This document shows positions 1 through 52,992 of a stretch of 52,992 bases of DNA, one piece after another. The stretch covers positions 1 through 52,992 of the forward strand of contig JAPVWO010000269.1 of the NCBI GenBank assembly GCA_027493375.1. The letters are read 5' to 3'. Within the stretch, counting starts at the first letter, position 1, and each line of letters opens with the position of its first letter. The notes under the pieces were generated by a model that was not told where the DNA came from, did no database searches, and worked only from the letters and a program-made list of their open reading frames with translations. The position numbers were made by a program, and so were the translations under genes. The stretch comes from Candidatus Multivorans thiocomprendens. Lineage in GTDB: Bacteria > Acidobacteriota > Thermoanaerobaculia > Multivoradales > Multivoraceae.

Positions 1-1016
1 TCCGCCTCGATCCCGGGGCCGGCGAAGATGATCGGCACGCGGCAGGAGCGCTCCCAGAGCGTGTACTTGCGCCACTGGTTCTTCTCGCCGAGTTGCCAGC
101 CGTGGTCGGTCCACAGGACGATGACCGTGTTCTCCGCGTGCGGCCCTTCGTCGAGTGCTTTCAGCACCCGCCCCACGTTCGCATCGGTGAAGTTGATGCA
201 CGCCAGATAGGCCGCGACGGCGCGCCGCCACTGCCCCGTCGCCGTCACCAGCTCGTGGTCTTCCAGACCGCGCTCCGTGGGTGCGGACTCCGGCACGTCG
301 TCGAGGTCGTTCGCGAGGTAGGGCGGCAACTCGATCTCGGCCTCGGGGAACTTGTCGAAGTACTTCTTCGGAGCGTAGAAGGGCGCGTGCGGGCGATAGA
401 AGCCGCAGGCCAGGAAGAACGGCCCCGAGTGGTCTCTCGACAGGTACTCAGCCGCCCAGTTCGCGAGCTGTGTGTCGGTCGTGTCTTCGTCGTCGATGTC
501 GAGGGCGCCCCAGTCGAAGCCGCCGCGGTCGAGCTGGTTCAAGGGGTAGTCGGGGGGCCACAGAAAGCCGCGGAAGCTGTGGTAGTAGTGCCACGACGCG
601 GCCTCGTTCTGGCTCTGGTGAAACGTCTTGCCGCCGCCGGTCGCCTCGTAGCCGTGCTGCATGAAGTGCTGCGGCAGGGTCACGGCCCGCGGCATGGCGT
701 CGCGCCAGACGTCGCCGTTGCCGTAGCAGCCGGACGTGGTCGGGCGCCGGCCGGTCATCAGACTCGCCCGGGAGGGGTTGCAGGCGGGCGTCTGGCAGTA
801 GGCCCGTCGGAAGGTCACCCCGCGCCCGGCGAGCGCGTCGATGTTCGGCGTGAGCGTCTGCGGGTGACCGTCGAGGACGCCGATCCAGTCGTTCAGATCG
901 TCGATCGAGATCATCAGGACGTTCGGGCCAGCCGCGCGCGGCTCTCGACTCCCCGCGCAACCCGCTGCCAGGGCGCCGAAGCCCAGACCCCCGAGCAGTT
1001 CGCGTCGCGAGAGCAC
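1..1016 (-). CDS. Sulfatase, iduronate-2-sulfatase-like (copy A, 3' end cut by window edge)
   Basis: Periplasmic or surface sulfatase expected to hydrolyse sulfate esters, probably of sulfated glycans. The visible 338 residues begin with a twin-arginine-like start (SRRELLGG) running into a lipobox-like LAAGC, then the metal-binding IDD (about 38-40), the sulfatase signature CNPSR at 79-83 whose Cys would become formylglycine, and later the WTDHGWQLGEK metal/active-site block. The C-terminal part lies outside the window. The GTG at 1016 is chosen because the same GTG and the same following residues occur in copy B at 8764; a TTG at 1025 is also in frame. It starts 5 bases after the stop of the neighbouring sulfatase at 1022, so the two are probably co-transcribed. 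Subtype is by overall resemblance only; the substrate is unknown. Confidence 0.88.
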   Translation of the reverse strand, partial: MLSRRELLGGLGFGALAAGCAGSREPRAAGPNVLMISIDDLNDWIGVLDGHPQTLTPNIDALAGRGVTFRRAYCQTPACNPSRASLMTGRRPTTSGCYGNGDVWRDAMPRAVTLPQHFMQHGYEATGGGKTFHQSQNEAASWHYYHSFRGFLWPPDYPLNQLDRGGFDWGALDIDDEDTTDTQLANWAAEYLSRDHSGPFFLACGFYRPHAPFYAPKKYFDKFPEAEIELPPYLANDLDDVPESAPTERGLEDHELVTATGQWRRAVAAYLACINFTDANVGRVLKALDEGPHAENTVIVLWTDHGWQLGEKNQWRKYTLWERSCRVPIIFAGPGIEA

Positions 1017-1021
1017 TCCGC

Positions 1022-2467
1022 TCAAGGGGAGCCGTTTCCGCCAACCGAGATCAGTCCCGAGTCCCTGGTTGGATCGTACTCGGGATTCGGCGTTGGCAAC
1101 TCGAGATCCACGCTGGCGAGATAGTCGTCGAGCATGCGTGAGAGCCGGCGAGCGACCTCGGGACGGAACCGGCTGAGGTCGGTGGTCTCCGCGAGATCCA
1201 GATCGAGGTCGTAGAGGACCTCGCGCCCGGACTCCAGCTCGCGGATGAGCTTGTGATGGTCGAGACGGATCGCTGTCTGAGGCGTGACGTGCTTCATGTT
1301 GCGATAGGCGCCGTAGTACCAGATGAGAGGCTCCGTACCTCGATCGACCTCGCCAGCTCCTTCGTTTGCCAGCACGCCGGCCAGACTGCCGCCGTCGAGA
1401 TGGTCGGGAAGCCGATCTCCCGCTCCCAGCCAGTCGGCGATCGTCGGCAGGAAGTCGTAGCCGATGGCCGGCACGTGACTCTGGGTACCCGCGGCGATAC
1501 CGGGACCCCGCACGATGAGCGGTACTCGAATGCCGCCTTCCCACACATGTGTCTTGCCCATCGACAGCGGAATGTTGCTGGTCACGGGGCGGTCGGATTC
1601 GCCACCGTTGTCGGAGGTGAAGATGACATAGGTGTCGCCGGCGATGCCGAGAGCGTCGATCCTGTCGAGGATCTTGCCGACGCTCTGGTCCAGCTCGTCG
1701 GTCATTGCGCCGTACGTACTGTTCGAGTGAATGACGCTCGAATAGCCGTGATAGCGCGAAACGGTCTCCGGCTTCGCCAGGACCGGCGTATGGACCGCGT
1801 AGTAGGAGATCTGCAGTAGAAAGGGGTGCTCAGACGCCCCGTGCTTCTCCAGAAAGGCGAGAGATCGCTCGGTGATCTCACCGGTGCGCTTGGGATCGGG
1901 CATGCCCTGCCTTCCGGGCGCGTTCGTCGTGAGGCCGTCGTGCTCGTCGTAGCCGTGACGAGCCGGCGAGCCGCCGCCCATGTGCCACTTGCCGATGTGG
2001 CCCGCGACGTAACGAGGATCCTGCTGCTTGAGAAACTCCGCGATCGTCAGCTCCTCATCGGCCAGATCGGAGATCGGGAGCGGCACGTGCATCGGCTTGT
2101 TGCGGTAGAAGTCGTCGTAGAAGAACTGGTACACCGCACGGCCGGTCTCGTCGGGCACGACGTCGATGATGTCGGTGGCTCCGAGCCGTGCAGCGGTCTT
2201 CCCCGTTTGAATCGACATGCGGGTCGGTGAGCAGTTCGGCGCTGGCGAGTAGGCGTTGGAGAAACGCATGCCTTGCGACGCCAGGCGCTCGAGGTGGGGT
2301 GTGCGGTAGAGGTCGCTCTTCGAGCCGGGGACGCGCTCGTCCATTTGCACCGAGGTCCCCGTCCAGCCGAGGTCGTCGGCGAGCAGGATGACGATGTTGG
2401 GGGATTCCGAGACTGCCGGGGAGGACACGACAGTGGCGAGCAGAAGGGCTACGAACTTCTCTCTCAT
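1022..2467 (-). CDS. Secreted sulfatase, arylsulfatase A-like
   Basis: A 481-residue sulfatase predicted to be exported and to remove sulfate esters outside the cytoplasm. An N-terminal signal sequence (about 1-20) precedes the metal-binding LLADDLGW (about 28-35). The signature CSPTR lies at 79-83, with Cys79 the expected formylglycine site, GHIGKWHMG follows in the middle, and FTSDNGGESD supplies further metal ligands. Length is normal for the family. An AGGAGG-type ribosome site sits a few bases upstream of the ATG at 2467. The gene is transcribed away from the dioxygenase at 2545 across a 77-base spacer and runs into copy A with a 5-base gap, so a two-sulfatase transcript is likely. All recognisable catalytic motifs are present; the substrate cannot be read from sequence. 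Confidence 0.9.
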   Translation of the reverse strand: MREKFVALLLATVVSSPAVSESPNIVILLADDLGWTGTSVQMDERVPGSKSDLYRTPHLERLASQGMRFSNAYSPAPNCSPTRMSIQTGKTAARLGATDIIDVVPDETGRAVYQFFYDDFYRNKPMHVPLPISDLADEELTIAEFLKQQDPRYVAGHIGKWHMGGGSPARHGYDEHDGLTTNAPGRQGMPDPKRTGEITERSLAFLEKHGASEHPFLLQISYYAVHTPVLAKPETVSRYHGYSSVIHSNSTYGAMTDELDQSVGKILDRIDALGIAGDTYVIFTSDNGGESDRPVTSNIPLSMGKTHVWEGGIRVPLIVRGPGIAAGTQSHVPAIGYDFLPTIADWLGAGDRLPDHLDGGSLAGVLANEGAGEVDRGTEPLIWYYGAYRNMKHVTPQTAIRLDHHKLIRELESGREVLYDLDLDLAETTDLSRFRPEVARRLSRMLDDYLASVDLELPTPNPEYDPTRDSGLISVGGNGSP

Positions 2468-2544
2468 TGGCTCCTCCTGAGAACCGGACCGACCAGGGGC
2501 GAGGATCGCCTCGTTTAGACCGTAGCAGTTGTAGAGTCGCCCGG

Positions 2545-3474
2545 ATGGCCGGCAGGGACGACAAAGCGCGCGAGCGCGTGCTGGCAGGCATCGCGGAGCT
2601 CGGTCTCAACGAGAACCTGCTCGAGCTCGAGACCAACGGGTACACCGTGCTCCCGGGCGTGCTGTCCGAAGACCGGATCGAGCGCGCCAAGGCGGCCATC
2701 CTGCGGCGCGTTGAAAGGACCACGGGCAAGAAGGTCGACCCCGACACGGCCACGTCCGACGACTTCAGCGGCATGGCGTATCAGCACTACCTGATCTTCG
2801 AGGATCCGGTCTTCCCCGAGATCCTGCTGGAGCCGAAGCCGCTCGCGATGATCACGTATCTGCTTGGCGAGAGTTGCGTGTTGTCTTCCATGGGCAGTCA
2901 CTTTCGTGGGCCCGGCGGCATGCCCCTGTCGGTGCACGCCGACGGGGTGCGAGTCGGCATGACCGAGACGTCCCTGGTCGCCAACTGCAACTACGCTCTG
3001 ACGCCCTACAGCCGGGAAGCGGGCGCGCTGGTGCTCTTTCCAGGCAGCCATCGAAAGCAGCGCCAGCCCACGGCTCACGAGAACTGGATGGCGGGCCACG
3101 AAACCGTTCCGCAGATCATGGCGAAGAAGCTCGATCCGGAAGAGCTGGATGCCCTCGAGTGGACGGTGCCGCGAGGTGCCGTGACCATGGACCTCAATCC
3201 GGGAGATGCCGCGATCTGGCATGGCAACTCGTGGCACGGCGGTTGGCGACGGGAGTTGCCTGGCGCGCGGATCAATCTCGCAGCCTATTTCTGCCGGCCC
3301 CACCTCTCGACACAGGAGCGACGCGGCGATACCCGGTACCCCGAGGTGTTCGAGCGCTATGCCGACGAGCCCCGGTTTGCCCGTCTGATGGGAGAGAGGA
3401 TCTTCAACGGCTGGCGTGAAGAAGGGCCGGACTTCACGGGCGCGAAGACTTCGCCCAGCGGCCTGTTCGACTGA
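2545..3474 (+). CDS. Phytanoyl-CoA dioxygenase (PhyH) family Fe(II)/2-oxoglutarate oxygenase
   Basis: A 309-residue non-haem iron oxygenase, predicted cytoplasmic because no signal peptide is seen. The PhyH fold shows as NGYTVLPGVLS near the start, the iron-binding H-x-D at His131/Asp133 (VHADG), and the distal block WHGNSWHGG, with His231 the likely third ligand and Arg242 the likely 2-oxoglutarate anchor. The ATG at 2545 is preferred over an in-frame codon at 2467, because the intervening residues are unlike the family and overlap the divergent sulfatase start. The gene converges on a broken sulfatase whose natural stop is 4 bases away at 3479. PhyH enzymes hydroxylate very diverse substrates, so the target is unknown. 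Its place among sulfatases suggests modification of the same imported compound, but that is inference. Confidence 0.85.
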   Translation: MAGRDDKARERVLAGIAELGLNENLLELETNGYTVLPGVLSEDRIERAKAAILRRVERTTGKKVDPDTATSDDFSGMAYQHYLIFEDPVFPEILLEPKPLAMITYLLGESCVLSSMGSHFRGPGGMPLSVHADGVRVGMTETSLVANCNYALTPYSREAGALVLFPGSHRKQRQPTAHENWMAGHETVPQIMAKKLDPEELDALEWTVPRGAVTMDLNPGDAAIWHGNSWHGGWRRELPGARINLAAYFCRPHLSTQERRGDTRYPEVFERYADEPRFARLMGERIFNGWREEGPDFTGAKTSPSGLFD

Positions 3475-3478
3475 GCGC

Positions 3479-4727
3479 CTACCTGCCCTCGGCCGCCCAG
3501 CGCTTCATCAGGGCGATGTTGCGGCTCAGGATGGCCGCGGATTCGGGGTTCGCGCTCACGCGCGCGGAGTACGCGGTCATTTCGCTGTCGTACATGGCTG
3601 CGGATTCCGCGCCATGGTCGTTCGTGCGCTCGATCCAGTCGTCCATGCGCTTCCTGAGTTTCTTCAATTGCGCCTGGTGCTTCGGATCGCCGGCCAGGTT
3701 CCGGACTTCGAACGCGAGCGGCGAAGACCGCCGTCCGCTTCTGGTAGTCCCGGGCGAGGATGTCGCGCGCGTGCATGTGGTCGGGAATCTCGATGCCGGC
3801 GAGTGCGAGCGAAAGGGCCGCGATGTCGATGTGCTCCACGAGGTCGTCGCGCACCTGCCCGGGCGCGATCGCCGGTCCGGCGATGACCAGGGGCACGTGC
3901 ATGCCTTCGTCGTAGAGAAACTGCTTCCCCCTGGCATGGCTGATTCCGTGGTCGGTCATGAAGAGAACGACCGTGTCCTCGAGGTCGCCCTCGTCTTCGA
4001 GCCGTTCGATGACGTCGCCGACGAAGCTGTCGGTGAGCCGAACCGAGTCGAGGTACGCCGCCCAGTCCGCCAGCAGGACCGGATCGTCCGGATAGTAGGG
4101 CGGCAGCTTCACGTCGGAGGGGTCCGTCCTGCTCCCCAACAGCTTCTGGACACGGTCGCTGATCCGGCGGAACGATTCGAGCGATCGGCCGCGGTGCTTT
4201 CCGCCGGGGAGGTGGACCTGGGCGAAGAAGGGTTGGCCGGGTCGACGCTCACTCCAGTCGGGGCCGTCGTACATGGCCTGGTCCCACTCGAAGTTGTAGT
4301 GCGTCTTCCCGCTGGTGGCTCGGTCCGTGTTGGGCCAGCCGGTGATCGCGGTGTAGTAGCCGGCTTCCTGGAACAGCTCGGGGATCGGCCGGATGCCGGG
4401 AGGCAGGTGGATCTTCAGCTCCCCCTGGCTGCTGTTGTGGTGATGAGCGCCGATGGAGGTCTGGTACATCCCGGTAATGAACGCCGACCGGTTGGGCGAA
4501 CAGACCGGCGCCGTGACGTACGCGTTCGTGAAGCGCACTCCGCGGCTCGCCAGACGATCGAGATGCGGCGTTTCGATCGCCGTCTCTCCGTAGGAGGAGA
4601 GATTGGCCGACATGTCGTCGACGATGATCCAGAGGATGTTCGGCGGCTCCGCTGCCTGCAGGGGAAGCGACGTCAGCGCTCCCAGGGCGACAGCGAGGGC
4701 GGCGGTCCCGAAGCGGTGAGTCGTCAT
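3479..4727 (-). pseudogene. Sulfatase (heparan N-sulfatase-like) with out-of-frame internal deletion
   Basis: The first about 335 residues are a good exported sulfatase: a signal peptide ending near LQAAEP, IIVDDMS, the signature CSPNR (76-80), and the FMTDHGISHARGK block. The frame then reads YQKRTAVFAAR and switches to nonsense that would run on to 3357, inside the opposing PhyH gene. The proper C-terminus (FEVRNLAGDPKHQ onward) resumes in another frame and stops at 3479. Relatives normally have about 80-100 residues between these two conserved strings, so a segment that is not a multiple of three is missing at about 3713-3716. The ATG at 4727 has GGAG 9 bases upstream and gives a clean signal peptide; an in-frame ATG at 4790 would overlap the divergent sulfatase. 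Real decay and assembly error are both possible. Confidence 0.78.
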
Positions 4728-4764
4728 GGCCCGTTTCTCCATCTGCGTTAGGATTCCGACCATC

Positions 4765-6204
4765 ATGATTACAAGACGACAGGCAGTCAAGAGCGTCGCC
4801 GCAGCGTCGGTGGGGTCCGCCGTGGGGGCCGCCTTCAGCTTCGCGAAGACGAACCGGGCGAACCTGCTCTTCCTGTGCTCGGATCAACACCAGACCGCCG
4901 CGTCCGGCTGCTACGGCAGCAACGAGGCCCAGACGCCCCATATCGACGAGATCGCCTCCGACGGCGTCCGCTTCGACCGCGCCTACTGCAACGCGCCCGT
5001 CTGCGTCCCCTCCCGCGGGTCGATCGTTACCGGTCTTCACCCCTGCAGGCACGGGGCGAGGATCCTGAGGGACCCGCTGCCCAACGAGGCGCGCACGGTC
5101 GCCCACTACTTCAAGGATCACGGCTACGTCACCGGCGCGATCGGCAAGATGCACTTCGTCGACGAGACCCGGCGGCACGGCTTCGACCACAGGCTCCATC
5201 GAGCCGATCACGACAAGCGGCTCACCCGGGCGGAGCAGCAGGCGTTCCGGGACGATCAGTACGCGGCGTACCCCGCGGACGGCGGGTACGCGACGGGGCT
5301 GAGCGGTAACGCCTCGACTCTGCCGGAGAGGTACTTCCAGGACACCTTCTACGCCGAGGAGTCGGTCGCCTTCCTGCGCGAGAACAAGGACCGCCCCTTC
5401 TGCCTCTGGTCGTCGTTCTACATGCCGCATACGCCGCTGGTGCCGGCAAAGCAGTACTGGGACATGTACGACGGAATGACTCTCAGTCTGCCCGAGCGTT
5501 CCGATCGGGAGCTGCAGGACGGCTTCGAGGGGCACCTGATTCGCGCCAGGCAGCGCGGCTGGTACGACCAGAAGGACGACGACCTGCGCGACGCGATCCG
5601 CGGCTACTACGGCAACACCTCCCAGATGGACGCCAACGTCGGGCGGGTGTTCGATACGTTGCGCGAGCTGGGGCTCGACAAGAACACGGTGGTCGTCTAC
5701 ACCTCGGACCACGGTGAGATGGCCGGCGCGCACCGCACGTGGACCAAGCACAACATGTACGAGCAGAGCGTCAGCGTGCCGCTGATCGTGCGCATGCCGG
5801 ACCGGATGGAAGCCGGGACCGCCCGCACGCAGCTCATCGAGCACACCGATCTGCTCCCGACCCTGACCGAGCTGTGCGGGCTGGGGAGTCCCTCTTCCGG
5901 GATCGACGGCCGGAGCTTCGCGCCCCTGGTCCAGGGCGGGGCGTACACGCCGCGCGAGCACGCCTACTCGGAGTACTACTTCTGCCATCGCAGCTTCACG
6001 GTGGACGACCGCTACGTCGGCAAGCCGCCCATCCTGATGGTGCGCACCGGCAAGTGGAAGCTCAACTACCTGAGCTGGGCGCGGTCGGAGTTGTACGACC
6101 TCGAGGCCGATCCGGGAGAGTTCAACAACGTGATCGACGACACCGGCAACTCCGGCATCGTCAGGGAGCTGACCGCCGTCGCCGAGCGCCTCTACGCTGG
6201 TTGA
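4765..6204 (+). CDS. Sulfatase, choline-sulfatase-like, Tat-exported
   Basis: A 479-residue sulfatase. It starts with ITRRQAVKSVAAAS, a twin-arginine signal followed by a hydrophobic stretch, so export in folded form is expected. Motifs are LFLCSDQHQ (metal site), CVPSR at 80-84 with Cys80 the formylglycine precursor, GAIGKMHF, and VVYTSDHGEMAGAH near residue 315. Length is normal and the frame is intact. The ATG at 4765 is chosen over one at 4726 because it places the RR motif at the N-terminus and avoids overlap with the divergent gene starting at 4727. Only 37 bases separate the two divergent starts. It is followed after 25 bases by the formylglycine-generating enzyme, so substrate enzyme and activator are probably made from one transcript. 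Confidence 0.9.
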   Translation: MITRRQAVKSVAAASVGSAVGAAFSFAKTNRANLLFLCSDQHQTAASGCYGSNEAQTPHIDEIASDGVRFDRAYCNAPVCVPSRGSIVTGLHPCRHGARILRDPLPNEARTVAHYFKDHGYVTGAIGKMHFVDETRRHGFDHRLHRADHDKRLTRAEQQAFRDDQYAAYPADGGYATGLSGNASTLPERYFQDTFYAEESVAFLRENKDRPFCLWSSFYMPHTPLVPAKQYWDMYDGMTLSLPERSDRELQDGFEGHLIRARQRGWYDQKDDDLRDAIRGYYGNTSQMDANVGRVFDTLRELGLDKNTVVVYTSDHGEMAGAHRTWTKHNMYEQSVSVPLIVRMPDRMEAGTARTQLIEHTDLLPTLTELCGLGSPSSGIDGRSFAPLVQGGAYTPREHAYSEYYFCHRSFTVDDRYVGKPPILMVRTGKWKLNYLSWARSELYDLEADPGEFNNVIDDTGNSGIVRELTAVAERLYAG

Positions 6205-6229
6205 AGAAGCTCCGTATCATGCGGGCTCC

Positions 6230-7249
6230 ATGACCTGCTGCGCTCCCTCGCGTGATCCCGGCCGGCCGGCCGGCGGCGCGGAGCCGGCCGCCGCGGCGCC
6301 GGCTCCGGCCGCGGAACCGAACGGTCGCAACCCACGCGGCGCGGTTCGGCGCCGCGTGCGAACCAGTCCGTTCACCAGTCCGCGGGTGAACGGAGGGAAC
6401 ATGGTCCGTCTCGACGGCGGCCGGTTCCTCATGGGCACCGACTCGGCCGATGCCATACCGGGCGACGGCGAGACCCCGGTCCGCGAGATCTTCGTCGACC
6501 CGTTCCGCATCGACGCCTGCGCCGTCTCCAACGCCGACTTCGCCGCCTTCGTCGACGCGACCGGCTACCGGACCGACAGCGAGCGGCTGGGCTGGTCCTT
6601 CGTCTTCGAGGGCCGCCTGTCGCGCAGGCTCCGGCGCACGGCGATCGAGGACCGTCTGCCGGGCGCCCGCTGGTGGTGCAAGATCAGCGGCGCCGACTGG
6701 CGACACCCCGAGGGACCGGGATCGTCGGTCGCGCGGCGCCAGGATCACCCCGTCGTCCAAGTGTCGCAAAACGACGCCGTTGCCTACTGCGGGTGGGCGG
6801 GATGCCGGCTCCCGACCGAGGCGGAGTGGGAGTTCGCGGCCCGCGGAGGAGTGGAGCAGACCGCGCAGCCCTGGGGCGACGAGCTCGAGCCCGATGGCGA
6901 GCATCGCTGCAACGTCTGGCAGGGCAGCTTTCCCGATCGCGATCTCGGGCTCGACGGCCATCGCGGCACCTGCCCGGTCGACGCGTTCGAGCCCAACGGC
7001 TTCGGCCTCTACAACGTCTGCGGCAACGTCTGGGACTGGTGCGCCGACTGGTGGAGCCCCAGTCCCGCCGCGCCGGGCACTCGCAATCCGCGCGGTCCTG
7101 CCGCCGGCACGGCACGCGTCACCCGCGGTGGGTCGTACCTCTGCCACGTCTCCTACTGCAGTCGCTACCGCCTGTCGGCCCGCACCCACAACACGCCCGA
7201 CAGCGCGGCGGGACACATGGGCTTTCGCTGCGCCGCCGACGTCGGCTGA
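6230..7249 (+). CDS. Formylglycine-generating enzyme (sulfatase-modifying factor)
   Basis: A 339-residue oxygenase that converts the signature Cys of type I sulfatases to formylglycine, the step that makes them active. The N-terminus MTCCAPSRD resembles many bacterial family members. The core has VRLDGGRFLMGTD, the C-type-lectin-like PTEAEWEFAARGG and GNVWDWCADWW. The C-terminal block RGGSYLCHVSYCSRYR carries Cys305 and Cys310 with the five-residue spacing of the active-site pair of human FGE, followed by ARTHNTPDSAAGHMGFRC. These cysteines separate true FGEs from non-catalytic relatives. No signal peptide is seen, so it should act in the cytoplasm before Tat export. All nearby sulfatases carry a C-x-P-x-R signature and are plausible clients. 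Confidence 0.95.
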   Translation: MTCCAPSRDPGRPAGGAEPAAAAPAPAAEPNGRNPRGAVRRRVRTSPFTSPRVNGGNMVRLDGGRFLMGTDSADAIPGDGETPVREIFVDPFRIDACAVSNADFAAFVDATGYRTDSERLGWSFVFEGRLSRRLRRTAIEDRLPGARWWCKISGADWRHPEGPGSSVARRQDHPVVQVSQNDAVAYCGWAGCRLPTEAEWEFAARGGVEQTAQPWGDELEPDGEHRCNVWQGSFPDRDLGLDGHRGTCPVDAFEPNGFGLYNVCGNVWDWCADWWSPSPAAPGTRNPRGPAAGTARVTRGGSYLCHVSYCSRYRLSARTHNTPDSAAGHMGFRCAADVG

Positions 7250-7258
7250 CGAGGCAAG

Positions 7259-7276
7259 CCGCGCTAGCTAGCGCGG
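7259..7276. terminator. Perfect 18-bp palindrome between convergent genes
   Basis: The sequence CCGCGCTAGCTAGCGCGG is a perfect palindrome lying between the stop of the formylglycine-generating enzyme (7249) and the stop of the opposing sulfatase copy B (its TAG is 7268-7270, inside the palindrome). It could fold in RNA from either side and act as a bidirectional terminator, but there is no U-tract, so this role is inferred from position. Confidence 0.35.
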
Positions 7277-8764
7277 TGCGGGCTCGAGGCCGACATCGTT
7301 CGCCGCGCCTGCCCTTTGGGAGCGACCCGGCAGTCTGTCGAGGCGACCCGGCAGGAGTTCGGTGAAGCGACGCTGCTCCTCGGGCAGGTCGACGACCTGC
7401 AGCACCTTCTTGCGCGAAGGGTTCCGCGGCAACATGGCCCGCAGCCGCTGCTTCGTGCCGGCGTGCTCGGGGACGTTCGCCAGATTGCGCCACTCGTTCG
7501 GATCGTGGTCGTGGTCGTAGAGCTCTTCACCGTCGGGATAGGTGGTGTAGCGCCAGCGCTCGGTGCGAATCGAGCTCCTGTCCGGCGCCTCGGAGGTGAT
7601 CGCGGGGCGATCCCGCTCCGCTTCGGGATCCTCGAGCAGCGGCCGCAGGCTCTCGCCGTCGAGGTCCTCGCGCCCGGGCAGCCCGGCGAGATCCGCCAGG
7701 GTGGGGTAGATGTCGAGCAGCTCGGCGGTCCGGTCGCAGAGTTCTCCCTTCGCCTCGATCCCGGGGCCGGCGAAGATGATCGGCACCCGGCAGGAGCGTT
7801 CCCAGAGTGTGAACTTGCTCCAGTGGTTCTTCTCGCCGAGCTGCCAGCCGTGGTCGGTCCACAGGACGATGACCGTGTTCTCGGCGTGCGGCCCTTCGTC
7901 GAGCGCCTTCAGCACGCGCCCCACGTTCGCGTCGGCGTAGTTGATGCACGCCAGATAGGCCGCCACGGCGCGCTTCCACTGCCCGGCCGCCGTCACCACT
8001 TCGTGGTGGCCCAAACCGAGCTCCGAGGGCGCGGACTCAGGCACGTCGTCGAGGTCGTTCTCGAGCCAGGGCGGCAGCTCGATCTCGGCCTCGGGGAACC
8101 TGTCGAAGTACTTCTTTGGCGCGTAGAACGGCAGGTGCGGGCGATAGAAACCGCAGGCGAGGAAGAAAGGCCTTGAGTGATCTCTCGACAGGTACTCAGC
8201 CGCCCAGTTGGCGAGCTGGGTGTCGGTGGTTTCTTCGTCGTCGACGTCGAGGGCGCCCCAGTCGAGGTTGAGGCGGTCGAGCCCGCTCACGGGGTAGCCG
8301 GGGCCCACAGAAAGCCGCGGAAGCTGTTGTAGTAGTGCCACGACGCGGCGTCATTCTGCGATTGGTGAAACGTCTTGCCCCCGCCGATCGCTTCGTAGCC
8401 CTGCTGCATGAAGTGCTGCGGCAGAGTCACGGCCCGCGGCATGGCGTCGCGCCAGACGTCTCCGTTGCGATAACACCCCGATGTCGTCGGGCGCCTGCCG
8501 GTCATCAGACTCGCCCGGGAGGGGTTGCAGACGGGCGCCTGGCAGTAGGCTCGCCGGAAGGTGACGCCGCGCCCGGCGAGCGCGTCGATGTTCGGCGTAA
8601 GCGTCTGCGGGTGACCATCGAGGACGCCGACCCAGTCGTTCAGGTCGTCGATCGAGAATCATGAGGACGTTCGGGCCTCCAGGACGCGGCTCTTCACCGC
8701 CTGCGCAGCCCGCGGCCAGGGCGCCGAGCCCCAGGCGCTTGAGCACTTCTCGTCGAGAGAGCAC
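7268..8764 (-). pseudogene. Sulfatase, iduronate-2-sulfatase-like (copy B) with two single-base frameshifts
   Basis: Full-length paralogue of copy A at a constant offset of 7748 bases and about 90% identical at the DNA level. The start VLSRREVLKRLGLGALAAGC again has a twin-arginine-like and lipobox-like leader. The signature CNPSR and WTDHGWQLGEKNHW are present. Two indels interrupt the frame relative to copy A: an extra A at about 8656 (just after GPNVLMI) and a missing G in a G/C run at about 8299-8304 (just after FRGFLWAP). They compensate, so the reading frame is correct before, between and after only as three separate pieces. As written it cannot make a whole protein; homopolymer sequencing error would explain both. 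A strong terminator at 8771-8806 separates it from the TonB receptor upstream, so it should have its own promoter. Confidence 0.8.
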
Positions 8765-8770
8765 TTGTCC

Positions 8771-8806
8771 AAAAGAAAGACACCGGCGGCCGGGCCGCCG
8801 GTGTCT
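8771..8806 (-). terminator. Rho-independent terminator after the TonB receptor gene
   Basis: A perfect 13-bp stem (8778-8790 paired with 8794-8806) with a 3-base loop is followed, reading the minus strand, by TTCTTTT. It lies 37 bases past the stop of the receptor gene at 8843 and just before the start of sulfatase copy B, so it should end the receptor transcript. Confidence 0.9.
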
Positions 8807-8842
8807 GGGAATCTCAACGAAGCCCACTGTCCCTCGACGCGC

Positions 8843-11572
8843 TCAGAAGCGGAACCCCACCTTGACTCGAAGCTCGCGCGGCAACTGCCAGGCCGCGAGC
8901 GAGTTGATGGGCTCGAGGGTATTGGTATCGATCTCGAGCACCTTCTGCTCGTCGGTGACGTTGGCGACCTCGAAACCGAGCTGCCCTTCCCATTCGCCAC
9001 GAATCGGGAAAGACCACATGGCCGACACGTCGAGAGTAAAGATGTCCCCCAGTTGCTGGCCGTCCCGCGGCGTGGTGAATGTCACGGTGTCGATCTCGAC
9101 ACCGGTCACCGGATGCGCAACGGTAGTGGAAGCAGACCGGCCGAAGTACCTGCCGGTGGTCGTTGCCAGGAAGCCACCCAGCGTCAGGGCGTGCTTGCCG
9201 AAATCCAGGCGTTTCATGGCGACGATGTTCATCCGATCGACATCGTGACTCAGCCGCCCATCCCGGAATCTGGTGGTGACGTCGGTTCCACCAGGTGGGA
9301 TACCCGCGTCCTGCACCTCTTGATTCGGCAGCTCGATACCGCCGAGGCCCTCGAAGAGGTTGTTGGCGGAGTTTGCGTTTGCCGCGTTTCCTGTGGCCTC
9401 GCCGATGGTCAGGTTGGAGCGAAGCGCCCAACCGTTGCGGAATCTGCGATTGAGCTCGAGACTGAGGGCTTCGTACTCGCGGAAGGCGCCGGGCCAGTTA
9501 CGCACCACGCGCACGACGTCCATGCCGTCAGCGGTGAACTGGTCGTTGCCAAAGAAGATGTCCTTGGTCTCGTGCCACACCAGGTTCGACTTGAAGACCC
9601 AGTTGCGCGAGAACTGCCAGTCCACTCCCAGCGCGACCTGATCCTTGTACGGATGGTCGACCGGCTGCAGGGTCTGGGTCTCGCCCGCCGGCCTCCTGCT
9701 CAAGCGGAAGCGGTCGTAGCGCAGGGTGGCGGGATTCCAGTTGTACTCGTCGAAGCTCTGCTGCCCGGTGGGTAGCACACTGAACTCGCGAAAGGCGAAG
9801 TCCAGGCCGATGTTCTGGTAGTAGCGTCCGATGCTCCCGCGCACCAGCAGCGTGCCGTCGGCATTGACGTCGTAGACCACCGTCAGACGCGGCGCCAGGT
9901 TGTCGGAATCGTGGACCCGCGTGCCGACGTCGTTGTCGATCGTCTCGGCGTCGTAGCGCACGCCCATGTGGAGGCTCCAGCGGTCGCCGACGTCGAGCCG
10001 GTCCTGCACATAGGCCGAACTCTCGACGCCCTCGCTGTGGGACGGCAGGGACTCCTGGAAGACCCGCACGCGCTGCGGTGTCACGTAGCCTCCGGGACAT
10101 TCAAGACAGAAGTTCCGGCCGCGATACTCCTTGCCCACGTTGCCATAGTTGGTGAAGGCAATGTCCTGGATGTCGATGCCGAACTTGATCTCGTTGCGCC
10201 CCTTGAAAAGAGTCGCCGAGCCGTGGGCCGTGTCGCGAGGGAAGTCGTTGAAGCCGATCCCGTTCCCGCTCGTCACGCCGTTGAAGCGAGCGGCGCGAGC
10301 GTGCGCCAGATCGCGGTAGCGGAAATTGTTGTCGACCGGATTGTCGGAGCACTCGGGGCAGAGGTCGTCCGGATCCTTGGGGTACTTGAGAGTGCGAGGG
10401 AAGAGATCCTTGCGCTCGGACACCTTGACCTCGATGAAGGTCGAGCTCGTAGCGGCGAAGCTCCAGCTCGCAGTCAGTACGTTGGCGTAGAGGGGACGGT
10501 TCGTGATGGCTCTGAGGTCACCGGTGCGAAAAGGTGCCGCGATGCCCTCGCCGCGCGAATCGATCCACGTCCCCGCCAACTGGTGCCGATCGTTGGGCTG
10601 GTAGTTGAGCTTGAGGATGCGCGGCACCGATGTGCGACTGATGTCGGCTATCTCGCCGCTCGCCAATTGGTCCAGCAGGTTGTCGCTCAAATCGGCGTGA
10701 GCGGCGAAGAACCACGCCTTCTCGCGGAAAATGGGCCCGCCCAGCGACGCCTCGTAGCTGGGGATCTGCTCGTCCGGCCGCTCCAGCCCGAACTGGTTCT
10801 CCGCTCTCCACTTCGGATTCTGGCCGACGTAGAGAGCATCGCCGTGAAACTCGTTGGTGCCGGTCTTGACGGTCGAGTTGATGATGCCGCCGCTCGCCCG
10901 GCCGTACTCGGCGCCGAAGCCCATCGATTCGACACTCGTCTCCGACAGCGCCGACGCCGGCATGATCAGGCGCGCCTCCCCAAGCCGCCTGGTGTTCGAG
11001 GTGTCCACGCCATCGACCAGGACCTGCGTCTCGTTCTGAATGCCGCCGTTGATCGCGGGAGAAGTGTCGAACTGACCGATGTTCACCACTCCCGGCAGCG
11101 CGCGGATGGTGGCATTGTAGGCGCGGGTGGCGAAGGCGGCGTTCTCGACCACTTCCGACTTGAGGGCGCTGATCGCGCCGGTCTCGTACTTCGACACCAG
11201 CGGCGCCTCGCCGAGGACCGTGATCTCTTCCACGGTGCCCCCTTGCAGGGTCAGGTCGACTCCCCGGCGCTCACCCGGATTGAGCGTCGTCGCAAGCTCG
11301 GCTGTTCCCAGCCCCTCGAGCACCGCGCTGACGGTGAACTCACCCGCCTGCAGCAGCGCGAAGCGATAGCGCCCCTCGGCATCGGAGATGGCGGTCGTCG
11401 TTCTCTGAGGACCCTCGAGGGTCACCGTGGCCCCGGGCAGGCCCTCCCCCTCGGCGTCGAGAACGCGGCCGTCGATCGTCCCCGTCTGCGGGCCGTCGGC
11501 CCATAGCGGCAACGGAGCACACAGGCTCACGGCCAGAATCCAGATGCAGGCTCCAGGAATGCGGTTGGTCAC
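8843..11572 (-). CDS. TonB-dependent receptor, Oar-like, with N-terminal carboxypeptidase-regulatory domain
   Basis: A 909-residue outer-membrane protein expected to take up or sense a large ligand using energy from TonB. A signal peptide (about 1-25) is followed by a carboxypeptidase-regulatory-like beta-sandwich (about 30-110, GRVLDAEGEGLPGATVTLEG), a plug domain (about 120-235, including GGIQNETQVLVDGVDTSN and GFGAEYGRASGGIINSTVKTGTNEFHG), and a long beta-barrel. The barrel ends in LRVKVGFRF, a typical C-terminal outer-membrane signal with final Phe. This architecture is common in Acidobacteriota. The gene is single, with a candidate promoter at 11723-11750 and a strong terminator at 8771-8806. 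Its position beside the sulfatase island suggests import of sulfated oligosaccharides, but no ligand is shown by sequence. Confidence 0.92.
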   Translation of the reverse strand: MTNRIPGACIWILAVSLCAPLPLWADGPQTGTIDGRVLDAEGEGLPGATVTLEGPQRTTTAISDAEGRYRFALLQAGEFTVSAVLEGLGTAELATTLNPGERRGVDLTLQGGTVEEITVLGEAPLVSKYETGAISALKSEVVENAAFATRAYNATIRALPGVVNIGQFDTSPAINGGIQNETQVLVDGVDTSNTRRLGEARLIMPASALSETSVESMGFGAEYGRASGGIINSTVKTGTNEFHGDALYVGQNPKWRAENQFGLERPDEQIPSYEASLGGPIFREKAWFFAAHADLSDNLLDQLASGEIADISRTSVPRILKLNYQPNDRHQLAGTWIDSRGEGIAAPFRTGDLRAITNRPLYANVLTASWSFAATSSTFIEVKVSERKDLFPRTLKYPKDPDDLCPECSDNPVDNNFRYRDLAHARAARFNGVTSGNGIGFNDFPRDTAHGSATLFKGRNEIKFGIDIQDIAFTNYGNVGKEYRGRNFCLECPGGYVTPQRVRVFQESLPSHSEGVESSAYVQDRLDVGDRWSLHMGVRYDAETIDNDVGTRVHDSDNLAPRLTVVYDVNADGTLLVRGSIGRYYQNIGLDFAFREFSVLPTGQQSFDEYNWNPATLRYDRFRLSRRPAGETQTLQPVDHPYKDQVALGVDWQFSRNWVFKSNLVWHETKDIFFGNDQFTADGMDVVRVVRNWPGAFREYEALSLELNRRFRNGWALRSNLTIGEATGNAANANSANNLFEGLGGIELPNQEVQDAGIPPGGTDVTTRFRDGRLSHDVDRMNIVAMKRLDFGKHALTLGGFLATTTGRYFGRSASTTVAHPVTGVEIDTVTFTTPRDGQQLGDIFTLDVSAMWSFPIRGEWEGQLGFEVANVTDEQKVLEIDTNTLEPINSLAAWQLPRELRVKVGFRF

Positions 11573-11722
11573 GGCTGGTCCCTCCTTGTGTCGCTGGTCC
11601 TCCCTTGTCCTTTCGCAGGCGCTTCCGGATCGAGTCGACCCTGGTCACTCCCGCGCCATGCTGAATCGCCTGGCCGGAGCGACGGTGGGGCGTCACTGAA
11701 TGCAGGCCTGCGCAAGTCACAG

Positions 11723-11750
11723 TCTATATCCAATCGTGTTTGATCTTCAA
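11723..11750 (-). promoter_or_regulatory. Candidate sigma70-like promoter for the TonB receptor
   Basis: Reading the minus strand, TTGAAG (11750-11745) and TATAGA (11728-11723) are separated by 16 bases in a locally AT-richer stretch about 150 bases upstream of the receptor start at 11572. It lies in the 192-base gap after the secreted hypothetical gene at 11765. The long leader that follows has no recognised element. Confidence 0.4.
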
Positions 11751-11764
11751 GCCTTGTTGGGGGT

Positions 11765-12832
11765 TCATCGGTGCCGCGCCGCGACCTCCCTCTCCTGGAA
11801 ACGGGCGCCGCGGAGCGTGTTGCCCATCGAGTAGTTGGCTTCGTGGCAGGCGAACTCGTACAGCCTGTCGTTCGTGGCGGGCCAGGTGTACTCGCCGCTG
11901 TAGGGCGTCTCCCAGTCACCGCTCTCCACGGTGAACTCGTAGAGAAGAGTGTTCCCGTCGGTGAGAGAGAAGCGCTCGACGACGTGCTGATCGCGCGGGG
12001 GGGAGGGCTCGCCGAAGAGGGTGACCGTCCCCCAGCTCTCCTCCAGGAAGTTGGTCGTATCGACGACCAGCGTGTCACCCTCCCACCAGCCGACCGAATC
12101 GCCGCTGCGTGAGCGAATCTCCGGCGGCGGATGCCTGGCTTCGGCCCGCGAAGGGCTGAGTCGAATGACGCGCGCTTCGTGCATCCACTCGATGAGGATC
12201 ATCACGTGACTCTCGGTCTGCACGATCGTCTTGAGGTTGTTGTAGTTCTTCGGCAGCACCGGAATCGTCGCCTCGAGCGTAAAGATGCAGCGATCGGCGA
12301 TCGACAGCGATTCAGGCCCGTCGTAGGGGCCGGCCTGGAGATCGCGCCACCAGGCGGGGCTCGCGTTCCTGTCCGCCAGATTCCGCCGTACGTAGAGGCC
12401 CTTGCGACGCTCGCGCCCCCTCTCGGTGAGGGGCGGAAGGCGGCCGTCGGGCGGATCGGTAAGGAGCGATGTGCGGTACTTGCCGTCGACCGCAACCGCC
12501 TCCGTGCCGCGATCATGAAAGAACTCGTTGTAACCGCCCAACCGGCCGGTGAAAGGCGGGGGTGGGCGATTCGGATCGCTGGGGCGAGAGCCCTGAGCTG
12601 TTCTCTCGGCCGCGCTCCGTCTGATCTCTTCGGCCTCGGCGGGGGTGAGGAAGAGGCGGTTTCCGAACTCGGGACTCCTCTGCAGCGGCGTCAGGGTAGC
12701 GATGTCGTAGTTCCCCGAAAGATCGGGTTTGCCGCTGGCGGTTCGAGGGATCTCGCTCGCGGAGGCGACCCCAACCGCGGCCGTGACGACCACGAGGAGC
12801 GAGGCGATCCGGGTCTCGGCTTGGTGGCGCAT
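11765..12832 (-). CDS. Secreted hypothetical protein (355 aa)
   Basis: I do not recognise a named domain. The protein starts with a signal-peptide-like segment (about 1-26), then EIPRTASGKPDLSGNYDIATLTP. This opening, with the later VGWWEGDTLVVDTTNF and the C-terminal FACHEANYSM, is familiar from a widespread family of periplasmic proteins of unknown function in Acidobacteriota and marine Gammaproteobacteria. The body is rich in aromatic residues and beta-like stretches (HVVERFSLTDGNTLLYEFTV). It precedes the TonB receptor gene in the same direction with a 192-base gap holding a probable promoter, and is divergent from the DUF3604 gene at 12902 across 69 bases. The family resemblance is from memory, and function is unassigned. 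Confidence 0.75.
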   Translation of the reverse strand: MRHQAETRIASLLVVVTAAVGVASASEIPRTASGKPDLSGNYDIATLTPLQRSPEFGNRLFLTPAEAEEIRRSAAERTAQGSRPSDPNRPPPPFTGRLGGYNEFFHDRGTEAVAVDGKYRTSLLTDPPDGRLPPLTERGRERRKGLYVRRNLADRNASPAWWRDLQAGPYDGPESLSIADRCIFTLEATIPVLPKNYNNLKTIVQTESHVMILIEWMHEARVIRLSPSRAEARHPPPEIRSRSGDSVGWWEGDTLVVDTTNFLEESWGTVTLFGEPSPPRDQHVVERFSLTDGNTLLYEFTVESGDWETPYSGEYTWPATNDRLYEFACHEANYSMGNTLRGARFQEREVAARHR

Positions 12833-12901
12833 CCGAGATCCTCCAGATGGGCGGCGTCGGCTGGCTTTGAGCCTAGTACCCTATCGGAGCAGTCAGCGCT
12901 C

Positions 12902-15487
12902 ATGAGATTCGTTCGCCTCGCGTCCGTCACCGTTCTGGCTCTTCTTGCCGGGGTCGTAGCGGCTCAGGACCGGCTCAGCTCGGGCGACTACCTGTCGCAG
13001 GAGCTGCGCGCCCGAGTCGACGCGCTGGTGGAAGAGGCCGCTGTTCCGACAGACGACGTCGATGAACTGATCTCCAGGTTCCGGACTCTCTGGGAATGGG
13101 GGAACGCATACGCGCGAGAGCGCGGCCGCATCCCCGATGACTTCCCTCAGAACGCGTCCTACCTGAACCCGGCCTTGCGTGGGCGTGCCGGTCAACCCAT
13201 CCCGGTCGACCGCATTTCGGATCTCATCGGCTACATGGTCCGGCAACTCCAGGTCCTGGACGAAGCCCCTGGAGGCCTGGGCAGCCTGACGATCTCTTCC
13301 GAGGGGCCCTTTCCAGCGGCAGGGTACGCCACGGTCACGCAGACCTACACCGTCGGGGACCGGCCGATCCTTGAAGGTGGCGGGCTGATCCTTGGCAAGG
13401 GGCGGCGAAACGGCGCCCTCTCCACGCGCGCCGCTGACGCCGACTTCGTCACCGTCCGCTCTTCGAATCCGAACGCCCGGCTCTCCGCCGTCGAGCCCTG
13501 GGCGCCCTATCCGGTTGGACTTACCGGAACCGTGATCGGATTCCGTCTGAGCGGCGCCGCGCTGCAAGAGGGAGACACGGTGATCGTGACGTACGGGGAT
13601 CGATCCGGCGGCGGGCCGGGCATGAAGCTGCAGGAGTGGTCCAACGACGAGGTCCCGCTTCCGTTCCTGGTGGATCTGGACGGAGACGGCGTGCTCTTTT
13701 GGCCCGACTGGCCGTCGTTCGAGGTCGTCGGAGAGGAGAAGGTGAGATTCCTGAACGCGATCGCGCCGTCGGTGGTCGAACCGGGCGAGGAGTTCACGCT
13801 GACGGTTCGCGCCGAGGACCGCTTTCGCAACGTTGCGTCCGCCGGTCCGGGCGAACTGGAGGTGCTGCTGGACGGCGAGCCCTTCCGGACGCTCTCGGCC
13901 GAGTCGGAGGCGCTGGTGCAGATCGAGAATGTCGCCATCCGCTCCGAAGGCGTCCATCGGTTCGCGGTGCGCACGGCCGACCGGACCTTGCAAGGGGCCA
14001 GCAACCCGATCCTCGTCGAACGGAATCCGGCCCGGCGCATCTACTGGGGAGAGACGCACGGTCACACCGGGATGGCGGAGGGACAGGGTTCCGCCGAAGG
14101 GTACTTCCGCTTCGGGCGTGACGCGGCCCGACTCGACTTTCTCACGTTGTCCGAGCACGACCGCTGGCTCGACGACGGCGAATGGCGGACGCTGCAGGAG
14201 CTTGCCGAGGAGTACCGCGCGCCAGGGCGATTCACGCCGATTCTCGGGTTCGAGTGGACGAATCAGATGGCCGACGGCGGACACCACAACGTCTTCTTCC
14301 GCGACGTGCCTGGACGACGACGCGTCGGCACGCAGGAAAAGCCTCTGCTCGACGAGCTCTACGCGGAACTGCGAGCGGCGAACCGGAGTGACGACGTGCT
14401 GATCATTCCGCACGCGCATCAGCCGGGCGACTGGACCCGCAGCGACGGGGAGATGCAGAAACTGGTCGAGATCCAGTCGAGCCACGGCACGTTCGACTGG
14501 TTCGGAAACCGGTACCTGCAGAACGGGTTCCGGATCGGGTTCGTCGGCGCGTCGGACAACCACACCGGGCATCCGGGCTACGGCTTCATGGGCGGGCCCG
14601 GACAGTCTTCGGGTACGCAACTGGGCGGACTCGCCGCGGTCCTGGCGGCGGAGAACACGGGCGAAGCGATCTTCAACGCGCTGCGCAGTCGGGCGACGTA
14701 TGCGACCACCGGCGAACGCATTGTCCTCGACGCGTGGCTCAATGGAGTCCCCATGGGACAGGAACAGCCCGCCACGAACCGGAGAGAGTTGGAATGCCGT
14801 GTGCACGGCACCGCTCCGATCGACGCCATCGATGTGGTCAAGAACGGCCGCATCGTGTATTCGCGGCGGTACCTCGAAGCCGACGTGACGAGCGACGCGG
14901 TCGTGCAGGTGAGCTTCGAGGCGTCGACCGAGGTCGTGGGCGAGCGCCGCGGCCCGCGGGGCGGTCGGCCGTGGCTGGGCGTGATTCGCGTCGAGGGCGC
15001 GGACATCGCAGGTCACCGGGACCCCTGGTTCCGCCATCCGGGTTCCTACTCCACGGAGCGGACGGGGAATGAGATCCGGTTCAGAATGCTCACTCGGGGA
15101 CGCAGTGCGGCGATTCTGCTTCGGCTGCGCGGCGCCGACGCCGACACGCGCGTGATCGTGGACATGGAGTCGACGCAAGAAACGCGCGGAACGGGAAGCG
15201 ACCAGCGCGAGCCGGAGCGGCTTCCCGCCCGGGTCGAGACGTTTCGGCTCGGAAGCCTCGGCGGTCAAGTCGACCGGCGGGAGTATCGAGTGCTGGACCA
15301 TACCGACGCCCTCACCGTCCAGGTGGTCAGCGACCTGGGCGACGCGGATCAGGACTTTCGATACCTGGATCTCGACGATCCGCGGCCCGGCGACTACTAC
15401 TACGTGCGGGTGCGCCAGGTTGACGGCGCGATGGCGTGGTCGAGCCCGTTCTGGGTGGGCGAGAGCCCCGCCAGCGGTTCCAACTAG
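12902..15487 (+). CDS. DUF3604 protein, exported, PHP-like (861 aa)
   Basis: A long exported protein (signal peptide about 1-21, ending near VVAAQD). The N-terminal half (about 30-375) has beta-rich regions without clear motifs and includes an Ig-like stretch, SVVEPGEEFTLTVRAEDRFRN. The DUF3604 core starts at IYWGETHGHTG, with the His386-x-His388 pair typical of PHP-type metal sites. It continues through DFLTLSEHDRW, ILGFEWTNQ, IIPHAHQPGDW, VEIQSSHG, FVGASDNHTG and ATYATTGERI. These His/Asp clusters suggest a multinuclear metal hydrolase, but no activity is firmly established for the family. The ATG at 12902 is taken because it begins a good signal peptide; the longer open frame upstream overlaps the divergent gene. 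A second family member follows at 16416. Confidence 0.88.
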   Translation: MRFVRLASVTVLALLAGVVAAQDRLSSGDYLSQELRARVDALVEEAAVPTDDVDELISRFRTLWEWGNAYARERGRIPDDFPQNASYLNPALRGRAGQPIPVDRISDLIGYMVRQLQVLDEAPGGLGSLTISSEGPFPAAGYATVTQTYTVGDRPILEGGGLILGKGRRNGALSTRAADADFVTVRSSNPNARLSAVEPWAPYPVGLTGTVIGFRLSGAALQEGDTVIVTYGDRSGGGPGMKLQEWSNDEVPLPFLVDLDGDGVLFWPDWPSFEVVGEEKVRFLNAIAPSVVEPGEEFTLTVRAEDRFRNVASAGPGELEVLLDGEPFRTLSAESEALVQIENVAIRSEGVHRFAVRTADRTLQGASNPILVERNPARRIYWGETHGHTGMAEGQGSAEGYFRFGRDAARLDFLTLSEHDRWLDDGEWRTLQELAEEYRAPGRFTPILGFEWTNQMADGGHHNVFFRDVPGRRRVGTQEKPLLDELYAELRAANRSDDVLIIPHAHQPGDWTRSDGEMQKLVEIQSSHGTFDWFGNRYLQNGFRIGFVGASDNHTGHPGYGFMGGPGQSSGTQLGGLAAVLAAENTGEAIFNALRSRATYATTGERIVLDAWLNGVPMGQEQPATNRRELECRVHGTAPIDAIDVVKNGRIVYSRRYLEADVTSDAVVQVSFEASTEVVGERRGPRGGRPWLGVIRVEGADIAGHRDPWFRHPGSYSTERTGNEIRFRMLTRGRSAAILLRLRGADADTRVIVDMESTQETRGTGSDQREPERLPARVETFRLGSLGGQVDRREYRVLDHTDALTVQVVSDLGDADQDFRYLDLDDPRPGDYYYVRVRQVDGAMAWSSPFWVGESPASGSN

Positions 15488-15768
15488 GATCGCCTGGGGG
15501 GAGCGTAATCCAATACAGAGATGATCGTGAACGGAGCGGTGACGGAGAGGCGATCCCGGTGGGTTTCGGGGTAGTTCTGGAGCGGCAGACGGAGCGCTGG
15601 CGGAGTCTGCCGCCTAAGGGTACGCCGGCGCGGCGGTCGGCGGTGGCCGGCTGCCGCGCCGACGGTCGGGGTTTGGGTTTGCATCGCGTTCAGGCGCTCC
15701 GGCGCCGAAGCGGATCGGACTCTCGTTTGATGAGGTCGAAGAGTCGATCGCGGGCCTTGTTGAGAGCG
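15488..15768. other. Gene-poor spacer with hairpin; possible remnant junction
   Basis: No complete gene is visible in these 281 bases. A 9-bp inverted repeat (15626-15634 with 15653-15661) forms a GC-rich hairpin without a U-tract. On the minus strand, an open stretch ending at about 15690 would read ALKKAVSDLDAAIALNKARD and then a charged helix to a stop, which looks like the C-terminus of some unrelated protein. This segment overlaps the point where the dehydrogenase homology begins, so it may mark a recombination junction. Evidence is weak. Confidence 0.35.
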
Positions 15769-16398
15769 ATGGCGGCATCGAGGTCGCTTACGGCCTTCTT
15801 CAACGCGCAGGAGACATGGAACCGCGGGAACCGTCTTCCCATCATCGAGCTGCGCGGCAAGACGGCTCTCATCATCGGCCTGGGGGGCATTGGCAGCCAG
15901 ATCGCGCAGCGCGCCGCGGCCTTCGAGATGCGCGTCATCGGGGTCGATCCGAAGGACATTCCGATGAGCCGGGATCTTGCCTACGTCGGCACGCCGGACG
16001 AGCTCGACGAGCTCTTGCCTCAGGCCGACGTCGTCTTCAGCAGCGTTCCGCACACCCCTCGTTCCCACGGCATGCTCGGCGAGGAGCAGTTCGCGCTGAT
16101 GAAGGACGGAGTCTATGTCGTCAACGTGTCACGCGGCCCGATCATCGACACCGACGCTCTCGTGGCCGCGTTGCGCTCCGGCAAGGTGCGCGCGGCGGGT
16201 CTCGATGTGACCGACCCCGAGCCCCTGCCTGACGGTCATCCTATCTGGTCGATGCCCAACGTGGCGATCACGCCGCACATTGCGACGGTGTCCGATCACT
16301 CGATCGAGCGGCGGGTCGTTCTCTTTCGCGACAACATCGAGCGTTTCGTCAACGGCCGTCCGCTGCGCAACGTGGTCGACAAGAAGCTGGGGTACTGA
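15769..16398 (+). pseudogene. D-2-hydroxyacid dehydrogenase, 5'-truncated
   Basis: Encodes the NAD-binding domain and C-terminal return segment of a D-isomer 2-hydroxyacid dehydrogenase. Visible are ELRGKTALIIGLGGIG (Rossmann loop), VDPKDIP, VVNVSRGPIIDT (substrate-binding Arg), DVTDPEPLP (Glu) and ITPHIATVSDHS (His), so all three catalytic residues remain. Homology begins only around AFFNAQETWNRGN. The first about 100 residues that form the substrate domain in intact relatives (normally about 310-330 aa) are absent, and the sequence upstream is unrelated. The ATG at 15769 is merely the nearest usable start and would give 209 residues. It lies 17 bases before the second DUF3604 gene in the same direction. 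Likely a remnant; a short functional product cannot be excluded. Confidence 0.7.
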
Positions 16399-16415
16399 CG
16401 AATCCAGGGGTGACC

Positions 16416-18338
16416 ATGAGACGCATGTTGGGTCTGCTGACGGGGTCCCTTCTGTTCATCGGCTGCGGCCCCGGCGAGGAACCGGCAGCCGAGGCGCCGG
16501 CGGACTCCGTGTCCGACGCTGCAGCCCCGGCACCCAATCCGACGCGGAACGCCTACTTCGGCGATCTCCATGTACACACGACGTACTCACTCGACGCCTT
16601 CGTTTTCGGCACCACGGCGGATCCCGACGCAGCCTACGAGTTCGCCAAGGGCGCCGCGATCCTGCATCCGGCAGGCTTCGAGATGAAACTCGACCGGCCA
16701 CTCGACTTTCAGGCGGTGGCCGATCACGGCTGGTATCTCGGCATGCTCGCGGCAATGACCGATCCCGCTTCATCGGCCTACGATCACCCCATTGCCGAGA
16801 GCGTGCGCACCGCACGCTCGGCCGATGAGAGACGCGGCAACTTCATGGCCGTAGGCCCCTACTGGAATGGAGAGCCGGGAACCGAAGAGCACCTGAGCAT
16901 GGATATCGTGCGTGACGCTTGGGAGAAGATCGAGGCGGCCGCCAACCGGCACAACGATCCTGGGACCTTCACCGCCTTCATCGGCTATGAATACACCTCT
17001 GCCGGCGTAGGGGGAACGAACCTGCACCGCAATGTGATCTTCCGCGGCGCCGCGGCTCCCACGCTTCCCTTCACCCGCATCGACTCATCGAATCCTGAGG
17101 ACCTCTGGGCCGCAATGGACCAGTGGCGCGCCCAGGGCATCGACTCGCTGGCCATTCCGCACAACTCGAACGCCTCGGCGGGTCGCATGTTCGAGCTCGA
17201 GTACTACAACGGTGGTGCGATCGACGATGCCTACTCGGAGCTGCGCTCGCGCAACGAGCCGGTGGTCGAGATCACGCAGGTCAAGGGTACGTCCGACACC
17301 CATCCGGCGCTGTCGCCCAACGACGAGTGGGCCGAGTTCGAGATCATGCCGTACAGGATCGGGTCCGTGGTCCTCAGTCTGCCGCGAGAAGGCAGCTACG
17401 TGCGCGACGCCTATCGACGGGGCCTCGGGATCGCGGACGGCGGCGCGACGAACCCGTACAAGCTCGGCGTTGTCGGATCGAGCGACAGCCACGTCGCGGC
17501 CGGCTCCTTCGAGGAGGACAACTACTGGTCGAAAACGGGCATTCTGGACGCCACGCCGGAGTTGCGCGGTTCGGTGCCGGGCACGGGAGTGATCGCCACC
17601 TACGGCGATTCCTCGGAGCAGTCCGGCTCCTCCATGCGCACCAGCGACGGCTCCGGCCGGACCTACCGCGACACCTACTACCACACCTGGGGCGCGTCGG
17701 GCCTCGCCGGCGTATGGGCGGAGGAGAACACGCGCGAGGCGATCTTCCAGGCCTTGCGCCGCAAGGAGACCTTCGCCACGTCGGGTCCGCGCATTCGCGT
17801 GCGCTTCTTCTCCTGGGCGGGGACCACCAGCGCCGATCTCGGGGATCCCGGTTTCCTCACGAGAGCCTACGCGGAGGGCGTGTCGATGGGTGGCGACCTC
17901 TCCACCTCGAACGGGGCTGCGCCAACCTTCGCGGCCTGGGCGCTGCGGGATCCGCTCGCCGCTCCGCTCGACCGGCTACAGATCATCAAGGGCTGGTCGG
18001 AGAACGGGAACAGCGAGGAGGTGGTCTACGACCTCGCCTGTTCGGACGGCGCGGCTGTCGACCCCGCCACCGGTCGCTGCCCGGACAACGGCGCGAGCGT
18101 CGATCTCGCCACCTGCGCCATCGGTGCGGACGTCGGGGCCAACGAGCTCAAGGCCGTGTGGACCGAACCCGACTTCGACCCGGCGCGTCGGGCCTTCTAC
18201 TACGTGCGGGTGCTCGAGAAGCCGACCTGCCGCTGGTCGACCTGGGATGCCCTGCGAGAGGGCGTCGAGCCACGCCGGGACATGCCGTCCACCATCCAGG
18301 AGCGGGCCTGGTCGTCGCCGATCTGGTACAGCCCCTAA
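16416..18338 (+). CDS. DUF3604 lipoprotein
   Basis: A 640-residue family member, shorter than its neighbour at 12902 because it lacks the long N-terminal region. It begins with MRRMLGLLTGSLLFIGCG, a lipoprotein signal with Cys in a lipobox-like context, then an Ala/Pro-rich tether (about 25-45). The core has YFGDLHVHTTYSLDA (His-x-His), FQAVADHGWYLGM, FIGYEYTS, AIPHNSNASAG, VEITQVKGTSDTHP, VVGSSDSHVAAG and ETFATSGPRI. These are the expected metal-ligand positions of the PHP-like fold. The ATG at 16416 has AGGGG at good distance; a GTG 6 bases earlier is also in frame. Its stop overlaps the stop of the opposing dioxygenase by 4 bases. Function of the family is unsettled; an envelope-anchored metal hydrolase is the best guess. 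Confidence 0.9.
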   Translation: MRRMLGLLTGSLLFIGCGPGEEPAAEAPADSVSDAAAPAPNPTRNAYFGDLHVHTTYSLDAFVFGTTADPDAAYEFAKGAAILHPAGFEMKLDRPLDFQAVADHGWYLGMLAAMTDPASSAYDHPIAESVRTARSADERRGNFMAVGPYWNGEPGTEEHLSMDIVRDAWEKIEAAANRHNDPGTFTAFIGYEYTSAGVGGTNLHRNVIFRGAAAPTLPFTRIDSSNPEDLWAAMDQWRAQGIDSLAIPHNSNASAGRMFELEYYNGGAIDDAYSELRSRNEPVVEITQVKGTSDTHPALSPNDEWAEFEIMPYRIGSVVLSLPREGSYVRDAYRRGLGIADGGATNPYKLGVVGSSDSHVAAGSFEEDNYWSKTGILDATPELRGSVPGTGVIATYGDSSEQSGSSMRTSDGSGRTYRDTYYHTWGASGLAGVWAEENTREAIFQALRRKETFATSGPRIRVRFFSWAGTTSADLGDPGFLTRAYAEGVSMGGDLSTSNGAAPTFAAWALRDPLAAPLDRLQIIKGWSENGNSEEVVYDLACSDGAAVDPATGRCPDNGASVDLATCAIGADVGANELKAVWTEPDFDPARRAFYYVRVLEKPTCRWSTWDALREGVEPRRDMPSTIQERAWSSPIWYSP

Positions 18339-19120
18339 ACCTTGACGCCGACCGTCAGTGAACCGCGATAGCCGCCATCCGTCTCCGTCATCTTGAGCCA
18401 GCTTCCGTCGCCGCCCTTCGACTGGCTGATCACGAAGTCGTTCAGGTTGTTGTAGGGCGACGGCGGGCGCTGGTTGTAGGGCTTCCGCAGGGCGACTGCG
18501 CGGTTCAGCTTCTCCGGGAAGTAGAGCTGCACGGTGGCCGCGACCTTCTGGTCGAGGACGATTCGGGCGTGAATGTGCTGAACGCGGGGCGTGTACCAGC
18601 CGGGGTAGATCGTCTGGAACCGCACCATGCCGGCTTCGTCCGAGACCTGACGGCCGCGAAGGAAGGTCTCGTTGTCCGAGGGATTGGCGCGGCCGCTGGG
18701 CCAGACGCTGGGGTCGTAGGCGGTGTAGTGACTGTAGAAGCCCAGCGAGTCGCAGTGCCAGAGGTCGACGGCGGCGCCGGAGATGGGCGTGCAGCCGTCC
18801 GCCTCGACAATGCGGAGGACGACCTCGAGCGGCAGTCCCTCGCGATCCTCGCGGATGTCGCTCCGCATCAGGACGGGGTCGTCGACGTAGAACGGCCCCT
18901 CGATGGCGGCGGCCGTTACGACGCACTGTCCCGAGTCCTCGAAACTGTGGCTGACCGGGTCGAAGCCGGAGTTGTCCGTCTCGATGAACCGGTGCTTCAG
19001 GCCGGTGGTGAAACGTGACTCCCCCTCCTGCCTTCGTTGCTGCATGGCGGTCGCCTTGCGGGTCGCGGCGCCGAGCAGGCCGAAGAGGAGGGTGCGTCGC
19101 TGCCACCTGGGAGTGTCCAT
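18335..19120 (-). CDS. Intradiol ring-cleavage dioxygenase family protein
   Basis: A 261-residue protein of the Fe(III) intradiol dioxygenase fold, whose members open catechol-type rings between the two hydroxyls. Residues show the family core: EGPFYVDDP (74-82), VDLWHCDSLGFYSHY with Tyr129 and YPGWYTPRVQHIHARI with Tyr176, His182 and His184, the expected Tyr/Tyr/His/His iron ligands. The first about 26 residues (RRTLLFGLLGAATRKATA) look like a Tat-type or hydrophobic leader, as in the exported subgroup of this family, so an envelope location is possible. There are no neighbouring aromatic-pathway genes, so its substrate is unclear. The gene is convergent with the DUF3604 lipoprotein gene (4-base overlap) and divergent from hicB. 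Confidence 0.87.
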   Translation of the reverse strand: MDTPRWQRRTLLFGLLGAATRKATAMQQRRQEGESRFTTGLKHRFIETDNSGFDPVSHSFEDSGQCVVTAAAIEGPFYVDDPVLMRSDIREDREGLPLEVVLRIVEADGCTPISGAAVDLWHCDSLGFYSHYTAYDPSVWPSGRANPSDNETFLRGRQVSDEAGMVRFQTIYPGWYTPRVQHIHARIVLDQKVAATVQLYFPEKLNRAVALRKPYNQRPPSPYNNLNDFVISQSKGGDGSWLKMTETDGGYRGSLTVGVKV

Positions 19121-19173
19121 CTAGTCGCCTCATACGCCGGATTGGTGGAGTTGGACTGACGAGTATCGTACCG

Positions 19174-19192
19174 GCCACCGGAGTCCGGTGGC
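19174..19192. promoter_or_regulatory. Inverted repeat in the dioxygenase/hicB intergenic region
   Basis: GCCACCGG-AGT-CCGGTGGC is a perfect 8-bp inverted repeat with a 3-base spacer. It lies between the divergent starts of the dioxygenase (19120) and hicB (19247) and is followed on the plus strand by GTTTGTT. Since no gene ends here, an operator for the HicB antitoxin or a leader hairpin fits better than a terminator. The role is inferred from position. Confidence 0.4.
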
Positions 19193-19246
19193 GTTTGTTA
19201 GGTTTGTCCGGCGGTCCCGTGCATCGGCGATAGGAACGGAGAAGCA

Positions 19247-19465
19247 GTGTCAGCCGCGAGAACAAAGACGAAGTACCAGGTGGCGGTCCAGGAGTCCGAC
19301 GAAGGCTTCTGCGTTTGGGTGCCTGGCTTGCCCGGGTGCGTATCGCAGGGTGAGACGGAAGAGGAAGCTCTGGCCAACATCGCCGAGGCGGTTCGTGAGT
19401 ACCTGGACGTGGCCGCCGAGAATGCGGCCGGCATGGTGATCCGGGAAATCGAAGTCGCCGTCTAG
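19247..19465 (+). CDS. hicB: HicB-family antitoxin, short form
   Basis: A 72-residue partial-RNase-H-fold antitoxin. Family features are YQVAVQESDEGFCVWVPGLPGCVSQG (residues 10-35) and the EEALANIAEAVREYL helix. It would bind and mask the HicA mRNA-cleaving toxin encoded 3 bases downstream. The C-terminal DNA-binding extension of classical HicB is absent, so autoregulation would need another protein or a multimer. The GTG at 19247 has GGAG 5 bases upstream. Gene order is antitoxin first, reverse to many hicAB loci. Codon use looks slightly less GC-extreme than in neighbours, consistent with a mobile module. Confidence 0.85.
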   Translation: MSAARTKTKYQVAVQESDEGFCVWVPGLPGCVSQGETEEEALANIAEAVREYLDVAAENAAGMVIREIEVAV

Positions 19466-19468
19466 GCG

Positions 19469-19681
19469 ATGCCCGGGATTCCAGGGGTCAATCACCTTCG
19501 GGCGGTTCGCGCGCTGGAGAAGGCCGGCTTCCGGGTTGCGCGACAAGGGAAGCACATCGTCCTAACGGACGACCGCCGGATCGTAACGGTGCCTCGGAAC
19601 AACCCCGTCAATGCGTTCACCATGGGGCGGATCGTCCGGGACGCCGGCCTGACGGAAGATGAGTTCCGGAAGCTGCTGTAG
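19469..19681 (+). CDS. hicA: HicA-family toxin (mRNA interferase)
   Basis: A 70-residue double-stranded-RNA-binding-fold toxin. HicA toxins inhibit translation by cutting mRNA. Residues show RAVRALEKAGFRVARQGKH, with the conserved Gly-Lys-His whose His (about 28) is the expected catalytic residue, then RRIVTVPRNNPVNAFTMGRIVRDAGLTEDEFRKLL. This matches the family C-terminus (VTVP, about 15 residues, then L/I-x-x-A-G-L). The length is typical. It starts 3 bases after hicB and ends 7 bases before a metallophosphatase gene, so all three are probably one transcript. Confidence 0.87.
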   Translation: MPGIPGVNHLRAVRALEKAGFRVARQGKHIVLTDDRRIVTVPRNNPVNAFTMGRIVRDAGLTEDEFRKLL

Positions 19682-19688
19682 TGCCCTT

Positions 19689-20438
19689 GTGAAGATCCTG
19701 GTCATCGCCGACGTGCACGGGAACGCCGAGGCGCTCTCGGCGGTGCTCGAGAAAGAGAGGGACGTCGACGCGACGATCTTCCTCGGCGACACGGTGCTCT
19801 CGGGCCCGCAACCGCACGAGACGATGGCGCTGCTCGCGGACCTCGACGGGGTGTTGATCGAGGGCAACCACGATGTCGAGATGTTGGAGCCGGAGCGCTT
19901 CGAGGCTTGGCCCGCTCCGTGGCGCGCCTACACGCGCTGGATCCTCGGCACCCTGGATGCGCCGGGCTGGCGACTGCTCCGCGGCCTGAAGCCCGAGGGT
20001 GAGTACGAGGTCGGCGGCCAGCGCGTGCTCCTGCATCACGGCGTGCTGCCGGACGAGCCCCGGCAGGCGCTGCCCGACACGGCCGACGAGCGGTTGGCCG
20101 CGCTGGCCGGAGGCACGGAGTGCCCAATGGTGCTTTTCGGCCACTCCCACATTCAGTTCCGCCGGTCGATCGGCGGGCAGGAGTTCATCAACCCCGGCAG
20201 CGTCGGCCAGCCGCGGTGTGGCCGGCGGGTCGCCTGCTACGGGTTGATCGAGAACGGCGTGTTCCGTCACTGCCAGGTGGAGTACGACCCGGGTCCTTGG
20301 CTCGAGGCGCTTGATGGCATCGGGCCGCTCGACGGGTTTCCGGAGTTCCGGGAGTGGCTGAAGAAGGCGCTGCTCAGTGGCTACGGGATCGGCGAGCGCG
20401 AGCCGTGGACGCGGTACGCGCGGGAAGGGTACGTGTAG
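19689..20438 (+). CDS. Metallophosphoesterase, YfcE/MJ0936-like
   Basis: A 249-residue cytoplasmic calcineurin-like phosphoesterase. The metal-binding series is complete: IADVHGNAEAL (Asp, His), FLGDTVLSGP (Asp), EGNHDVE (Asn, His), LLHHGVLPD (His) and LFGHSHIQF (His-x-His). This fits the small bacterial phosphodiesterase subgroup acting on nucleotides or cyclic nucleotides in vitro; the true substrate is unknown. The GTG at 19689 is chosen because it starts directly at VKILVIADVHG, the canonical N-terminus. It is 7 bases after the hicA stop with no room for a promoter, so it is probably co-expressed with the toxin pair. It converges on the cyclase gene across a hairpin-rich spacer. Confidence 0.88.
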   Translation: MKILVIADVHGNAEALSAVLEKERDVDATIFLGDTVLSGPQPHETMALLADLDGVLIEGNHDVEMLEPERFEAWPAPWRAYTRWILGTLDAPGWRLLRGLKPEGEYEVGGQRVLLHHGVLPDEPRQALPDTADERLAALAGGTECPMVLFGHSHIQFRRSIGGQEFINPGSVGQPRCGRRVACYGLIENGVFRHCQVEYDPGPWLEALDGIGPLDGFPEFREWLKKALLSGYGIGEREPWTRYAREGYV

Positions 20439-20642
20439 CGCACGCCGCTGCGCGGCGGCGCCCGGATGCAGCGGAAGGTCGCCGGCCGTTGGCCGGCGGC
20501 TGCTCTTCTGGGGCTGCGCCGCTTCGCGGCTCCGCCCCGAGCGGACCTTCTGGTCCGCTGCCGCCCAAGGCGTGTGACCCCGGGTCTTCTGACCCGGGGA
20601 GGAAACCGCGCCGGCCGGAGGCCGGCTCCTTCGTGATCCTCC
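20439..20642. repeat. Tandem hairpin array in convergent intergenic region
   Basis: This 204-base spacer between the stops of the phosphatase (20438) and the cyclase (20643) holds at least five consecutive inverted repeats: 20480-20498 (8-bp stem), 20510-20538 (imperfect), 20541-20558 (7-bp stem, loop TTCT), 20578-20599 (9-bp stem, loop TTCT) and 20610-20626 (7-bp stem). Its first part, 20443-20469, matches the reverse complement of 28552-28578 at 26 of 27 bases, so it contains a member of a dispersed repeat. It may serve as a bidirectional terminator or REP-like element; no gene is seen. Confidence 0.75.
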
Positions 20643-21413
20643 TTACAACTCCTCGACGGCGATTGCCCGCGTCCAGGTCGCTTCCAGCCTCTCCACGCTG
20701 AGCGGCATGGCGATGAAGAAGGCGCGGTCCTTCTTCAGCTTCTCGACGTTGACCAGCGGATAGCAGATCGGGATGTTGTTGCCGAGCATGTTGCGGTGGG
20801 TGGGCGAGTTGTGGGGTTGCGGCGTCTGAAAGTCCGACTCCCAGGCGATGCCCGGGGCGCCGACCGCCAGCAGCTTGATGCCAGTGTCGGCCAGCCACTT
20901 GCTCGTCCCGGCCGGCAAGGTCGGCTGCTCCGCCCCCCGGAAGGGGCTGCCGAGGATCACGATGTCGCCCTTGCGGACGTTGGAGAGGTGATCGGGCAGG
21001 ATCGGTTGGCCGACATGGACGACTTCCCCTTCCTCGTTCTTCTGCTCCACCGGTTCGAGATCGTCGAAGAAGCAGACGGCGGCGGGGCCGAAGAACGTGT
21101 CGAGCGGCAACTCCCACAGGCCGCGGACGTCGTCGGGAAGGTCTTCCCAGTGGTCCATGTGGCCCTTGCCGCCCTCGATGTGCGAACCCCCGCAGTGGGC
21201 GCTGACCCTTCCGGGCGGCCAGTAGGGGTCGCCCTCCTGGCCGCCGATCAGGGTGTAGAGCGTGTCGTCGTAGGGCACGCGGCCTTCTTCCAGGATCCAT
21301 GGCAGGCCGTAGATGTCCCGGTTGCCCTCCTCGACCGTGCCGTCGAGCCGGGTGATGCGCCCGACCATGCGCGGGCTGAGGTCGACTACATGGTGGCCTG
21401 CGAAGTCAATCAT
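20643..21413 (-). CDS. Cyclase family (kynurenine-formamidase-like) metal hydrolase
   Basis: A 256-residue protein resembling the PF04199 cyclase fold, whose members hydrolyse amide, lactone or related bonds with a metal. The signature region is VSAHCGGSHIEGGKGHMDHW (His73, His78, Glu80, His85). It is a variant of the canonical HxGTHxDxPxH with one extra residue and Glu in place of Asp, so activity may differ. LSPRM near the start and KGDIVILG about residue 147 also fit. It is the last gene of the TetR-kinase-epimerase-aldolase unit. Its ATG at 21413 overlaps the aldolase stop by 8 bases (ATGATTGA), which points to coupled translation. It may open a cyclic precursor or product of the sugar route, but this is inference from context. 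Confidence 0.72.
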   Translation of the reverse strand: MIDFAGHHVVDLSPRMVGRITRLDGTVEEGNRDIYGLPWILEEGRVPYDDTLYTLIGGQEGDPYWPPGRVSAHCGGSHIEGGKGHMDHWEDLPDDVRGLWELPLDTFFGPAAVCFFDDLEPVEQKNEEGEVVHVGQPILPDHLSNVRKGDIVILGSPFRGAEQPTLPAGTSKWLADTGIKLLAVGAPGIAWESDFQTPQPHNSPTHRNMLGNNIPICYPLVNVEKLKKDRAFFIAMPLSVERLEATWTRAIAVEEL

Positions 21414-22470
21414 CGTTGCCGTTCTCCATCTCCGCCGACCACTCGCCCAGAGTGGCCAGTCCGTTCATGCGGGCGCGGTGGCGGAGCGCCGTCTGCCCGC
21501 TCGATTCGTCGGTCCTGCCGTCCCAGGCCTCGACCGGGGCGCGGCCGACCGCGCGGCCGAACGAGAAGCTGAGCGCCCACGGCGCGTGAAGGCGCCCGGC
21601 GCCGTCCGCGGGTCCGCCGCTGGCCGCCAGCCGGTTCATCGCGTCGAGGTGGGCCGTCGCGTCCAGGTCCGACTGGCCGCCGGACAGGAAGCCGATCCCG
21701 GGCAGGGCGGGCGGCACGACCCGGCGCAGGCAGCGCAGCGTCTCCCGCGCCACCTTGTCGGCGCCGGCCTGCTCGGGACAGTCGCTGCCCGAGACGACCA
21801 TGTTCGTCTTCAGCACGATCTCCTCGGGCGCGACCCCGTGCTCGTACAGCGCCTCGAACGTGCGGTGCAGGAAGCGCTCGGTGACCTCGAACTGGCGGTC
21901 GATCGTGTGCTCGCCCTTCATCTCGACCTCGGGCTCGACGATCGGGACGAGGTCGAACTGGTGAGCGAGCGCCGCAACCTCGGCGACGCTGCGGGCGTTC
22001 GTGACGAGTGCGCGTTCCGTGGGAAGTCCCGGGCGCACGCGCGCCGCCACCCGCCACTTGATGAAGGCGACGCCGCGCTCGCGCCAGGCCTCGAGCCGCT
22101 TCGCCAGTCCGTCGAGACCGCGGGGGACGTACTCGTGCTCGGAGCCTCCCAGGAACTGCCAGCCGGTGGTCGGCGTGACGCCGAGCAGCAGGCCGCGCTC
22201 GGCGATGAGTTCGACCAGCGGCGTGCCGTCGCCGGCCTGTCGATCAAGCACGTCGGGGAAGACGATGATGCTGGACAGGTGCTCGGCGAGTCCGGGGGTG
22301 CGGCAGATCATCTCCTGGAAGTCGGCCGCCGTGTCCTCGGTGCTGGCGTGTGTCGATTCGCCCCACCAGCCGCGGACCAGGCCCTTGAGCGGCACGTCGG
22401 CGGCGAAGATGCCCTTGCCGGGGGCGACCATGCGGTTCGCGGTCGCGGCCAGGGTCGATTCGGTCGTCAC
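21406..22470 (-). CDS. Class I fructose-bisphosphate-aldolase family, altered phosphate site
   Basis: A 354-residue class I (Schiff-base) aldolase. Lys138 (FIKWR), Glu179 (IVEPE), Lys221 (LKTNMV, the Schiff-base Lys) and Ser263 (LSGGQS) keep exactly the spacing of rabbit-muscle aldolase Lys146, Glu187, Lys229 and Ser271; SFSFGRA matches the C1-phosphate Gly-Arg loop. By contrast, the residues aligned with Ser35, Ser38 and Lys107, which bind the C6 phosphate, are Pro27, Gly30 and Thr99. The enzyme should therefore cleave a ketose 1-phosphate rather than a 1,6-bisphosphate. The GTG at 22470 overlaps the epimerase stop (GTGA). Rabbit numbering is from memory; the substrate is inferred. Confidence 0.88.
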   Translation of the reverse strand: MTTESTLAATANRMVAPGKGIFAADVPLKGLVRGWWGESTHASTEDTAADFQEMICRTPGLAEHLSSIIVFPDVLDRQAGDGTPLVELIAERGLLLGVTPTTGWQFLGGSEHEYVPRGLDGLAKRLEAWRERGVAFIKWRVAARVRPGLPTERALVTNARSVAEVAALAHQFDLVPIVEPEVEMKGEHTIDRQFEVTERFLHRTFEALYEHGVAPEEIVLKTNMVVSGSDCPEQAGADKVARETLRCLRRVVPPALPGIGFLSGGQSDLDATAHLDAMNRLAASGGPADGAGRLHAPWALSFSFGRAVGRAPVEAWDGRTDESSGQTALRHRARMNGLATLGEWSAEMENGNDD

Positions 22471-23378
22471 GAGCCGCCTCCGTTCGCTCCCGCCGCAGCG
22501 AGTTTGGCGCGGTAGAACTCGAGACCCTCGCGGGCCGCTTCGTCGAGGTCGCGGCCGCCGGTCATGTCGCGCCACACGCCGAGCAGGTTGCCGACGCCGC
22601 CGCCCATGTGGACGATGGGCTCCATCACGGTGTCGCGGTCGTAGCCGATCTCGTGCAGCGCCGCGACGACCTCGTTCCAGGGGACGTGCCCCCGGCCGGG
22701 CGGGCGGCGGTTGTTCTCGCCGATGTGGAACGTGCCGAGCTGGTCGCCGGCGCGGACGATCGCCTCGCCGAGCGAGTCCTCCTCGATGTTCATGTGGTAC
22801 GTGTCCAGCATCATCTTGAGGTTCGGGCTGCCGACGTCGTCGAGGAAGCGCAGCGCCTCGTCGCAGGTGTTGATCAGGAAGTGCTCGAAGCGGTTCAGGA
22901 CCTCGATGTGGAAGGTCACGTCGAGGTCCTCGGCGGTCTTCATCGCCTCGCGCATCGCGCCGACGGCGTGGGCCCAGCAGCGCTGCTTGTCGCGGCCGTC
23001 GAGACCCTGGCGCATGACGCCGGTGATCGCGCCGCCGACGTCGGCGCCGCCTCCGCCCGCCATCCGCTGCATCTCGCTCGCCGTCTCGGCCAGGGCGCGA
23101 AGGTGCGCGATGCCGCGCCGCCGGTCCTCCTCCGAGTCGGAGTTGATGTCCTGCTTCGGGCCGAGTCCGGCCATGTAGTTGATGCTGATCCCGTGCTCGG
23201 CCGCCGTACCGAGAAAGCGGTTCTTCTGCTCCGCCGTGTACAGGAAGAGCACGTCCTGCGAGAAGGACATCAGGTCGAAGCCGATCGCGGCCGCCCGTGC
23301 CATCCGGCGTTCGTACTCCTCGATGTCCTCCATCCACTCGTTGCCCCAGTAGTTGAAGGTGATGCCGATTCTGCCCAT
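22467..23378 (-). CDS. Ketose 3-epimerase-like sugar epimerase (xylose-isomerase-like TIM barrel)
   Basis: A 303-residue cytoplasmic TIM-barrel enzyme. The four metal ligands of D-tagatose/D-psicose 3-epimerases are recognisable as Glu159 (HIEVLNRFE), Asp192 (MLDTYHMN), His218 (TFHIGENNRR) and Glu253 (MEPIV). Their spacings of 33, 26 and 35 equal those of Pseudomonas cichorii tagatose 3-epimerase (152, 185, 211, 246, from memory). Expected reaction: epimerisation of a ketose at C3. The ATG at 23378 has GGAGAG upstream and begins at the canonical strand (MGRIGITFNYWG); open frame further upstream lies inside the kinase gene. It sits 20 bases after the kinase stop and overlaps the aldolase start, so it belongs to the same operon. 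Confidence 0.9.
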   Translation of the reverse strand: MGRIGITFNYWGNEWMEDIEEYERRMARAAAIGFDLMSFSQDVLFLYTAEQKNRFLGTAAEHGISINYMAGLGPKQDINSDSEEDRRRGIAHLRALAETASEMQRMAGGGGADVGGAITGVMRQGLDGRDKQRCWAHAVGAMREAMKTAEDLDVTFHIEVLNRFEHFLINTCDEALRFLDDVGSPNLKMMLDTYHMNIEEDSLGEAIVRAGDQLGTFHIGENNRRPPGRGHVPWNEVVAALHEIGYDRDTVMEPIVHMGGGVGNLLGVWRDMTGGRDLDEAAREGLEFYRAKLAAAGANGGGS

Positions 23379-23398
23379 GCGCTTCTCTCCCTGAACCC

Positions 23399-24343
23399 TT
23401 ACGGCGCCGTCGCCGCCGCTGTCGCCTTTCCGGCCGGCTGGGAGGCCATCAGGGCCTCGACCTCGGCCATCGACGGAATCCCCTTGCGGTTGCCCAGCAC
23501 GGTGCAATGAAGGGCCGCGACCGCCGACGAGAACGACGCGCAGCGTTTGAGGCTCCATCCCCTGGCAAGGCCCACCAGGTAGGCGCCGTGGAAGGTGTCG
23601 CCGGCGCCGGTCGTGTCGACGACGTCGACATCGAAGGCGGGCGTGTGGAACTCGGCGTCGCGCGTCCCGGTCCTGCGGGCGCCAGTTCCTCGGGACACTG
23701 TGTAGCTGCCCCGCGCGCCCTCGGTCTGCACCACCACCCGCGGTCCGAGATCGAGCGCGGCGCGGCCCGCCCGCCACACGTCTTTCTCGCCCGTGAGCGC
23801 CGGCGCGAAGCCCGAGCCGCAGATCAGGACGTCGGTTTCGGCCACGAGCGCCCGGGCCGGTTCGAGGACCTTGTGGCTGGTGGCGGCCGCGTCCAGCACG
23901 ACCGTGCCGCCCGCCTCCTTCATCCAGCGCGCCGCGGCGAGGGCGGCTTTGCCGTGACTGCCGTCGAGATGGAGGATCCGCGCCGACTCGATGTACCCAC
24001 GGTCGAGTTCTGAAGCGTCAACCGGCCGCGAGAGAAAGCCGCGCCGGAACGAGAACACCCGCTCGCCGGTCGCGGCGTCGACGTAGACGACCACCACATG
24101 GTCCTCCGGCCCCTCCCGCGGCACCAGCCGGCTGGTGTCGACGCCCGCTTTCTCCAGCGACCGCCGGCGGTGCTCGCCGAGATCGTCTTCGCCCACGGTG
24201 TCGACGAAGCCGGTGCGCAGACCGAACGTCGAGGCGACGAAGCAGGCCGTGCCAACGGGCCCGCCGTCGGCCAGCGTGAAGTCGAGGAGACCGCGCGGGT
24301 CCTCCCAGGCCGGCATGCGCTCGACGCGCAGCACGACATCCAC
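23399..24343 (-). CDS. PfkB-family sugar kinase
   Basis: A ribokinase/PfkB-type kinase, 314 residues from the GTG at 24343. Family marks are DGGPVGTACFVASTFG near the N-terminus, an ATP-site region (VVVQTEGARGSYTV), and the C-terminal signature DTTGAGDTFHGAYL with the catalytic Asp. Upstream in frame, the sequence reads RLDVIGLGLAIV, which is the first beta strand of this family, so the real start is probably further up. No ATG, GTG or TTG is available before the in-frame stop; a CTG at 24385, 6 bases after the tetR stop, would restore it. In context it should phosphorylate a ketose, perhaps at C1 like ketohexokinase, for the downstream aldolase. Substrate specificity is inference. Confidence 0.87.
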   Translation of the reverse strand: MDVVLRVERMPAWEDPRGLLDFTLADGGPVGTACFVASTFGLRTGFVDTVGEDDLGEHRRRSLEKAGVDTSRLVPREGPEDHVVVVYVDAATGERVFSFRRGFLSRPVDASELDRGYIESARILHLDGSHGKAALAAARWMKEAGGTVVLDAAATSHKVLEPARALVAETDVLICGSGFAPALTGEKDVWRAGRAALDLGPRVVVQTEGARGSYTVSRGTGARRTGTRDAEFHTPAFDVDVVDTTGAGDTFHGAYLVGLARGWSLKRCASFSSAVAALHCTVLGNRKGIPSMAEVEALMASQPAGKATAAATAP

Positions 24344-24390
24344 GATCGCGAGGCCGAGGCCGATGACGTCCAGGCGACTCTCCAGGCTGC

Positions 24391-25140
24391 CTACTTGGAG
24401 CCGCGGCGCGAATCAGCCGCGGCGAGCTGCCGTTCGAGACGGCGAAGCTCGTTCTCGAAGCCAGGGCGAACCTCGGGCTCGGCGATGGCGAGAAGGCCGA
24501 CGTAGAAGCCGGAGAGGCTCCTGAGCCGGAGCGTTTCGTCGTCGATGAGACCGAATGCCCACTGGTCGAGCGCCAGTCCCCAGCCTGCGTAGAGCTGCGC
24601 CTCGAGGAACTCCTGCCCGACGGTCTTTCGCAGTTGTCCGCTGGCCTGGGCTTCGGCGATCGCCGCGCGAATCGCGTCCTTGGCGGACCGGAAGTGCTCG
24701 CCCTGGTCCGCCTGGCCCAGGGTGGCCACGTAGCCGGTACCGAAGTGGGCCACGATGAGCGGCCGCAGCAGGTCGCCGTTGTCGATCATGTATCGCAGGA
24801 CACCCTCCATGGCCCTCGAGGCCCGGCGCAGCGGCGTGCGGGCGGCGCCGGCGTCGGGGGCCGCCGCTTCGAGCCGCTGGTCGGAGTCCTTGATCAGGGC
24901 CTGCAGGATCGCCTCGCGGGAGCCAAGCAGGTTGTAGAGGGTGGTGACGCTCAGACCGGCGTCCTTGGCCAGCTTGCGCATCGAGAGGCCTTCGGGGCCG
25001 GACTCCTTGAGCAGCGTGCGAGCGGACTCGAGAATCCGCTGCCTGCGCGCGGCGACGTTCGCTTCGCGCCGGCCTGCCGGCCTGGTGGCTGCCTCACTCT
25101 TGGCTTCGGGGCTGGTCATGCTCCGGTTGCTTGCCGACAT
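24391..25140 (-). CDS. TetR/AcrR-family transcriptional regulator
   Basis: A 249-residue regulator. The N-terminal DNA-binding domain (about 30-85) has RRQRILESARTLLKESGPEGLSMRKLAKDAGLSVTTLYN, a typical TetR helix-turn-helix, followed by a ligand-binding helical domain with no informative motif. An alternative ATG at 25119 would remove seven residues of a disordered leader. It is the first gene of the kinase-epimerase-aldolase-cyclase unit and is divergent from the unrecognised gene at 25212 over a 71-base spacer. The simplest model is a local repressor of both directions responding to the sugar or a metabolite. The effector is unknown. Confidence 0.9.
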   Translation of the reverse strand: MSASNRSMTSPEAKSEAATRPAGRREANVAARRQRILESARTLLKESGPEGLSMRKLAKDAGLSVTTLYNLLGSREAILQALIKDSDQRLEAAAPDAGAARTPLRRASRAMEGVLRYMIDNGDLLRPLIVAHFGTGYVATLGQADQGEHFRSAKDAIRAAIAEAQASGQLRKTVGQEFLEAQLYAGWGLALDQWAFGLIDDETLRLRSLSGFYVGLLAIAEPEVRPGFENELRRLERQLAAADSRRGSK

Positions 25141-25211
25141 GATACGCGGGTCCGGTTGGGGTGTGCAGGAAGATGGTACATTGTTTCAAGTTTGACCGGG
25201 GAGAACGAGAA
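25141..25211. promoter_or_regulatory. Divergent control region between tetR and the 25212 gene
   Basis: This short AT-richer spacer must hold the promoters for both directions. It contains the imperfect inverted core TTG-TTT-CAA (within ACATTGTTTCAAGTTTGACC, about 25178-25197), a candidate TetR-type operator. A GGGGAG ribosome site for the 25212 gene lies at its right end. No firm -35/-10 pair stands out. Confidence 0.4.
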
Positions 25212-25847
25212 GTGACTGAAATCAACGTGGCCGAACTCGAACCGGTAGGAGAGTTCGGTTCTCTCGCGTGGTGCGAGGCCTGCGCCGAGTACGGCGTGCA
25301 ACTCCTCGAAGACGGCGATCTGCCGCCGGACACCGCGTGGGGATTCACCGAGATCTACACCCACCCGCCGGCGCGGCTGCTCGATAACGGCCGCGAGATG
25401 TCGGCGTACTTCATCATGGTCAAGGACGGCCGGATCACCGGCGGCGACGGCGCTCCCGAGGAGTGCCGTGCCCTGCCGGGCTTCCACGTCGTGATGCCGT
25501 GGGCGTCGATCTGCAACCAGTCCCGCACGAAGTACGGCCGCGAGGGCCAGATGCGGCGGTCGGCCCAGGAGAAGGTCATGTTCCAGCAGATCGAGGAGTA
25601 CGTCGGGCGGCCGAATCCCCTCGGCCTGGGCGGCGGCCCCAAGCACGTCTGGCCCCGGGAAGTCGGCATGGCGCTGGGCAAGGGCATGGAAGAAGGCGGT
25701 GGTCTCCACAACATCGCCGCGAGCCTGCAGATGCCCTCGCCCGAGTTCGCGGACCTTCCCACGACCGACATGGCCGTCCCGGACTTCGAGGCGATGATGG
25801 ACGAGCAGAAACGTCGCTTCCTCGCGCTCCTCGCCGTCAGGGATTAG
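25212..25847 (+). CDS. Unrecognised protein divergent from tetR (211 aa)
   Basis: I do not recognise the family. No signal peptide or membrane segment is seen. Notable strings are LAWCEACAEYGVQLLE near the N-terminus (two Cys spaced three apart), WGFTEIYTHPPARLL, MSAYFIMVKDG, a central VVMPWASICNQSRTKYG, and a C-terminal helical tail ending FEAMMDEQKRRFLALL. The composition is that of a globular soluble protein. The GTG at 25212 has GGGGAG 8-9 bases upstream and keeps the sequence clear of the tetR promoter; an earlier ATG at 25161 would lie in the control region. It ends by overlapping the convergent VWFA gene by 11 bases. Divergence from tetR suggests it is controlled with the sugar operon. 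Confidence 0.7.
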   Translation: MTEINVAELEPVGEFGSLAWCEACAEYGVQLLEDGDLPPDTAWGFTEIYTHPPARLLDNGREMSAYFIMVKDGRITGGDGAPEECRALPGFHVVMPWASICNQSRTKYGREGQMRRSAQEKVMFQQIEEYVGRPNPLGLGGGPKHVWPREVGMALGKGMEEGGGLHNIAASLQMPSPEFADLPTTDMAVPDFEAMMDEQKRRFLALLAVRD

Positions 25848-28431
25848 CGTCCAGCGAGAACCGCACCGCCGTCCGGTACGTAGCCCCCACCGGCTCGCCG
25901 TCCTCCACGACCGGCCGAAAGACGGCCCGCCGCATCGCCGCGACGGCGTTCTCGGTCAGTCCATGCGGCAAACTCTCCAGCACCTCGACAGCGACGACGC
26001 AACCTTCCTCGTCGATGCGGACGCCGAGGCCAACCACGCCCTCGACGCCGGCCTGTATCGCTTCGTCCGTGTACTCGTGGGCGACCCGGTAGATCATCTC
26101 GCCCGGCCTGCGGTCTGAGTCGCCGACGGCGTCCGCCCGCGGGCTCGTGGCCTCCTCCCCTGCCACCCCCCGCGAGTGACAGACGAGGATCCGCGCCCGG
26201 TCCGGGACCGGCCCTTCCGGCGACATGACCAGGATGCCTCTCGCCTCGGCGACGCCTGCTTCCGGGCGGCCCGAGTCCACCAGCAGCCGCGCGAGGCTGT
26301 AGCGCGGCGCCACGGACGCCTCGTCGTCCATGACGGCGATCACCCGGCGAAAGGCGTCCTCGGCCTCGAGCACATCCTGCTCCGTGCGGCCAGGCTTGTC
26401 GAAGAGGGCCACGCCGAGCGCGTTGTACGCACGTGTCCGCAAGCGGATGTCATCGGTCAGTTCCAGCGCCCGGCGGGCGGCGTTGGCCATCGCTTCGAGC
26501 TCGGACCGCTGGTAGTGGGCCGCCGCCTCGGCGAGCCACTGTTCGGCGGTGTCCGGCGGGGACGGTGCCTCGGTGGCTGCGTTCGTGGCGCCTGACGAAG
26601 AGACGACGCTTCTGGCGTCGGGTGCCGTTGCGGCGGCCGGGCCACTGGCCGCGTCCAGGTCGAACGTGACGACGGAGGTCGTGGCGGCAAGATCGTCGCG
26701 CACGCCAACCGCGACGCGATGCGGCCCGGGCGCGGTAACCACGTCGACCGCGAACGGCCACGAGAGTTCCCGTGCGTCCTCGATCTCCCCCTCCTGCACC
26801 AGGACAGGGACGGGATGCTCCGTCACTTCGGAAAGGCGCGCCTCCTCGTCCATCACCTGGACCCACAGGCGGACCCGGGCCTCGTGGCCGCCGGCCGCCG
26901 GGGCCAGCGTCAGCGGACCGATGGGGATCGCGACCAGCATCCTCGACTGGATGTCGCCGCTGTCCAGCTCGACCTGGCTGCCCGTGCCGCGGACGGGCGC
27001 GATGCGGACCCCCATCGGGTTCGCGGCCTCTTCCATCGCAAGGGCCGCCAGGGTCAGGTCCGCCATCTCGGCTGAGATCGACTTGTCGACATAGCTGTCG
27101 CGGTGGCGAAGCGTCAGGCGGCGGCGATAGCGCCGCTTCGCCTCGTCGGTCAGCTCGACTTCGATCCGGTGGGTGCCGCCCCTCTCGATGTGGGTCGCCG
27201 AGTAACCGAGCGAGTAGCGGTTCTGGAGGTCGCTCGCGATGCGGTCGAGGCCGCCCGCGAAGTTGCGGGTGTTGACGATCGCCCGGCCGCCGGTGCGATC
27301 GGCCAGACGGAGGAGCGGCTCCTCGAGATTGGCGGCGCGGGTGAACTCGATGCTGGTGGAGAAGCGGAGGTCGGCCGTGTTCATTCCGCTGACGCGCGCT
27401 CCCGCGGCGGCGACGCTGTGGAAGGTGACGCCGTTGGCGTTGGCGAGGGAGGCGAGCTCGTCGAATCGCCGGGAGAGGTCGTACTGGTAGGCCTCGAGGG
27501 AGGCGTTGGCGGCGTCGATGCCTCTTGTGTCGCGATACAGATCGACGTCTCGGAAGGGCGACTGGTTGGGGGTGCGCCACCGCCCGCGCCGATCGTCGAA
27601 CCTCTCCTCGAGCGCCCGGAACAGATCCTCCGCCGGCCGCATGGGCAGCCCGTTGCTGATGTACAGAATGGCCTTGCGCCCCGGCAGGCCCGCCATCGTC
27701 CGGATCGCGTTCTCCACGTTCACGATCGAGGCGTCGACCTCGCTCCTGATCATCGCGGCGAAGTCGCGGATCAGCTCCATCACCGCGCTGTAGCGGGGCG
27801 GAACCTCGTCGTCCCGGTTGAGTTCGCGAAGGATGTCCAGGCGCTGCGATTCGATGCGGTCGCGGCTGCCGACGACTCTCTCGATCTGGTTGGTTTCCTC
27901 GGCGACGCGCCAGGCCTCGGTCGTGAAGGGAAGCGCGACCTCGTACCGGCCCGAATCGTAGACGGCGAGCATCGCGCGGTCGTACGGGCTGAGCTGGACG
28001 CTCAGGAAGTTGCGCAGGAAGGGCAGCAAACGGTTGCGGTCCGTCGGCGTCAGGTTGTTGTTGTCGATGTAGACCATCAGGCTCAGCCGGTGCTCCGGCG
28101 GCGGCGGTTCGGCCGGGACGAAGCGGTCCAGGTCGCTCCGCCGGGGCCGGCGATCCCGGCGGGTGGGGGCTGATCGGTCCCGCGTGGCCGCGTCGAGGCC
28201 GTCCGTGAACTCGTAGAAGTTCGAGAGTTCCACCGGGCGACCGTCCTCCCGGACCTCGAAGTCGTCGGCGGTCAGGCCCGTCACCGGGTTGCCGTCGCGG
28301 TCGGTGACCCAGACGTCGACGTTGACGACGCGCACCTCGATCGTCTCGCCGAAGGTCTCGGGCGCGGGTTGCGCGGCGCCGCTACTCGAGCACAGCAGGA
28401 AGAGCGTTGCGACGGTGGCAGGACGTTTCAT
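25837..28431 (-). CDS. VWFA-related secreted protein with TPR-like repeats and C-terminal TonB_C domain
   Basis: An 864-residue exported protein (signal peptide about 1-20, SSSGAAQP). Residues about 25-75 resemble the VWFA-related Acidobacterial family opening (VRVVNVDVWVTDRDGNPVTGL, DFEVREDGRPV). A von Willebrand factor A-like domain follows with RLSLMVYIDNNNL in place of the classic D-x-S-x-S metal site, GRKAILYISNGLPMR and LQNRYSLGYSA. About 640-760 looks TPR-like (AEQWLAEAAAHYQRSELEAMANAARRALE). The last about 85 residues are a TonB C-terminal domain (GVEGVVGLGVRIDEEGCV, then AAMRRAVFRPVVEDGEPV). The ATG at 28431 starts a clean signal peptide; the open frame upstream is repeat DNA. The fusion implies a periplasmic protein able to contact receptor plugs. 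Confidence 0.85.
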   Translation of the reverse strand: MKRPATVATLFLLCSSSGAAQPAPETFGETIEVRVVNVDVWVTDRDGNPVTGLTADDFEVREDGRPVELSNFYEFTDGLDAATRDRSAPTRRDRRPRRSDLDRFVPAEPPPPEHRLSLMVYIDNNNLTPTDRNRLLPFLRNFLSVQLSPYDRAMLAVYDSGRYEVALPFTTEAWRVAEETNQIERVVGSRDRIESQRLDILRELNRDDEVPPRYSAVMELIRDFAAMIRSEVDASIVNVENAIRTMAGLPGRKAILYISNGLPMRPAEDLFRALEERFDDRRGRWRTPNQSPFRDVDLYRDTRGIDAANASLEAYQYDLSRRFDELASLANANGVTFHSVAAAGARVSGMNTADLRFSTSIEFTRAANLEEPLLRLADRTGGRAIVNTRNFAGGLDRIASDLQNRYSLGYSATHIERGGTHRIEVELTDEAKRRYRRRLTLRHRDSYVDKSISAEMADLTLAALAMEEAANPMGVRIAPVRGTGSQVELDSGDIQSRMLVAIPIGPLTLAPAAGGHEARVRLWVQVMDEEARLSEVTEHPVPVLVQEGEIEDARELSWPFAVDVVTAPGPHRVAVGVRDDLAATTSVVTFDLDAASGPAAATAPDARSVVSSSGATNAATEAPSPPDTAEQWLAEAAAHYQRSELEAMANAARRALELTDDIRLRTRAYNALGVALFDKPGRTEQDVLEAEDAFRRVIAVMDDEASVAPRYSLARLLVDSGRPEAGVAEARGILVMSPEGPVPDRARILVCHSRGVAGEEATSPRADAVGDSDRRPGEMIYRVAHEYTDEAIQAGVEGVVGLGVRIDEEGCVVAVEVLESLPHGLTENAVAAMRRAVFRPVVEDGEPVGATYRTAVRFSLDANP

Positions 28432-28460
28432 CCTCGGCAAAGCGTATCTCCGAGCGCACA

Positions 28461-28578
28461 GGCACCCTCGCCCGCAGGCCGCTACACACTGGGTGCGCCG
28501 GCGTCCCCGCCGGCAGGCCGTTACACACTGGGTGCGCCGGCGTCCTCGCCGGCATCCGGGCGCCGCCGCGGAGCGGCG
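28461..28578. repeat. Intergenic repeat: two 39-bp direct units plus palindromic element
   Basis: Two near-identical 39-base units begin at 28474 and 28513 (GCAGGCCG then TACACACTGGGTGCGCCGGCG), differing at two positions. Each contains the hairpin-forming CGCCGGCG...CGCCGGC. A partial related segment precedes them at 28461. The right end, 28552-28578, matches the reverse complement of 20443-20469 at 26 of 27 bases. The unit region from 28530 reappears inverted at 31429-31461. The array fills the gap between the kinase-like gene stop (28587) and the VWFA gene start. There are too few copies and no unique spacers, so it is not CRISPR. Confidence 0.8.
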
Positions 28579-28586
28579 AGCGCGAT

Positions 28587-31406
28587 TCAGCTGTCTTCGT
28601 GAAGCGTCACGACTCCCGCGTCGCCGTCGACGCTGATCTCCTGACCCGGCGCGACGCGCTGGGTGATCGTGCCCGTGCCGACCACCGCCGGAATGCCGTA
28701 CTCGCGCGCGACGATCGAGCCGTGGCCGAGGATGCCGCCGATATCGGTGACGAGCCCCGAGGCATGCGCGAACAGCGGCGTCCAGGCGGGGTTCGTCATC
28801 GGGCACACGAGAACGGAGCCGGACCGCATCCGGTCGAACTCCGGCGGCGACTTGATCAGGCTCGCCGGCGCGGTCACGGTGCCGGGGCTCACCGGCACGC
28901 CGCGCAGCGTCGGGCTGTTCGGGTCGTTCCTGGCCTGCGTCTCCTTGAAGGCGATCGACGGATGCTCGCTCGCCTCTTCCGGCACGGTGCCGGGCGGGTG
29001 CAGGCGCTTGCGCGCCTCGCGGAGTTCACGCCGTTCGGCGGCGAGCGCGCCCAGGTCGGGCCTCGCCTCGCCTCGCGCACGGGCCTCGATCGCCTCGCGG
29101 AGCTCGTCCGTGACGCAGAAGTAGACATCAGAGGAATGCCCGAACGTGCCGGCCTCCACCAGCCGCCGCCCCAGCTCGGCGGCCAGCGAGCGCAGCACGG
29201 GCCAGGAACTGCCGAGGTAGAACATCGTCTCCTCGCGGATCGGGTAGAAGAGGTACGTGAACCACAGACGGAAGCGGAACTGCCAGTACGCGAGGCCGTC
29301 GAGCAGCCCTTCGATCTCGGCAAGCGCCTTCTCCTTCTTGCGCCGCGCCTCGATGTCGTGCTGCTCCGGGCTGTAGTCCCGGTTGGCGACCATCGTCTTG
29401 AGCGTCGCGAAGAACGGGGTCGGATCCTCGCTCTGCGGCGGTTCGACGAAGTCGAGCGTGTAGCCCTGGTGCCCGAAGGTCCGGAGGTAGTCGTCGATCG
29501 CCTCCAGTGCGGGGCCGCTCGCCGGGTGCTCCTGGAGCGCGGCCATGAGCCGTGACGCCGGGGTCGTCATGACGAGTTCCCACAGCGACTCGTCGGCCCG
29601 GATGCGCTTCGCGATCTCGTAGATCGCGTCGTTCGCCTCCATCGTCTTCGACTTGAAGCCGCTGAGGAACTGGCCGCTCGTGAAGCGGTGGTCGGGCAGC
29701 GTCTCGCGCAGGAAGCACTGGAGCTGGTCGTCGGTCGATTTGGCGACGCCGAAGGTGTGCCCGGTGTCGTTCGACCAGTAGTCGCCCTCGGCCACGCCCA
29801 GGTCGACGATGCCCTGGAGCAGCGTCTCGTCGGAGGCCGTGGCCGGGTCGACTTCGCGCCACTCGGCGGTGATACGGACCAGGCGCGGCATCGTCTCTTC
29901 CCGCCACTTCCTGAGCACGCCCTCGTTCCACTGTGTGCGGTTGAAGGCGATGAAGGTCGGGTTCCCGCTCTCGGGCATGGTCACCCGCTGCGCCAGCGAC
30001 TCGCCGGGTTCGGCCGAGGCCGCCCAGGCGTCGAAGGCGCGGCGGTCCTCGTCGCCTAGCGCGTCCCGAAACAGCTTCAGGTCGTGCTCCGCCATCTCCA
30101 GGTTCTCCGCGGGGGAGTCCTTGCGCCGCTCGGCCATGGCGCGCTCCGCGGCCTCCATCTCGTCCTCGGTCGGCTTCCTGATCTCCGTGTTGTCGCCGTC
30201 CGGGAAGAGCATCCGCCAGTCGCCGCGCTGGTAGGCGAAGCCGTTCATCGTGACGAAGACCGGGCCACCGCCGACCATCATGCTCTTGCCGCCGCGGGCC
30301 TTCTCGAGACCGATCGTCAGGTAGAGCTCCTTGAACAGCGGGCAGATCGGGTCGGGCATGTTCTCGACGATCTGGCGGCGCGTCAGGATCCGGGCCGGAG
30401 GAGTCGGCACCCACTCGACCTCGATCGGCTGCGGCGGCAGGTTCGTGATCGGCCGCGACTGCAGCAGGTGGAGCCTGCCGCCGGAGATCGCCCACTCGAT
30501 GTCCTGTGGTACCCCGTCGAACCGCGCTTCGACCTCGATCCCCAGGTCGACGAGTTCGCGGATGGCGTCCGACGACAGGGACGAACGGCCGCGGTCGGCC
30601 TCGTCGACCTCCTCAAGACGCGTGCCCCGATCGCCGTCCTGGACGATCCGCTGTTCCTTCGTGCCGATGATCGTCTCCGTGGCCTCGCCGGTCGCGCGGT
30701 CGACCACCCAGGTGTCGGGCGTCACCTGGCCGCCGACCACCGCCTCGCCGAGGCCGAAGCTGGCGTTGACGATCGCCTCGGAGCGTTCGCCGGTCGCCGG
30801 ATTGGCGGTGAAGAGAATGCCCGAGACTTCCGACGGCACCATGACCTGCACGACGACCGCCATCGCCACCTTGCTCTGGTCGATGCCCATCTGGTGGCGG
30901 TAGGCGATCGCCCGCGGCGTCCAGAGCGATGCCCAGCAGTCGCGGACCGCCGCGACGACGGCGTCCTCGCCGCGCACGTTGAGGTAGGTGTCCTGCTGGC
31001 CGGCGAACGAAGCCTCGGGCAGGTCCTCGGCGTTGGCGGAGGAACGCACGGCCACCGGCGGGTTCGCGGGCTCCAGTCCGCGATAGGCGGTGGCGATCTC
31101 GGAGACGGCTAGGTCGGAGGGGGCGTGTGCCGCCAGGAGTTCCTGGATCGCCGCCGACGCCTTGTCGAAGGAGACGGCGCCGTTGACGAGTTCCGGCTTC
31201 GCCAGCGCGACGATCCGCTCCTGCAGGCCGTTCTCCGCGACGAAGGCCCGGTAGGCGGCCGTCGTGACGTGGAAGCCGCCCGGCACCGCGAACCCCGCGT
31301 TCGAGGCCCGCGCCAGCGAGCGGCCCTTGCCGCCCAGCAGGTCGAGGTCGTCGTCGCGGGTGTCGAGCGGGCGGACGAAGGCGGTTGTTGCTGCCGGCGG
31401 CGTCAT
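28587..31406 (-). CDS. PEP-synthase-like / rifampin-phosphotransferase-architecture dikinase
   Basis: A 939-residue enzyme with an N-terminal ATP-grasp half (about 1-330: LGGKGRSLARASNAGFAVPGGF, PVAVRSSANAEDLPEASFAGQQDTYLN, GILFTANPATGERSE, IEWAISGGRLHLLQSRPIT). A long central domain (about 335-855) follows, then a C-terminal phosphohistidine domain (GGILGHGSIVAREYGIPAVVG, His895). It lacks the PEP-binding TIM barrel that ends true PEP synthases. The order matches rifampin phosphotransferases, which pass ATP's beta phosphate via His to a small molecule bound by the central domain. The substrate here is unknown and antibiotic resistance is not implied. The ATG at 31406 is used because the open frame upstream is repeat DNA. 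Confidence 0.85.
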   Translation of the reverse strand: MTPPAATTAFVRPLDTRDDDLDLLGGKGRSLARASNAGFAVPGGFHVTTAAYRAFVAENGLQERIVALAKPELVNGAVSFDKASAAIQELLAAHAPSDLAVSEIATAYRGLEPANPPVAVRSSANAEDLPEASFAGQQDTYLNVRGEDAVVAAVRDCWASLWTPRAIAYRHQMGIDQSKVAMAVVVQVMVPSEVSGILFTANPATGERSEAIVNASFGLGEAVVGGQVTPDTWVVDRATGEATETIIGTKEQRIVQDGDRGTRLEEVDEADRGRSSLSSDAIRELVDLGIEVEARFDGVPQDIEWAISGGRLHLLQSRPITNLPPQPIEVEWVPTPPARILTRRQIVENMPDPICPLFKELYLTIGLEKARGGKSMMVGGGPVFVTMNGFAYQRGDWRMLFPDGDNTEIRKPTEDEMEAAERAMAERRKDSPAENLEMAEHDLKLFRDALGDEDRRAFDAWAASAEPGESLAQRVTMPESGNPTFIAFNRTQWNEGVLRKWREETMPRLVRITAEWREVDPATASDETLLQGIVDLGVAEGDYWSNDTGHTFGVAKSTDDQLQCFLRETLPDHRFTSGQFLSGFKSKTMEANDAIYEIAKRIRADESLWELVMTTPASRLMAALQEHPASGPALEAIDDYLRTFGHQGYTLDFVEPPQSEDPTPFFATLKTMVANRDYSPEQHDIEARRKKEKALAEIEGLLDGLAYWQFRFRLWFTYLFYPIREETMFYLGSSWPVLRSLAAELGRRLVEAGTFGHSSDVYFCVTDELREAIEARARGEARPDLGALAAERRELREARKRLHPPGTVPEEASEHPSIAFKETQARNDPNSPTLRGVPVSPGTVTAPASLIKSPPEFDRMRSGSVLVCPMTNPAWTPLFAHASGLVTDIGGILGHGSIVAREYGIPAVVGTGTITQRVAPGQEISVDGDAGVVTLHEDS

Positions 31407-31428
31407 CGGTTCCGGAGACCGGCGCTGC

Positions 31429-31461
31429 GCGCCGGATGCCGGCGAGGGCGCCGGCGCACCC
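31429..31461. repeat. Inverted copy of the intergenic repeat element
   Basis: This segment is, apart from a few bases, the reverse complement of about 28531-28564 (GGGTGCGCCGGCG...CCTCGCCGGCATCCGG). It lies in the 76-base gap between the SDR stop (31483) and the kinase-like gene start (31406). It forms a hairpin through CGCCGG arms and is the third locus of the repeat family in this window. Confidence 0.7.
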
Positions 31462-31482
31462 GGTGGTTCGTGGCGCACGTCG

Positions 31483-32259
31483 CTAGTTCCAGAAACGGTC
31501 GAGCCGCGTCCAGGACCGGATCGGGATCACCTCGCCGGTCAGCAACGCCGAGGCCGGCGAGGCCAGGAACAAGCAGAGATCGGCGACGTCCTCGGGGTCG
31601 GGCGGCCGCTCGAGGCGCGGCACGGGCGTCCCGTCCTCCTTCTCGGCCGGCTGGATGACGCCCCACTTCACCATCGCGGGCGTCGCGATGAGCCCCGGCG
31701 CCACGCAGTTGACGCGGATGTTGTGCTTCGCCCACTGGAAGGCGAGGTTGTTGCTCAGGCTGATCACGCCGGCCTTGGCGGCGGAGTAGTGGAGCATCCC
31801 GGGGTGGCCCTTGGTGCCGGCCACCGACGAGATGTTGATGATGTTGCCGCTCTGCTGCTCGATCATCTGCTTGCCGGCGGCGATGCAGCACAGCCAGGTG
31901 CCGGTCAGGTTCAGGTCGACGATGCGCCGCCACTCGTCGTAGGGCGTGTCCTCGGGCCTGCGCGGCGTCGCGCCGCCGCCGGCGTTGTTCACCATGACGT
32001 CGAGCCGCCCGAAGGCGCCGACGGTCTCGGCGATCAGCCCGTCGACCTGGTCGGGGACCGTGATGTCGCAGCCGACGGCCAGCGCCGTCCCGCCGCCGGA
32101 CTCGATCTCGCCGACGACGCCGTCCAGGTTCTCCTTCTTGCGCGAGGCGACCACGACCCTGGCGCCGGCCTCGGCGTAGGACTTGGCGATGCAGGTGCCG
32201 ATGCCGCCGGCGCCGCCGGTGACGATGGCGACCCGGTCCGTCAGATCGAGTCCGGACAT
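31483..32259 (-). CDS. Short-chain dehydrogenase/reductase (classical SDR)
   Basis: A 258-residue NAD(P)-dependent oxidoreductase, cytoplasmic. The cofactor loop TGGAGGIG is at 14-21, NNAGG at 91-95, Asn117 in DLNLTG, catalytic Ser144/145 (INISSVAG), and Tyr158 with Lys162 (HYSAAK). The VASRKKENL segment after the second strand suggests NADP preference, though weakly. It starts 2 bases after the stop of the cytochrome-like gene, so the two are co-transcribed. The downstream kinase-like gene is separated by a repeat element but reads in the same direction. The substrate cannot be inferred. Confidence 0.92.
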   Translation of the reverse strand: MSGLDLTDRVAIVTGGAGGIGTCIAKSYAEAGARVVVASRKKENLDGVVGEIESGGGTALAVGCDITVPDQVDGLIAETVGAFGRLDVMVNNAGGGATPRRPEDTPYDEWRRIVDLNLTGTWLCCIAAGKQMIEQQSGNIINISSVAGTKGHPGMLHYSAAKAGVISLSNNLAFQWAKHNIRVNCVAPGLIATPAMVKWGVIQPAEKEDGTPVPRLERPPDPEDVADLCLFLASPASALLTGEVIPIRSWTRLDRFWN

Positions 32260-32261
32260 CT

Positions 32262-33320
32262 TCAGTTGCCCTCCTTCACTCTCCCCGTCGGCACGCGAGC
32301 GCCCTCGCCGCCCTGGTCGGCTCCGGCGACGATGCCGCCTGGGCAGCCGCCGCCGGGAGGAACGACCCAGTCACAGCCCGGCGTGTTCTCCGGGCCGTTG
32401 TCGTGGCAGGCGAGGAGGGCCGCGTAGTCGGCCTTCAGGCTCCCCGGCCGGCGCGGCGGCATGAACTCGTTGACGTGCACCTGACCGGCTTCGAACAGCC
32501 GGGCGGTCCGGGTCGGCGCGCGATGGCAGTCGAGGCAGGCGTTGCCTTCGATGTACGGCGTCCTCATGTCCCAGTGCGTTCCGCCCACGACCCAGTAGGG
32601 CGCTTCCGGGTCCACCCAGCCCGGCAGGACGGGCTCGCTCGGGTTGGACGGCAGCTTGGCGCCGTCGATCCAGGGGTCGTGCAGGAAGGCGTTGTTCTGG
32701 TGGCACTGAACGCACTGGACGCCGGGAGGCGGCGGGATGAAGGCCTTGTCGAAGTCCTCGTCGTCGGGACCGGGAAGCTCCCCGGCGAGCAGGCCGCGTT
32801 CGTCCATGTGAAGGTACTCCCTGGCCTGGATGAGATCGCCCTTCCCGTCCGGCGACTCGAAGAAGCAGGTGGCGCCCGTCGTCTTGTTGTGGCCGATCAT
32901 CTGGACGGACGCAATGCCCTTCTCGAAGAGGTCCCTGCCGGCGGAGCGGCAGAGGTACGCCCAGACGACGTCGTCCAGCGGGCTGCCGTCGGCCGCCTTG
33001 CCCTGCACCCTGCCGATCCGCGAGCCGACGTTGCAGTTGCCCTTGAAGTCGGGCGTGTCGCACTGGCGGTAGCCCGGACTCTCGAACACCTCCACGCCGT
33101 CGACGTGGATGGGGATGCGTACGCCGGCGCCGCAGTCGACGGTCGGCGGCACGCCGACATGGGGCAGGCACATGGCGGCGTACTCGGACGCCGTCTCCGG
33201 CATCGTCTGCGCCTTGCCGCCGGGTATGCAGGCGTCCTCGGCTGCCGCCGCTCCGGGCTGCGCCACAACGGCGAGCAGCGTGGTCGCACCGGCCAACCGT
33301 GAGATCGCTCGAAGCTCCAT
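32262..33320 (-). CDS. Exported multihaem c-type cytochrome-like protein
   Basis: A 352-residue exported protein (signal peptide about 1-27, PGAAAAEDAC). Two covalent haem-binding motifs are visible, CVQCH at 203-207 and CLDCH at 262-266, and a single Cys-His (LLACHDNG, about 306) may be a degenerate third. The N-terminal about 190 residues are Cys-rich (CIPGG, CLPH, QCDTP, NCNVG, YLCRS) and not recognised. A periplasmic electron-transfer or haem-peroxidase-like role is possible. It starts 2 bases before the SDR region in gene order, so an oxidoreductase pair is plausible. A 15-base motif shared with the TonB receptor promoter lies 34 bases upstream (33354-33368). No named family is claimed. 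Confidence 0.75.
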   Translation of the reverse strand: MELRAISRLAGATTLLAVVAQPGAAAAEDACIPGGKAQTMPETASEYAAMCLPHVGVPPTVDCGAGVRIPIHVDGVEVFESPGYRQCDTPDFKGNCNVGSRIGRVQGKAADGSPLDDVVWAYLCRSAGRDLFEKGIASVQMIGHNKTTGATCFFESPDGKGDLIQAREYLHMDERGLLAGELPGPDDEDFDKAFIPPPPGVQCVQCHQNNAFLHDPWIDGAKLPSNPSEPVLPGWVDPEAPYWVVGGTHWDMRTPYIEGNACLDCHRAPTRTARLFEAGQVHVNEFMPPRRPGSLKADYAALLACHDNGPENTPGCDWVVPPGGGCPGGIVAGADQGGEGARVPTGRVKEGN

Positions 33321-33346
33321 CCGGTCCTCCCTCCTTCCGACCGCCA

Positions 33347-33368
33347 GTGTACCGAACTTGTAACAGTG
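33347..33368 (-). promoter_or_regulatory. Candidate shared upstream motif (cytochrome-like gene)
   Basis: On the plus strand GAACTTGTAACAGTG (33354-33368) matches GAACATGTTACAGCG (36727-36741), upstream of the TonB receptor gene, at 12 of 15 bases. Both are preceded by GTAC at a similar distance, and both lie upstream of genes read in the same direction. A common operator is suggested; the regulator is unknown. Confidence 0.35.
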
Positions 33369-33627
33369 TCTCAGATTCTGGGGTCGTTACCAACTTCATC
33401 GAGGTCGGCGCGGGCCGTTCATGAAGCGCCAGTGGATCAGCACGAGGTCTTCGAGCCGCCGAAGACGCTTTGGCCGTTGGCGGCGTAGCCTCCCTGCTCT
33501 TGAAGTGCCCGAAGCGGGCCAGCTCTACCGCATCGACGCGGTCTACCTGCCGAGCTTGCCGAGAGCCTTGGCGTAGCTCCAGGCGCGGGCCGGTTGCACC
33601 AGGATCAACTCGCAGTCGTGCGTGGCC

Positions 33628-33651
33628 AAAAGAGAGCGAAACGGTCGCTCT
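33628..33651 (-). terminator. Rho-independent terminator after the second TonB receptor gene
   Basis: A 7-bp stem (33633-33639 with 33645-33651, AGAGCGA/TCGCTCT) with a 5-base loop is followed on the minus strand by CTTTT. It begins 7 bases past the receptor stop at 33658. Confidence 0.88.
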
Positions 33652-33657
33652 GGTTCG

Positions 33658-36612
33658 TTACTTGCCGCCGGCTGACGGGCCCATTCCTCCGCCGAGACCG
33701 TACAGCGTCTTCCGGCCGCCGAGCCGGAAGCTGGCCATGACGCCGACTTCGCGCTGGTCGGTCAAGGAGCCGCGGATCACGCCGCTGCCGAAGCCGTAGC
33801 CTTCGTTCGGCCGCCACTGCTGCACCGCGATCTCGTCGAGGATGTTCTTGGCGAAGGCGTGGATCTGCAGGCCCTCGCGGGGCGTGAACCAGATCGCCCG
33901 CAGGTCAAGCCGGGTGTACTCGGGAATCTTGTACTTAGGCAGGTTGCTCACGTCGGTGTGCTTCTCGGTCGTGTGGCCGAGCGTGGCCAGAAAACGCAGG
34001 TTCGCCAGGTCGTAGATGGCCGTCAACGAGAACTTGTGCCTGGGTTGCAGAGGCATGCGGTTGCCGCCGAAGTTGGTCAGGCTGGCGACCTCTTCCGTGA
34101 ACGTGTTGCCCAACCGGTCCTGAAACTCGACTTCAACAGTCGGCGCGTCCGGGTCGCAGCAGTACGTGGTTTCGAAGTCTCCCATGGCCGAGTCGAGGTA
34201 GTTGTACCAGCCGCGGATCGTGAAGCGGTCGGTAGCCCGGAAGGCCGCGTTGAGCTCCAGCCCCGAGATCCAGCTTCCGTCGATCGTGTTCATCTCGCCC
34301 TCAAAGGCGCTCTGGCCGGGAACCCGCCGTTCGACCGGCAACAGGCGTTCGGAGTTGACCCAGTAGCCCTGGTAGTCGTTGTAGAAGACCGAGGCCTCCA
34401 GTTGCAGGCGGTTGTCGGCCAGCAGGCCCTTCCAGCCGCCTTCGTAGTTGATCAGTTCCTCCGAGTCGAAGGTGACCTCGTTCATGTTGCCGAAGCCGAC
34501 GAAGCCGCCGGGGCGGCCGCCCTTGGAAGCCCGGCCGTACCACATGCTGGCGGGGTTGGCCGAGTACTGGAAGCCCGCGTTCCAGGTGGTCTGGTTCCAC
34601 TCCGCGTCGTTCTTGCCCTCGAAGCCTTCCACCGAGGCGTTGCGGAAGATCCAGAGGTCGACCGCGAAGCCGAAGTTGATGCCGATCCGGACGTCGTTCT
34701 GGACGTGGGTCTTGATGTCCTGGTCGTGGCGGATGCCGCCGAACAGCGTCCACCTGTCGCCGACCTGGTACTCGACGTTCCCGTAGTAGGCCAGGGTCTC
34801 GAACCGCGAGTGGCCGTAAAAGTCGAGCCAGTGGCCGTTCATGTTGCCGTCGGAGAACGCGCCGATGGCGCCCGCGTTCGACCAGTCGAGGAGTTCACCG
34901 GGGCACGCCCAGACGCCGCCCTGGCCGGAGATGGCCGACGTGGTGCCGTGGTCGCTCAACAGGGGCAGCCCGAAGAACGGCAGCGACGCCTGGCAGGTCG
35001 CCAGGGTGTTCGTGTTGAACGCCGGGTTGGCGAAGTTGAAGAAGCGGGCGTCGTAGGGTTCGTCCCCGTCCCGCTGAAAACCGCCCAGAACGAACTGGAA
35101 GTTGCCCGCGAAGCTCGACGCCAGACGCACCTCGTGGGAGGTCTGCTCCGAGTAGCGGAAGTAGTTCGTCATCGTGTCGGCGAACGGGTAACCGTTCGCG
35201 TCGAGGAAGGGATTGTCGGGACCGCCGACGCGCGAGGTGCCGTCGGTGTCGGTCTGCGCGTTCTCCGTCGTTTCCCGATAGCCGCCCTTGTAGGAAAGGG
35301 ACAAACCCCGGCTGGGCCGGATGTTCAGATCGGCCACGGCCATCTGGAGTTCCGAGTCCTCGTTGCCGGGCGTGTTGTAGTCGACGACGTTGCGCAGGTC
35401 GTCGCCCGGACAGATGAGCTGGTTCGGATCACTGAGATCGCAGTCCCTGACCGACGGCGCCTGGTTCGCGGCGCCGAGGAAGGGATTGGGGAACAGGCAG
35501 GTCGGGTTGCCCTCCGGGTCGGTGCCTGTCAGCAGACATTCCGTGGTCACGTCGCGGCCGGTCAGTTCGACCGAGGTGCGGGGCGCGCCGCTGTCCTCGC
35601 GCCCGGCGTAGCGGAGGTTGAAGTCGACCGTCTCGCCGAGATAGCGGAGCTGCGGCGCCCAGTGGGTGTTATCCGGTTCGTCGTAGTCGCCGCCGGGGCC
35701 GATGTTGGGCTGCGCGCCCTCGCCCTGCCAGCTTCCGGCCGTCAACCGCCAGCTCACTCCGCTGTCGCCGATCGGCCCGCCGATGGCGAGGTCGCCGCGT
35801 TGCGACGCCTGGTCGGTGTACTCGGCCAGGGCGTTGACGTCGAACTGGGCGGTCGGCTTGATCGTGTTGAAGCTGATCGCCCCGGCGATCGCGGCGCGGC
35901 CGCCGGTGGTTCCCTGCGGGCCGCGCGCCACGTTCATGCTCTCGACGTCGAACAGGTTGCCGGGCTCGAGCGCATAGAGCTCGTCGGTGTAGATGCCGTC
36001 GACGTAGGTGGCGACCGCCGTGGCCTGGAAGAACTCCTGGTTCCGCTGCGAGCCGATGCCGCGCAGGTAGAGGTGGTTGCCGTGACCCGAATCGGGCGAC
36101 TGATGGCCGATCTGCAGGCCCGGCGTGAGCGCTTCGAGGTCGTTGTTGTTGTTCATCCCGAGCTCGACGACCATGCCCTCGTTGAAGCCGGTGACCGTCA
36201 TCGGCCGGCGTAGGACGTTCTCCTCGCCGATCTCGCCCTGGACGAAGATCTGCTCGACGACGGAGAGACCGAGCGCGAACTCGACGGAGGCCATGCCTCC
36301 CGAGACCTCGACCGCTTCGCTCGAGGAACGGAAGCCCTGGAGCGACGCCGTCGCCGTGTAGTCGCCGTCTTCCAGGCCGTCGATGCGGAAGGCGCCGGCG
36401 GCGTCGGTCTGCGTGCTCTTGCCGATGTCCTCGCCGTCGGCGTCCTGCAGGCTGACGGTGACGCCGGGCAGGGCGCCGCCTTCGCGGTCGTAGACCGTTC
36501 CGGAAACGCTGCCGTCCTGAGCCGCGGCAGGCAGGGCGAGTACCGCCATGGCCAGCAGGGTCAACCCAACCCGTCTCCGGGCCGGAGACTCATTCGGGTG
36601 GCTCTTCGTCAT
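33658..36612 (-). CDS. TonB-dependent receptor with N-terminal carboxypeptidase-regulatory domain
   Basis: A 984-residue outer-membrane receptor. The signal peptide (about 1-32, LALPAAAQDG) is followed by a regulatory beta-sandwich (about 33-115, GTVYDREGGALPGVTVSLQDADG), a plug (about 120-240, LEALTPGLQIGHQS, NHLYLRGIGSQRNQ, VATYVDGIYTDELYAL, VARGPQGTTGGRAAIAG) and a barrel. The plug strings resemble siderophore/B12-type plugs more than the Oar type at 8843. After the beta-signal-like VGVMASFRL the protein continues for about 20 Gly-rich residues, so it lacks the usual terminal Phe. The ATG at 36612 has GAGGAG upstream; the long upstream open frame is in a region with no other coding signs. 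A perfect terminator follows at 33628-33651. Ligand unknown. Confidence 0.92.
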   Translation of the reverse strand: MTKSHPNESPARRRVGLTLLAMAVLALPAAAQDGSVSGTVYDREGGALPGVTVSLQDADGEDIGKSTQTDAAGAFRIDGLEDGDYTATASLQGFRSSSEAVEVSGGMASVEFALGLSVVEQIFVQGEIGEENVLRRPMTVTGFNEGMVVELGMNNNNDLEALTPGLQIGHQSPDSGHGNHLYLRGIGSQRNQEFFQATAVATYVDGIYTDELYALEPGNLFDVESMNVARGPQGTTGGRAAIAGAISFNTIKPTAQFDVNALAEYTDQASQRGDLAIGGPIGDSGVSWRLTAGSWQGEGAQPNIGPGGDYDEPDNTHWAPQLRYLGETVDFNLRYAGREDSGAPRTSVELTGRDVTTECLLTGTDPEGNPTCLFPNPFLGAANQAPSVRDCDLSDPNQLICPGDDLRNVVDYNTPGNEDSELQMAVADLNIRPSRGLSLSYKGGYRETTENAQTDTDGTSRVGGPDNPFLDANGYPFADTMTNYFRYSEQTSHEVRLASSFAGNFQFVLGGFQRDGDEPYDARFFNFANPAFNTNTLATCQASLPFFGLPLLSDHGTTSAISGQGGVWACPGELLDWSNAGAIGAFSDGNMNGHWLDFYGHSRFETLAYYGNVEYQVGDRWTLFGGIRHDQDIKTHVQNDVRIGINFGFAVDLWIFRNASVEGFEGKNDAEWNQTTWNAGFQYSANPASMWYGRASKGGRPGGFVGFGNMNEVTFDSEELINYEGGWKGLLADNRLQLEASVFYNDYQGYWVNSERLLPVERRVPGQSAFEGEMNTIDGSWISGLELNAAFRATDRFTIRGWYNYLDSAMGDFETTYCCDPDAPTVEVEFQDRLGNTFTEEVASLTNFGGNRMPLQPRHKFSLTAIYDLANLRFLATLGHTTEKHTDVSNLPKYKIPEYTRLDLRAIWFTPREGLQIHAFAKNILDEIAVQQWRPNEGYGFGSGVIRGSLTDQREVGVMASFRLGGRKTLYGLGGGMGPSAGGK

Positions 36613-37091
36613 GAGGGTTCTCCTCGGCCGGCGAGGCCTCAGTTCCGAGTTGACGCCGCACGTCGAACCGCCACCATGGCGATCCAAAGGGACTCGCGAT
36701 ACGTCGTGAACTGTCAAGGGTACACGGAACATGTTACAGCGTTCCAATCCGCAGGCTCCCTTGGGGGGCGAACTCGCGGACTGGGCCGGCAGCGCGATCT
36801 TCGAACCGTTAGACCAAGCCACCCGCCCGTCATCGGACGCTGCGGATCGACCACCAGTGCAACCAGCGCGGGTCGCTGGGCAGAGAGGCGCGACCCGGGT
36901 CGTCGCGGCAGCCAGTGCGTTGAATCTGTGTCGATGCCCGAACGGCCGCATGGCGGGTGGCGATGTCCCGGTTCTAGGCTGATCACGGATCTGGAAGACA
37001 CCCCTGATCCTGCCCCGGTCTGTCCACGAAGACGGGCAACCCAAGTTCTGTAAGATCGCCCGCTTCTTCCACAGCTCTTGAGGAGATGTTG
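36613..37091. other. Long divergent intergenic region (479 bp)
   Basis: It separates the TonB receptor (36612, minus) from the small secreted-protein cluster (37092, plus). It holds the candidate motif at 36720-36741, which includes the perfect 8-bp palindrome AACATGTT (36728-36735), and a GAGGAG ribosome site at 37080-37085. TTGACA occurs on the minus strand just downstream of the motif, but without a good -10. No gene is supported, although several frames are open because of high GC. Confidence 0.5.
36720..36741 (-). promoter_or_regulatory. Candidate shared upstream motif (TonB receptor gene)
   Basis: GTACACGGAACATGTTACAG on the plus strand lies 108-129 bases upstream of the receptor start and contains the palindrome AACATGTT. 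Its last 15 bases align with 33354-33368 upstream of the cytochrome-like gene at 12 positions. GGAAC and GTTCC flank it as a 5-bp inverted repeat (36726-36730 with 36741-36745). Confidence 0.35.
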
Positions 37092-37848
37092 ATGCGATCC
37101 AGTTCACCCCCAATGCCCGCGCTGTTCCTGTTAGTCGCCATCTTCGCGGTCACGCCACTCGTGGGCCAAGCGGCATTTGAGGAGACACTGACCGGTGAAC
37201 TGGAGGTTCCGTTCAATCCGGCGATGCTCGACCCCGAGACGAGCATCGCCTACCTGGTGCACATCGCCGAGTTGCTGGACTGGCAGCAACCCCCAGAGAC
37301 GCTGTGGGAGATCGACATCCCAATCTCGATTGACCGGGCGGTGTACGAGCGGATGCGGGTCGCCCGCAACCCCGATGAGATCGAGTCGATCGAATCCGAA
37401 TCCCGCGTCCCAACCGGCAACCCTAGTGCACAGAATGTCGTGTACGTTGGTTCTTTCCGTTGCTCCGCTCGGGCGCACAACCCTCACCGGAGCCGCCAAA
37501 GCGGCACCGTGAAGGCAAAAGGTGATGGCTACTGCACGTACACGCCGCTCATCAACTGGCTGACGCCCCCGATCGTCTGGAGCTTCAAGATGGCCATGTC
37601 GAAGCCCGCAGCCCAGCAGATCTGGTACGCCACTCACCGGAAGTTCGAGCAGAATCCCGTGTGGGAGCAGGACTACGGGAACCTCGGCGGCGACGGCACG
37701 CAGGTAGACTCCGGGCAATGCACGAACGGTACCTACCAGCATACGGTCGACATTGATGTCTTCGTGCCCTTTCCGTGGAATCGTCGAGATCACTCAACCG
37801 CTAGTGGCCTATCGGGTTGCGGTCGGGGTGGTGACCACATGTCCGTAG
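37092..37848 (+). CDS. Unrecognised secreted protein, interrupted by a single-base frameshift
   Basis: About 250 residues with a clear signal peptide (ALFLLVAIFAVTPLVGQAAF). The mature part is unrecognised: ELEVPFNPAMLDPETSIAYLVHIAELL, a basic Cys-containing stretch (SFRCSARAHNPHRSRQSG), TVKAKGDGYCTYTP, then TNGTYQHTVDIDVFVPF. As written, the frame runs on into the next gene through implausible sequence. One base earlier or later at about 37768-37773, the frame gives RGIVEITQPLVAYRVAVGVV and a stop TAG at 37846-37848, a far better C-terminus. One extra C in CCCTTTCC is therefore suspected. The ATG at 37092 is preferred over 37086 because GAGGAG then sits 6 bases away. GC content is visibly lower than average here. 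Confidence 0.65.
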
Positions 37849-38267
37849 ACGAACAGAAGCTCCGCGAGATGCTCGTCGGGCTGACGAACACGAGCTGCGA
37901 GAACCTCTCGGTTTTGCTCCTGATCGCCCAGGAGGTCGATCTCGTGCTGCCCCACAGCGAGCACACGATGATTCGGATTCTGGAGGCCCAACGGACTCTC
38001 GCGCGTCAGACCTTCGGTCCCGACATCGAGTTCGACGCCAGCGTGGCGAAGCGTGTCGATCTGACCGACATCGCGGTCGATCGCGAGAAGCTCCGGCGGC
38101 TCTTGGATCGGATCACCGATCTTGAGAGCCGCAACCTCGCGCTCCTCCGGGCGGTAGCGGAGCGGACCGGGATGCGGAATCCGCTGGACACTGAGCTGGA
38201 CCGGCAGCTAGACGATCAGCGCCGCGCCCAACTGGAAGCGGTCTTCGGCGCCGAGTCGCCCGAATGA
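37839..38267 (+). CDS. Unrecognised protein with two copies of a 57-residue module (A)
   Basis: A 142-residue soluble, probably all-helical protein. Residues 4-60 and 81-137 are two copies of one 57-residue module that align without gaps to each other and to the two copies in the next gene. Shared positions include Asp1, Leu5-Arg6, Leu9, Asn19-Leu20 and Pro35, plus basic residues near 48-50 (for example DREKLRRLLDRITDLESRNL). A linker (KRVDLTDIAV) precedes the second copy. The internal ATG at 37839 is taken as the start because it begins just before module 1 and overlaps the corrected stop of the secreted protein by 10 bases. The stop overlaps the next start (ATGA). No family or function is recognised. 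Confidence 0.68.
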   Translation: MSVDEQKLREMLVGLTNTSCENLSVLLLIAQEVDLVLPHSEHTMIRILEAQRTLARQTFGPDIEFDASVAKRVDLTDIAVDREKLRRLLDRITDLESRNLALLRAVAERTGMRNPLDTELDRQLDDQRRAQLEAVFGAESPE

Positions 38268-38674
38268 CCAAGCGGCCGCTGACAGACGGCGATGCGCTGC
38301 GGAACTTGCTGACAGGGATCGTCAACGGCCAGTGCGAGACTTTCTCGTTCCTCGTGCGAGCCGCCACGAGTCTCGGCCTGACGGTACCGTACCGGAAGCA
38401 GCTGGGATACGAGATGCGGGGCCGGCGCCATCGTCTGATCGAGGAATCGGTCGGGCCACCCACCCGGATCGGCCACGTCGATCTTGAGTCGGCGGGCGTC
38501 GACCGCGAGGCTCTGCGCGACCTGCTGGCGGGCTTCGTCGATGTTGAGGCCCACAATCTCGATCTGCTGGTGGCGGTTGGTGCCGAGGCGGGGGTCAAGA
38601 CGCCCCACGATCCCGAGGACTTGCAAGTCCTGGTGGCAAACCGCCGCAGGCTGCTCGACAGGGCCCTTCGCTAG
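38264..38674 (+). CDS. Unrecognised protein with two copies of a 57-residue module (B)
   Basis: A 136-residue paralogue of the preceding protein. Modules occupy 8-64 (DGDALRNLLTGIVNGQ onward) and 80-136 (DREALRDLLAGFVDVE onward), with a 15-residue linker containing GHVDLESAGV that resembles the linker of protein A. All four modules in the pair keep Pro at position 35 and a Leu-Arg pair at 5-6. No signal peptide, membrane segment or catalytic motif is visible; the modules are predicted amphipathic helices. Translation is probably coupled to protein A through ATGA. The pair and the secreted protein before it form a compact three-gene cluster. I do not assign a function. Confidence 0.78.
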   Translation: MTKRPLTDGDALRNLLTGIVNGQCETFSFLVRAATSLGLTVPYRKQLGYEMRGRRHRLIEESVGPPTRIGHVDLESAGVDREALRDLLAGFVDVEAHNLDLLVAVGAEAGVKTPHDPEDLQVLVANRRRLLDRALR

Positions 38675-38707
38675 TGGACGTGCGTCCGGCGGTTTCCGAA
38701 CCCAGCG

Positions 38708-39964
38708 TTGGCTAGTCCGCCGCGAGTGAATCGCGCTCTATCCGGTTGGATCGCCGGCCTCCTGCTGGCGTGGCTTCTCGCCGCACCCCTGTCGGCCCAG
38801 CCGCCCGGCGCGGCGACGGACGCTCCGGCGGAGCTGATCGCCCGAATCGAGGCGCCGCGCGAGGCCGGGTCGAGCGACGACTCCGGCAAGAGCCTCGCGG
38901 AGCTGATGGAGACGCACGGCATCTCCGCGCTCAGCGTCGCCGTCGTCGAGGACTACCGGCTGCACTGGGCCAGGGCCTGGGGCGTGACGGACGAATCGAC
39001 CGGCGCGCCGGCCGACACGGACACCCTGTTCCAGGCCGCTTCGATCAGCAAGCCGGTCTCGGCGATGGCGGTGCTCCGGGCGGTCCAGGACGGGCTCTTC
39101 GACCTGGACGACGACATCAACTCGATCCTTCGGTCCTGGAAGCTCCGGGACGACGCCGAGTTGCTCGCCGAGACCCCGGTGACGCCGCGAATGCTGCTGA
39201 GCATGACGGCCGGCACGACGGTTTCGGGATTCCCCGGCTACAAGCCGGACGCAGAGCTGCCGACACTTCCCGAGGTCCTGGGGCGGAAGGACGAGGAAAC
39301 ACCGGCCAACACGGACCCGGTGGTCGTCGGCTGGCGGCCCGGCAGCCGCTACGAGTACTCGGGCGGCGGCTCGACCATCCTGCAGCTCGCCTTGAGCGAC
39401 GTTCAGGGCGAGCCATTCGAGGAGATCCTCCAGGAGACCGTCCTCGACCCGCTCGGCATGAGCCGAAGCTGCTTCTGCCAGCCGCTGCCCGAGGCACTCC
39501 ACGGCAACGCCGCGCGGGCGGGCGGGTCGACGACCGGGAGCGCCGCGAAGGACCGCGAGCCCCGCGCGCCCTGGCACGTCTACCCGGAGCTCTACGCCGC
39601 GGGCCTGTGGACGACGCCGACGGACCTCGCGAAGTTCCTGATCGAGGTCCAGTTCTCCCTGGAGGGTCGCTCGAACCGCATCCTCACGACCGGGTTCACC
39701 CGCAAGATGGTGACGCCCGGAGGCGTGGGCAACTACGCTCTCGGCTTCACCACCGGCGCCGACACTCCGCACCGCCCCGCGCCACCCGGAGAAGCGGACC
39801 GTTTCTTCGGACATACCGGCGGCAACTGGGGCTTCCGCGGGAACTTCGTCGGATCGCTCGAAGGAGGCAACGGCTATGTCATCCTGGCCAACAGCAGCGA
39901 AGCCAACCCGGTCATCTTCGTCGAGCTGCCGGCGCGCATCCGGGCCGCCTACGGGTGGGAGTAG
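38708..39964 (+). CDS. Serine hydrolase, beta-lactamase/class C PBP fold (exported)
   Basis: A 418-residue exported serine hydrolase of the beta-lactamase-like family. A signal peptide (about 10-32, WIAGLLLAWLLAAPLSAQ) precedes SISK at 112-115 (nucleophile Ser112 and Lys115), the Tyr motif YEYSGGG (about 219), and HTGGNWG near 365 in place of the KTG box. Such proteins act as esterases, D-amino-acid peptidases or penicillin-binding proteins; true beta-lactamase activity should not be assumed. The TTG at 38708 is the first possible start and a GTG at 38726 is an alternative. A second, unlike member of the same family begins inside its 3' end. Confidence 0.87.
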   Translation: MASPPRVNRALSGWIAGLLLAWLLAAPLSAQPPGAATDAPAELIARIEAPREAGSSDDSGKSLAELMETHGISALSVAVVEDYRLHWARAWGVTDESTGAPADTDTLFQAASISKPVSAMAVLRAVQDGLFDLDDDINSILRSWKLRDDAELLAETPVTPRMLLSMTAGTTVSGFPGYKPDAELPTLPEVLGRKDEETPANTDPVVVGWRPGSRYEYSGGGSTILQLALSDVQGEPFEEILQETVLDPLGMSRSCFCQPLPEALHGNAARAGGSTTGSAAKDREPRAPWHVYPELYAAGLWTTPTDLAKFLIEVQFSLEGRSNRILTTGFTRKMVTPGGVGNYALGFTTGADTPHRPAPPGEADRFFGHTGGNWGFRGNFVGSLEGGNGYVILANSSEANPVIFVELPARIRAAYGWE

Positions 39965-41108
39965 CGGTGTCGTCGCCGCGGTCCTCCTGACCCTCGCCTG
40001 CGCCGCGCCACCCTCCCCGGACGTGACCTCCGAGACCGAGCGACTCTTCCAGGCGCGCCTAGACGAACTCCGCGCGGAACTCGGCTTCATCGGCGCCACC
40101 GCCGCCTTCGTCCTCCCGGACGGCAGCGGAGGCGTCGCCGCCACCGGCTACGCCGATCCGGACAACGACCTGCCAATGACGCCCGAGCACCGCATGCCGG
40201 CCGGCAGCATCGGCAAGACGATCGCCGCGGCCACCGCGCTCAGCATGGTCAACGAGGGCCTCCTCGGCCTCGACGACCTGGCGTCGCGCTGGCTCGGCGA
40301 CGAACCGTGGTGGACCCGCCTGCCCAACCACGAGACGATGACCCTCCGCCATCTGCTCAGCCATTCGAGCGGGCTGACCGACCACGTCTACGACGAAGCC
40401 TGGCGCAGTGAGGCCCGGTCGCGCCGCGGCCCGGCCGGCGACCCCGACGCCTGGTTCGAGCCGCGAGAGCTGGTCCAGTACGTCCTCGACAAGGAGCCCC
40501 TGTTCCCGGCCGGCGAGGGGTACGCCTACACCGACACCGGCTACCTCGTCGCGGGCCTGATGTTGGAGGCCGCCTCCGGCGGCGCGTACTACGACGAGGC
40601 CCGGCGCCGCGTTCTCGACCGTCACGACCTCCCCCGCACGGTGGAGCAGATCGGCCGCACCTTCCCCGATCTCGCCCCCGGCCACGTCGGCGAGGACAAC
40701 CCGTTCTCGCTGCCGGCCAAGACCGCCGAGGGCGACGTGATGGCCTTCAGCCCGCAGACGGAGTGGACCGGCGGCGGCTACGTCTCCAACTCACGCGACC
40801 TGGCCCGCTGGGCCAAGATCCTCTACGAGGAGCGCGCCCTCGACGGACCGTACCTGGAGGAGATGCTGAACTCCGGCTACCGCGGCGAAGACGCCGGCGC
40901 GACCTACGGCCTTGGCGTCTACCGGGCCGACAGCCCGCACGGCGAACTCATCGGCCACGGCGGCTGGTTCCCCGGTTGGCGCTCCACGATGTACTACCAC
41001 CGGGACTCCGGCATCGCCGTCGCCGTCCAGTTCAACCAGAACGAACTCGACTTCCGAAACGAAGTCCGCGACGCCCTGCTGGCCCTCTTGCTGGAACGGC
41101 TTCCCTAG
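39876..41108 (+). CDS. Serine hydrolase, beta-lactamase-like (second copy, overlapping start)
   Basis: A serine hydrolase with SIGK at about 111-114, YTDTGY in place of YxN (about 218-223), and HGGWFPG near 365. It also has a lipoprotein-like segment VVAAVLLTLACAAPPS. The only in-frame start before this leader is the ATG at 39876, inside the previous gene (89-base overlap) but with GGAGG 9 bases upstream. The 30 residues before the hydrophobic segment are unusually Ser/Pro-rich for a leader. Either the genes truly overlap, or a small indel has displaced a later start. From about residue 34 onward the protein is normal. Its stop overlaps the stop of the convergent aminotransferase. Likely an envelope peptidase or esterase. 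Confidence 0.82.
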   Translation: MSSWPTAAKPTRSSSSSCRRASGPPTGGSSGVVAAVLLTLACAAPPSPDVTSETERLFQARLDELRAELGFIGATAAFVLPDGSGGVAATGYADPDNDLPMTPEHRMPAGSIGKTIAAATALSMVNEGLLGLDDLASRWLGDEPWWTRLPNHETMTLRHLLSHSSGLTDHVYDEAWRSEARSRRGPAGDPDAWFEPRELVQYVLDKEPLFPAGEGYAYTDTGYLVAGLMLEAASGGAYYDEARRRVLDRHDLPRTVEQIGRTFPDLAPGHVGEDNPFSLPAKTAEGDVMAFSPQTEWTGGGYVSNSRDLARWAKILYEERALDGPYLEEMLNSGYRGEDAGATYGLGVYRADSPHGELIGHGGWFPGWRSTMYYHRDSGIAVAVQFNQNELDFRNEVRDALLALLLERLP

Positions 41109-42475
41109 GCAGCCAGCACGTACGCCGCGGCGCCGTCGGCGGCTTCGAGGAAGCGGTCGATCTCCGCGTCGCCCATCGGCGTCGAGAGCGCGCCGAAGAG
41201 GCCGCGGGCGCCCATCAGCATGCCCCGGTTCAGCATCTCCCGGGCGATCTTCTGGATCTGCGGCGCGGCGGAACGGGCGGTGAACACGGCGCGGAAGTCC
41301 TTCGGCGGTTCGTTGCCCGGCACGACGGCGAAGAGCGAGCCGCGGCCGGTCGCGACGGCCTCGATGCCGTGCCGCCGCAACACTTCCTGCAGCCCGGCGC
41401 GGACCCGGTCGCCGAGCCGGTCGAACTCGGCGAAGACCTCCGGCGTCAGGCGCTTCATCGTCTCGTAGCCGGCGACCATTGTCACCGGGTTGCCGTTGTA
41501 GGTGCCGCCGTGGTGGACCAGCTCGCCGTCGCGATGGTCGAAGACCTTCATCACGTCCGCCTCGCCGGCCACCGCGCCGACCGGGAAGCCGCCGCCGATG
41601 ATCTTGCCGAGCGACACGAGGTCCGGCTCGATCCCGAATCGGTGGCAGGCGCCGCGGTAGTCGATGCGGAAGGAGAGCACCTCGTCCGCGATCAGCAGCG
41701 CGCCGCACTCCCGCGTCTTCGCCCGGATGGCCGCGACGAAGTCGGCCCTCGGCGGGATCAGGCCGAGCGCGGCGGGCAGGGGATCCATGACGACCGCCGC
41801 GAGGTCGTCCCGGTGCTCGTCGATCAGGGCGTTGCAGACCTCGATGTCGTTGAGCGGCAGCGTGACGACCTCGGTCTCGAGGCTCTTCGCCATGCTGGCT
41901 TCGAGCGTCGTCGCCGGCCGTTTCGACTCGCCCCAGTTCTTCGGACGCGAACTGTCGCTCGCCTGCGCGTAGTCGTAGATGCCGTGGTAACAGCCCTCGA
42001 ACTTCGCGATCTTGCCGCGGCCGGTCGCCGCCCGCGCGGCCCGGATTGCCAGCAGCACGCCTTCGCTGCCGGAGTTCGCGAAGCGGACCTGGTCGATGTA
42101 GGGAATGCGCTCCACCAGCAACTCGGCGAGGCGGATGTCCGTCTCGGTCGGCAGCGAGAATGCCGTGCCGCTCCCGATCACCCGGGCGACCGCTTCCGTC
42201 ACCGCGGGGTGCGAGTGCCCGAGGATCAGCGAGGTGTAGTTGTTGACGAAGTCGATGCGCTCCTGGCCTTCGACATCCGTGACGATGCAGCCGTGCCCCG
42301 AGGCCGCGTAGATCGGGTACGGGTCCATGACCAGCGTGTGGCGGCTGTTGCCGCCGGGCATGACGTCGAGGGCGCGCTCGTAGAGCGACCGCGAGGCCGA
42401 CTGCTCGCCGAGGTAGCGATCGGTGGAGCGGGGTTCGGCCGTCCTGGCGGCCACGGGTCTCGAAACGTCGTTCAC
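41105..42475 (-). CDS. Class III PLP aminotransferase, glutamate-1-semialdehyde-aminomutase-like
   Basis: A 456-residue PLP enzyme of fold type I. Marks are MPGGNSRH near 39-46, FVNNYTSLILGHSHP, FANSGSEGVLLAIRAAR (phosphate loop), FEGCYHGIYDYA, LIADEVLSF (Asp264) and SLGKIIGGGFPVGA, with Lys291 the Schiff-base lysine. Overall it resembles glutamate-1-semialdehyde 2,1-aminomutase, but no haem-synthesis genes adjoin it, and many homologues are omega-aminotransferases or sugar-acid-related enzymes, so hemL is not assigned. The first 22 residues are disordered-looking. GTG start. It is divergent from the oligopeptide transporter genes across 44 bases, which suggests handling of an imported amino compound. 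Confidence 0.88.
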   Translation of the reverse strand: MNDVSRPVAARTAEPRSTDRYLGEQSASRSLYERALDVMPGGNSRHTLVMDPYPIYAASGHGCIVTDVEGQERIDFVNNYTSLILGHSHPAVTEAVARVIGSGTAFSLPTETDIRLAELLVERIPYIDQVRFANSGSEGVLLAIRAARAATGRGKIAKFEGCYHGIYDYAQASDSSRPKNWGESKRPATTLEASMAKSLETEVVTLPLNDIEVCNALIDEHRDDLAAVVMDPLPAALGLIPPRADFVAAIRAKTRECGALLIADEVLSFRIDYRGACHRFGIEPDLVSLGKIIGGGFPVGAVAGEADVMKVFDHRDGELVHHGGTYNGNPVTMVAGYETMKRLTPEVFAEFDRLGDRVRAGLQEVLRRHGIEAVATGRGSLFAVVPGNEPPKDFRAVFTARSAAPQIQKIAREMLNRGMLMGARGLFGALSTPMGDAEIDRFLEAADGAAAYVLAA

Positions 42476-42519
42476 GGGGGCGACGAGTGTACTGCCCGGC
42501 TTCGCTATTGTGGCGAGCC

Positions 42520-44379
42520 GTGAAAGCGCTGGCGATCTTCGGCGTACTGGGCTGCCTGAGCACGGCCGCCGTGCTCCAGGCCCAGGAAGGTCCGACGCAC
42601 GCGATCGCCTACTTCGGCGAACCGAAGTACGCCGCCGACGTTCCGCACTTCGACTACGTCAATCCCGACGCGCCGAAGGGCGGCGAGATGCGCACGTGGC
42701 TGCCGGGGACGTTCAACAACATCCATCCCTACGCCGACATGGGGCGCACGCCGGCCTGGGCCAACTGGCGGGTCACGGTGATCACCTCCGATCGCCTGAT
42801 GATGGGGTCGGAGGACGAGCTGTCGACCCTCTACTGCCTGCTCTGCGAGACGGTCGAGGTCGCCGGCGACTACAGTTGGGTGGCCTACACGCTGCGGCCC
42901 GAGGCGCGATGGCACGACGGTGTGCCGGTCACGGTGGAGGACGTCGTGTGGACGTTCAAGACGCTGAAGGCGGACGGTCCGGTCAGCTTCAAGGCGGCCT
43001 GGCGGCACGTCGAGGGCATCGAGCGTCTCGGAGAGCGCTCCTTCCGCTTCCTTCTCGGCGCCGAGGGAAGAAGCCGCAGGGCGGTGATGGAGGCGTCCGC
43101 CTTCCTGCCGATGGCGAAGCACTACTGGCGCGACCGTGACTTCACGGCGACCAGCCTGGAGGGGCCGCTCGGCAACGGCGCCTATCGCGTCAAGGAGGTC
43201 GACCCTGGCCGGCGTCTCGTCTTCGAGCGCGTTCCGGACTACTGGGCGAAGGACCTCAACGTCAGGCGCGGCTACCACAACTTCGACCGGATCTCCGTCC
43301 TCTACTTCCGGGACATGAAGGCCGGCATCCAGGCGCTCAAGGCCCGCGTCGTCGACTACTGGCGCGACCAGGACGAGCGGGAGGTCGCCACCGCCTACGA
43401 CTTCCCGGAGGTCGGCATGGGGCTCTTCAACAAGGAGACCTACCGGATGAGGATGACCTACGGGATGCACTGGTCGGTCGTCTTCAACACCCGCCGCCCG
43501 ATCTTCCAGGACATACGCGTCCGCGAGGCGCTGACCCTGGCCTACAACTTCGACTGGGGCAACCGTACTCTCCAGTACGGCGCGCTGCGGCGGAACACGA
43601 CGTTCTTCCTGGGCTCGGAGATGGCGGCGCGCGGCCTGCCGTCGGCCGGGGAACTGGCGCTGCTCGAGCCGCTGCGGGAGCATGTCCCCGACCGCGTCTT
43701 CACGCACGAGTTCACCCTTCCCGAAACCGACGGCTACGGCCGCAACCGGGAGGCGCTGCTGCGGGCGGGGGAGCTGCTCGAGGAGGCCGGCTGGGTCCTG
43801 CGCGACATGAGGCGCGTCGACGAGGCGACGGGAGAGCCGCTCCGGTTCGAGATCATGGTCATGCTCAGGGAACACGAACGGATGATGGTGCCGTTCGTCG
43901 ACAACCTCACGCGCCTCGGCATCGACGCGACCGTCCGCCGGGTGGAGTCGAACATCTTCACGAACCGTGCGCGCCAGTACGACTTCGACATGACGATGCA
44001 GAAGATCTACACCCACCCCATCCCGCAGCCGGGCCGCACGCGCAGCTACCTGCACTCCCGGAGCGTCGACTCCCCGAACCTGTGGAACTACGCGGGGATC
44101 AGGAACCCGGCGGTGGACTTCCTGGTGGAGAAGGTGATCGGGGCCGAGACCGAAGAGGAGATGAACATCGCCGGCCGGGCGCTCGACCGGGTGCTGCTGT
44201 GGGGCTTCTACGTCATTCCCGAAGGCGCCCCCAAGGGCCGCCACCTCCTGTACTGGGACCGCTTCGGCCATCCGCCCCTGGGGCACGAGCACCTGAACTG
44301 GACCGGCTTCCCGCAGCTCTGGTGGTTCGACGAGGAGAAGAGCGCCCGCGTCGACGCGGTTTTGGGCGAGACGCGTTAG
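42520..44379 (+). CDS. ABC transporter substrate-binding protein, YejA-like oligopeptide binder
   Basis: A 619-residue periplasmic solute-binding protein of the family 5 (DppA/OppA) type, closest in feel to YejA. A signal peptide (about 1-22, CLSTAAVLQAQ) is followed by AIAYFGEPKYAADVPHFDYVNPDAPKGG, a phrase typical of YejA. SDRLMMGSEDELSTLYCLLCETVEV and LRPEARWHDGVPVTVEDVVWTFKTL (family signature) follow, with PLGNGAYRVKEVDPGRRLVFERVPDYW later. The GTG at 42520 starts a clean signal peptide. It heads a four-gene operon with both permeases and the ATPase: the YejB start is 3 bases after its stop. In Escherichia coli the system imports peptides including microcin C; the ligand here is unknown. 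Confidence 0.92.
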   Translation: MKALAIFGVLGCLSTAAVLQAQEGPTHAIAYFGEPKYAADVPHFDYVNPDAPKGGEMRTWLPGTFNNIHPYADMGRTPAWANWRVTVITSDRLMMGSEDELSTLYCLLCETVEVAGDYSWVAYTLRPEARWHDGVPVTVEDVVWTFKTLKADGPVSFKAAWRHVEGIERLGERSFRFLLGAEGRSRRAVMEASAFLPMAKHYWRDRDFTATSLEGPLGNGAYRVKEVDPGRRLVFERVPDYWAKDLNVRRGYHNFDRISVLYFRDMKAGIQALKARVVDYWRDQDEREVATAYDFPEVGMGLFNKETYRMRMTYGMHWSVVFNTRRPIFQDIRVREALTLAYNFDWGNRTLQYGALRRNTTFFLGSEMAARGLPSAGELALLEPLREHVPDRVFTHEFTLPETDGYGRNREALLRAGELLEEAGWVLRDMRRVDEATGEPLRFEIMVMLREHERMMVPFVDNLTRLGIDATVRRVESNIFTNRARQYDFDMTMQKIYTHPIPQPGRTRSYLHSRSVDSPNLWNYAGIRNPAVDFLVEKVIGAETEEEMNIAGRALDRVLLWGFYVIPEGAPKGRHLLYWDRFGHPPLGHEHLNWTGFPQLWWFDEEKSARVDAVLGETR

Positions 44380-44382
44380 AGA

Positions 44383-45459
44383 GTGCTCCTCTACGTCCTG
44401 CGCCGCATCCTCCTCATGGTGCCGACGCTGGTCGGCATCCTGCTGATCAACTTCGTCATCATCCAGGCGGCGCCTGGCGGACCGGTCGACCAGGCGATCG
44501 CCCAGCTCCAGGGCACCGGCCTCGACGCCGGCGTCGGGCTCCTCGGCGGCGGTGTGGCCGACGCAACCCTGGAGACGGAGTTGACCGCCACCGGCGGCAT
44601 CGACCCGGCCCTCATCGAGGAGCTCGAGCGGCAGTTCGGCTTCGACAAGCCGGCGCACGTACGCTTCTTCATCATGCTGCGCGACTACCTGCGCTTCGAC
44701 CTGGGCGAGAGCTTCTACCAGGACGTGCCGGTCATCGACCTCGTCCTGGACCGGCTGCCGGTGTCGATGTCCCTGGGGCTCTGGACCCTGCTCATCGTCT
44801 ACTCGGTGTCGATCCCGCTCGGGATTCGCAAGGCGACCGCGGACGGCTCGCCGTTCGACATCTGGACGAGCGTGGTCATCCTCGTCGGCTACGCGATCCC
44901 CGCCTTCATCCTCGCCGTCCTGCTGATCGTGCTGTTCGCGCGCGGCGGGATGATCGAGTACTTCCCGCTGCGGGGCCTGGTGTCCGACGACTTTGCCGAC
45001 CTGGGGACGTGGGCCCAGGTCAAGGACTACTTCTGGCACCTGGTGCTGCCGATCACGGCCCTGGTCGCCGGCAGCTTCGCCACCCTCACGATGCTGACCA
45101 AGAACTCGTTCCTGGACGAGATCCACAAGCAGTACGTGCTGACGGCCAAGGCGAAGGGCCTGCGGACGCGGCGCGTGCTCTACGGCCACGTGTTCCGCAA
45201 CGCGATGCTGATCATCATCGCCGGCTTCCCGCGCGCGCTGGTCGGCGCGCTGTTCACCGGCGTGCTGCTGGCCGAGATCATCTTCTCGCTCGACGGCCTG
45301 GGCCTCCTCGGCTTCGAGGCGATCGTCACCCGGGATTACCCGATCATCTTCGGGACGCTGTACATCTCGACCCTGCTGGCGCTGGTGCTGCAGCTCCTGA
45401 CGGACATCACCTACACGCTCACCGATCCGCGCATCGACTTCGAGAGCCGCGAAGTGTGA
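44383..45459 (+). CDS. Oligopeptide ABC transporter permease, YejB-like
   Basis: A 358-residue inner-membrane permease. The N-terminus LLYVLRRILLMVPTLVGILLINFVIIQAAPGGP is the standard first membrane segment of the family. About five further hydrophobic segments follow (IVYSVSIPLGI, FILAVLLIVLFARGG, LVLPITALVAGSFATLTML, LIIIAGFPRALVGALFTGVLL, LLALVLQLLTDITY). The EAA-loop-like region (KQYVLTAKAKGLRTRRVLYGHVFRNAM) contacts the ATPase. The GTG at 44383 is 3 bases after the yejA stop, and the end overlaps the next gene by 4 bases (GTGA). Confidence 0.92.
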   Translation: MLLYVLRRILLMVPTLVGILLINFVIIQAAPGGPVDQAIAQLQGTGLDAGVGLLGGGVADATLETELTATGGIDPALIEELERQFGFDKPAHVRFFIMLRDYLRFDLGESFYQDVPVIDLVLDRLPVSMSLGLWTLLIVYSVSIPLGIRKATADGSPFDIWTSVVILVGYAIPAFILAVLLIVLFARGGMIEYFPLRGLVSDDFADLGTWAQVKDYFWHLVLPITALVAGSFATLTMLTKNSFLDEIHKQYVLTAKAKGLRTRRVLYGHVFRNAMLIIIAGFPRALVGALFTGVLLAEIIFSLDGLGLLGFEAIVTRDYPIIFGTLYISTLLALVLQLLTDITYTLTDPRIDFESREV

Positions 45460-46484
45460 GCGAGCTCTCGAAGAGGAGATGGGCGGCCTTCAAGACCAAT
45501 CGGCGGGGCTACTGGTCGCTCCGGGTCTTCCTCGTCATCTTCGGCGCCACCCTCTTCGCCGAGGTCCTGGCCAACGACAAGCCCCTGGTCGTCCGCCACG
45601 AGGGCCGGCTGTTCTTTCCGATCGTCGCGACGTACGCGGAGACCGAGTTCGGCGGCGTGTTCGAGGTGGAGGCCGACTACCGGGAGAGCTTCGTCAAGGA
45701 TCTCATCCGCGACAGCGGGGGATGGATGATCTGGCCGCCGATCCCCTACGCCCACGACACGATCGACTACGAGCTTCCGGGGCCGGCGCCCTACCCGCCG
45801 TCGCGGCGGCACTGGCTGGGCACGGACGACGTCGGCAAGGACGTCCTGGCGGGCCTCATCTACGGCATCCGGCTCTCCTTCCTGTTCGGGCTGGTGCTCA
45901 CCGGCCTGAGCTCGATCATCGGCGTGCTGGCGGGCGCGGTCCAGGGCTACCTGGGGGGCAAGGTCGATCTCTTCGGCCAGCGACTGATCGAGATCTGGGC
46001 CGGGCTTCCGATCCTCTTCGTGCTGATCATCCTCTCCAGCATCGTGGAGTCCAACGTTTTCTGGCTGCTCGGGATTCTCGTCGCCTTCAGTTGGATGGCG
46101 CTGGTGGGCGTGGTGCGGGCCGAGGTGCTGCGGGCGCGCAACTTCCAGTACGTGACGGCCGCGCGGGCCCTGGGAGCCGGGGACCGGCGGATCGTCCGCA
46201 AGCACGTCCTGCCCAACGCGATGGTCGCCACCGCGACCTTCCTGCCCTTCATCCTGACCGGGTCGATCACCCTGCTCACGTCGCTCGACTTCCTCGGTTT
46301 CGGCCTGCCCGCCGACGCGCCTTCGCTCGGCCGGCTGCTCGCCCAGGGCCGCGCCAACCTGCACGCCCCCTGGCTGGGCGTCATGTCCTTCTTCACGCTG
46401 GCGACGCTCTTGACGCTCGTCATCTTCATCGGCGAAGCGCTCCGCGACGCCTTCGATCCGCGCCGGACCGGGATGCAGTCGTGA
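45456..46484 (+). CDS. Oligopeptide ABC transporter permease, YejE-like
   Basis: A 342-residue inner-membrane permease. SKRRWAAFKTNRRGYWSLRVFLVIFGATLFAEVLAND is the hallmark N-terminus of YejE. It is followed by a periplasmic loop with YAHDTIDYELPGPAPYPPSRRHWLGTDDVGKDVLAG, and then a binding-protein-dependent transport domain with RNFQYVTAARALGAGDRRIVRKHVLPNAM (EAA loop). It ends LRDAFDPRR, as expected. Both ends overlap neighbours by GTGA, so translation along the operon is probably coupled. Intact. Confidence 0.93.
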   Translation: MSELSKRRWAAFKTNRRGYWSLRVFLVIFGATLFAEVLANDKPLVVRHEGRLFFPIVATYAETEFGGVFEVEADYRESFVKDLIRDSGGWMIWPPIPYAHDTIDYELPGPAPYPPSRRHWLGTDDVGKDVLAGLIYGIRLSFLFGLVLTGLSSIIGVLAGAVQGYLGGKVDLFGQRLIEIWAGLPILFVLIILSSIVESNVFWLLGILVAFSWMALVGVVRAEVLRARNFQYVTAARALGAGDRRIVRKHVLPNAMVATATFLPFILTGSITLLTSLDFLGFGLPADAPSLGRLLAQGRANLHAPWLGVMSFFTLATLLTLVIFIGEALRDAFDPRRTGMQS

Positions 46485-47886
46485 CGGTGCCTCCGTTTCT
46501 CGAGATCGCCGATCTTTCGGTCGCCTTCGACGGCGTCCAGGTCGTCCACGGGCTCGACCTGCGGCTCGACCGCGGCGAGTCCGTGGCCCTCGTCGGCGAG
46601 TCCGGTTCCGGCAAGTCGGTCACCGCGCTCTCGATCCTCCAGTTGCTCTCCTACCCGCGGGCGTCGCACCCGAGCGGGTCGATCCGCATCGAGGGACGCG
46701 AGGTCATGGGCGCCGGCGAGCAGGAGATGCGCGTCATCCGCGGCAGCCGGATCTCGATGGTCTTCCAGGAGCCGATGACCTCGCTCAATCCGCTCCACAC
46801 GATCAGGAAGCAGGTCGAGGAGGTGCTGGCGGTGCATGGCGGTCTGAGCGGAGCCGCCGCCTCGACGTCACCGTCCAGGCCCAGATCCTCGCGCTCATCA
46901 AGGAGTTGCAGGAGCGGCTCGGGATGGCGTTGCTGCTCATCACGCACGATCTCGGCATCGTCCGCTTCATGGCGGAGCGGGTGTACGTGATGGAGCGGGG
47001 CCGGGTCGTCGAGGAGGGTTCCACGGAGGAAGTCTTCGAGCGCCCGCGGCATGCCTACACGCGGAAGCTGCTCGACGCCGAGCCACGGAGCGTCTGCCCG
47101 ATCGCGGAGAACGAAGCGCCTGTTCTGGTCGAGACAACGGACCTGACCGTCGAGTTCCCGTTGCGGGCGTGGCCGCGGAAGAAGGTTCTGGTCGCGGTCG
47201 ACGACGTGTCCATTCGCGTCCGGCAGGGACACAGCCTCGGCGTCGTCGGCGAATCGGGAAGCGGCAAGACGACCCTGGCGATGGCCATGGTCCGCCTGCT
47301 CCGAAGCCGCGGCGGGATCGTCTTCGACGGCGAGCCCATCCACGGTCTGGGCTTCAAGCAGCTCAAGCCGCTGCGCCGGTCCATGCAGATCGTGTTTCAG
47401 GACCCTTACGGCAGCCTTTCGCCGCGCCTGACCGTCGAGGAGATCGTCGCCGAGGGTCTGGTCATCCACGAACCCGGCCTCAGCCGGACCGGGCGTCGCC
47501 GTCGGGTCGCCGAAGTCCTCGCGGACGTCGGTCTCGATCCCGACATCCAGCGCCGCTATCCGCACGAGTTCTCCGGCGGCCAGCGCCAGCGGATCGCCGT
47601 CGCGCGGGCGATGATCCTGCGGCCGCGATTCGTCGTGCTCGACGAACCCACCTCCTCGCTCGACATGACCGTGCAGGCGCAGATCGTCGAACTTCTGCTC
47701 GACCTCCAGCAGCGGCACGGCCTGACCTACCTCTTCATCAGTCACGACCTCAAGGTCGTTCGCGCCCTCTGCGACGAGATCGCCGTCATGAAGGACGGCC
47801 GGATCGTCGAGCAGGGGCCGGCCGGCCAACTCTTCGATGCGCCGCGCGAGTCCTACACGCGTGCCCTCATGAACGCAGCGCTTTGA
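46481..47886 (+). pseudogene. Oligopeptide ABC transporter ATPase, YejF-like, with deletion in the first nucleotide-binding domain
   Basis: Normally a double ATPase. The first domain begins well (LEIADLSVAFDGVQVVHGL, Walker A GESGSGKS, Q-loop FQEPMTSLNPLHTI). Right after HGGLSGAA, at about 46851-46861, it jumps to LDVTVQAQILALIKELQERLGM in another frame. The signature LSGGQ and Walker B of domain 1, about 55 residues in relatives, are missing. In the original frame the protein soon stops at about 46990. The second domain is complete from 46906 on: Walker A GESGSGKTT, FQDPYGSLSPRL, FSGGQRQR, VVLDEPTSSLD, FISHDLKVV. Either the transporter is dead, a half-ATPase is made from the ATG at 46906, or the assembly lost a segment. 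Confidence 0.85.
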
Positions 47887-47900
47887 TGGAGCCACCCAGG

Positions 47901-49250
47901 ATGAAAGCCGCACCCTCGATCCTGATCGCCGCCGTCACCGTCGTCGGCGCGGACGCCGCCACGTTCGGGCAATCCGCCGCGCCGCCCTCGCTCGACCCCG
48001 CGCGCCAGTGGAACCAGTTCCGGGGTCCCACCGGTGACGGCCGCACCCCCGCGATCAATGTGCCGATCGTCTTCGGTGAAGGCCAACTCGTGCGCTGGAA
48101 GACGCCCATCCACGACGAGGGCTGGTCCTCTCCCGTGGTTTGGGGCGAGCAGGTCTGGGTGACGACCGCTCGCGAGGACGGCACCGAGTTGTTCGCGGTC
48201 GCGGTCGACCTGGAGAGCGGAGAGATCGTGCACGACATCAAGGTCTTCGACGTCGCCAACCCCCAGGTCGCCTGGGACGGCCACAACACCCACGCGACGC
48301 CGACGCCAGTGATCGAGGAAGGCCGCATCTACGTCCACTTCGGCAGCTACGGCACGGCGGCGCTCGACACGCGGACCGGCGAGAAGCTGTGGGAGAGGCG
48401 GGACTTGAACACCGACCACCGGGTGCGGCCGGCCTCGTCGCCCGTGCTCTCGGGCGACTCGCTGTTCCTCGCCTACGACGGCGTGGACCGGCAGTTCGCC
48501 GCGGCACTCGACACGCGCACCGGCGAGACCCTCTGGCTCCGGAACCGCGAGGTCGCGACCGATTTCGGGGAAAAGCTCCGCGCGCAGGGGATCACGGACA
48601 TCGAGAGCGTGCTGGCCGCGAAGCCGAACGACAACCGCAAGGCGTACGCCACCTCGACGCTGATCGAACACGAAGGCCAGCGGCAGCTCATCAGCCCGGC
48701 CTCGGAGGTCACGTTCGCCTACGACCCCGAAACCGGCGACGAACTGTGGCGCGTGGTCCACGAGGGCTGGGGGTGGAATCTGGCCTGTCGGCCCGTGTAC
48801 GCGCACGGCCTCGTCTACTTCACCCAGGGGGTCTCCCGTTTACTCGTGGCGGTGGACCCCGGCGGTTCCGGCGATGTCACCGACACGCACGTCGCCTGGA
48901 GCGAGTCGCGCGGCACTCCGGAGATCCCCTCGCCGATCATTGTGGACGACCTGCTCTACATGGTCTCCGACAAGGGCGGCGTGGTGACGGCTCTGGACGC
49001 GACGACGGGAGAGCGTGTGTGGCGGGCACGCCTCCCCTCCGGAGGCAACCACTGGGCCTCGCCCGTGGCCGCCGAGGGCCGGATCTACCTCACGAGCCGC
49101 GACGGCACGGTGTCGGTGATCTCGGCGTCGCGGGAGTTCGAGGTTCTGGCGGAGAACGAGTTCGACGAGAGTCTCACCGCGTCGCCCGCCGTCGTGGATG
49201 GCGCGATCATCCTGCGCTCCGAAGGACATCTGTACCGGATCTCGGGCTAG
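47901..49250 (+). CDS. Exported PQQ-type beta-propeller (PQQ-binding-like) protein
   Basis: A 449-residue exported protein. A signal peptide (MKAAPSILIAAVTVVGADAATFGQ) is followed by QWNQFRGPTGDGR, the usual opening of this family, and then repeated blades such as LFAVAVDLESGEIV, AALDTRTGEKLWER, AALDTRTGETLWLR, FAYDPETGDELWRV and VTALDATTGERVWRA. These are 7-8-blade quinoprotein-like repeats. Catalytic residues of true PQQ dehydrogenases are not evident, so a scaffold or outer-membrane-assembly-type role is equally possible. The ATG at 47901 has GGAG upstream at good distance; an ATG at 47886 overlaps the yejF stop and would add five residues. The gene follows the transporter operon directly and may be its last member. 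Confidence 0.87.
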   Translation: MKAAPSILIAAVTVVGADAATFGQSAAPPSLDPARQWNQFRGPTGDGRTPAINVPIVFGEGQLVRWKTPIHDEGWSSPVVWGEQVWVTTAREDGTELFAVAVDLESGEIVHDIKVFDVANPQVAWDGHNTHATPTPVIEEGRIYVHFGSYGTAALDTRTGEKLWERRDLNTDHRVRPASSPVLSGDSLFLAYDGVDRQFAAALDTRTGETLWLRNREVATDFGEKLRAQGITDIESVLAAKPNDNRKAYATSTLIEHEGQRQLISPASEVTFAYDPETGDELWRVVHEGWGWNLACRPVYAHGLVYFTQGVSRLLVAVDPGGSGDVTDTHVAWSESRGTPEIPSPIIVDDLLYMVSDKGGVVTALDATTGERVWRARLPSGGNHWASPVAAEGRIYLTSRDGTVSVISASREFEVLAENEFDESLTASPAVVDGAIILRSEGHLYRISG

Positions 49251-49315
49251 CGGGAACGTGGGAGCCCGGCGAACCGTGTCGGGTGGCCACGGCTCCCTGT
49301 AATCGGCCTGCAATC

Positions 49316-51873
49316 ATGACCTGGACGACGAGACACCTGTTCCCGGCCGCTGCCGCGGCCACCGCCATCGTCCTGCTCATGCCGGCCGCCGGAGCGGCCC
49401 AGGAAGAGGACCACGATCACGAGGCCGAGGCCGCTGAGGAGGCCGAAGAGCACGCTCACTTCGACGAGCAGGTCGTCGTCCTTGGCAGCCGCGCCCGCGC
49501 CCGTTCGGTGACCGAGTCCCAGGTGCCCATCGACGCGATCCCGGTCGAGGACATCACGCGCCAGGGCGCGACGACGCTCGACTACCAGTTGCGGAACCTG
49601 ATCCCCTCCTTCAACGTCGCGACCCATCCGATCAGCGACGCGGCGACCCTGGTGCGGCCGGCCAGCCTGCGGAACCTGGCCCACGACCACACGCTGATCC
49701 TGGTCAACGGCAAGCGGCGTCACCGGTCGTCGGTCGTCGCCTGGTTCGGCGGCGTGACGGACGGCGCGCAGGGCCCCGACATCTCGACCATCCCGGCGAT
49801 CGCCCTGCAACGGGTCGAGGTGCTGCGCGACGGCGCGTCGGCCCAGTACGGCTCGGACGCGATCGCCGGCGTCATCAACTTCCTGCTCAAGGATGACTCC
49901 TCGGGTGGCTCGATCGAGCTGAACAGCGGCAGCTACATCCGCGGCGACGGCGCGGGCTACGGCGTCGCCGGCAACCTCGGCCTGCCGATGGGCGCGAACG
50001 GTTTCGCCAGCCTGAGCTTCGAGGTCGGCGAGGCGGACCCGACCAGCCGCGGCGTCCAGCGCCAGGACGCGGCCGCGCTGATCGCCGCCGGCAACCACGA
50101 TGTCCTCCAGCCGGTGCAGATCCGGGGCAACCCCAGGGTCGAGGACGACGTGAAGCTGTTCGCCAACGTCGGCCACGAGTCGGACGGCGGCCTGGAGTTC
50201 TACGGCTTCGCCAACTACGCCGAGAAGAAGATGACCGAGGGCTTCTTCTTCCGGAACCCGAACTCGCGGCAGAGCATCTACAGCCTCGACGGAGGCGAGA
50301 CGCTGCTGATCGGCGACGTCCGGCGGGCGAACGGCATGGGCTCGGCGAACTGCCCCACGGTCACGGTGACGAACAACGTGCCCGACGCGGACGCCCTCGC
50401 CCAGGTCTTCGCCGACCCGAACTGCTTCTCCTTCCAGGAGATCGCTCCGGGCGGCTTCACCCCCCAGTTCGGCGGCTGGATCACGGACGGTGCGATCGTC
50501 GCGGGATTCAGGAAGGAGCTGGACAACGGCTTCACCTGGGATCTCTCCGCGAGCATGGGCTCGCACGAGTCCGACTTCTTCTTCATGAACACCGTCAACG
50601 CGTCGCTCGGCCCGGACACGCCGCGCGACTTCGACCCCGGCCTGTACGAGCAGGAAGACGTCAACCTGAACTTCGACATCTCCTACTCCGTGTCCCACCG
50701 CCTCAGCGTCGCCGCCGGCGCCGAGTGGCGCGACGAGAGCTTCACCGTCGGCGCCGGGGGCCGTCCGTCCTGGGAGGTCGGCCCGTACGCGGAGCAGGGC
50801 TTCATTCCCGCCTCGAACGGCTTCCCCGGTTTCCCCGACTACACGGCCGGAACCTGGAGCCGCGAGAACGTGGCCGTCTACGGCGACGTCGAGCTTCACG
50901 GCGAGGACGACCAGTGGGGTCTGGGCATCGCGCTCCGGGTCGAGGACTACGACGTCTTCGGCAACACGACGAACGGCAAGCTCTCGTTCCGCCGCGAGCT
51001 GAGCGACACCGCCGCGATCCGCGGTGGGGTCAGCACCGGCTTCCGCGCGCCGACACCGGGGCAACAGAACGCGCTCAACGTGCAGACGACGATCGATCCG
51101 GTGACGCTGGAACTCGTCGACAGCGCCACCGTGCCGTCGACCTTCATCGCGGCGGAGCTGCGGGGAGGCAAGCCGCTCGAGCCCGAGGAGTCGATCCACG
51201 CGACGGCCGGCCTGGTGATCGACAACGGTCCGTTCACGCTGACCGCCGACCTGTTCAACGTCGACATCGACGACCGGCTGTCGCTTTCGCAGACGAGCGC
51301 GAGCTGCTGCTGTCGCAGGGCATCACGTCCGCGCGCAACCTCTCCTTCTTCCGCTTCTTCATCAACGACTTCTCGACCCGCACCCAGGGCATCGACCTCG
51401 TATCGACCTGGATTCCGCTCGCCCTCGGCGGCGACACCGAGTTCAGCTTCACCCTGAACTACACCGACACCGAGGTCACGAAGGACTCCGACCTGCTGAG
51501 CGCCGCGGACGTGCTCTCCATCGAGCGCGGAGTGCCCCGCCTCCGCTGGAACCTCGCGGTGGGCCAGCAGGTCGGCCCGGTCGGCCTGCTCGGCCGCCTC
51601 AGCTACTACGGCTCCTGGATCGACTACTACTACACGCGGCTGTGGGTGGACCCCGCGCCGCCGGTCCAGGACGCGGCCTTCATCTTCGACTTCGAGGCCG
51701 CGATCCCGGTCGCCGGGGACACGACGGTTTCCGTCGGCGCGCAGAACATGTTCGACGTCCTGGCGTCCGCGCCGGCGCCTCTGGCCGACGTGCTCGGCTC
51801 GCGGTACAGCCCCGTGACGCCGTGGGGGCTGAGTGGCGGCTACTACTACGCTCGGTTGAACTACCGCTGGTAG
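49316..51873 (+). pseudogene. TonB-dependent receptor with a frameshifting deletion
   Basis: A signal peptide (LLMPAAGAAQEEDHD) leads into a His/Glu-rich segment (DHDHEAEAAEEAEEHAH), which could bind metal. The plug follows (about 50-180: VPIDAIPVEDITRQGATTLDYQL, LILVNGKRRHRSSVV, VEVLRDGASAQYGSDAIAGVINF), then most of a barrel. After DIDDRLSLSQT at about 51291 the frame is lost. The rest (ERELLLSQGITSARNL onward, ending YYYARLNYRW) continues in another frame to 51873. Relatives have a few extra residues between these strings, so a short out-of-frame deletion is inferred. The first frame would stop at 51457 without the last beta strands. No regulatory domain precedes the plug, unlike the other two receptors. 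Decay or assembly error. Confidence 0.82.
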
Positions 51874-51879
51874 TCGCCG

Positions 51880-52314
51880 CTAGGGGGCCAGCGGGTAGCG
51901 GCAGGTCACGCCGCGGAAGCGCCGGAAGTCGTGGTCGGCGGTGTGGACCTCGCCTCGGTGGGCGCGTGCAAGGGCCGCGATCTGCGCGTCCGTCACCAGG
52001 TCCCCTCCAGCGGATCCAGCGTCGGTGAGCAAGTCGACGACGTGCCGCACATGGTCTTCGCCGGGTAGCAGGAGCCGTGTGACGGGGTGGTCCGTCCACT
52101 CGGCCACCAGGTCGCCCGCGGCTTCGAGCGAGAGCGGCTCCCGGAAGGCGCGCCGATTCGTGCTGACTCGCAGGAAGGCAAGAAGGACGGGTTGGCAGAG
52201 GCCGACCGGTACCGTGCCGCTCAGGCAGCCGGCCCACCACGCCGTTGCCCGAGCGTGAAACGGGCTTGTCGAATCGACCGCGTACAGGAGGAGATTCGCG
52301 TCGGGAACGATCAT
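51880..52314 (-). CDS. PIN-domain toxin, VapC-like
   Basis: A 144-residue PIN-fold ribonuclease of the VapC type. Acidic metal ligands are visible in IVPDANLLLYA (Asp5), VSTNRRAF with surrounding acidic residues, DLVTDAQIAALA (Asp105/Asp109 region) and VHTADHDFRRF (Asp127, Asp129). VapC toxins cut tRNA or rRNA and are neutralised by a co-transcribed antitoxin. Its ATG at 52314 overlaps the antitoxin stop by ATGA. Length and motif order fit the family. The gene is only 7 bases from the stop of the broken TonB receptor on the other strand. Confidence 0.88.
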   Translation of the reverse strand: MIVPDANLLLYAVDSTSPFHARATAWWAGCLSGTVPVGLCQPVLLAFLRVSTNRRAFREPLSLEAAGDLVAEWTDHPVTRLLLPGEDHVRHVVDLLTDAGSAGGDLVTDAQIAALARAHRGEVHTADHDFRRFRGVTCRYPLAP

Positions 52315-52604
52315 CCCGACCCGCGTCCGGCGCGCTCCTCGATCAGGCGACGGGTGACGTCGAGGAACGCCTCCGTGTCCATCTCGGCCTCCAGGGCGGA
52401 GAGCTTCTCGAGGTCGTACCCGGCCCTGACGCTCAGTGGAAAGGTCCGTTGGACGAACGGAGGACGTTCGGGATCGCCGGCGATTCCCGCGAGTCCGTGG
52501 CGCACGGCGTCGTTCAAGGTCTGTTTGAAGGTCTGCCCTCGCTGGTGCATCGCCTCGCGCAGCAGTGATTCGGTATCGGCGTCCAGCGTGACGGTCGTTC
52601 GCAT
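52311..52604 (-). CDS. Ribbon-helix-helix antitoxin, VapB-like
   Basis: A 97-residue antitoxin. MRTTVTLDADTESLLREAMHQRGQTFKQTLNDAVRHGL is a ribbon-helix-helix DNA-binding N-terminus. The C-terminal half (FPLSVRAGYDLEKLSALEAEM onward) should wrap the toxin. The ATG at 52604 is preferred because MRTTVTLD is the usual start of such antitoxins; in-frame starts at 52613 or further up would place the promoter palindrome inside the gene. Translation of the toxin is coupled by ATGA. It should repress its own promoter through the 12-bp palindrome at 52610-52621. Confidence 0.87.
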   Translation of the reverse strand: MRTTVTLDADTESLLREAMHQRGQTFKQTLNDAVRHGLAGIAGDPERPPFVQRTFPLSVRAGYDLEKLSALEAEMDTEAFLDVTRRLIEERAGRGSG

Positions 52605-52609
52605 GGAAC

Positions 52610-52640
52610 GCATCATGATGCTTCTGGTGGATGCTGTCAA
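52610..52640 (-). promoter_or_regulatory. Candidate promoter and operator of the vapBC-like pair
   Basis: On the minus strand TTGACA (52640-52635) is followed after 17 bases by CATGAT (52617-52612). The latter lies inside the perfect palindrome GCATCATGATGC (52610-52621). Transcription would begin around 52605, at or just before the ATG at 52604, so the mRNA would be almost leaderless. The overlap of palindrome and -10 fits autorepression. Confidence 0.45.
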
Positions 52641-52674
52641 GTGCTCAAGAGTGCAAACCCGCGCACCCAGAGAG

Positions 52675-52992
52675 CTACGTGCTGCCGCCCGCCAGCCGCC
52701 GATACTCATCCTCCACAACCCACAACCGATCCTGCCCCCAAGCCGTCACCGAGCCCACGCGAAACGACGGTACGCCCCACAACCCGAGGTCGAACAGCTC
52801 CTCCCGGTTCCGCTCCGCCTCCTCCCGCCAGATCGGGTCGCCCAGGTATCCGCGCCCCTCGCTCCAGACGAGCCCGGCCTCCTCGACGATCCGCCGCAAG
52901 CCGCGGTCCGAACCCGCATCGACCGCCTGCGAGAAAGCCAGGGTCATGAACGACCGGAAGTACTCGATGCCTCGGCCCTGCTCGATCGCCCA
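52675..52992 (-). CDS. DsbA/2-hydroxychromene-2-carboxylate-isomerase family protein (5' end outside window)
   Basis: Only the last about 105 residues are in the window and the frame is still open at its right edge. The sequence reads AIEQGRGIEYFRSFMTLAFS, then RRIVEEAGLVWSEG, and LGLWGVPSFRVGSVTAWGQDRLWVVEDEYRR. The last is the conserved cis-Pro region (GVPSF) and C-terminal GQDRL of thioredoxin-fold DsbA-family proteins of the kappa-GST/HCCA-isomerase type. The active-site region lies outside the window, so oxidoreductase and isomerase roles cannot be separated. The ATG at 52947 is internal to the conserved domain and is not the true start. Confidence 0.8.
   Translation of the reverse strand, partial: WAIEQGRGIEYFRSFMTLAFSQAVDAGSDRGLRRIVEEAGLVWSEGRGYLGDPIWREEAERNREELFDLGLWGVPSFRVGSVTAWGQDRLWVVEDEYRRLAGGST

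Follow-up and report, generated by a model that had tools for sequence, protein, structure and literature searches.

Two short overlapping genes of Candidatus Multivorans thiocomprendens together carry four copies of a protein module that a sequence-only reading of this DNA had not recognised, and the locus raises the question of how the pair arose and what it might do behind a gene for a secreted protein. The stretch analysed, referred to here as the window, comprises 52,992 nucleotides of contig JAPVWO010000269.1. Our leading interpretation, to which we give a probability of about one in three on the basis of gene position and analogy, is that the locus may encode an accessory secreted antagonist together with two duplicated cytosolic immunity-type proteins.

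Two paralogous genes built from a 57-residue module

The features of the gene pair are as follows.

37839 to 38267, forward strand: gene 1, 142 amino acids, two modules, pI 4.9, hydropathy profile free of transmembrane segments, best codon-usage score among the six frames
38264 to 38674, forward strand: gene 2, 136 amino acids, two modules, start inside the stop codon of gene 1 (ATGA)
37848 to 38018, forward strand: module 1, 57 amino acids, from the module alignment
38079 to 38249, forward strand: module 2, 57 amino acids, from the module alignment
38285 to 38455, forward strand: module 3, 57 amino acids, from the module alignment
38501 to 38671, forward strand: module 4, 57 amino acids, from the module alignment

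Residues 4-60 and 81-137 of protein 1 and residues 8-64 and 80-136 of protein 2 can be aligned gap-free along all 57 columns. The four copies reported previously in two genes sharing an ATGA junction were thus recovered, and they proved robust: all six pairwise scores lay 6.1-7.7 SD above those of 5,000 shuffles, none of which scored as high, and self-comparison without a given register returned the repeat at an offset of 77 in gene 1 and 72 in gene 2 (0 of 1,000 shuffles). Asp1, Leu5, Arg6, Leu9 and Pro35, already listed as shared, are invariant in all four modules, as is Leu23, which the list had missed; the linkers of the two proteins are also alike as described (VDLTDIAVDRE / VDLESAGVDRE). 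The two genes are paralogous (BLASTP, 34% identity, E 3e-19). Since modules 2 and 4 are the closest pair, with 23 of 57 residues identical compared to 13-15 for the remaining pairs, the internal duplication was most likely earlier than the gene duplication. The sequences fit the proposed history of a module that was most likely duplicated first within one gene and then along with that entire gene.

In a codon-usage model trained on neighbouring genes, both genes scored best in their own frame (0.179 versus 0.042 for the next-best frame in gene 1, and 0.120 versus -0.021 in gene 2), albeit with modest margins. The lower GC content noted before was confirmed, with 0.62-0.66 in the stretch of the module genes compared to 0.69-0.70 in the flanks. 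The gene 1 product is acidic, with a net charge of -8, and the gene 2 product is neutral. Hydropathy revealed no transmembrane-like segment in either protein and no hydrophobic signal-like segment in the gene 2 product.

Distribution of the module family

Searches of Pfam, NCBIfam, PHROGs, PADLOC and PDB sequences gave no usable match to the module, which in this respect is as unrecognised as first described. The sub-threshold hits, namely Tautomerase in Pfam (E 0.1), phrog_8067 (E 0.03), the PADLOC type IIG model (E 6e-4; 15.9 bits, spread along an extended helical region) and the PDB sequence matches, were judged to be chance matches of composition. Across 396 genomes of the phylum, a profile of the two genes recovered just these two genes, besides weak partial matches in five genomes (E 1e-4 to 0.006), and in the rest of the own genome a profile of the four modules gave no further match below E 0.03. 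Gene 2 gave a single non-significant match among phages (E 0.4), and a pattern scan of contigs from 84,980 species and of viral contigs, which reaches close relatives only, yielded no relative. As these distribution scans are bounded, with close relatives within reach and a limited number of candidates scored in the whole-genome first look, the absence of relatives is bounded too, and within these searches the module pair is an orphan family of a single genome.

The upstream gene and its probable original end

The gene preceding the pair was delimited by homology and hydropathy.

37086 to 37848, forward strand: secreted-protein gene with a hydrophobic signal-like N terminus and conserved cysteines, by homology to genome G007 and hydropathy

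The module genes had been placed behind a secreted protein of unrecognised type. A secreted-protein gene does lie upstream, but as assembled its reading frame runs into gene 1 without a stop, giving an unbroken ORF of 393 amino acids at 37086-38267 on the forward strand. Taken at face value, this open frame would mean that modules 1 and 2 form the C-terminal end of one long exported protein and that gene 2 makes a separate cytosolic protein. We regard this as improbable, given the only homologue that was found, P0005 of the congener G007, which shares 30% identity with the secreted protein across 202 alignment columns (E 3e-20). The C-terminal end of P0005 is PLVAYRGKSAWVESC, and its counterpart in the window, PLVAYRVAVGVVTTCP followed by a stop, is encoded in the other frame (+1) and ends with the TAG at 37846-37848. 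The tail read in this frame (PLVAYR...C) is colinear with that of P0005, is equally far from its terminal cysteine and shares 8 of 15 residues with it, a match reached by 1 in 200,000 shuffles. In addition, the paralogous gene 2 has no signal-like segment of its own, which also speaks against export of modules 1 and 2.

The homologue thus indicates a frameshift of one base in the secreted-protein gene, located at about 37783 to 37803, and by the tail match in the other frame the gene most likely extended to 37848 originally and shared 10 bases with gene 1. Judged by this homology, gene 1 was probably a separate gene in the ancestral state, as the sequence-only reading had it, and the ancestral arrangement was most likely an overlapping operon of three genes, i.e. 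the secreted-protein gene, gene 1 and gene 2. The extra base is either a real mutation or an error in this assembly of 339 contigs. The module proteins are shown to be paralogues devoid of signal or membrane segments and encoded last in this ancestral operon.

Four cysteines of the secreted protein are conserved, which fits an exported disulfide protein. A toxin or trafficking domain was sought in the ORF with no match in Pfam or NCBIfam and no usable match in PHROGs or PADLOC; a novel toxin domain is possible. The 393-residue ORF also had no match in plasmids by tblastn.

The homologue in G007 and a leader shared across the genus

Co-occurrence of the module pair with the secreted protein, which had been suggested as a check, was not borne out by the sole homologue: next to P0005 we recognised no module gene and no convincing small partner gene, and no module gene scored above threshold elsewhere in the G007 genome. 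An obligate three-part system is therefore unsupported. The P0005 locus lies in a separate accessory insert, whose flanking genes, which we take to encode an aminotransferase and a DegT-type protein from reading their sequences, lie close to each other in some congeners, G013 and G005 among them.

The leader DNA of P0005 and its signal peptide (MREALRGTLLSALFFALLIGGAP) recur in 18 of 21 genomes of the genus at E 0.001 or better, with graded similarity, the weaker matches being short. Where ORFs could be read behind this leader, their mature parts differ from one another and several are glycine-rich. Five of these ORFs are followed, at a gap of -1 to +13 bases, by an ORF of 62-82 amino acids with a hydrophobic segment, an arrangement which looks like that of bacteriocin and immunity genes. 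The shared leader, consisting of upstream DNA and the signal peptide MREALRG[AT]LLSVLFF, was seen at L066:8244-8490 (G007) and in L094, L097, L098, L100, L104, L126 and L127. A repeat search did not find it in the window, where the secreted-protein gene has a differing leader.

Two further repeats were observed in the G007 locus. A repeat of about 95 bases (L066:9940-10034) occurs many times in the genus, and two copies in inverted orientation are often separated by 1.4-1.9 kb. An element of 102 bases (L066:9158-9259) contains a T-loop like that of a tRNA and has copies of 99% identity in G015 and at other sites of G007. ARAGORN predicted no tRNA in L004, which spans the 102-base element.

Predicted structure of the module proteins

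AlphaFold, given an alignment of two sequences only, modelled each module protein, with low to moderate confidence, as a pair of hairpins comprising four helices (mean pLDDT 52 for gene 1 and 68.6 for gene 2). The module described as helical is thus helical by prediction, and the 57-residue unit is predicted to be a helical hairpin. Fold searches with the models gave no significant match. The best ones, an S23-like protein (2rld, Z 5.8) and bAvd (8ub7, Z 5.5), are at a level common for helical models and within 1 Z of unrelated rows for a model of pLDDT 68.6, and Ferritin-like/Dps bundles reached E 0.098 at best in Foldseek, with a TM-score of 0.24 and an rmsd of 17.9.

Such generic four-helix bundles would also agree with the two proteins forming a soluble homo- or heterodimeric bundle with a cytosolic role, e.g. 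as a regulator or adaptor, the secreted-protein gene being a mere neighbour in the acquired segment. This explanation, though tentative, is nearly as likely as an immunity role. The occurrence of the secreted homologue without module genes agrees with it, and an acidic and a neutral protein could pair; the ancestral 10-base overlap, on the other hand, suggests that the module genes were expressed together with the secreted-protein gene.

A species-specific segment at a variable site

Three features describe the genomic site.

36566 to 38690, no strand assigned: species-specific DNA of roughly 2.1 kb that holds the three genes, with no counterpart found at this junction in the congeners compared
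33652 to 36581, reverse strand: TonB-dependent receptor gene, in reverse orientation to those congeners examined in which it is retained here, by congener alignment
33374 to 33651, no strand assigned: left junction sequence, no match found

The window is colinear with the congeners on either side of the site and diverges from them between 33373 and 38708. In G015 and G001 the site is nearly empty, and G004, G018, G016 and G017 carry other cargo in the gap. Apart from three short DNA matches, which lie in unrelated frames, 36566-38690 matched nothing in the congeners. As far as the comparison with 20 congeners goes, it is a small, recently gained accessory segment of this species alone, located at a junction that varies in the genus.

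Across the genus, the junction at 33374-38708 is empty, holds the receptor only, or holds the receptor plus differing cargo. The cargo of G004 includes a 206-residue ORF, presumably a DJ-1/PfpI-type protein, and that of G018 a 322-residue ORF which we assume to be a ClpP-like serine protease; in G016 and G017 there are ORFs of about 1,000 amino acids. The receptor gene has the opposite orientation to the window in G003, G004, G005, G007, G008, G014, G016 and G018, and its inversion in the window relative to these at least eight congeners is either real or a misassembly. The idea that 33374-33651 is a degraded IS110-type transposase was dropped, as Pfam and tblastn against plasmids returned nothing. 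The window contains no tRNA, T-loop patterns in it are no commoner than chance, and the ends of the insert lack clear terminal repeats.

The frameshift, the inverted receptor gene and the species-specific distribution might together indicate horizontally acquired cargo in decay and devoid of a present function. We consider this unlikely, as both module genes are fully open with coding-type codon usage and six residues are still kept in all four modules.

Proposed function

If the locus encodes an antagonist and its immunity proteins, the secreted protein would be exported as a bacteriocin- or toxin-like antagonist, and the helical pair, occupying the immunity slot of the operon, would guard the producer by binding the secreted protein or its target inside the cell. 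The duplications may have broadened or strengthened this protection. With the secreted-protein gene frameshifted, the pair may now serve as orphan immunity genes.

Several observations point in this direction. The secreted-protein gene is followed by two small, soluble, duplicated proteins with overlapping junctions, in an accessory segment in place of which the congeners hold nothing or other cargo, and P0005 itself lies in an accessory insert behind a leader common to unrelated small secreted proteins, several of whose genes adjoin a small hydrophobic ORF in the manner of bacteriocin and immunity genes. There is also precedent for a single polypeptide with tandem all-helical immunity domains, namely Imm73 (PMC3482391). 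Conversely, P0005 without adjoining module genes or a convincing small partner weakens an immunity role, as do the differing leader and the lack of a recognised toxin domain in the window; moreover, the immunity-like ORFs of the congeners look like membrane proteins and the module proteins do not. It is rather doubtful that the pair represents a new all-helical, twice-duplicated immunity family acting with a secreted four-cysteine antagonist, and belonging to a set of small exported proteins, spread through the genus, that swap mature parts behind a shared leader. Of the uncharacterised partner system first proposed, what stands is a predicted helical module in no searched family, duplicated twice in overlapping genes, whose products are putative partners of one another; an obligate link to the secreted protein is unsupported, given G007.

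Comparison with known systems

If the immunity role is correct, two rounds of duplication would have produced a new helical immunity family, and the locus would point to unstudied exported competition proteins in the genus that are easily found by their shared leader. If it is not, the pair is still a clean example of lineage-restricted genes made by duplication.

The four-helix arrangement predicted for the module proteins resembles S23-like and bAvd bundles (2rld, 8ub7), but no sequence match to these was found and the Z scores are in the range expected of any helical bundle. Bacteriocin and immunity pairs likewise consist of a secreted-protein gene and a tightly coupled small gene, whereas here there are two duplicated genes without membrane segments and the toxicity of the secreted product is only putative. 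The gene order of polymorphic toxin and immunity systems fits the window but not the G007 homologue. Among these systems, Imm73 and other all-alpha immunity families (PMC3482391) are all-helical, lie beside secreted toxins and sometimes have two to three tandem copies per polypeptide; the module pair differs in having no match in the Pfam and NCBIfam scans (the Pfam library may not include an Imm73 model), no recognised toxin domain at its locus and a distribution of one genome only. Taken together, the module pair is a genuine orphan, yet ordinary in kind.

Follow-up and report, generated by a model that had tools for sequence, protein, structure and literature searches.

We conclude with a high degree of confidence that the 393-aa open reading frame found in the window (the whole stretch of 52,992 nucleotides of contig JAPVWO010000269.1 analysed here) consists of two neighbouring genes, which are read as one through one extra base in the assembled sequence. 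The long frame (37086-38267) is open without interruption in the ORF translation, its second in-frame ATG at 37092 being the start given in the first-pass annotation, and the 393-residue frame, the shifted-frame stop at 37848 and the 10-base overlap described there are all present in the sequence (Table 1). From 37774, the +1 frame reads RGIVEITQPLVAYRVAVGVVTTCP up to its stop, and the ATG of module protein 1 lies in the long frame. We propose that the region would comprise three short overlapping genes, a secreted cysteine protein followed by two tandem paralogous helical repeat proteins, and the overlapping stops and starts suggest that these genes may be translationally coupled. The ancestral secreted protein would extend from 37086 to 37848, with a length of about 253 aa. 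Taken literally, the long frame would lack the C-terminal ~24 residues of this protein, among them the fourth cysteine common to the homologue described below, and would run on across unrelated sequence into module protein 1, which has its own ATG and would be exported by such a fusion.

Table 1. Coordinates of the features in the proposed gene layout (positions in the window).
Feature	Position	Strand	Evidence
Portion of the secreted protein gene read in the long (0) frame	37086-37769	+	30% identity with the G016 homologue (200 aligned columns)
Frame-change interval of one base, including CCCTTTCC at 37767-37774	37767-37797	+	Block spacing of 37 vs 36 bases; DNA alignment
Probable ancestral C-terminal part of the secreted protein, read in the +1 frame; carries conserved cysteine 4 and ends in TAG (37846-37848)	37774-37848	+	
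Module protein 1, 142 aa, two repeats, 10-base overlap with the upstream stop	37839-38267	+	Low-confidence all-helical model
Module protein 2, 136 aa, two repeats, paralogue of module protein 1	38264-38674	+	4-base overlap with the end of the module protein 1 gene

Homology and the frame of the tail

Of the 21 genus genomes searched, 19 were without the secreted gene and two matched, the window's own genome and that of Acidobacteria bacterium isolate COS1_bin_13 (hereafter G016; contig JAPOVF010000399.1, locus L020), which is thus the sole relative. The two secreted proteins have 60 identical positions among 200 aligned columns, the full alignment giving 32% identity, and they have the same C-terminal block; the G016 protein differs in being unfused, in its neighbourhood, in its signal peptide and in the lack of any module relative in its genome. 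The alignments with G016 show three conserved cysteines in the long-frame part of the window's product, whose N-terminus is signal-peptide-like when judged by eye, and we infer that the secreted protein is exported. With the tail read in the +1 frame four cysteines align, as against three in the long frame; the joining stretch of the long frame does have another cysteine, but it is without alignment to G016. The four conserved cysteines could form two disulfides.

The G016 protein ends in FVPWPYYTSASTPLVAYRGKSAWVESC followed by a stop, in the arrangement FVPWP-YYTSAST-PLVAYR...C, and the PLVAYR...C tail of the window sits in the +1 frame and not in the long frame. TTCGTGCC and CCGCT[A/C]GTGGC lie 37 bases apart in the window and 36 apart in G016, a difference that is not divisible by three. 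Within the 18 bases of the PLVAYR block, all four differences between the window and G016 fall at third positions of the +1 frame, for which the chance is 1 in 81 with randomly placed differences, and this suggests that until recently selection acted on the +1 frame at the protein level. The first-pass annotation had looked to a homologue ending near the corrected stop, and the G016 tail indeed matches the +1 frame; its claim of two genes and a one-base discrepancy is supported by this tail, by the spacing and by the third-position differences. The frame argument, as drawn from the sequences, stands on one homologue with a short matching tail.

An open +1 frame is by itself common, since it occurs in 7,384 of 11,730 segments of 21 codons taken from 25 other ORFs of the window (chosen mechanically, and possibly including antisense or broken ones). 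Codon usage backs the +1 frame weakly: it is ahead by 8.7 bits over 21 codons, which is equalled by 549 of the 7,384 open segments. As for CCCTTTCC, it has three copies in the window, and as many were reached in 12 of 100 shuffles. The tail match to G016, unlike the openness of the frame, goes beyond chance. Against the 23 residues that follow FVPW in G016, the score of the +1 peptide is 35, compared with 12 for the long frame and 17 for the third frame (the last obtained with stops masked). When the +1 peptide was shuffled 20,000 times, a score of 35 was reached once; nine of 25,678 overlapping six-frame stretches of the window, located in three places, also reached it, and the E value of the +1 peptide against the G016 tail is 0.001 for one comparison. 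It is homology that settles the frame question.

It could be supposed that the 393-aa frame encodes a real, working secreted fusion protein, as its openness throughout would allow, but we consider this scarcely credible. The sole homologue is unfused and has its conserved end in the other frame, no homologue with the same fused architecture being found; the joining stretch is unlike the homologue (the score of 12 given above); and a stand-alone tandem paralogue of the module exists. Read in frame, positions 37770-37838 contain four hydrophobic residues out of 23 (A, V, I, L, M, F, W), with three K/R against two D/E, plus two H, so that the low hydrophobic content previously reported for this stretch holds, while its description as basic applies only mildly. 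The 393-aa fusion is very probably not an evolved protein and would result from an ordinary one-base frameshift of two genes. The structure model of the shifted-frame secreted protein has a mean pLDDT of 35.9 and does not show the tail to be part of a fold.

Position of the extra base and possible programmed frameshifting

The first-pass annotation had placed an extra C within CCCTTTCC, a position that is not established by the comparison. In the unshifted frame of the window, FVPFP aligns with FVPWP of G016, and the one-base gap in the DNA alignment is placed beyond CCCTTTCC. The extra base is not placeable in CCCTTTCC because G016 shares the proline that follows it in the unshifted frame. 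The data place the base within about 37767-37797 and lean to the later part of this interval; a place beyond CCCTTTCC, up to 37797, would fit at least as well.

The in-frame CCC-T at 37767 raises the question of a programmed +1 shift, in which some or most ribosomes would shift at CCC-U and two products would arise from one start. CCC-U is described in PMC7577736 as a slippery codon known to ease +1 frameshifts. The +1 frame is kept intact, and an in-frame CCC followed by TTT is rare in the 25 ORFs (2 of 12,280 codons), where TTT occurs 33 times and TTC 381 times. However, CCC-T as such is no rarity in frame (45 of 12,280), the case is a single instance picked after the fact, and the shift is not conserved in the homologue, given that G016 reads through in one frame with another codon at this place. 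We therefore regard programmed shifting as highly improbable. Its more specific form, in which the shift at CCC-UUU would decide whether the secreted protein is completed at 37848 or extended into an exported fusion with the helical repeat module, is slightly less probable still; if true, it would yield two exported forms from one start codon.

Mutation or assembly error

The proposal of two genes joined by one extra base leaves two origins for that base. It could be an artefact of sequencing, of consensus building or of strain mixing, the cell then having two intact genes, and we give this somewhat less than an even chance. The displaced tail is undamaged and the draft genome consists of 339 contigs, both of which are in keeping with an artefact, whereas the site is not a long homopolymer and there is no sign of a high rate of single-base indels in the comparison with another genome of the genus, G019, a check that is blind to shifts near gene ends. 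In this comparison, G019 ORFs of 120 aa or longer, taken from 820,000 bases, were set against 697,420 bases of the window's genome, the window included, giving 114 gene matches (some of which may be antisense readings) over 122,154 aligned bases, with five flagged frame changes. One of these is due to a 19-base deletion that affects a receptor-like gene of the same window, and three others have net changes of -114, -66 and +9. The remaining one, with a net change of -1, was set aside as an antisense reading over another gene with a ribosomal protein S20-like start, and is no frameshift. No single-base frameshift thus stood up in the 114 matches and 122,154 bases, the check being blind near gene ends such as the one considered here; a single isolated error would be compatible with this outcome. 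In the reverse direction (G000 ORFs against G019 DNA, 23 genes, 30,891 bases) three changes were flagged, two of them being the receptor-like gene with its 19-base deletion and one the N-terminal part of the ORF at 25837-28806. When the genus genomes were searched at the DNA level for another allele or copy of 37000-38720, the window's own copy came up, together with matches of ~28-40 bases in four other genomes (five of 21 matching in all).

Error, the cause named in the first-pass annotation, is not established, and this sample of the assembly yielded no confirmed single-base frameshift. A recent mutation or a population variant, in a gene absent from 19 of 21 genus genomes, is at least as likely as a consensus error and is slightly favoured. 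The displaced tail is still intact, which indicates that the frame change is probably recent.

Module proteins

Module proteins 1 and 2 are 33% identical, and in their alignment the start of module protein 2 pairs with the start of module protein 1 at 37839. This backs the earlier warning that the long frame hides the true start of the module protein. Each protein contains two repeats of ~60 residues, and in the six comparisons among the four repeats the observed score was reached in none of 2,000 shuffles each. The structure model is all helix with a mean pLDDT of 52.8, which is of low confidence, and the module proteins may tentatively be predicted to be helical repeat proteins. Module relatives were found neither in the other 20 of the 21 genus genomes, G016 included, nor in the other 147 of 148 genomes of the class. 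Searches of Pfam, NCBIfam, PHROGs and PDB sequences gave no convincing match for the secreted or the module family. The best weak matches of a module protein or of the pair, Tautomerase (E 0.1) and phrog_8067 (E 0.032), were unconvincing, and for the match to a HisF chain among the PDB sequences (E 0.0031) no stretch passed alone.

Distribution of the secreted protein and genomic surroundings

Counting the window's own genome, the secreted protein matched in two of 21 genomes of the genus, two of 72 of the order and one of the 396 phylum genomes that were sampled from a larger set. The class search gave three of 148 genomes, the third of which (G446) was dropped, having four stops and no family resemblance; the tail match in G000 in the class profile search is not independent, since the tail was already in the profile. 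At the family level, 14 matches were obtained in 10 of 24 genomes, 11 of which cover only the first 44 residues of the query, that is, the signal peptide, and were not counted as relatives; neither was a match in G004 over residues 6-93 at 35%. In the viral_contigs and plasmids sets no relative was found for either query, and genome_contigs returned one locus, the G016 contig itself.

A near-fixed signal peptide, MREALRG[A/T]LLSVLFF..LLIGGAP, was observed in 11 of 12 loci of the genus genomes (L006-L012, L014-L017) and in the G016 homologue (L020, 4989-5070); it is absent from the window's protein. The sequences behind it are mostly unlike each other, several being short and rich in glycine and alanine, and the pattern suggests a common leader attached to various small secreted proteins.

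With regard to the wider neighbourhood, ~5.8 kb of the window are absent in G019, comprising the secreted gene, the module pair, two serine-hydrolase-like ORFs and one aminotransferase-like ORF (by eye). The flanking matches end 187 bases apart in G019, and on this basis 36.6-42.4 kb is extra DNA relative to G019. In the compared stretch (33658-42487), the TonB-receptor-like gene at 33658-36612 is inverted relative to G019. The receptor-like gene at 48140-51873 is 87% identical to a 973-aa ORF of G019, and its 19-base deletion, near 51271-51292, splits it into two overlapping ORFs. A promoter scan of 36600-38800 found none, and the same region contains two terminator-like sites, with 1.1 expected.

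Discussion

The reading of two genes joined by one extra base is useful mainly as an annotation warning, as it would prevent a spurious secreted fusion of 393 aa from entering protein databases and would set the start of the repeat protein correctly. The case also illustrates that a single homologue can settle a frame question without reads. The +1 shifting at slippery proline codons presented in PMC7577736 resembles the present case in having an in-frame CCC-U at the place of the shift and in its +1 direction, and differs from it in that the G016 relative needs no shift.

Frameshifted genes and pseudogenes, including those due to gene-breaking indel errors in draft assemblies, form a known class. 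The region described here shares with them a one-base displacement, a homology that continues in the neighbouring frame and an intact, normal homologue elsewhere, namely in G016. Unlike usual frameshifted genes, the shift enters the frame of the next gene, and the resulting open frame is longer rather than shorter.
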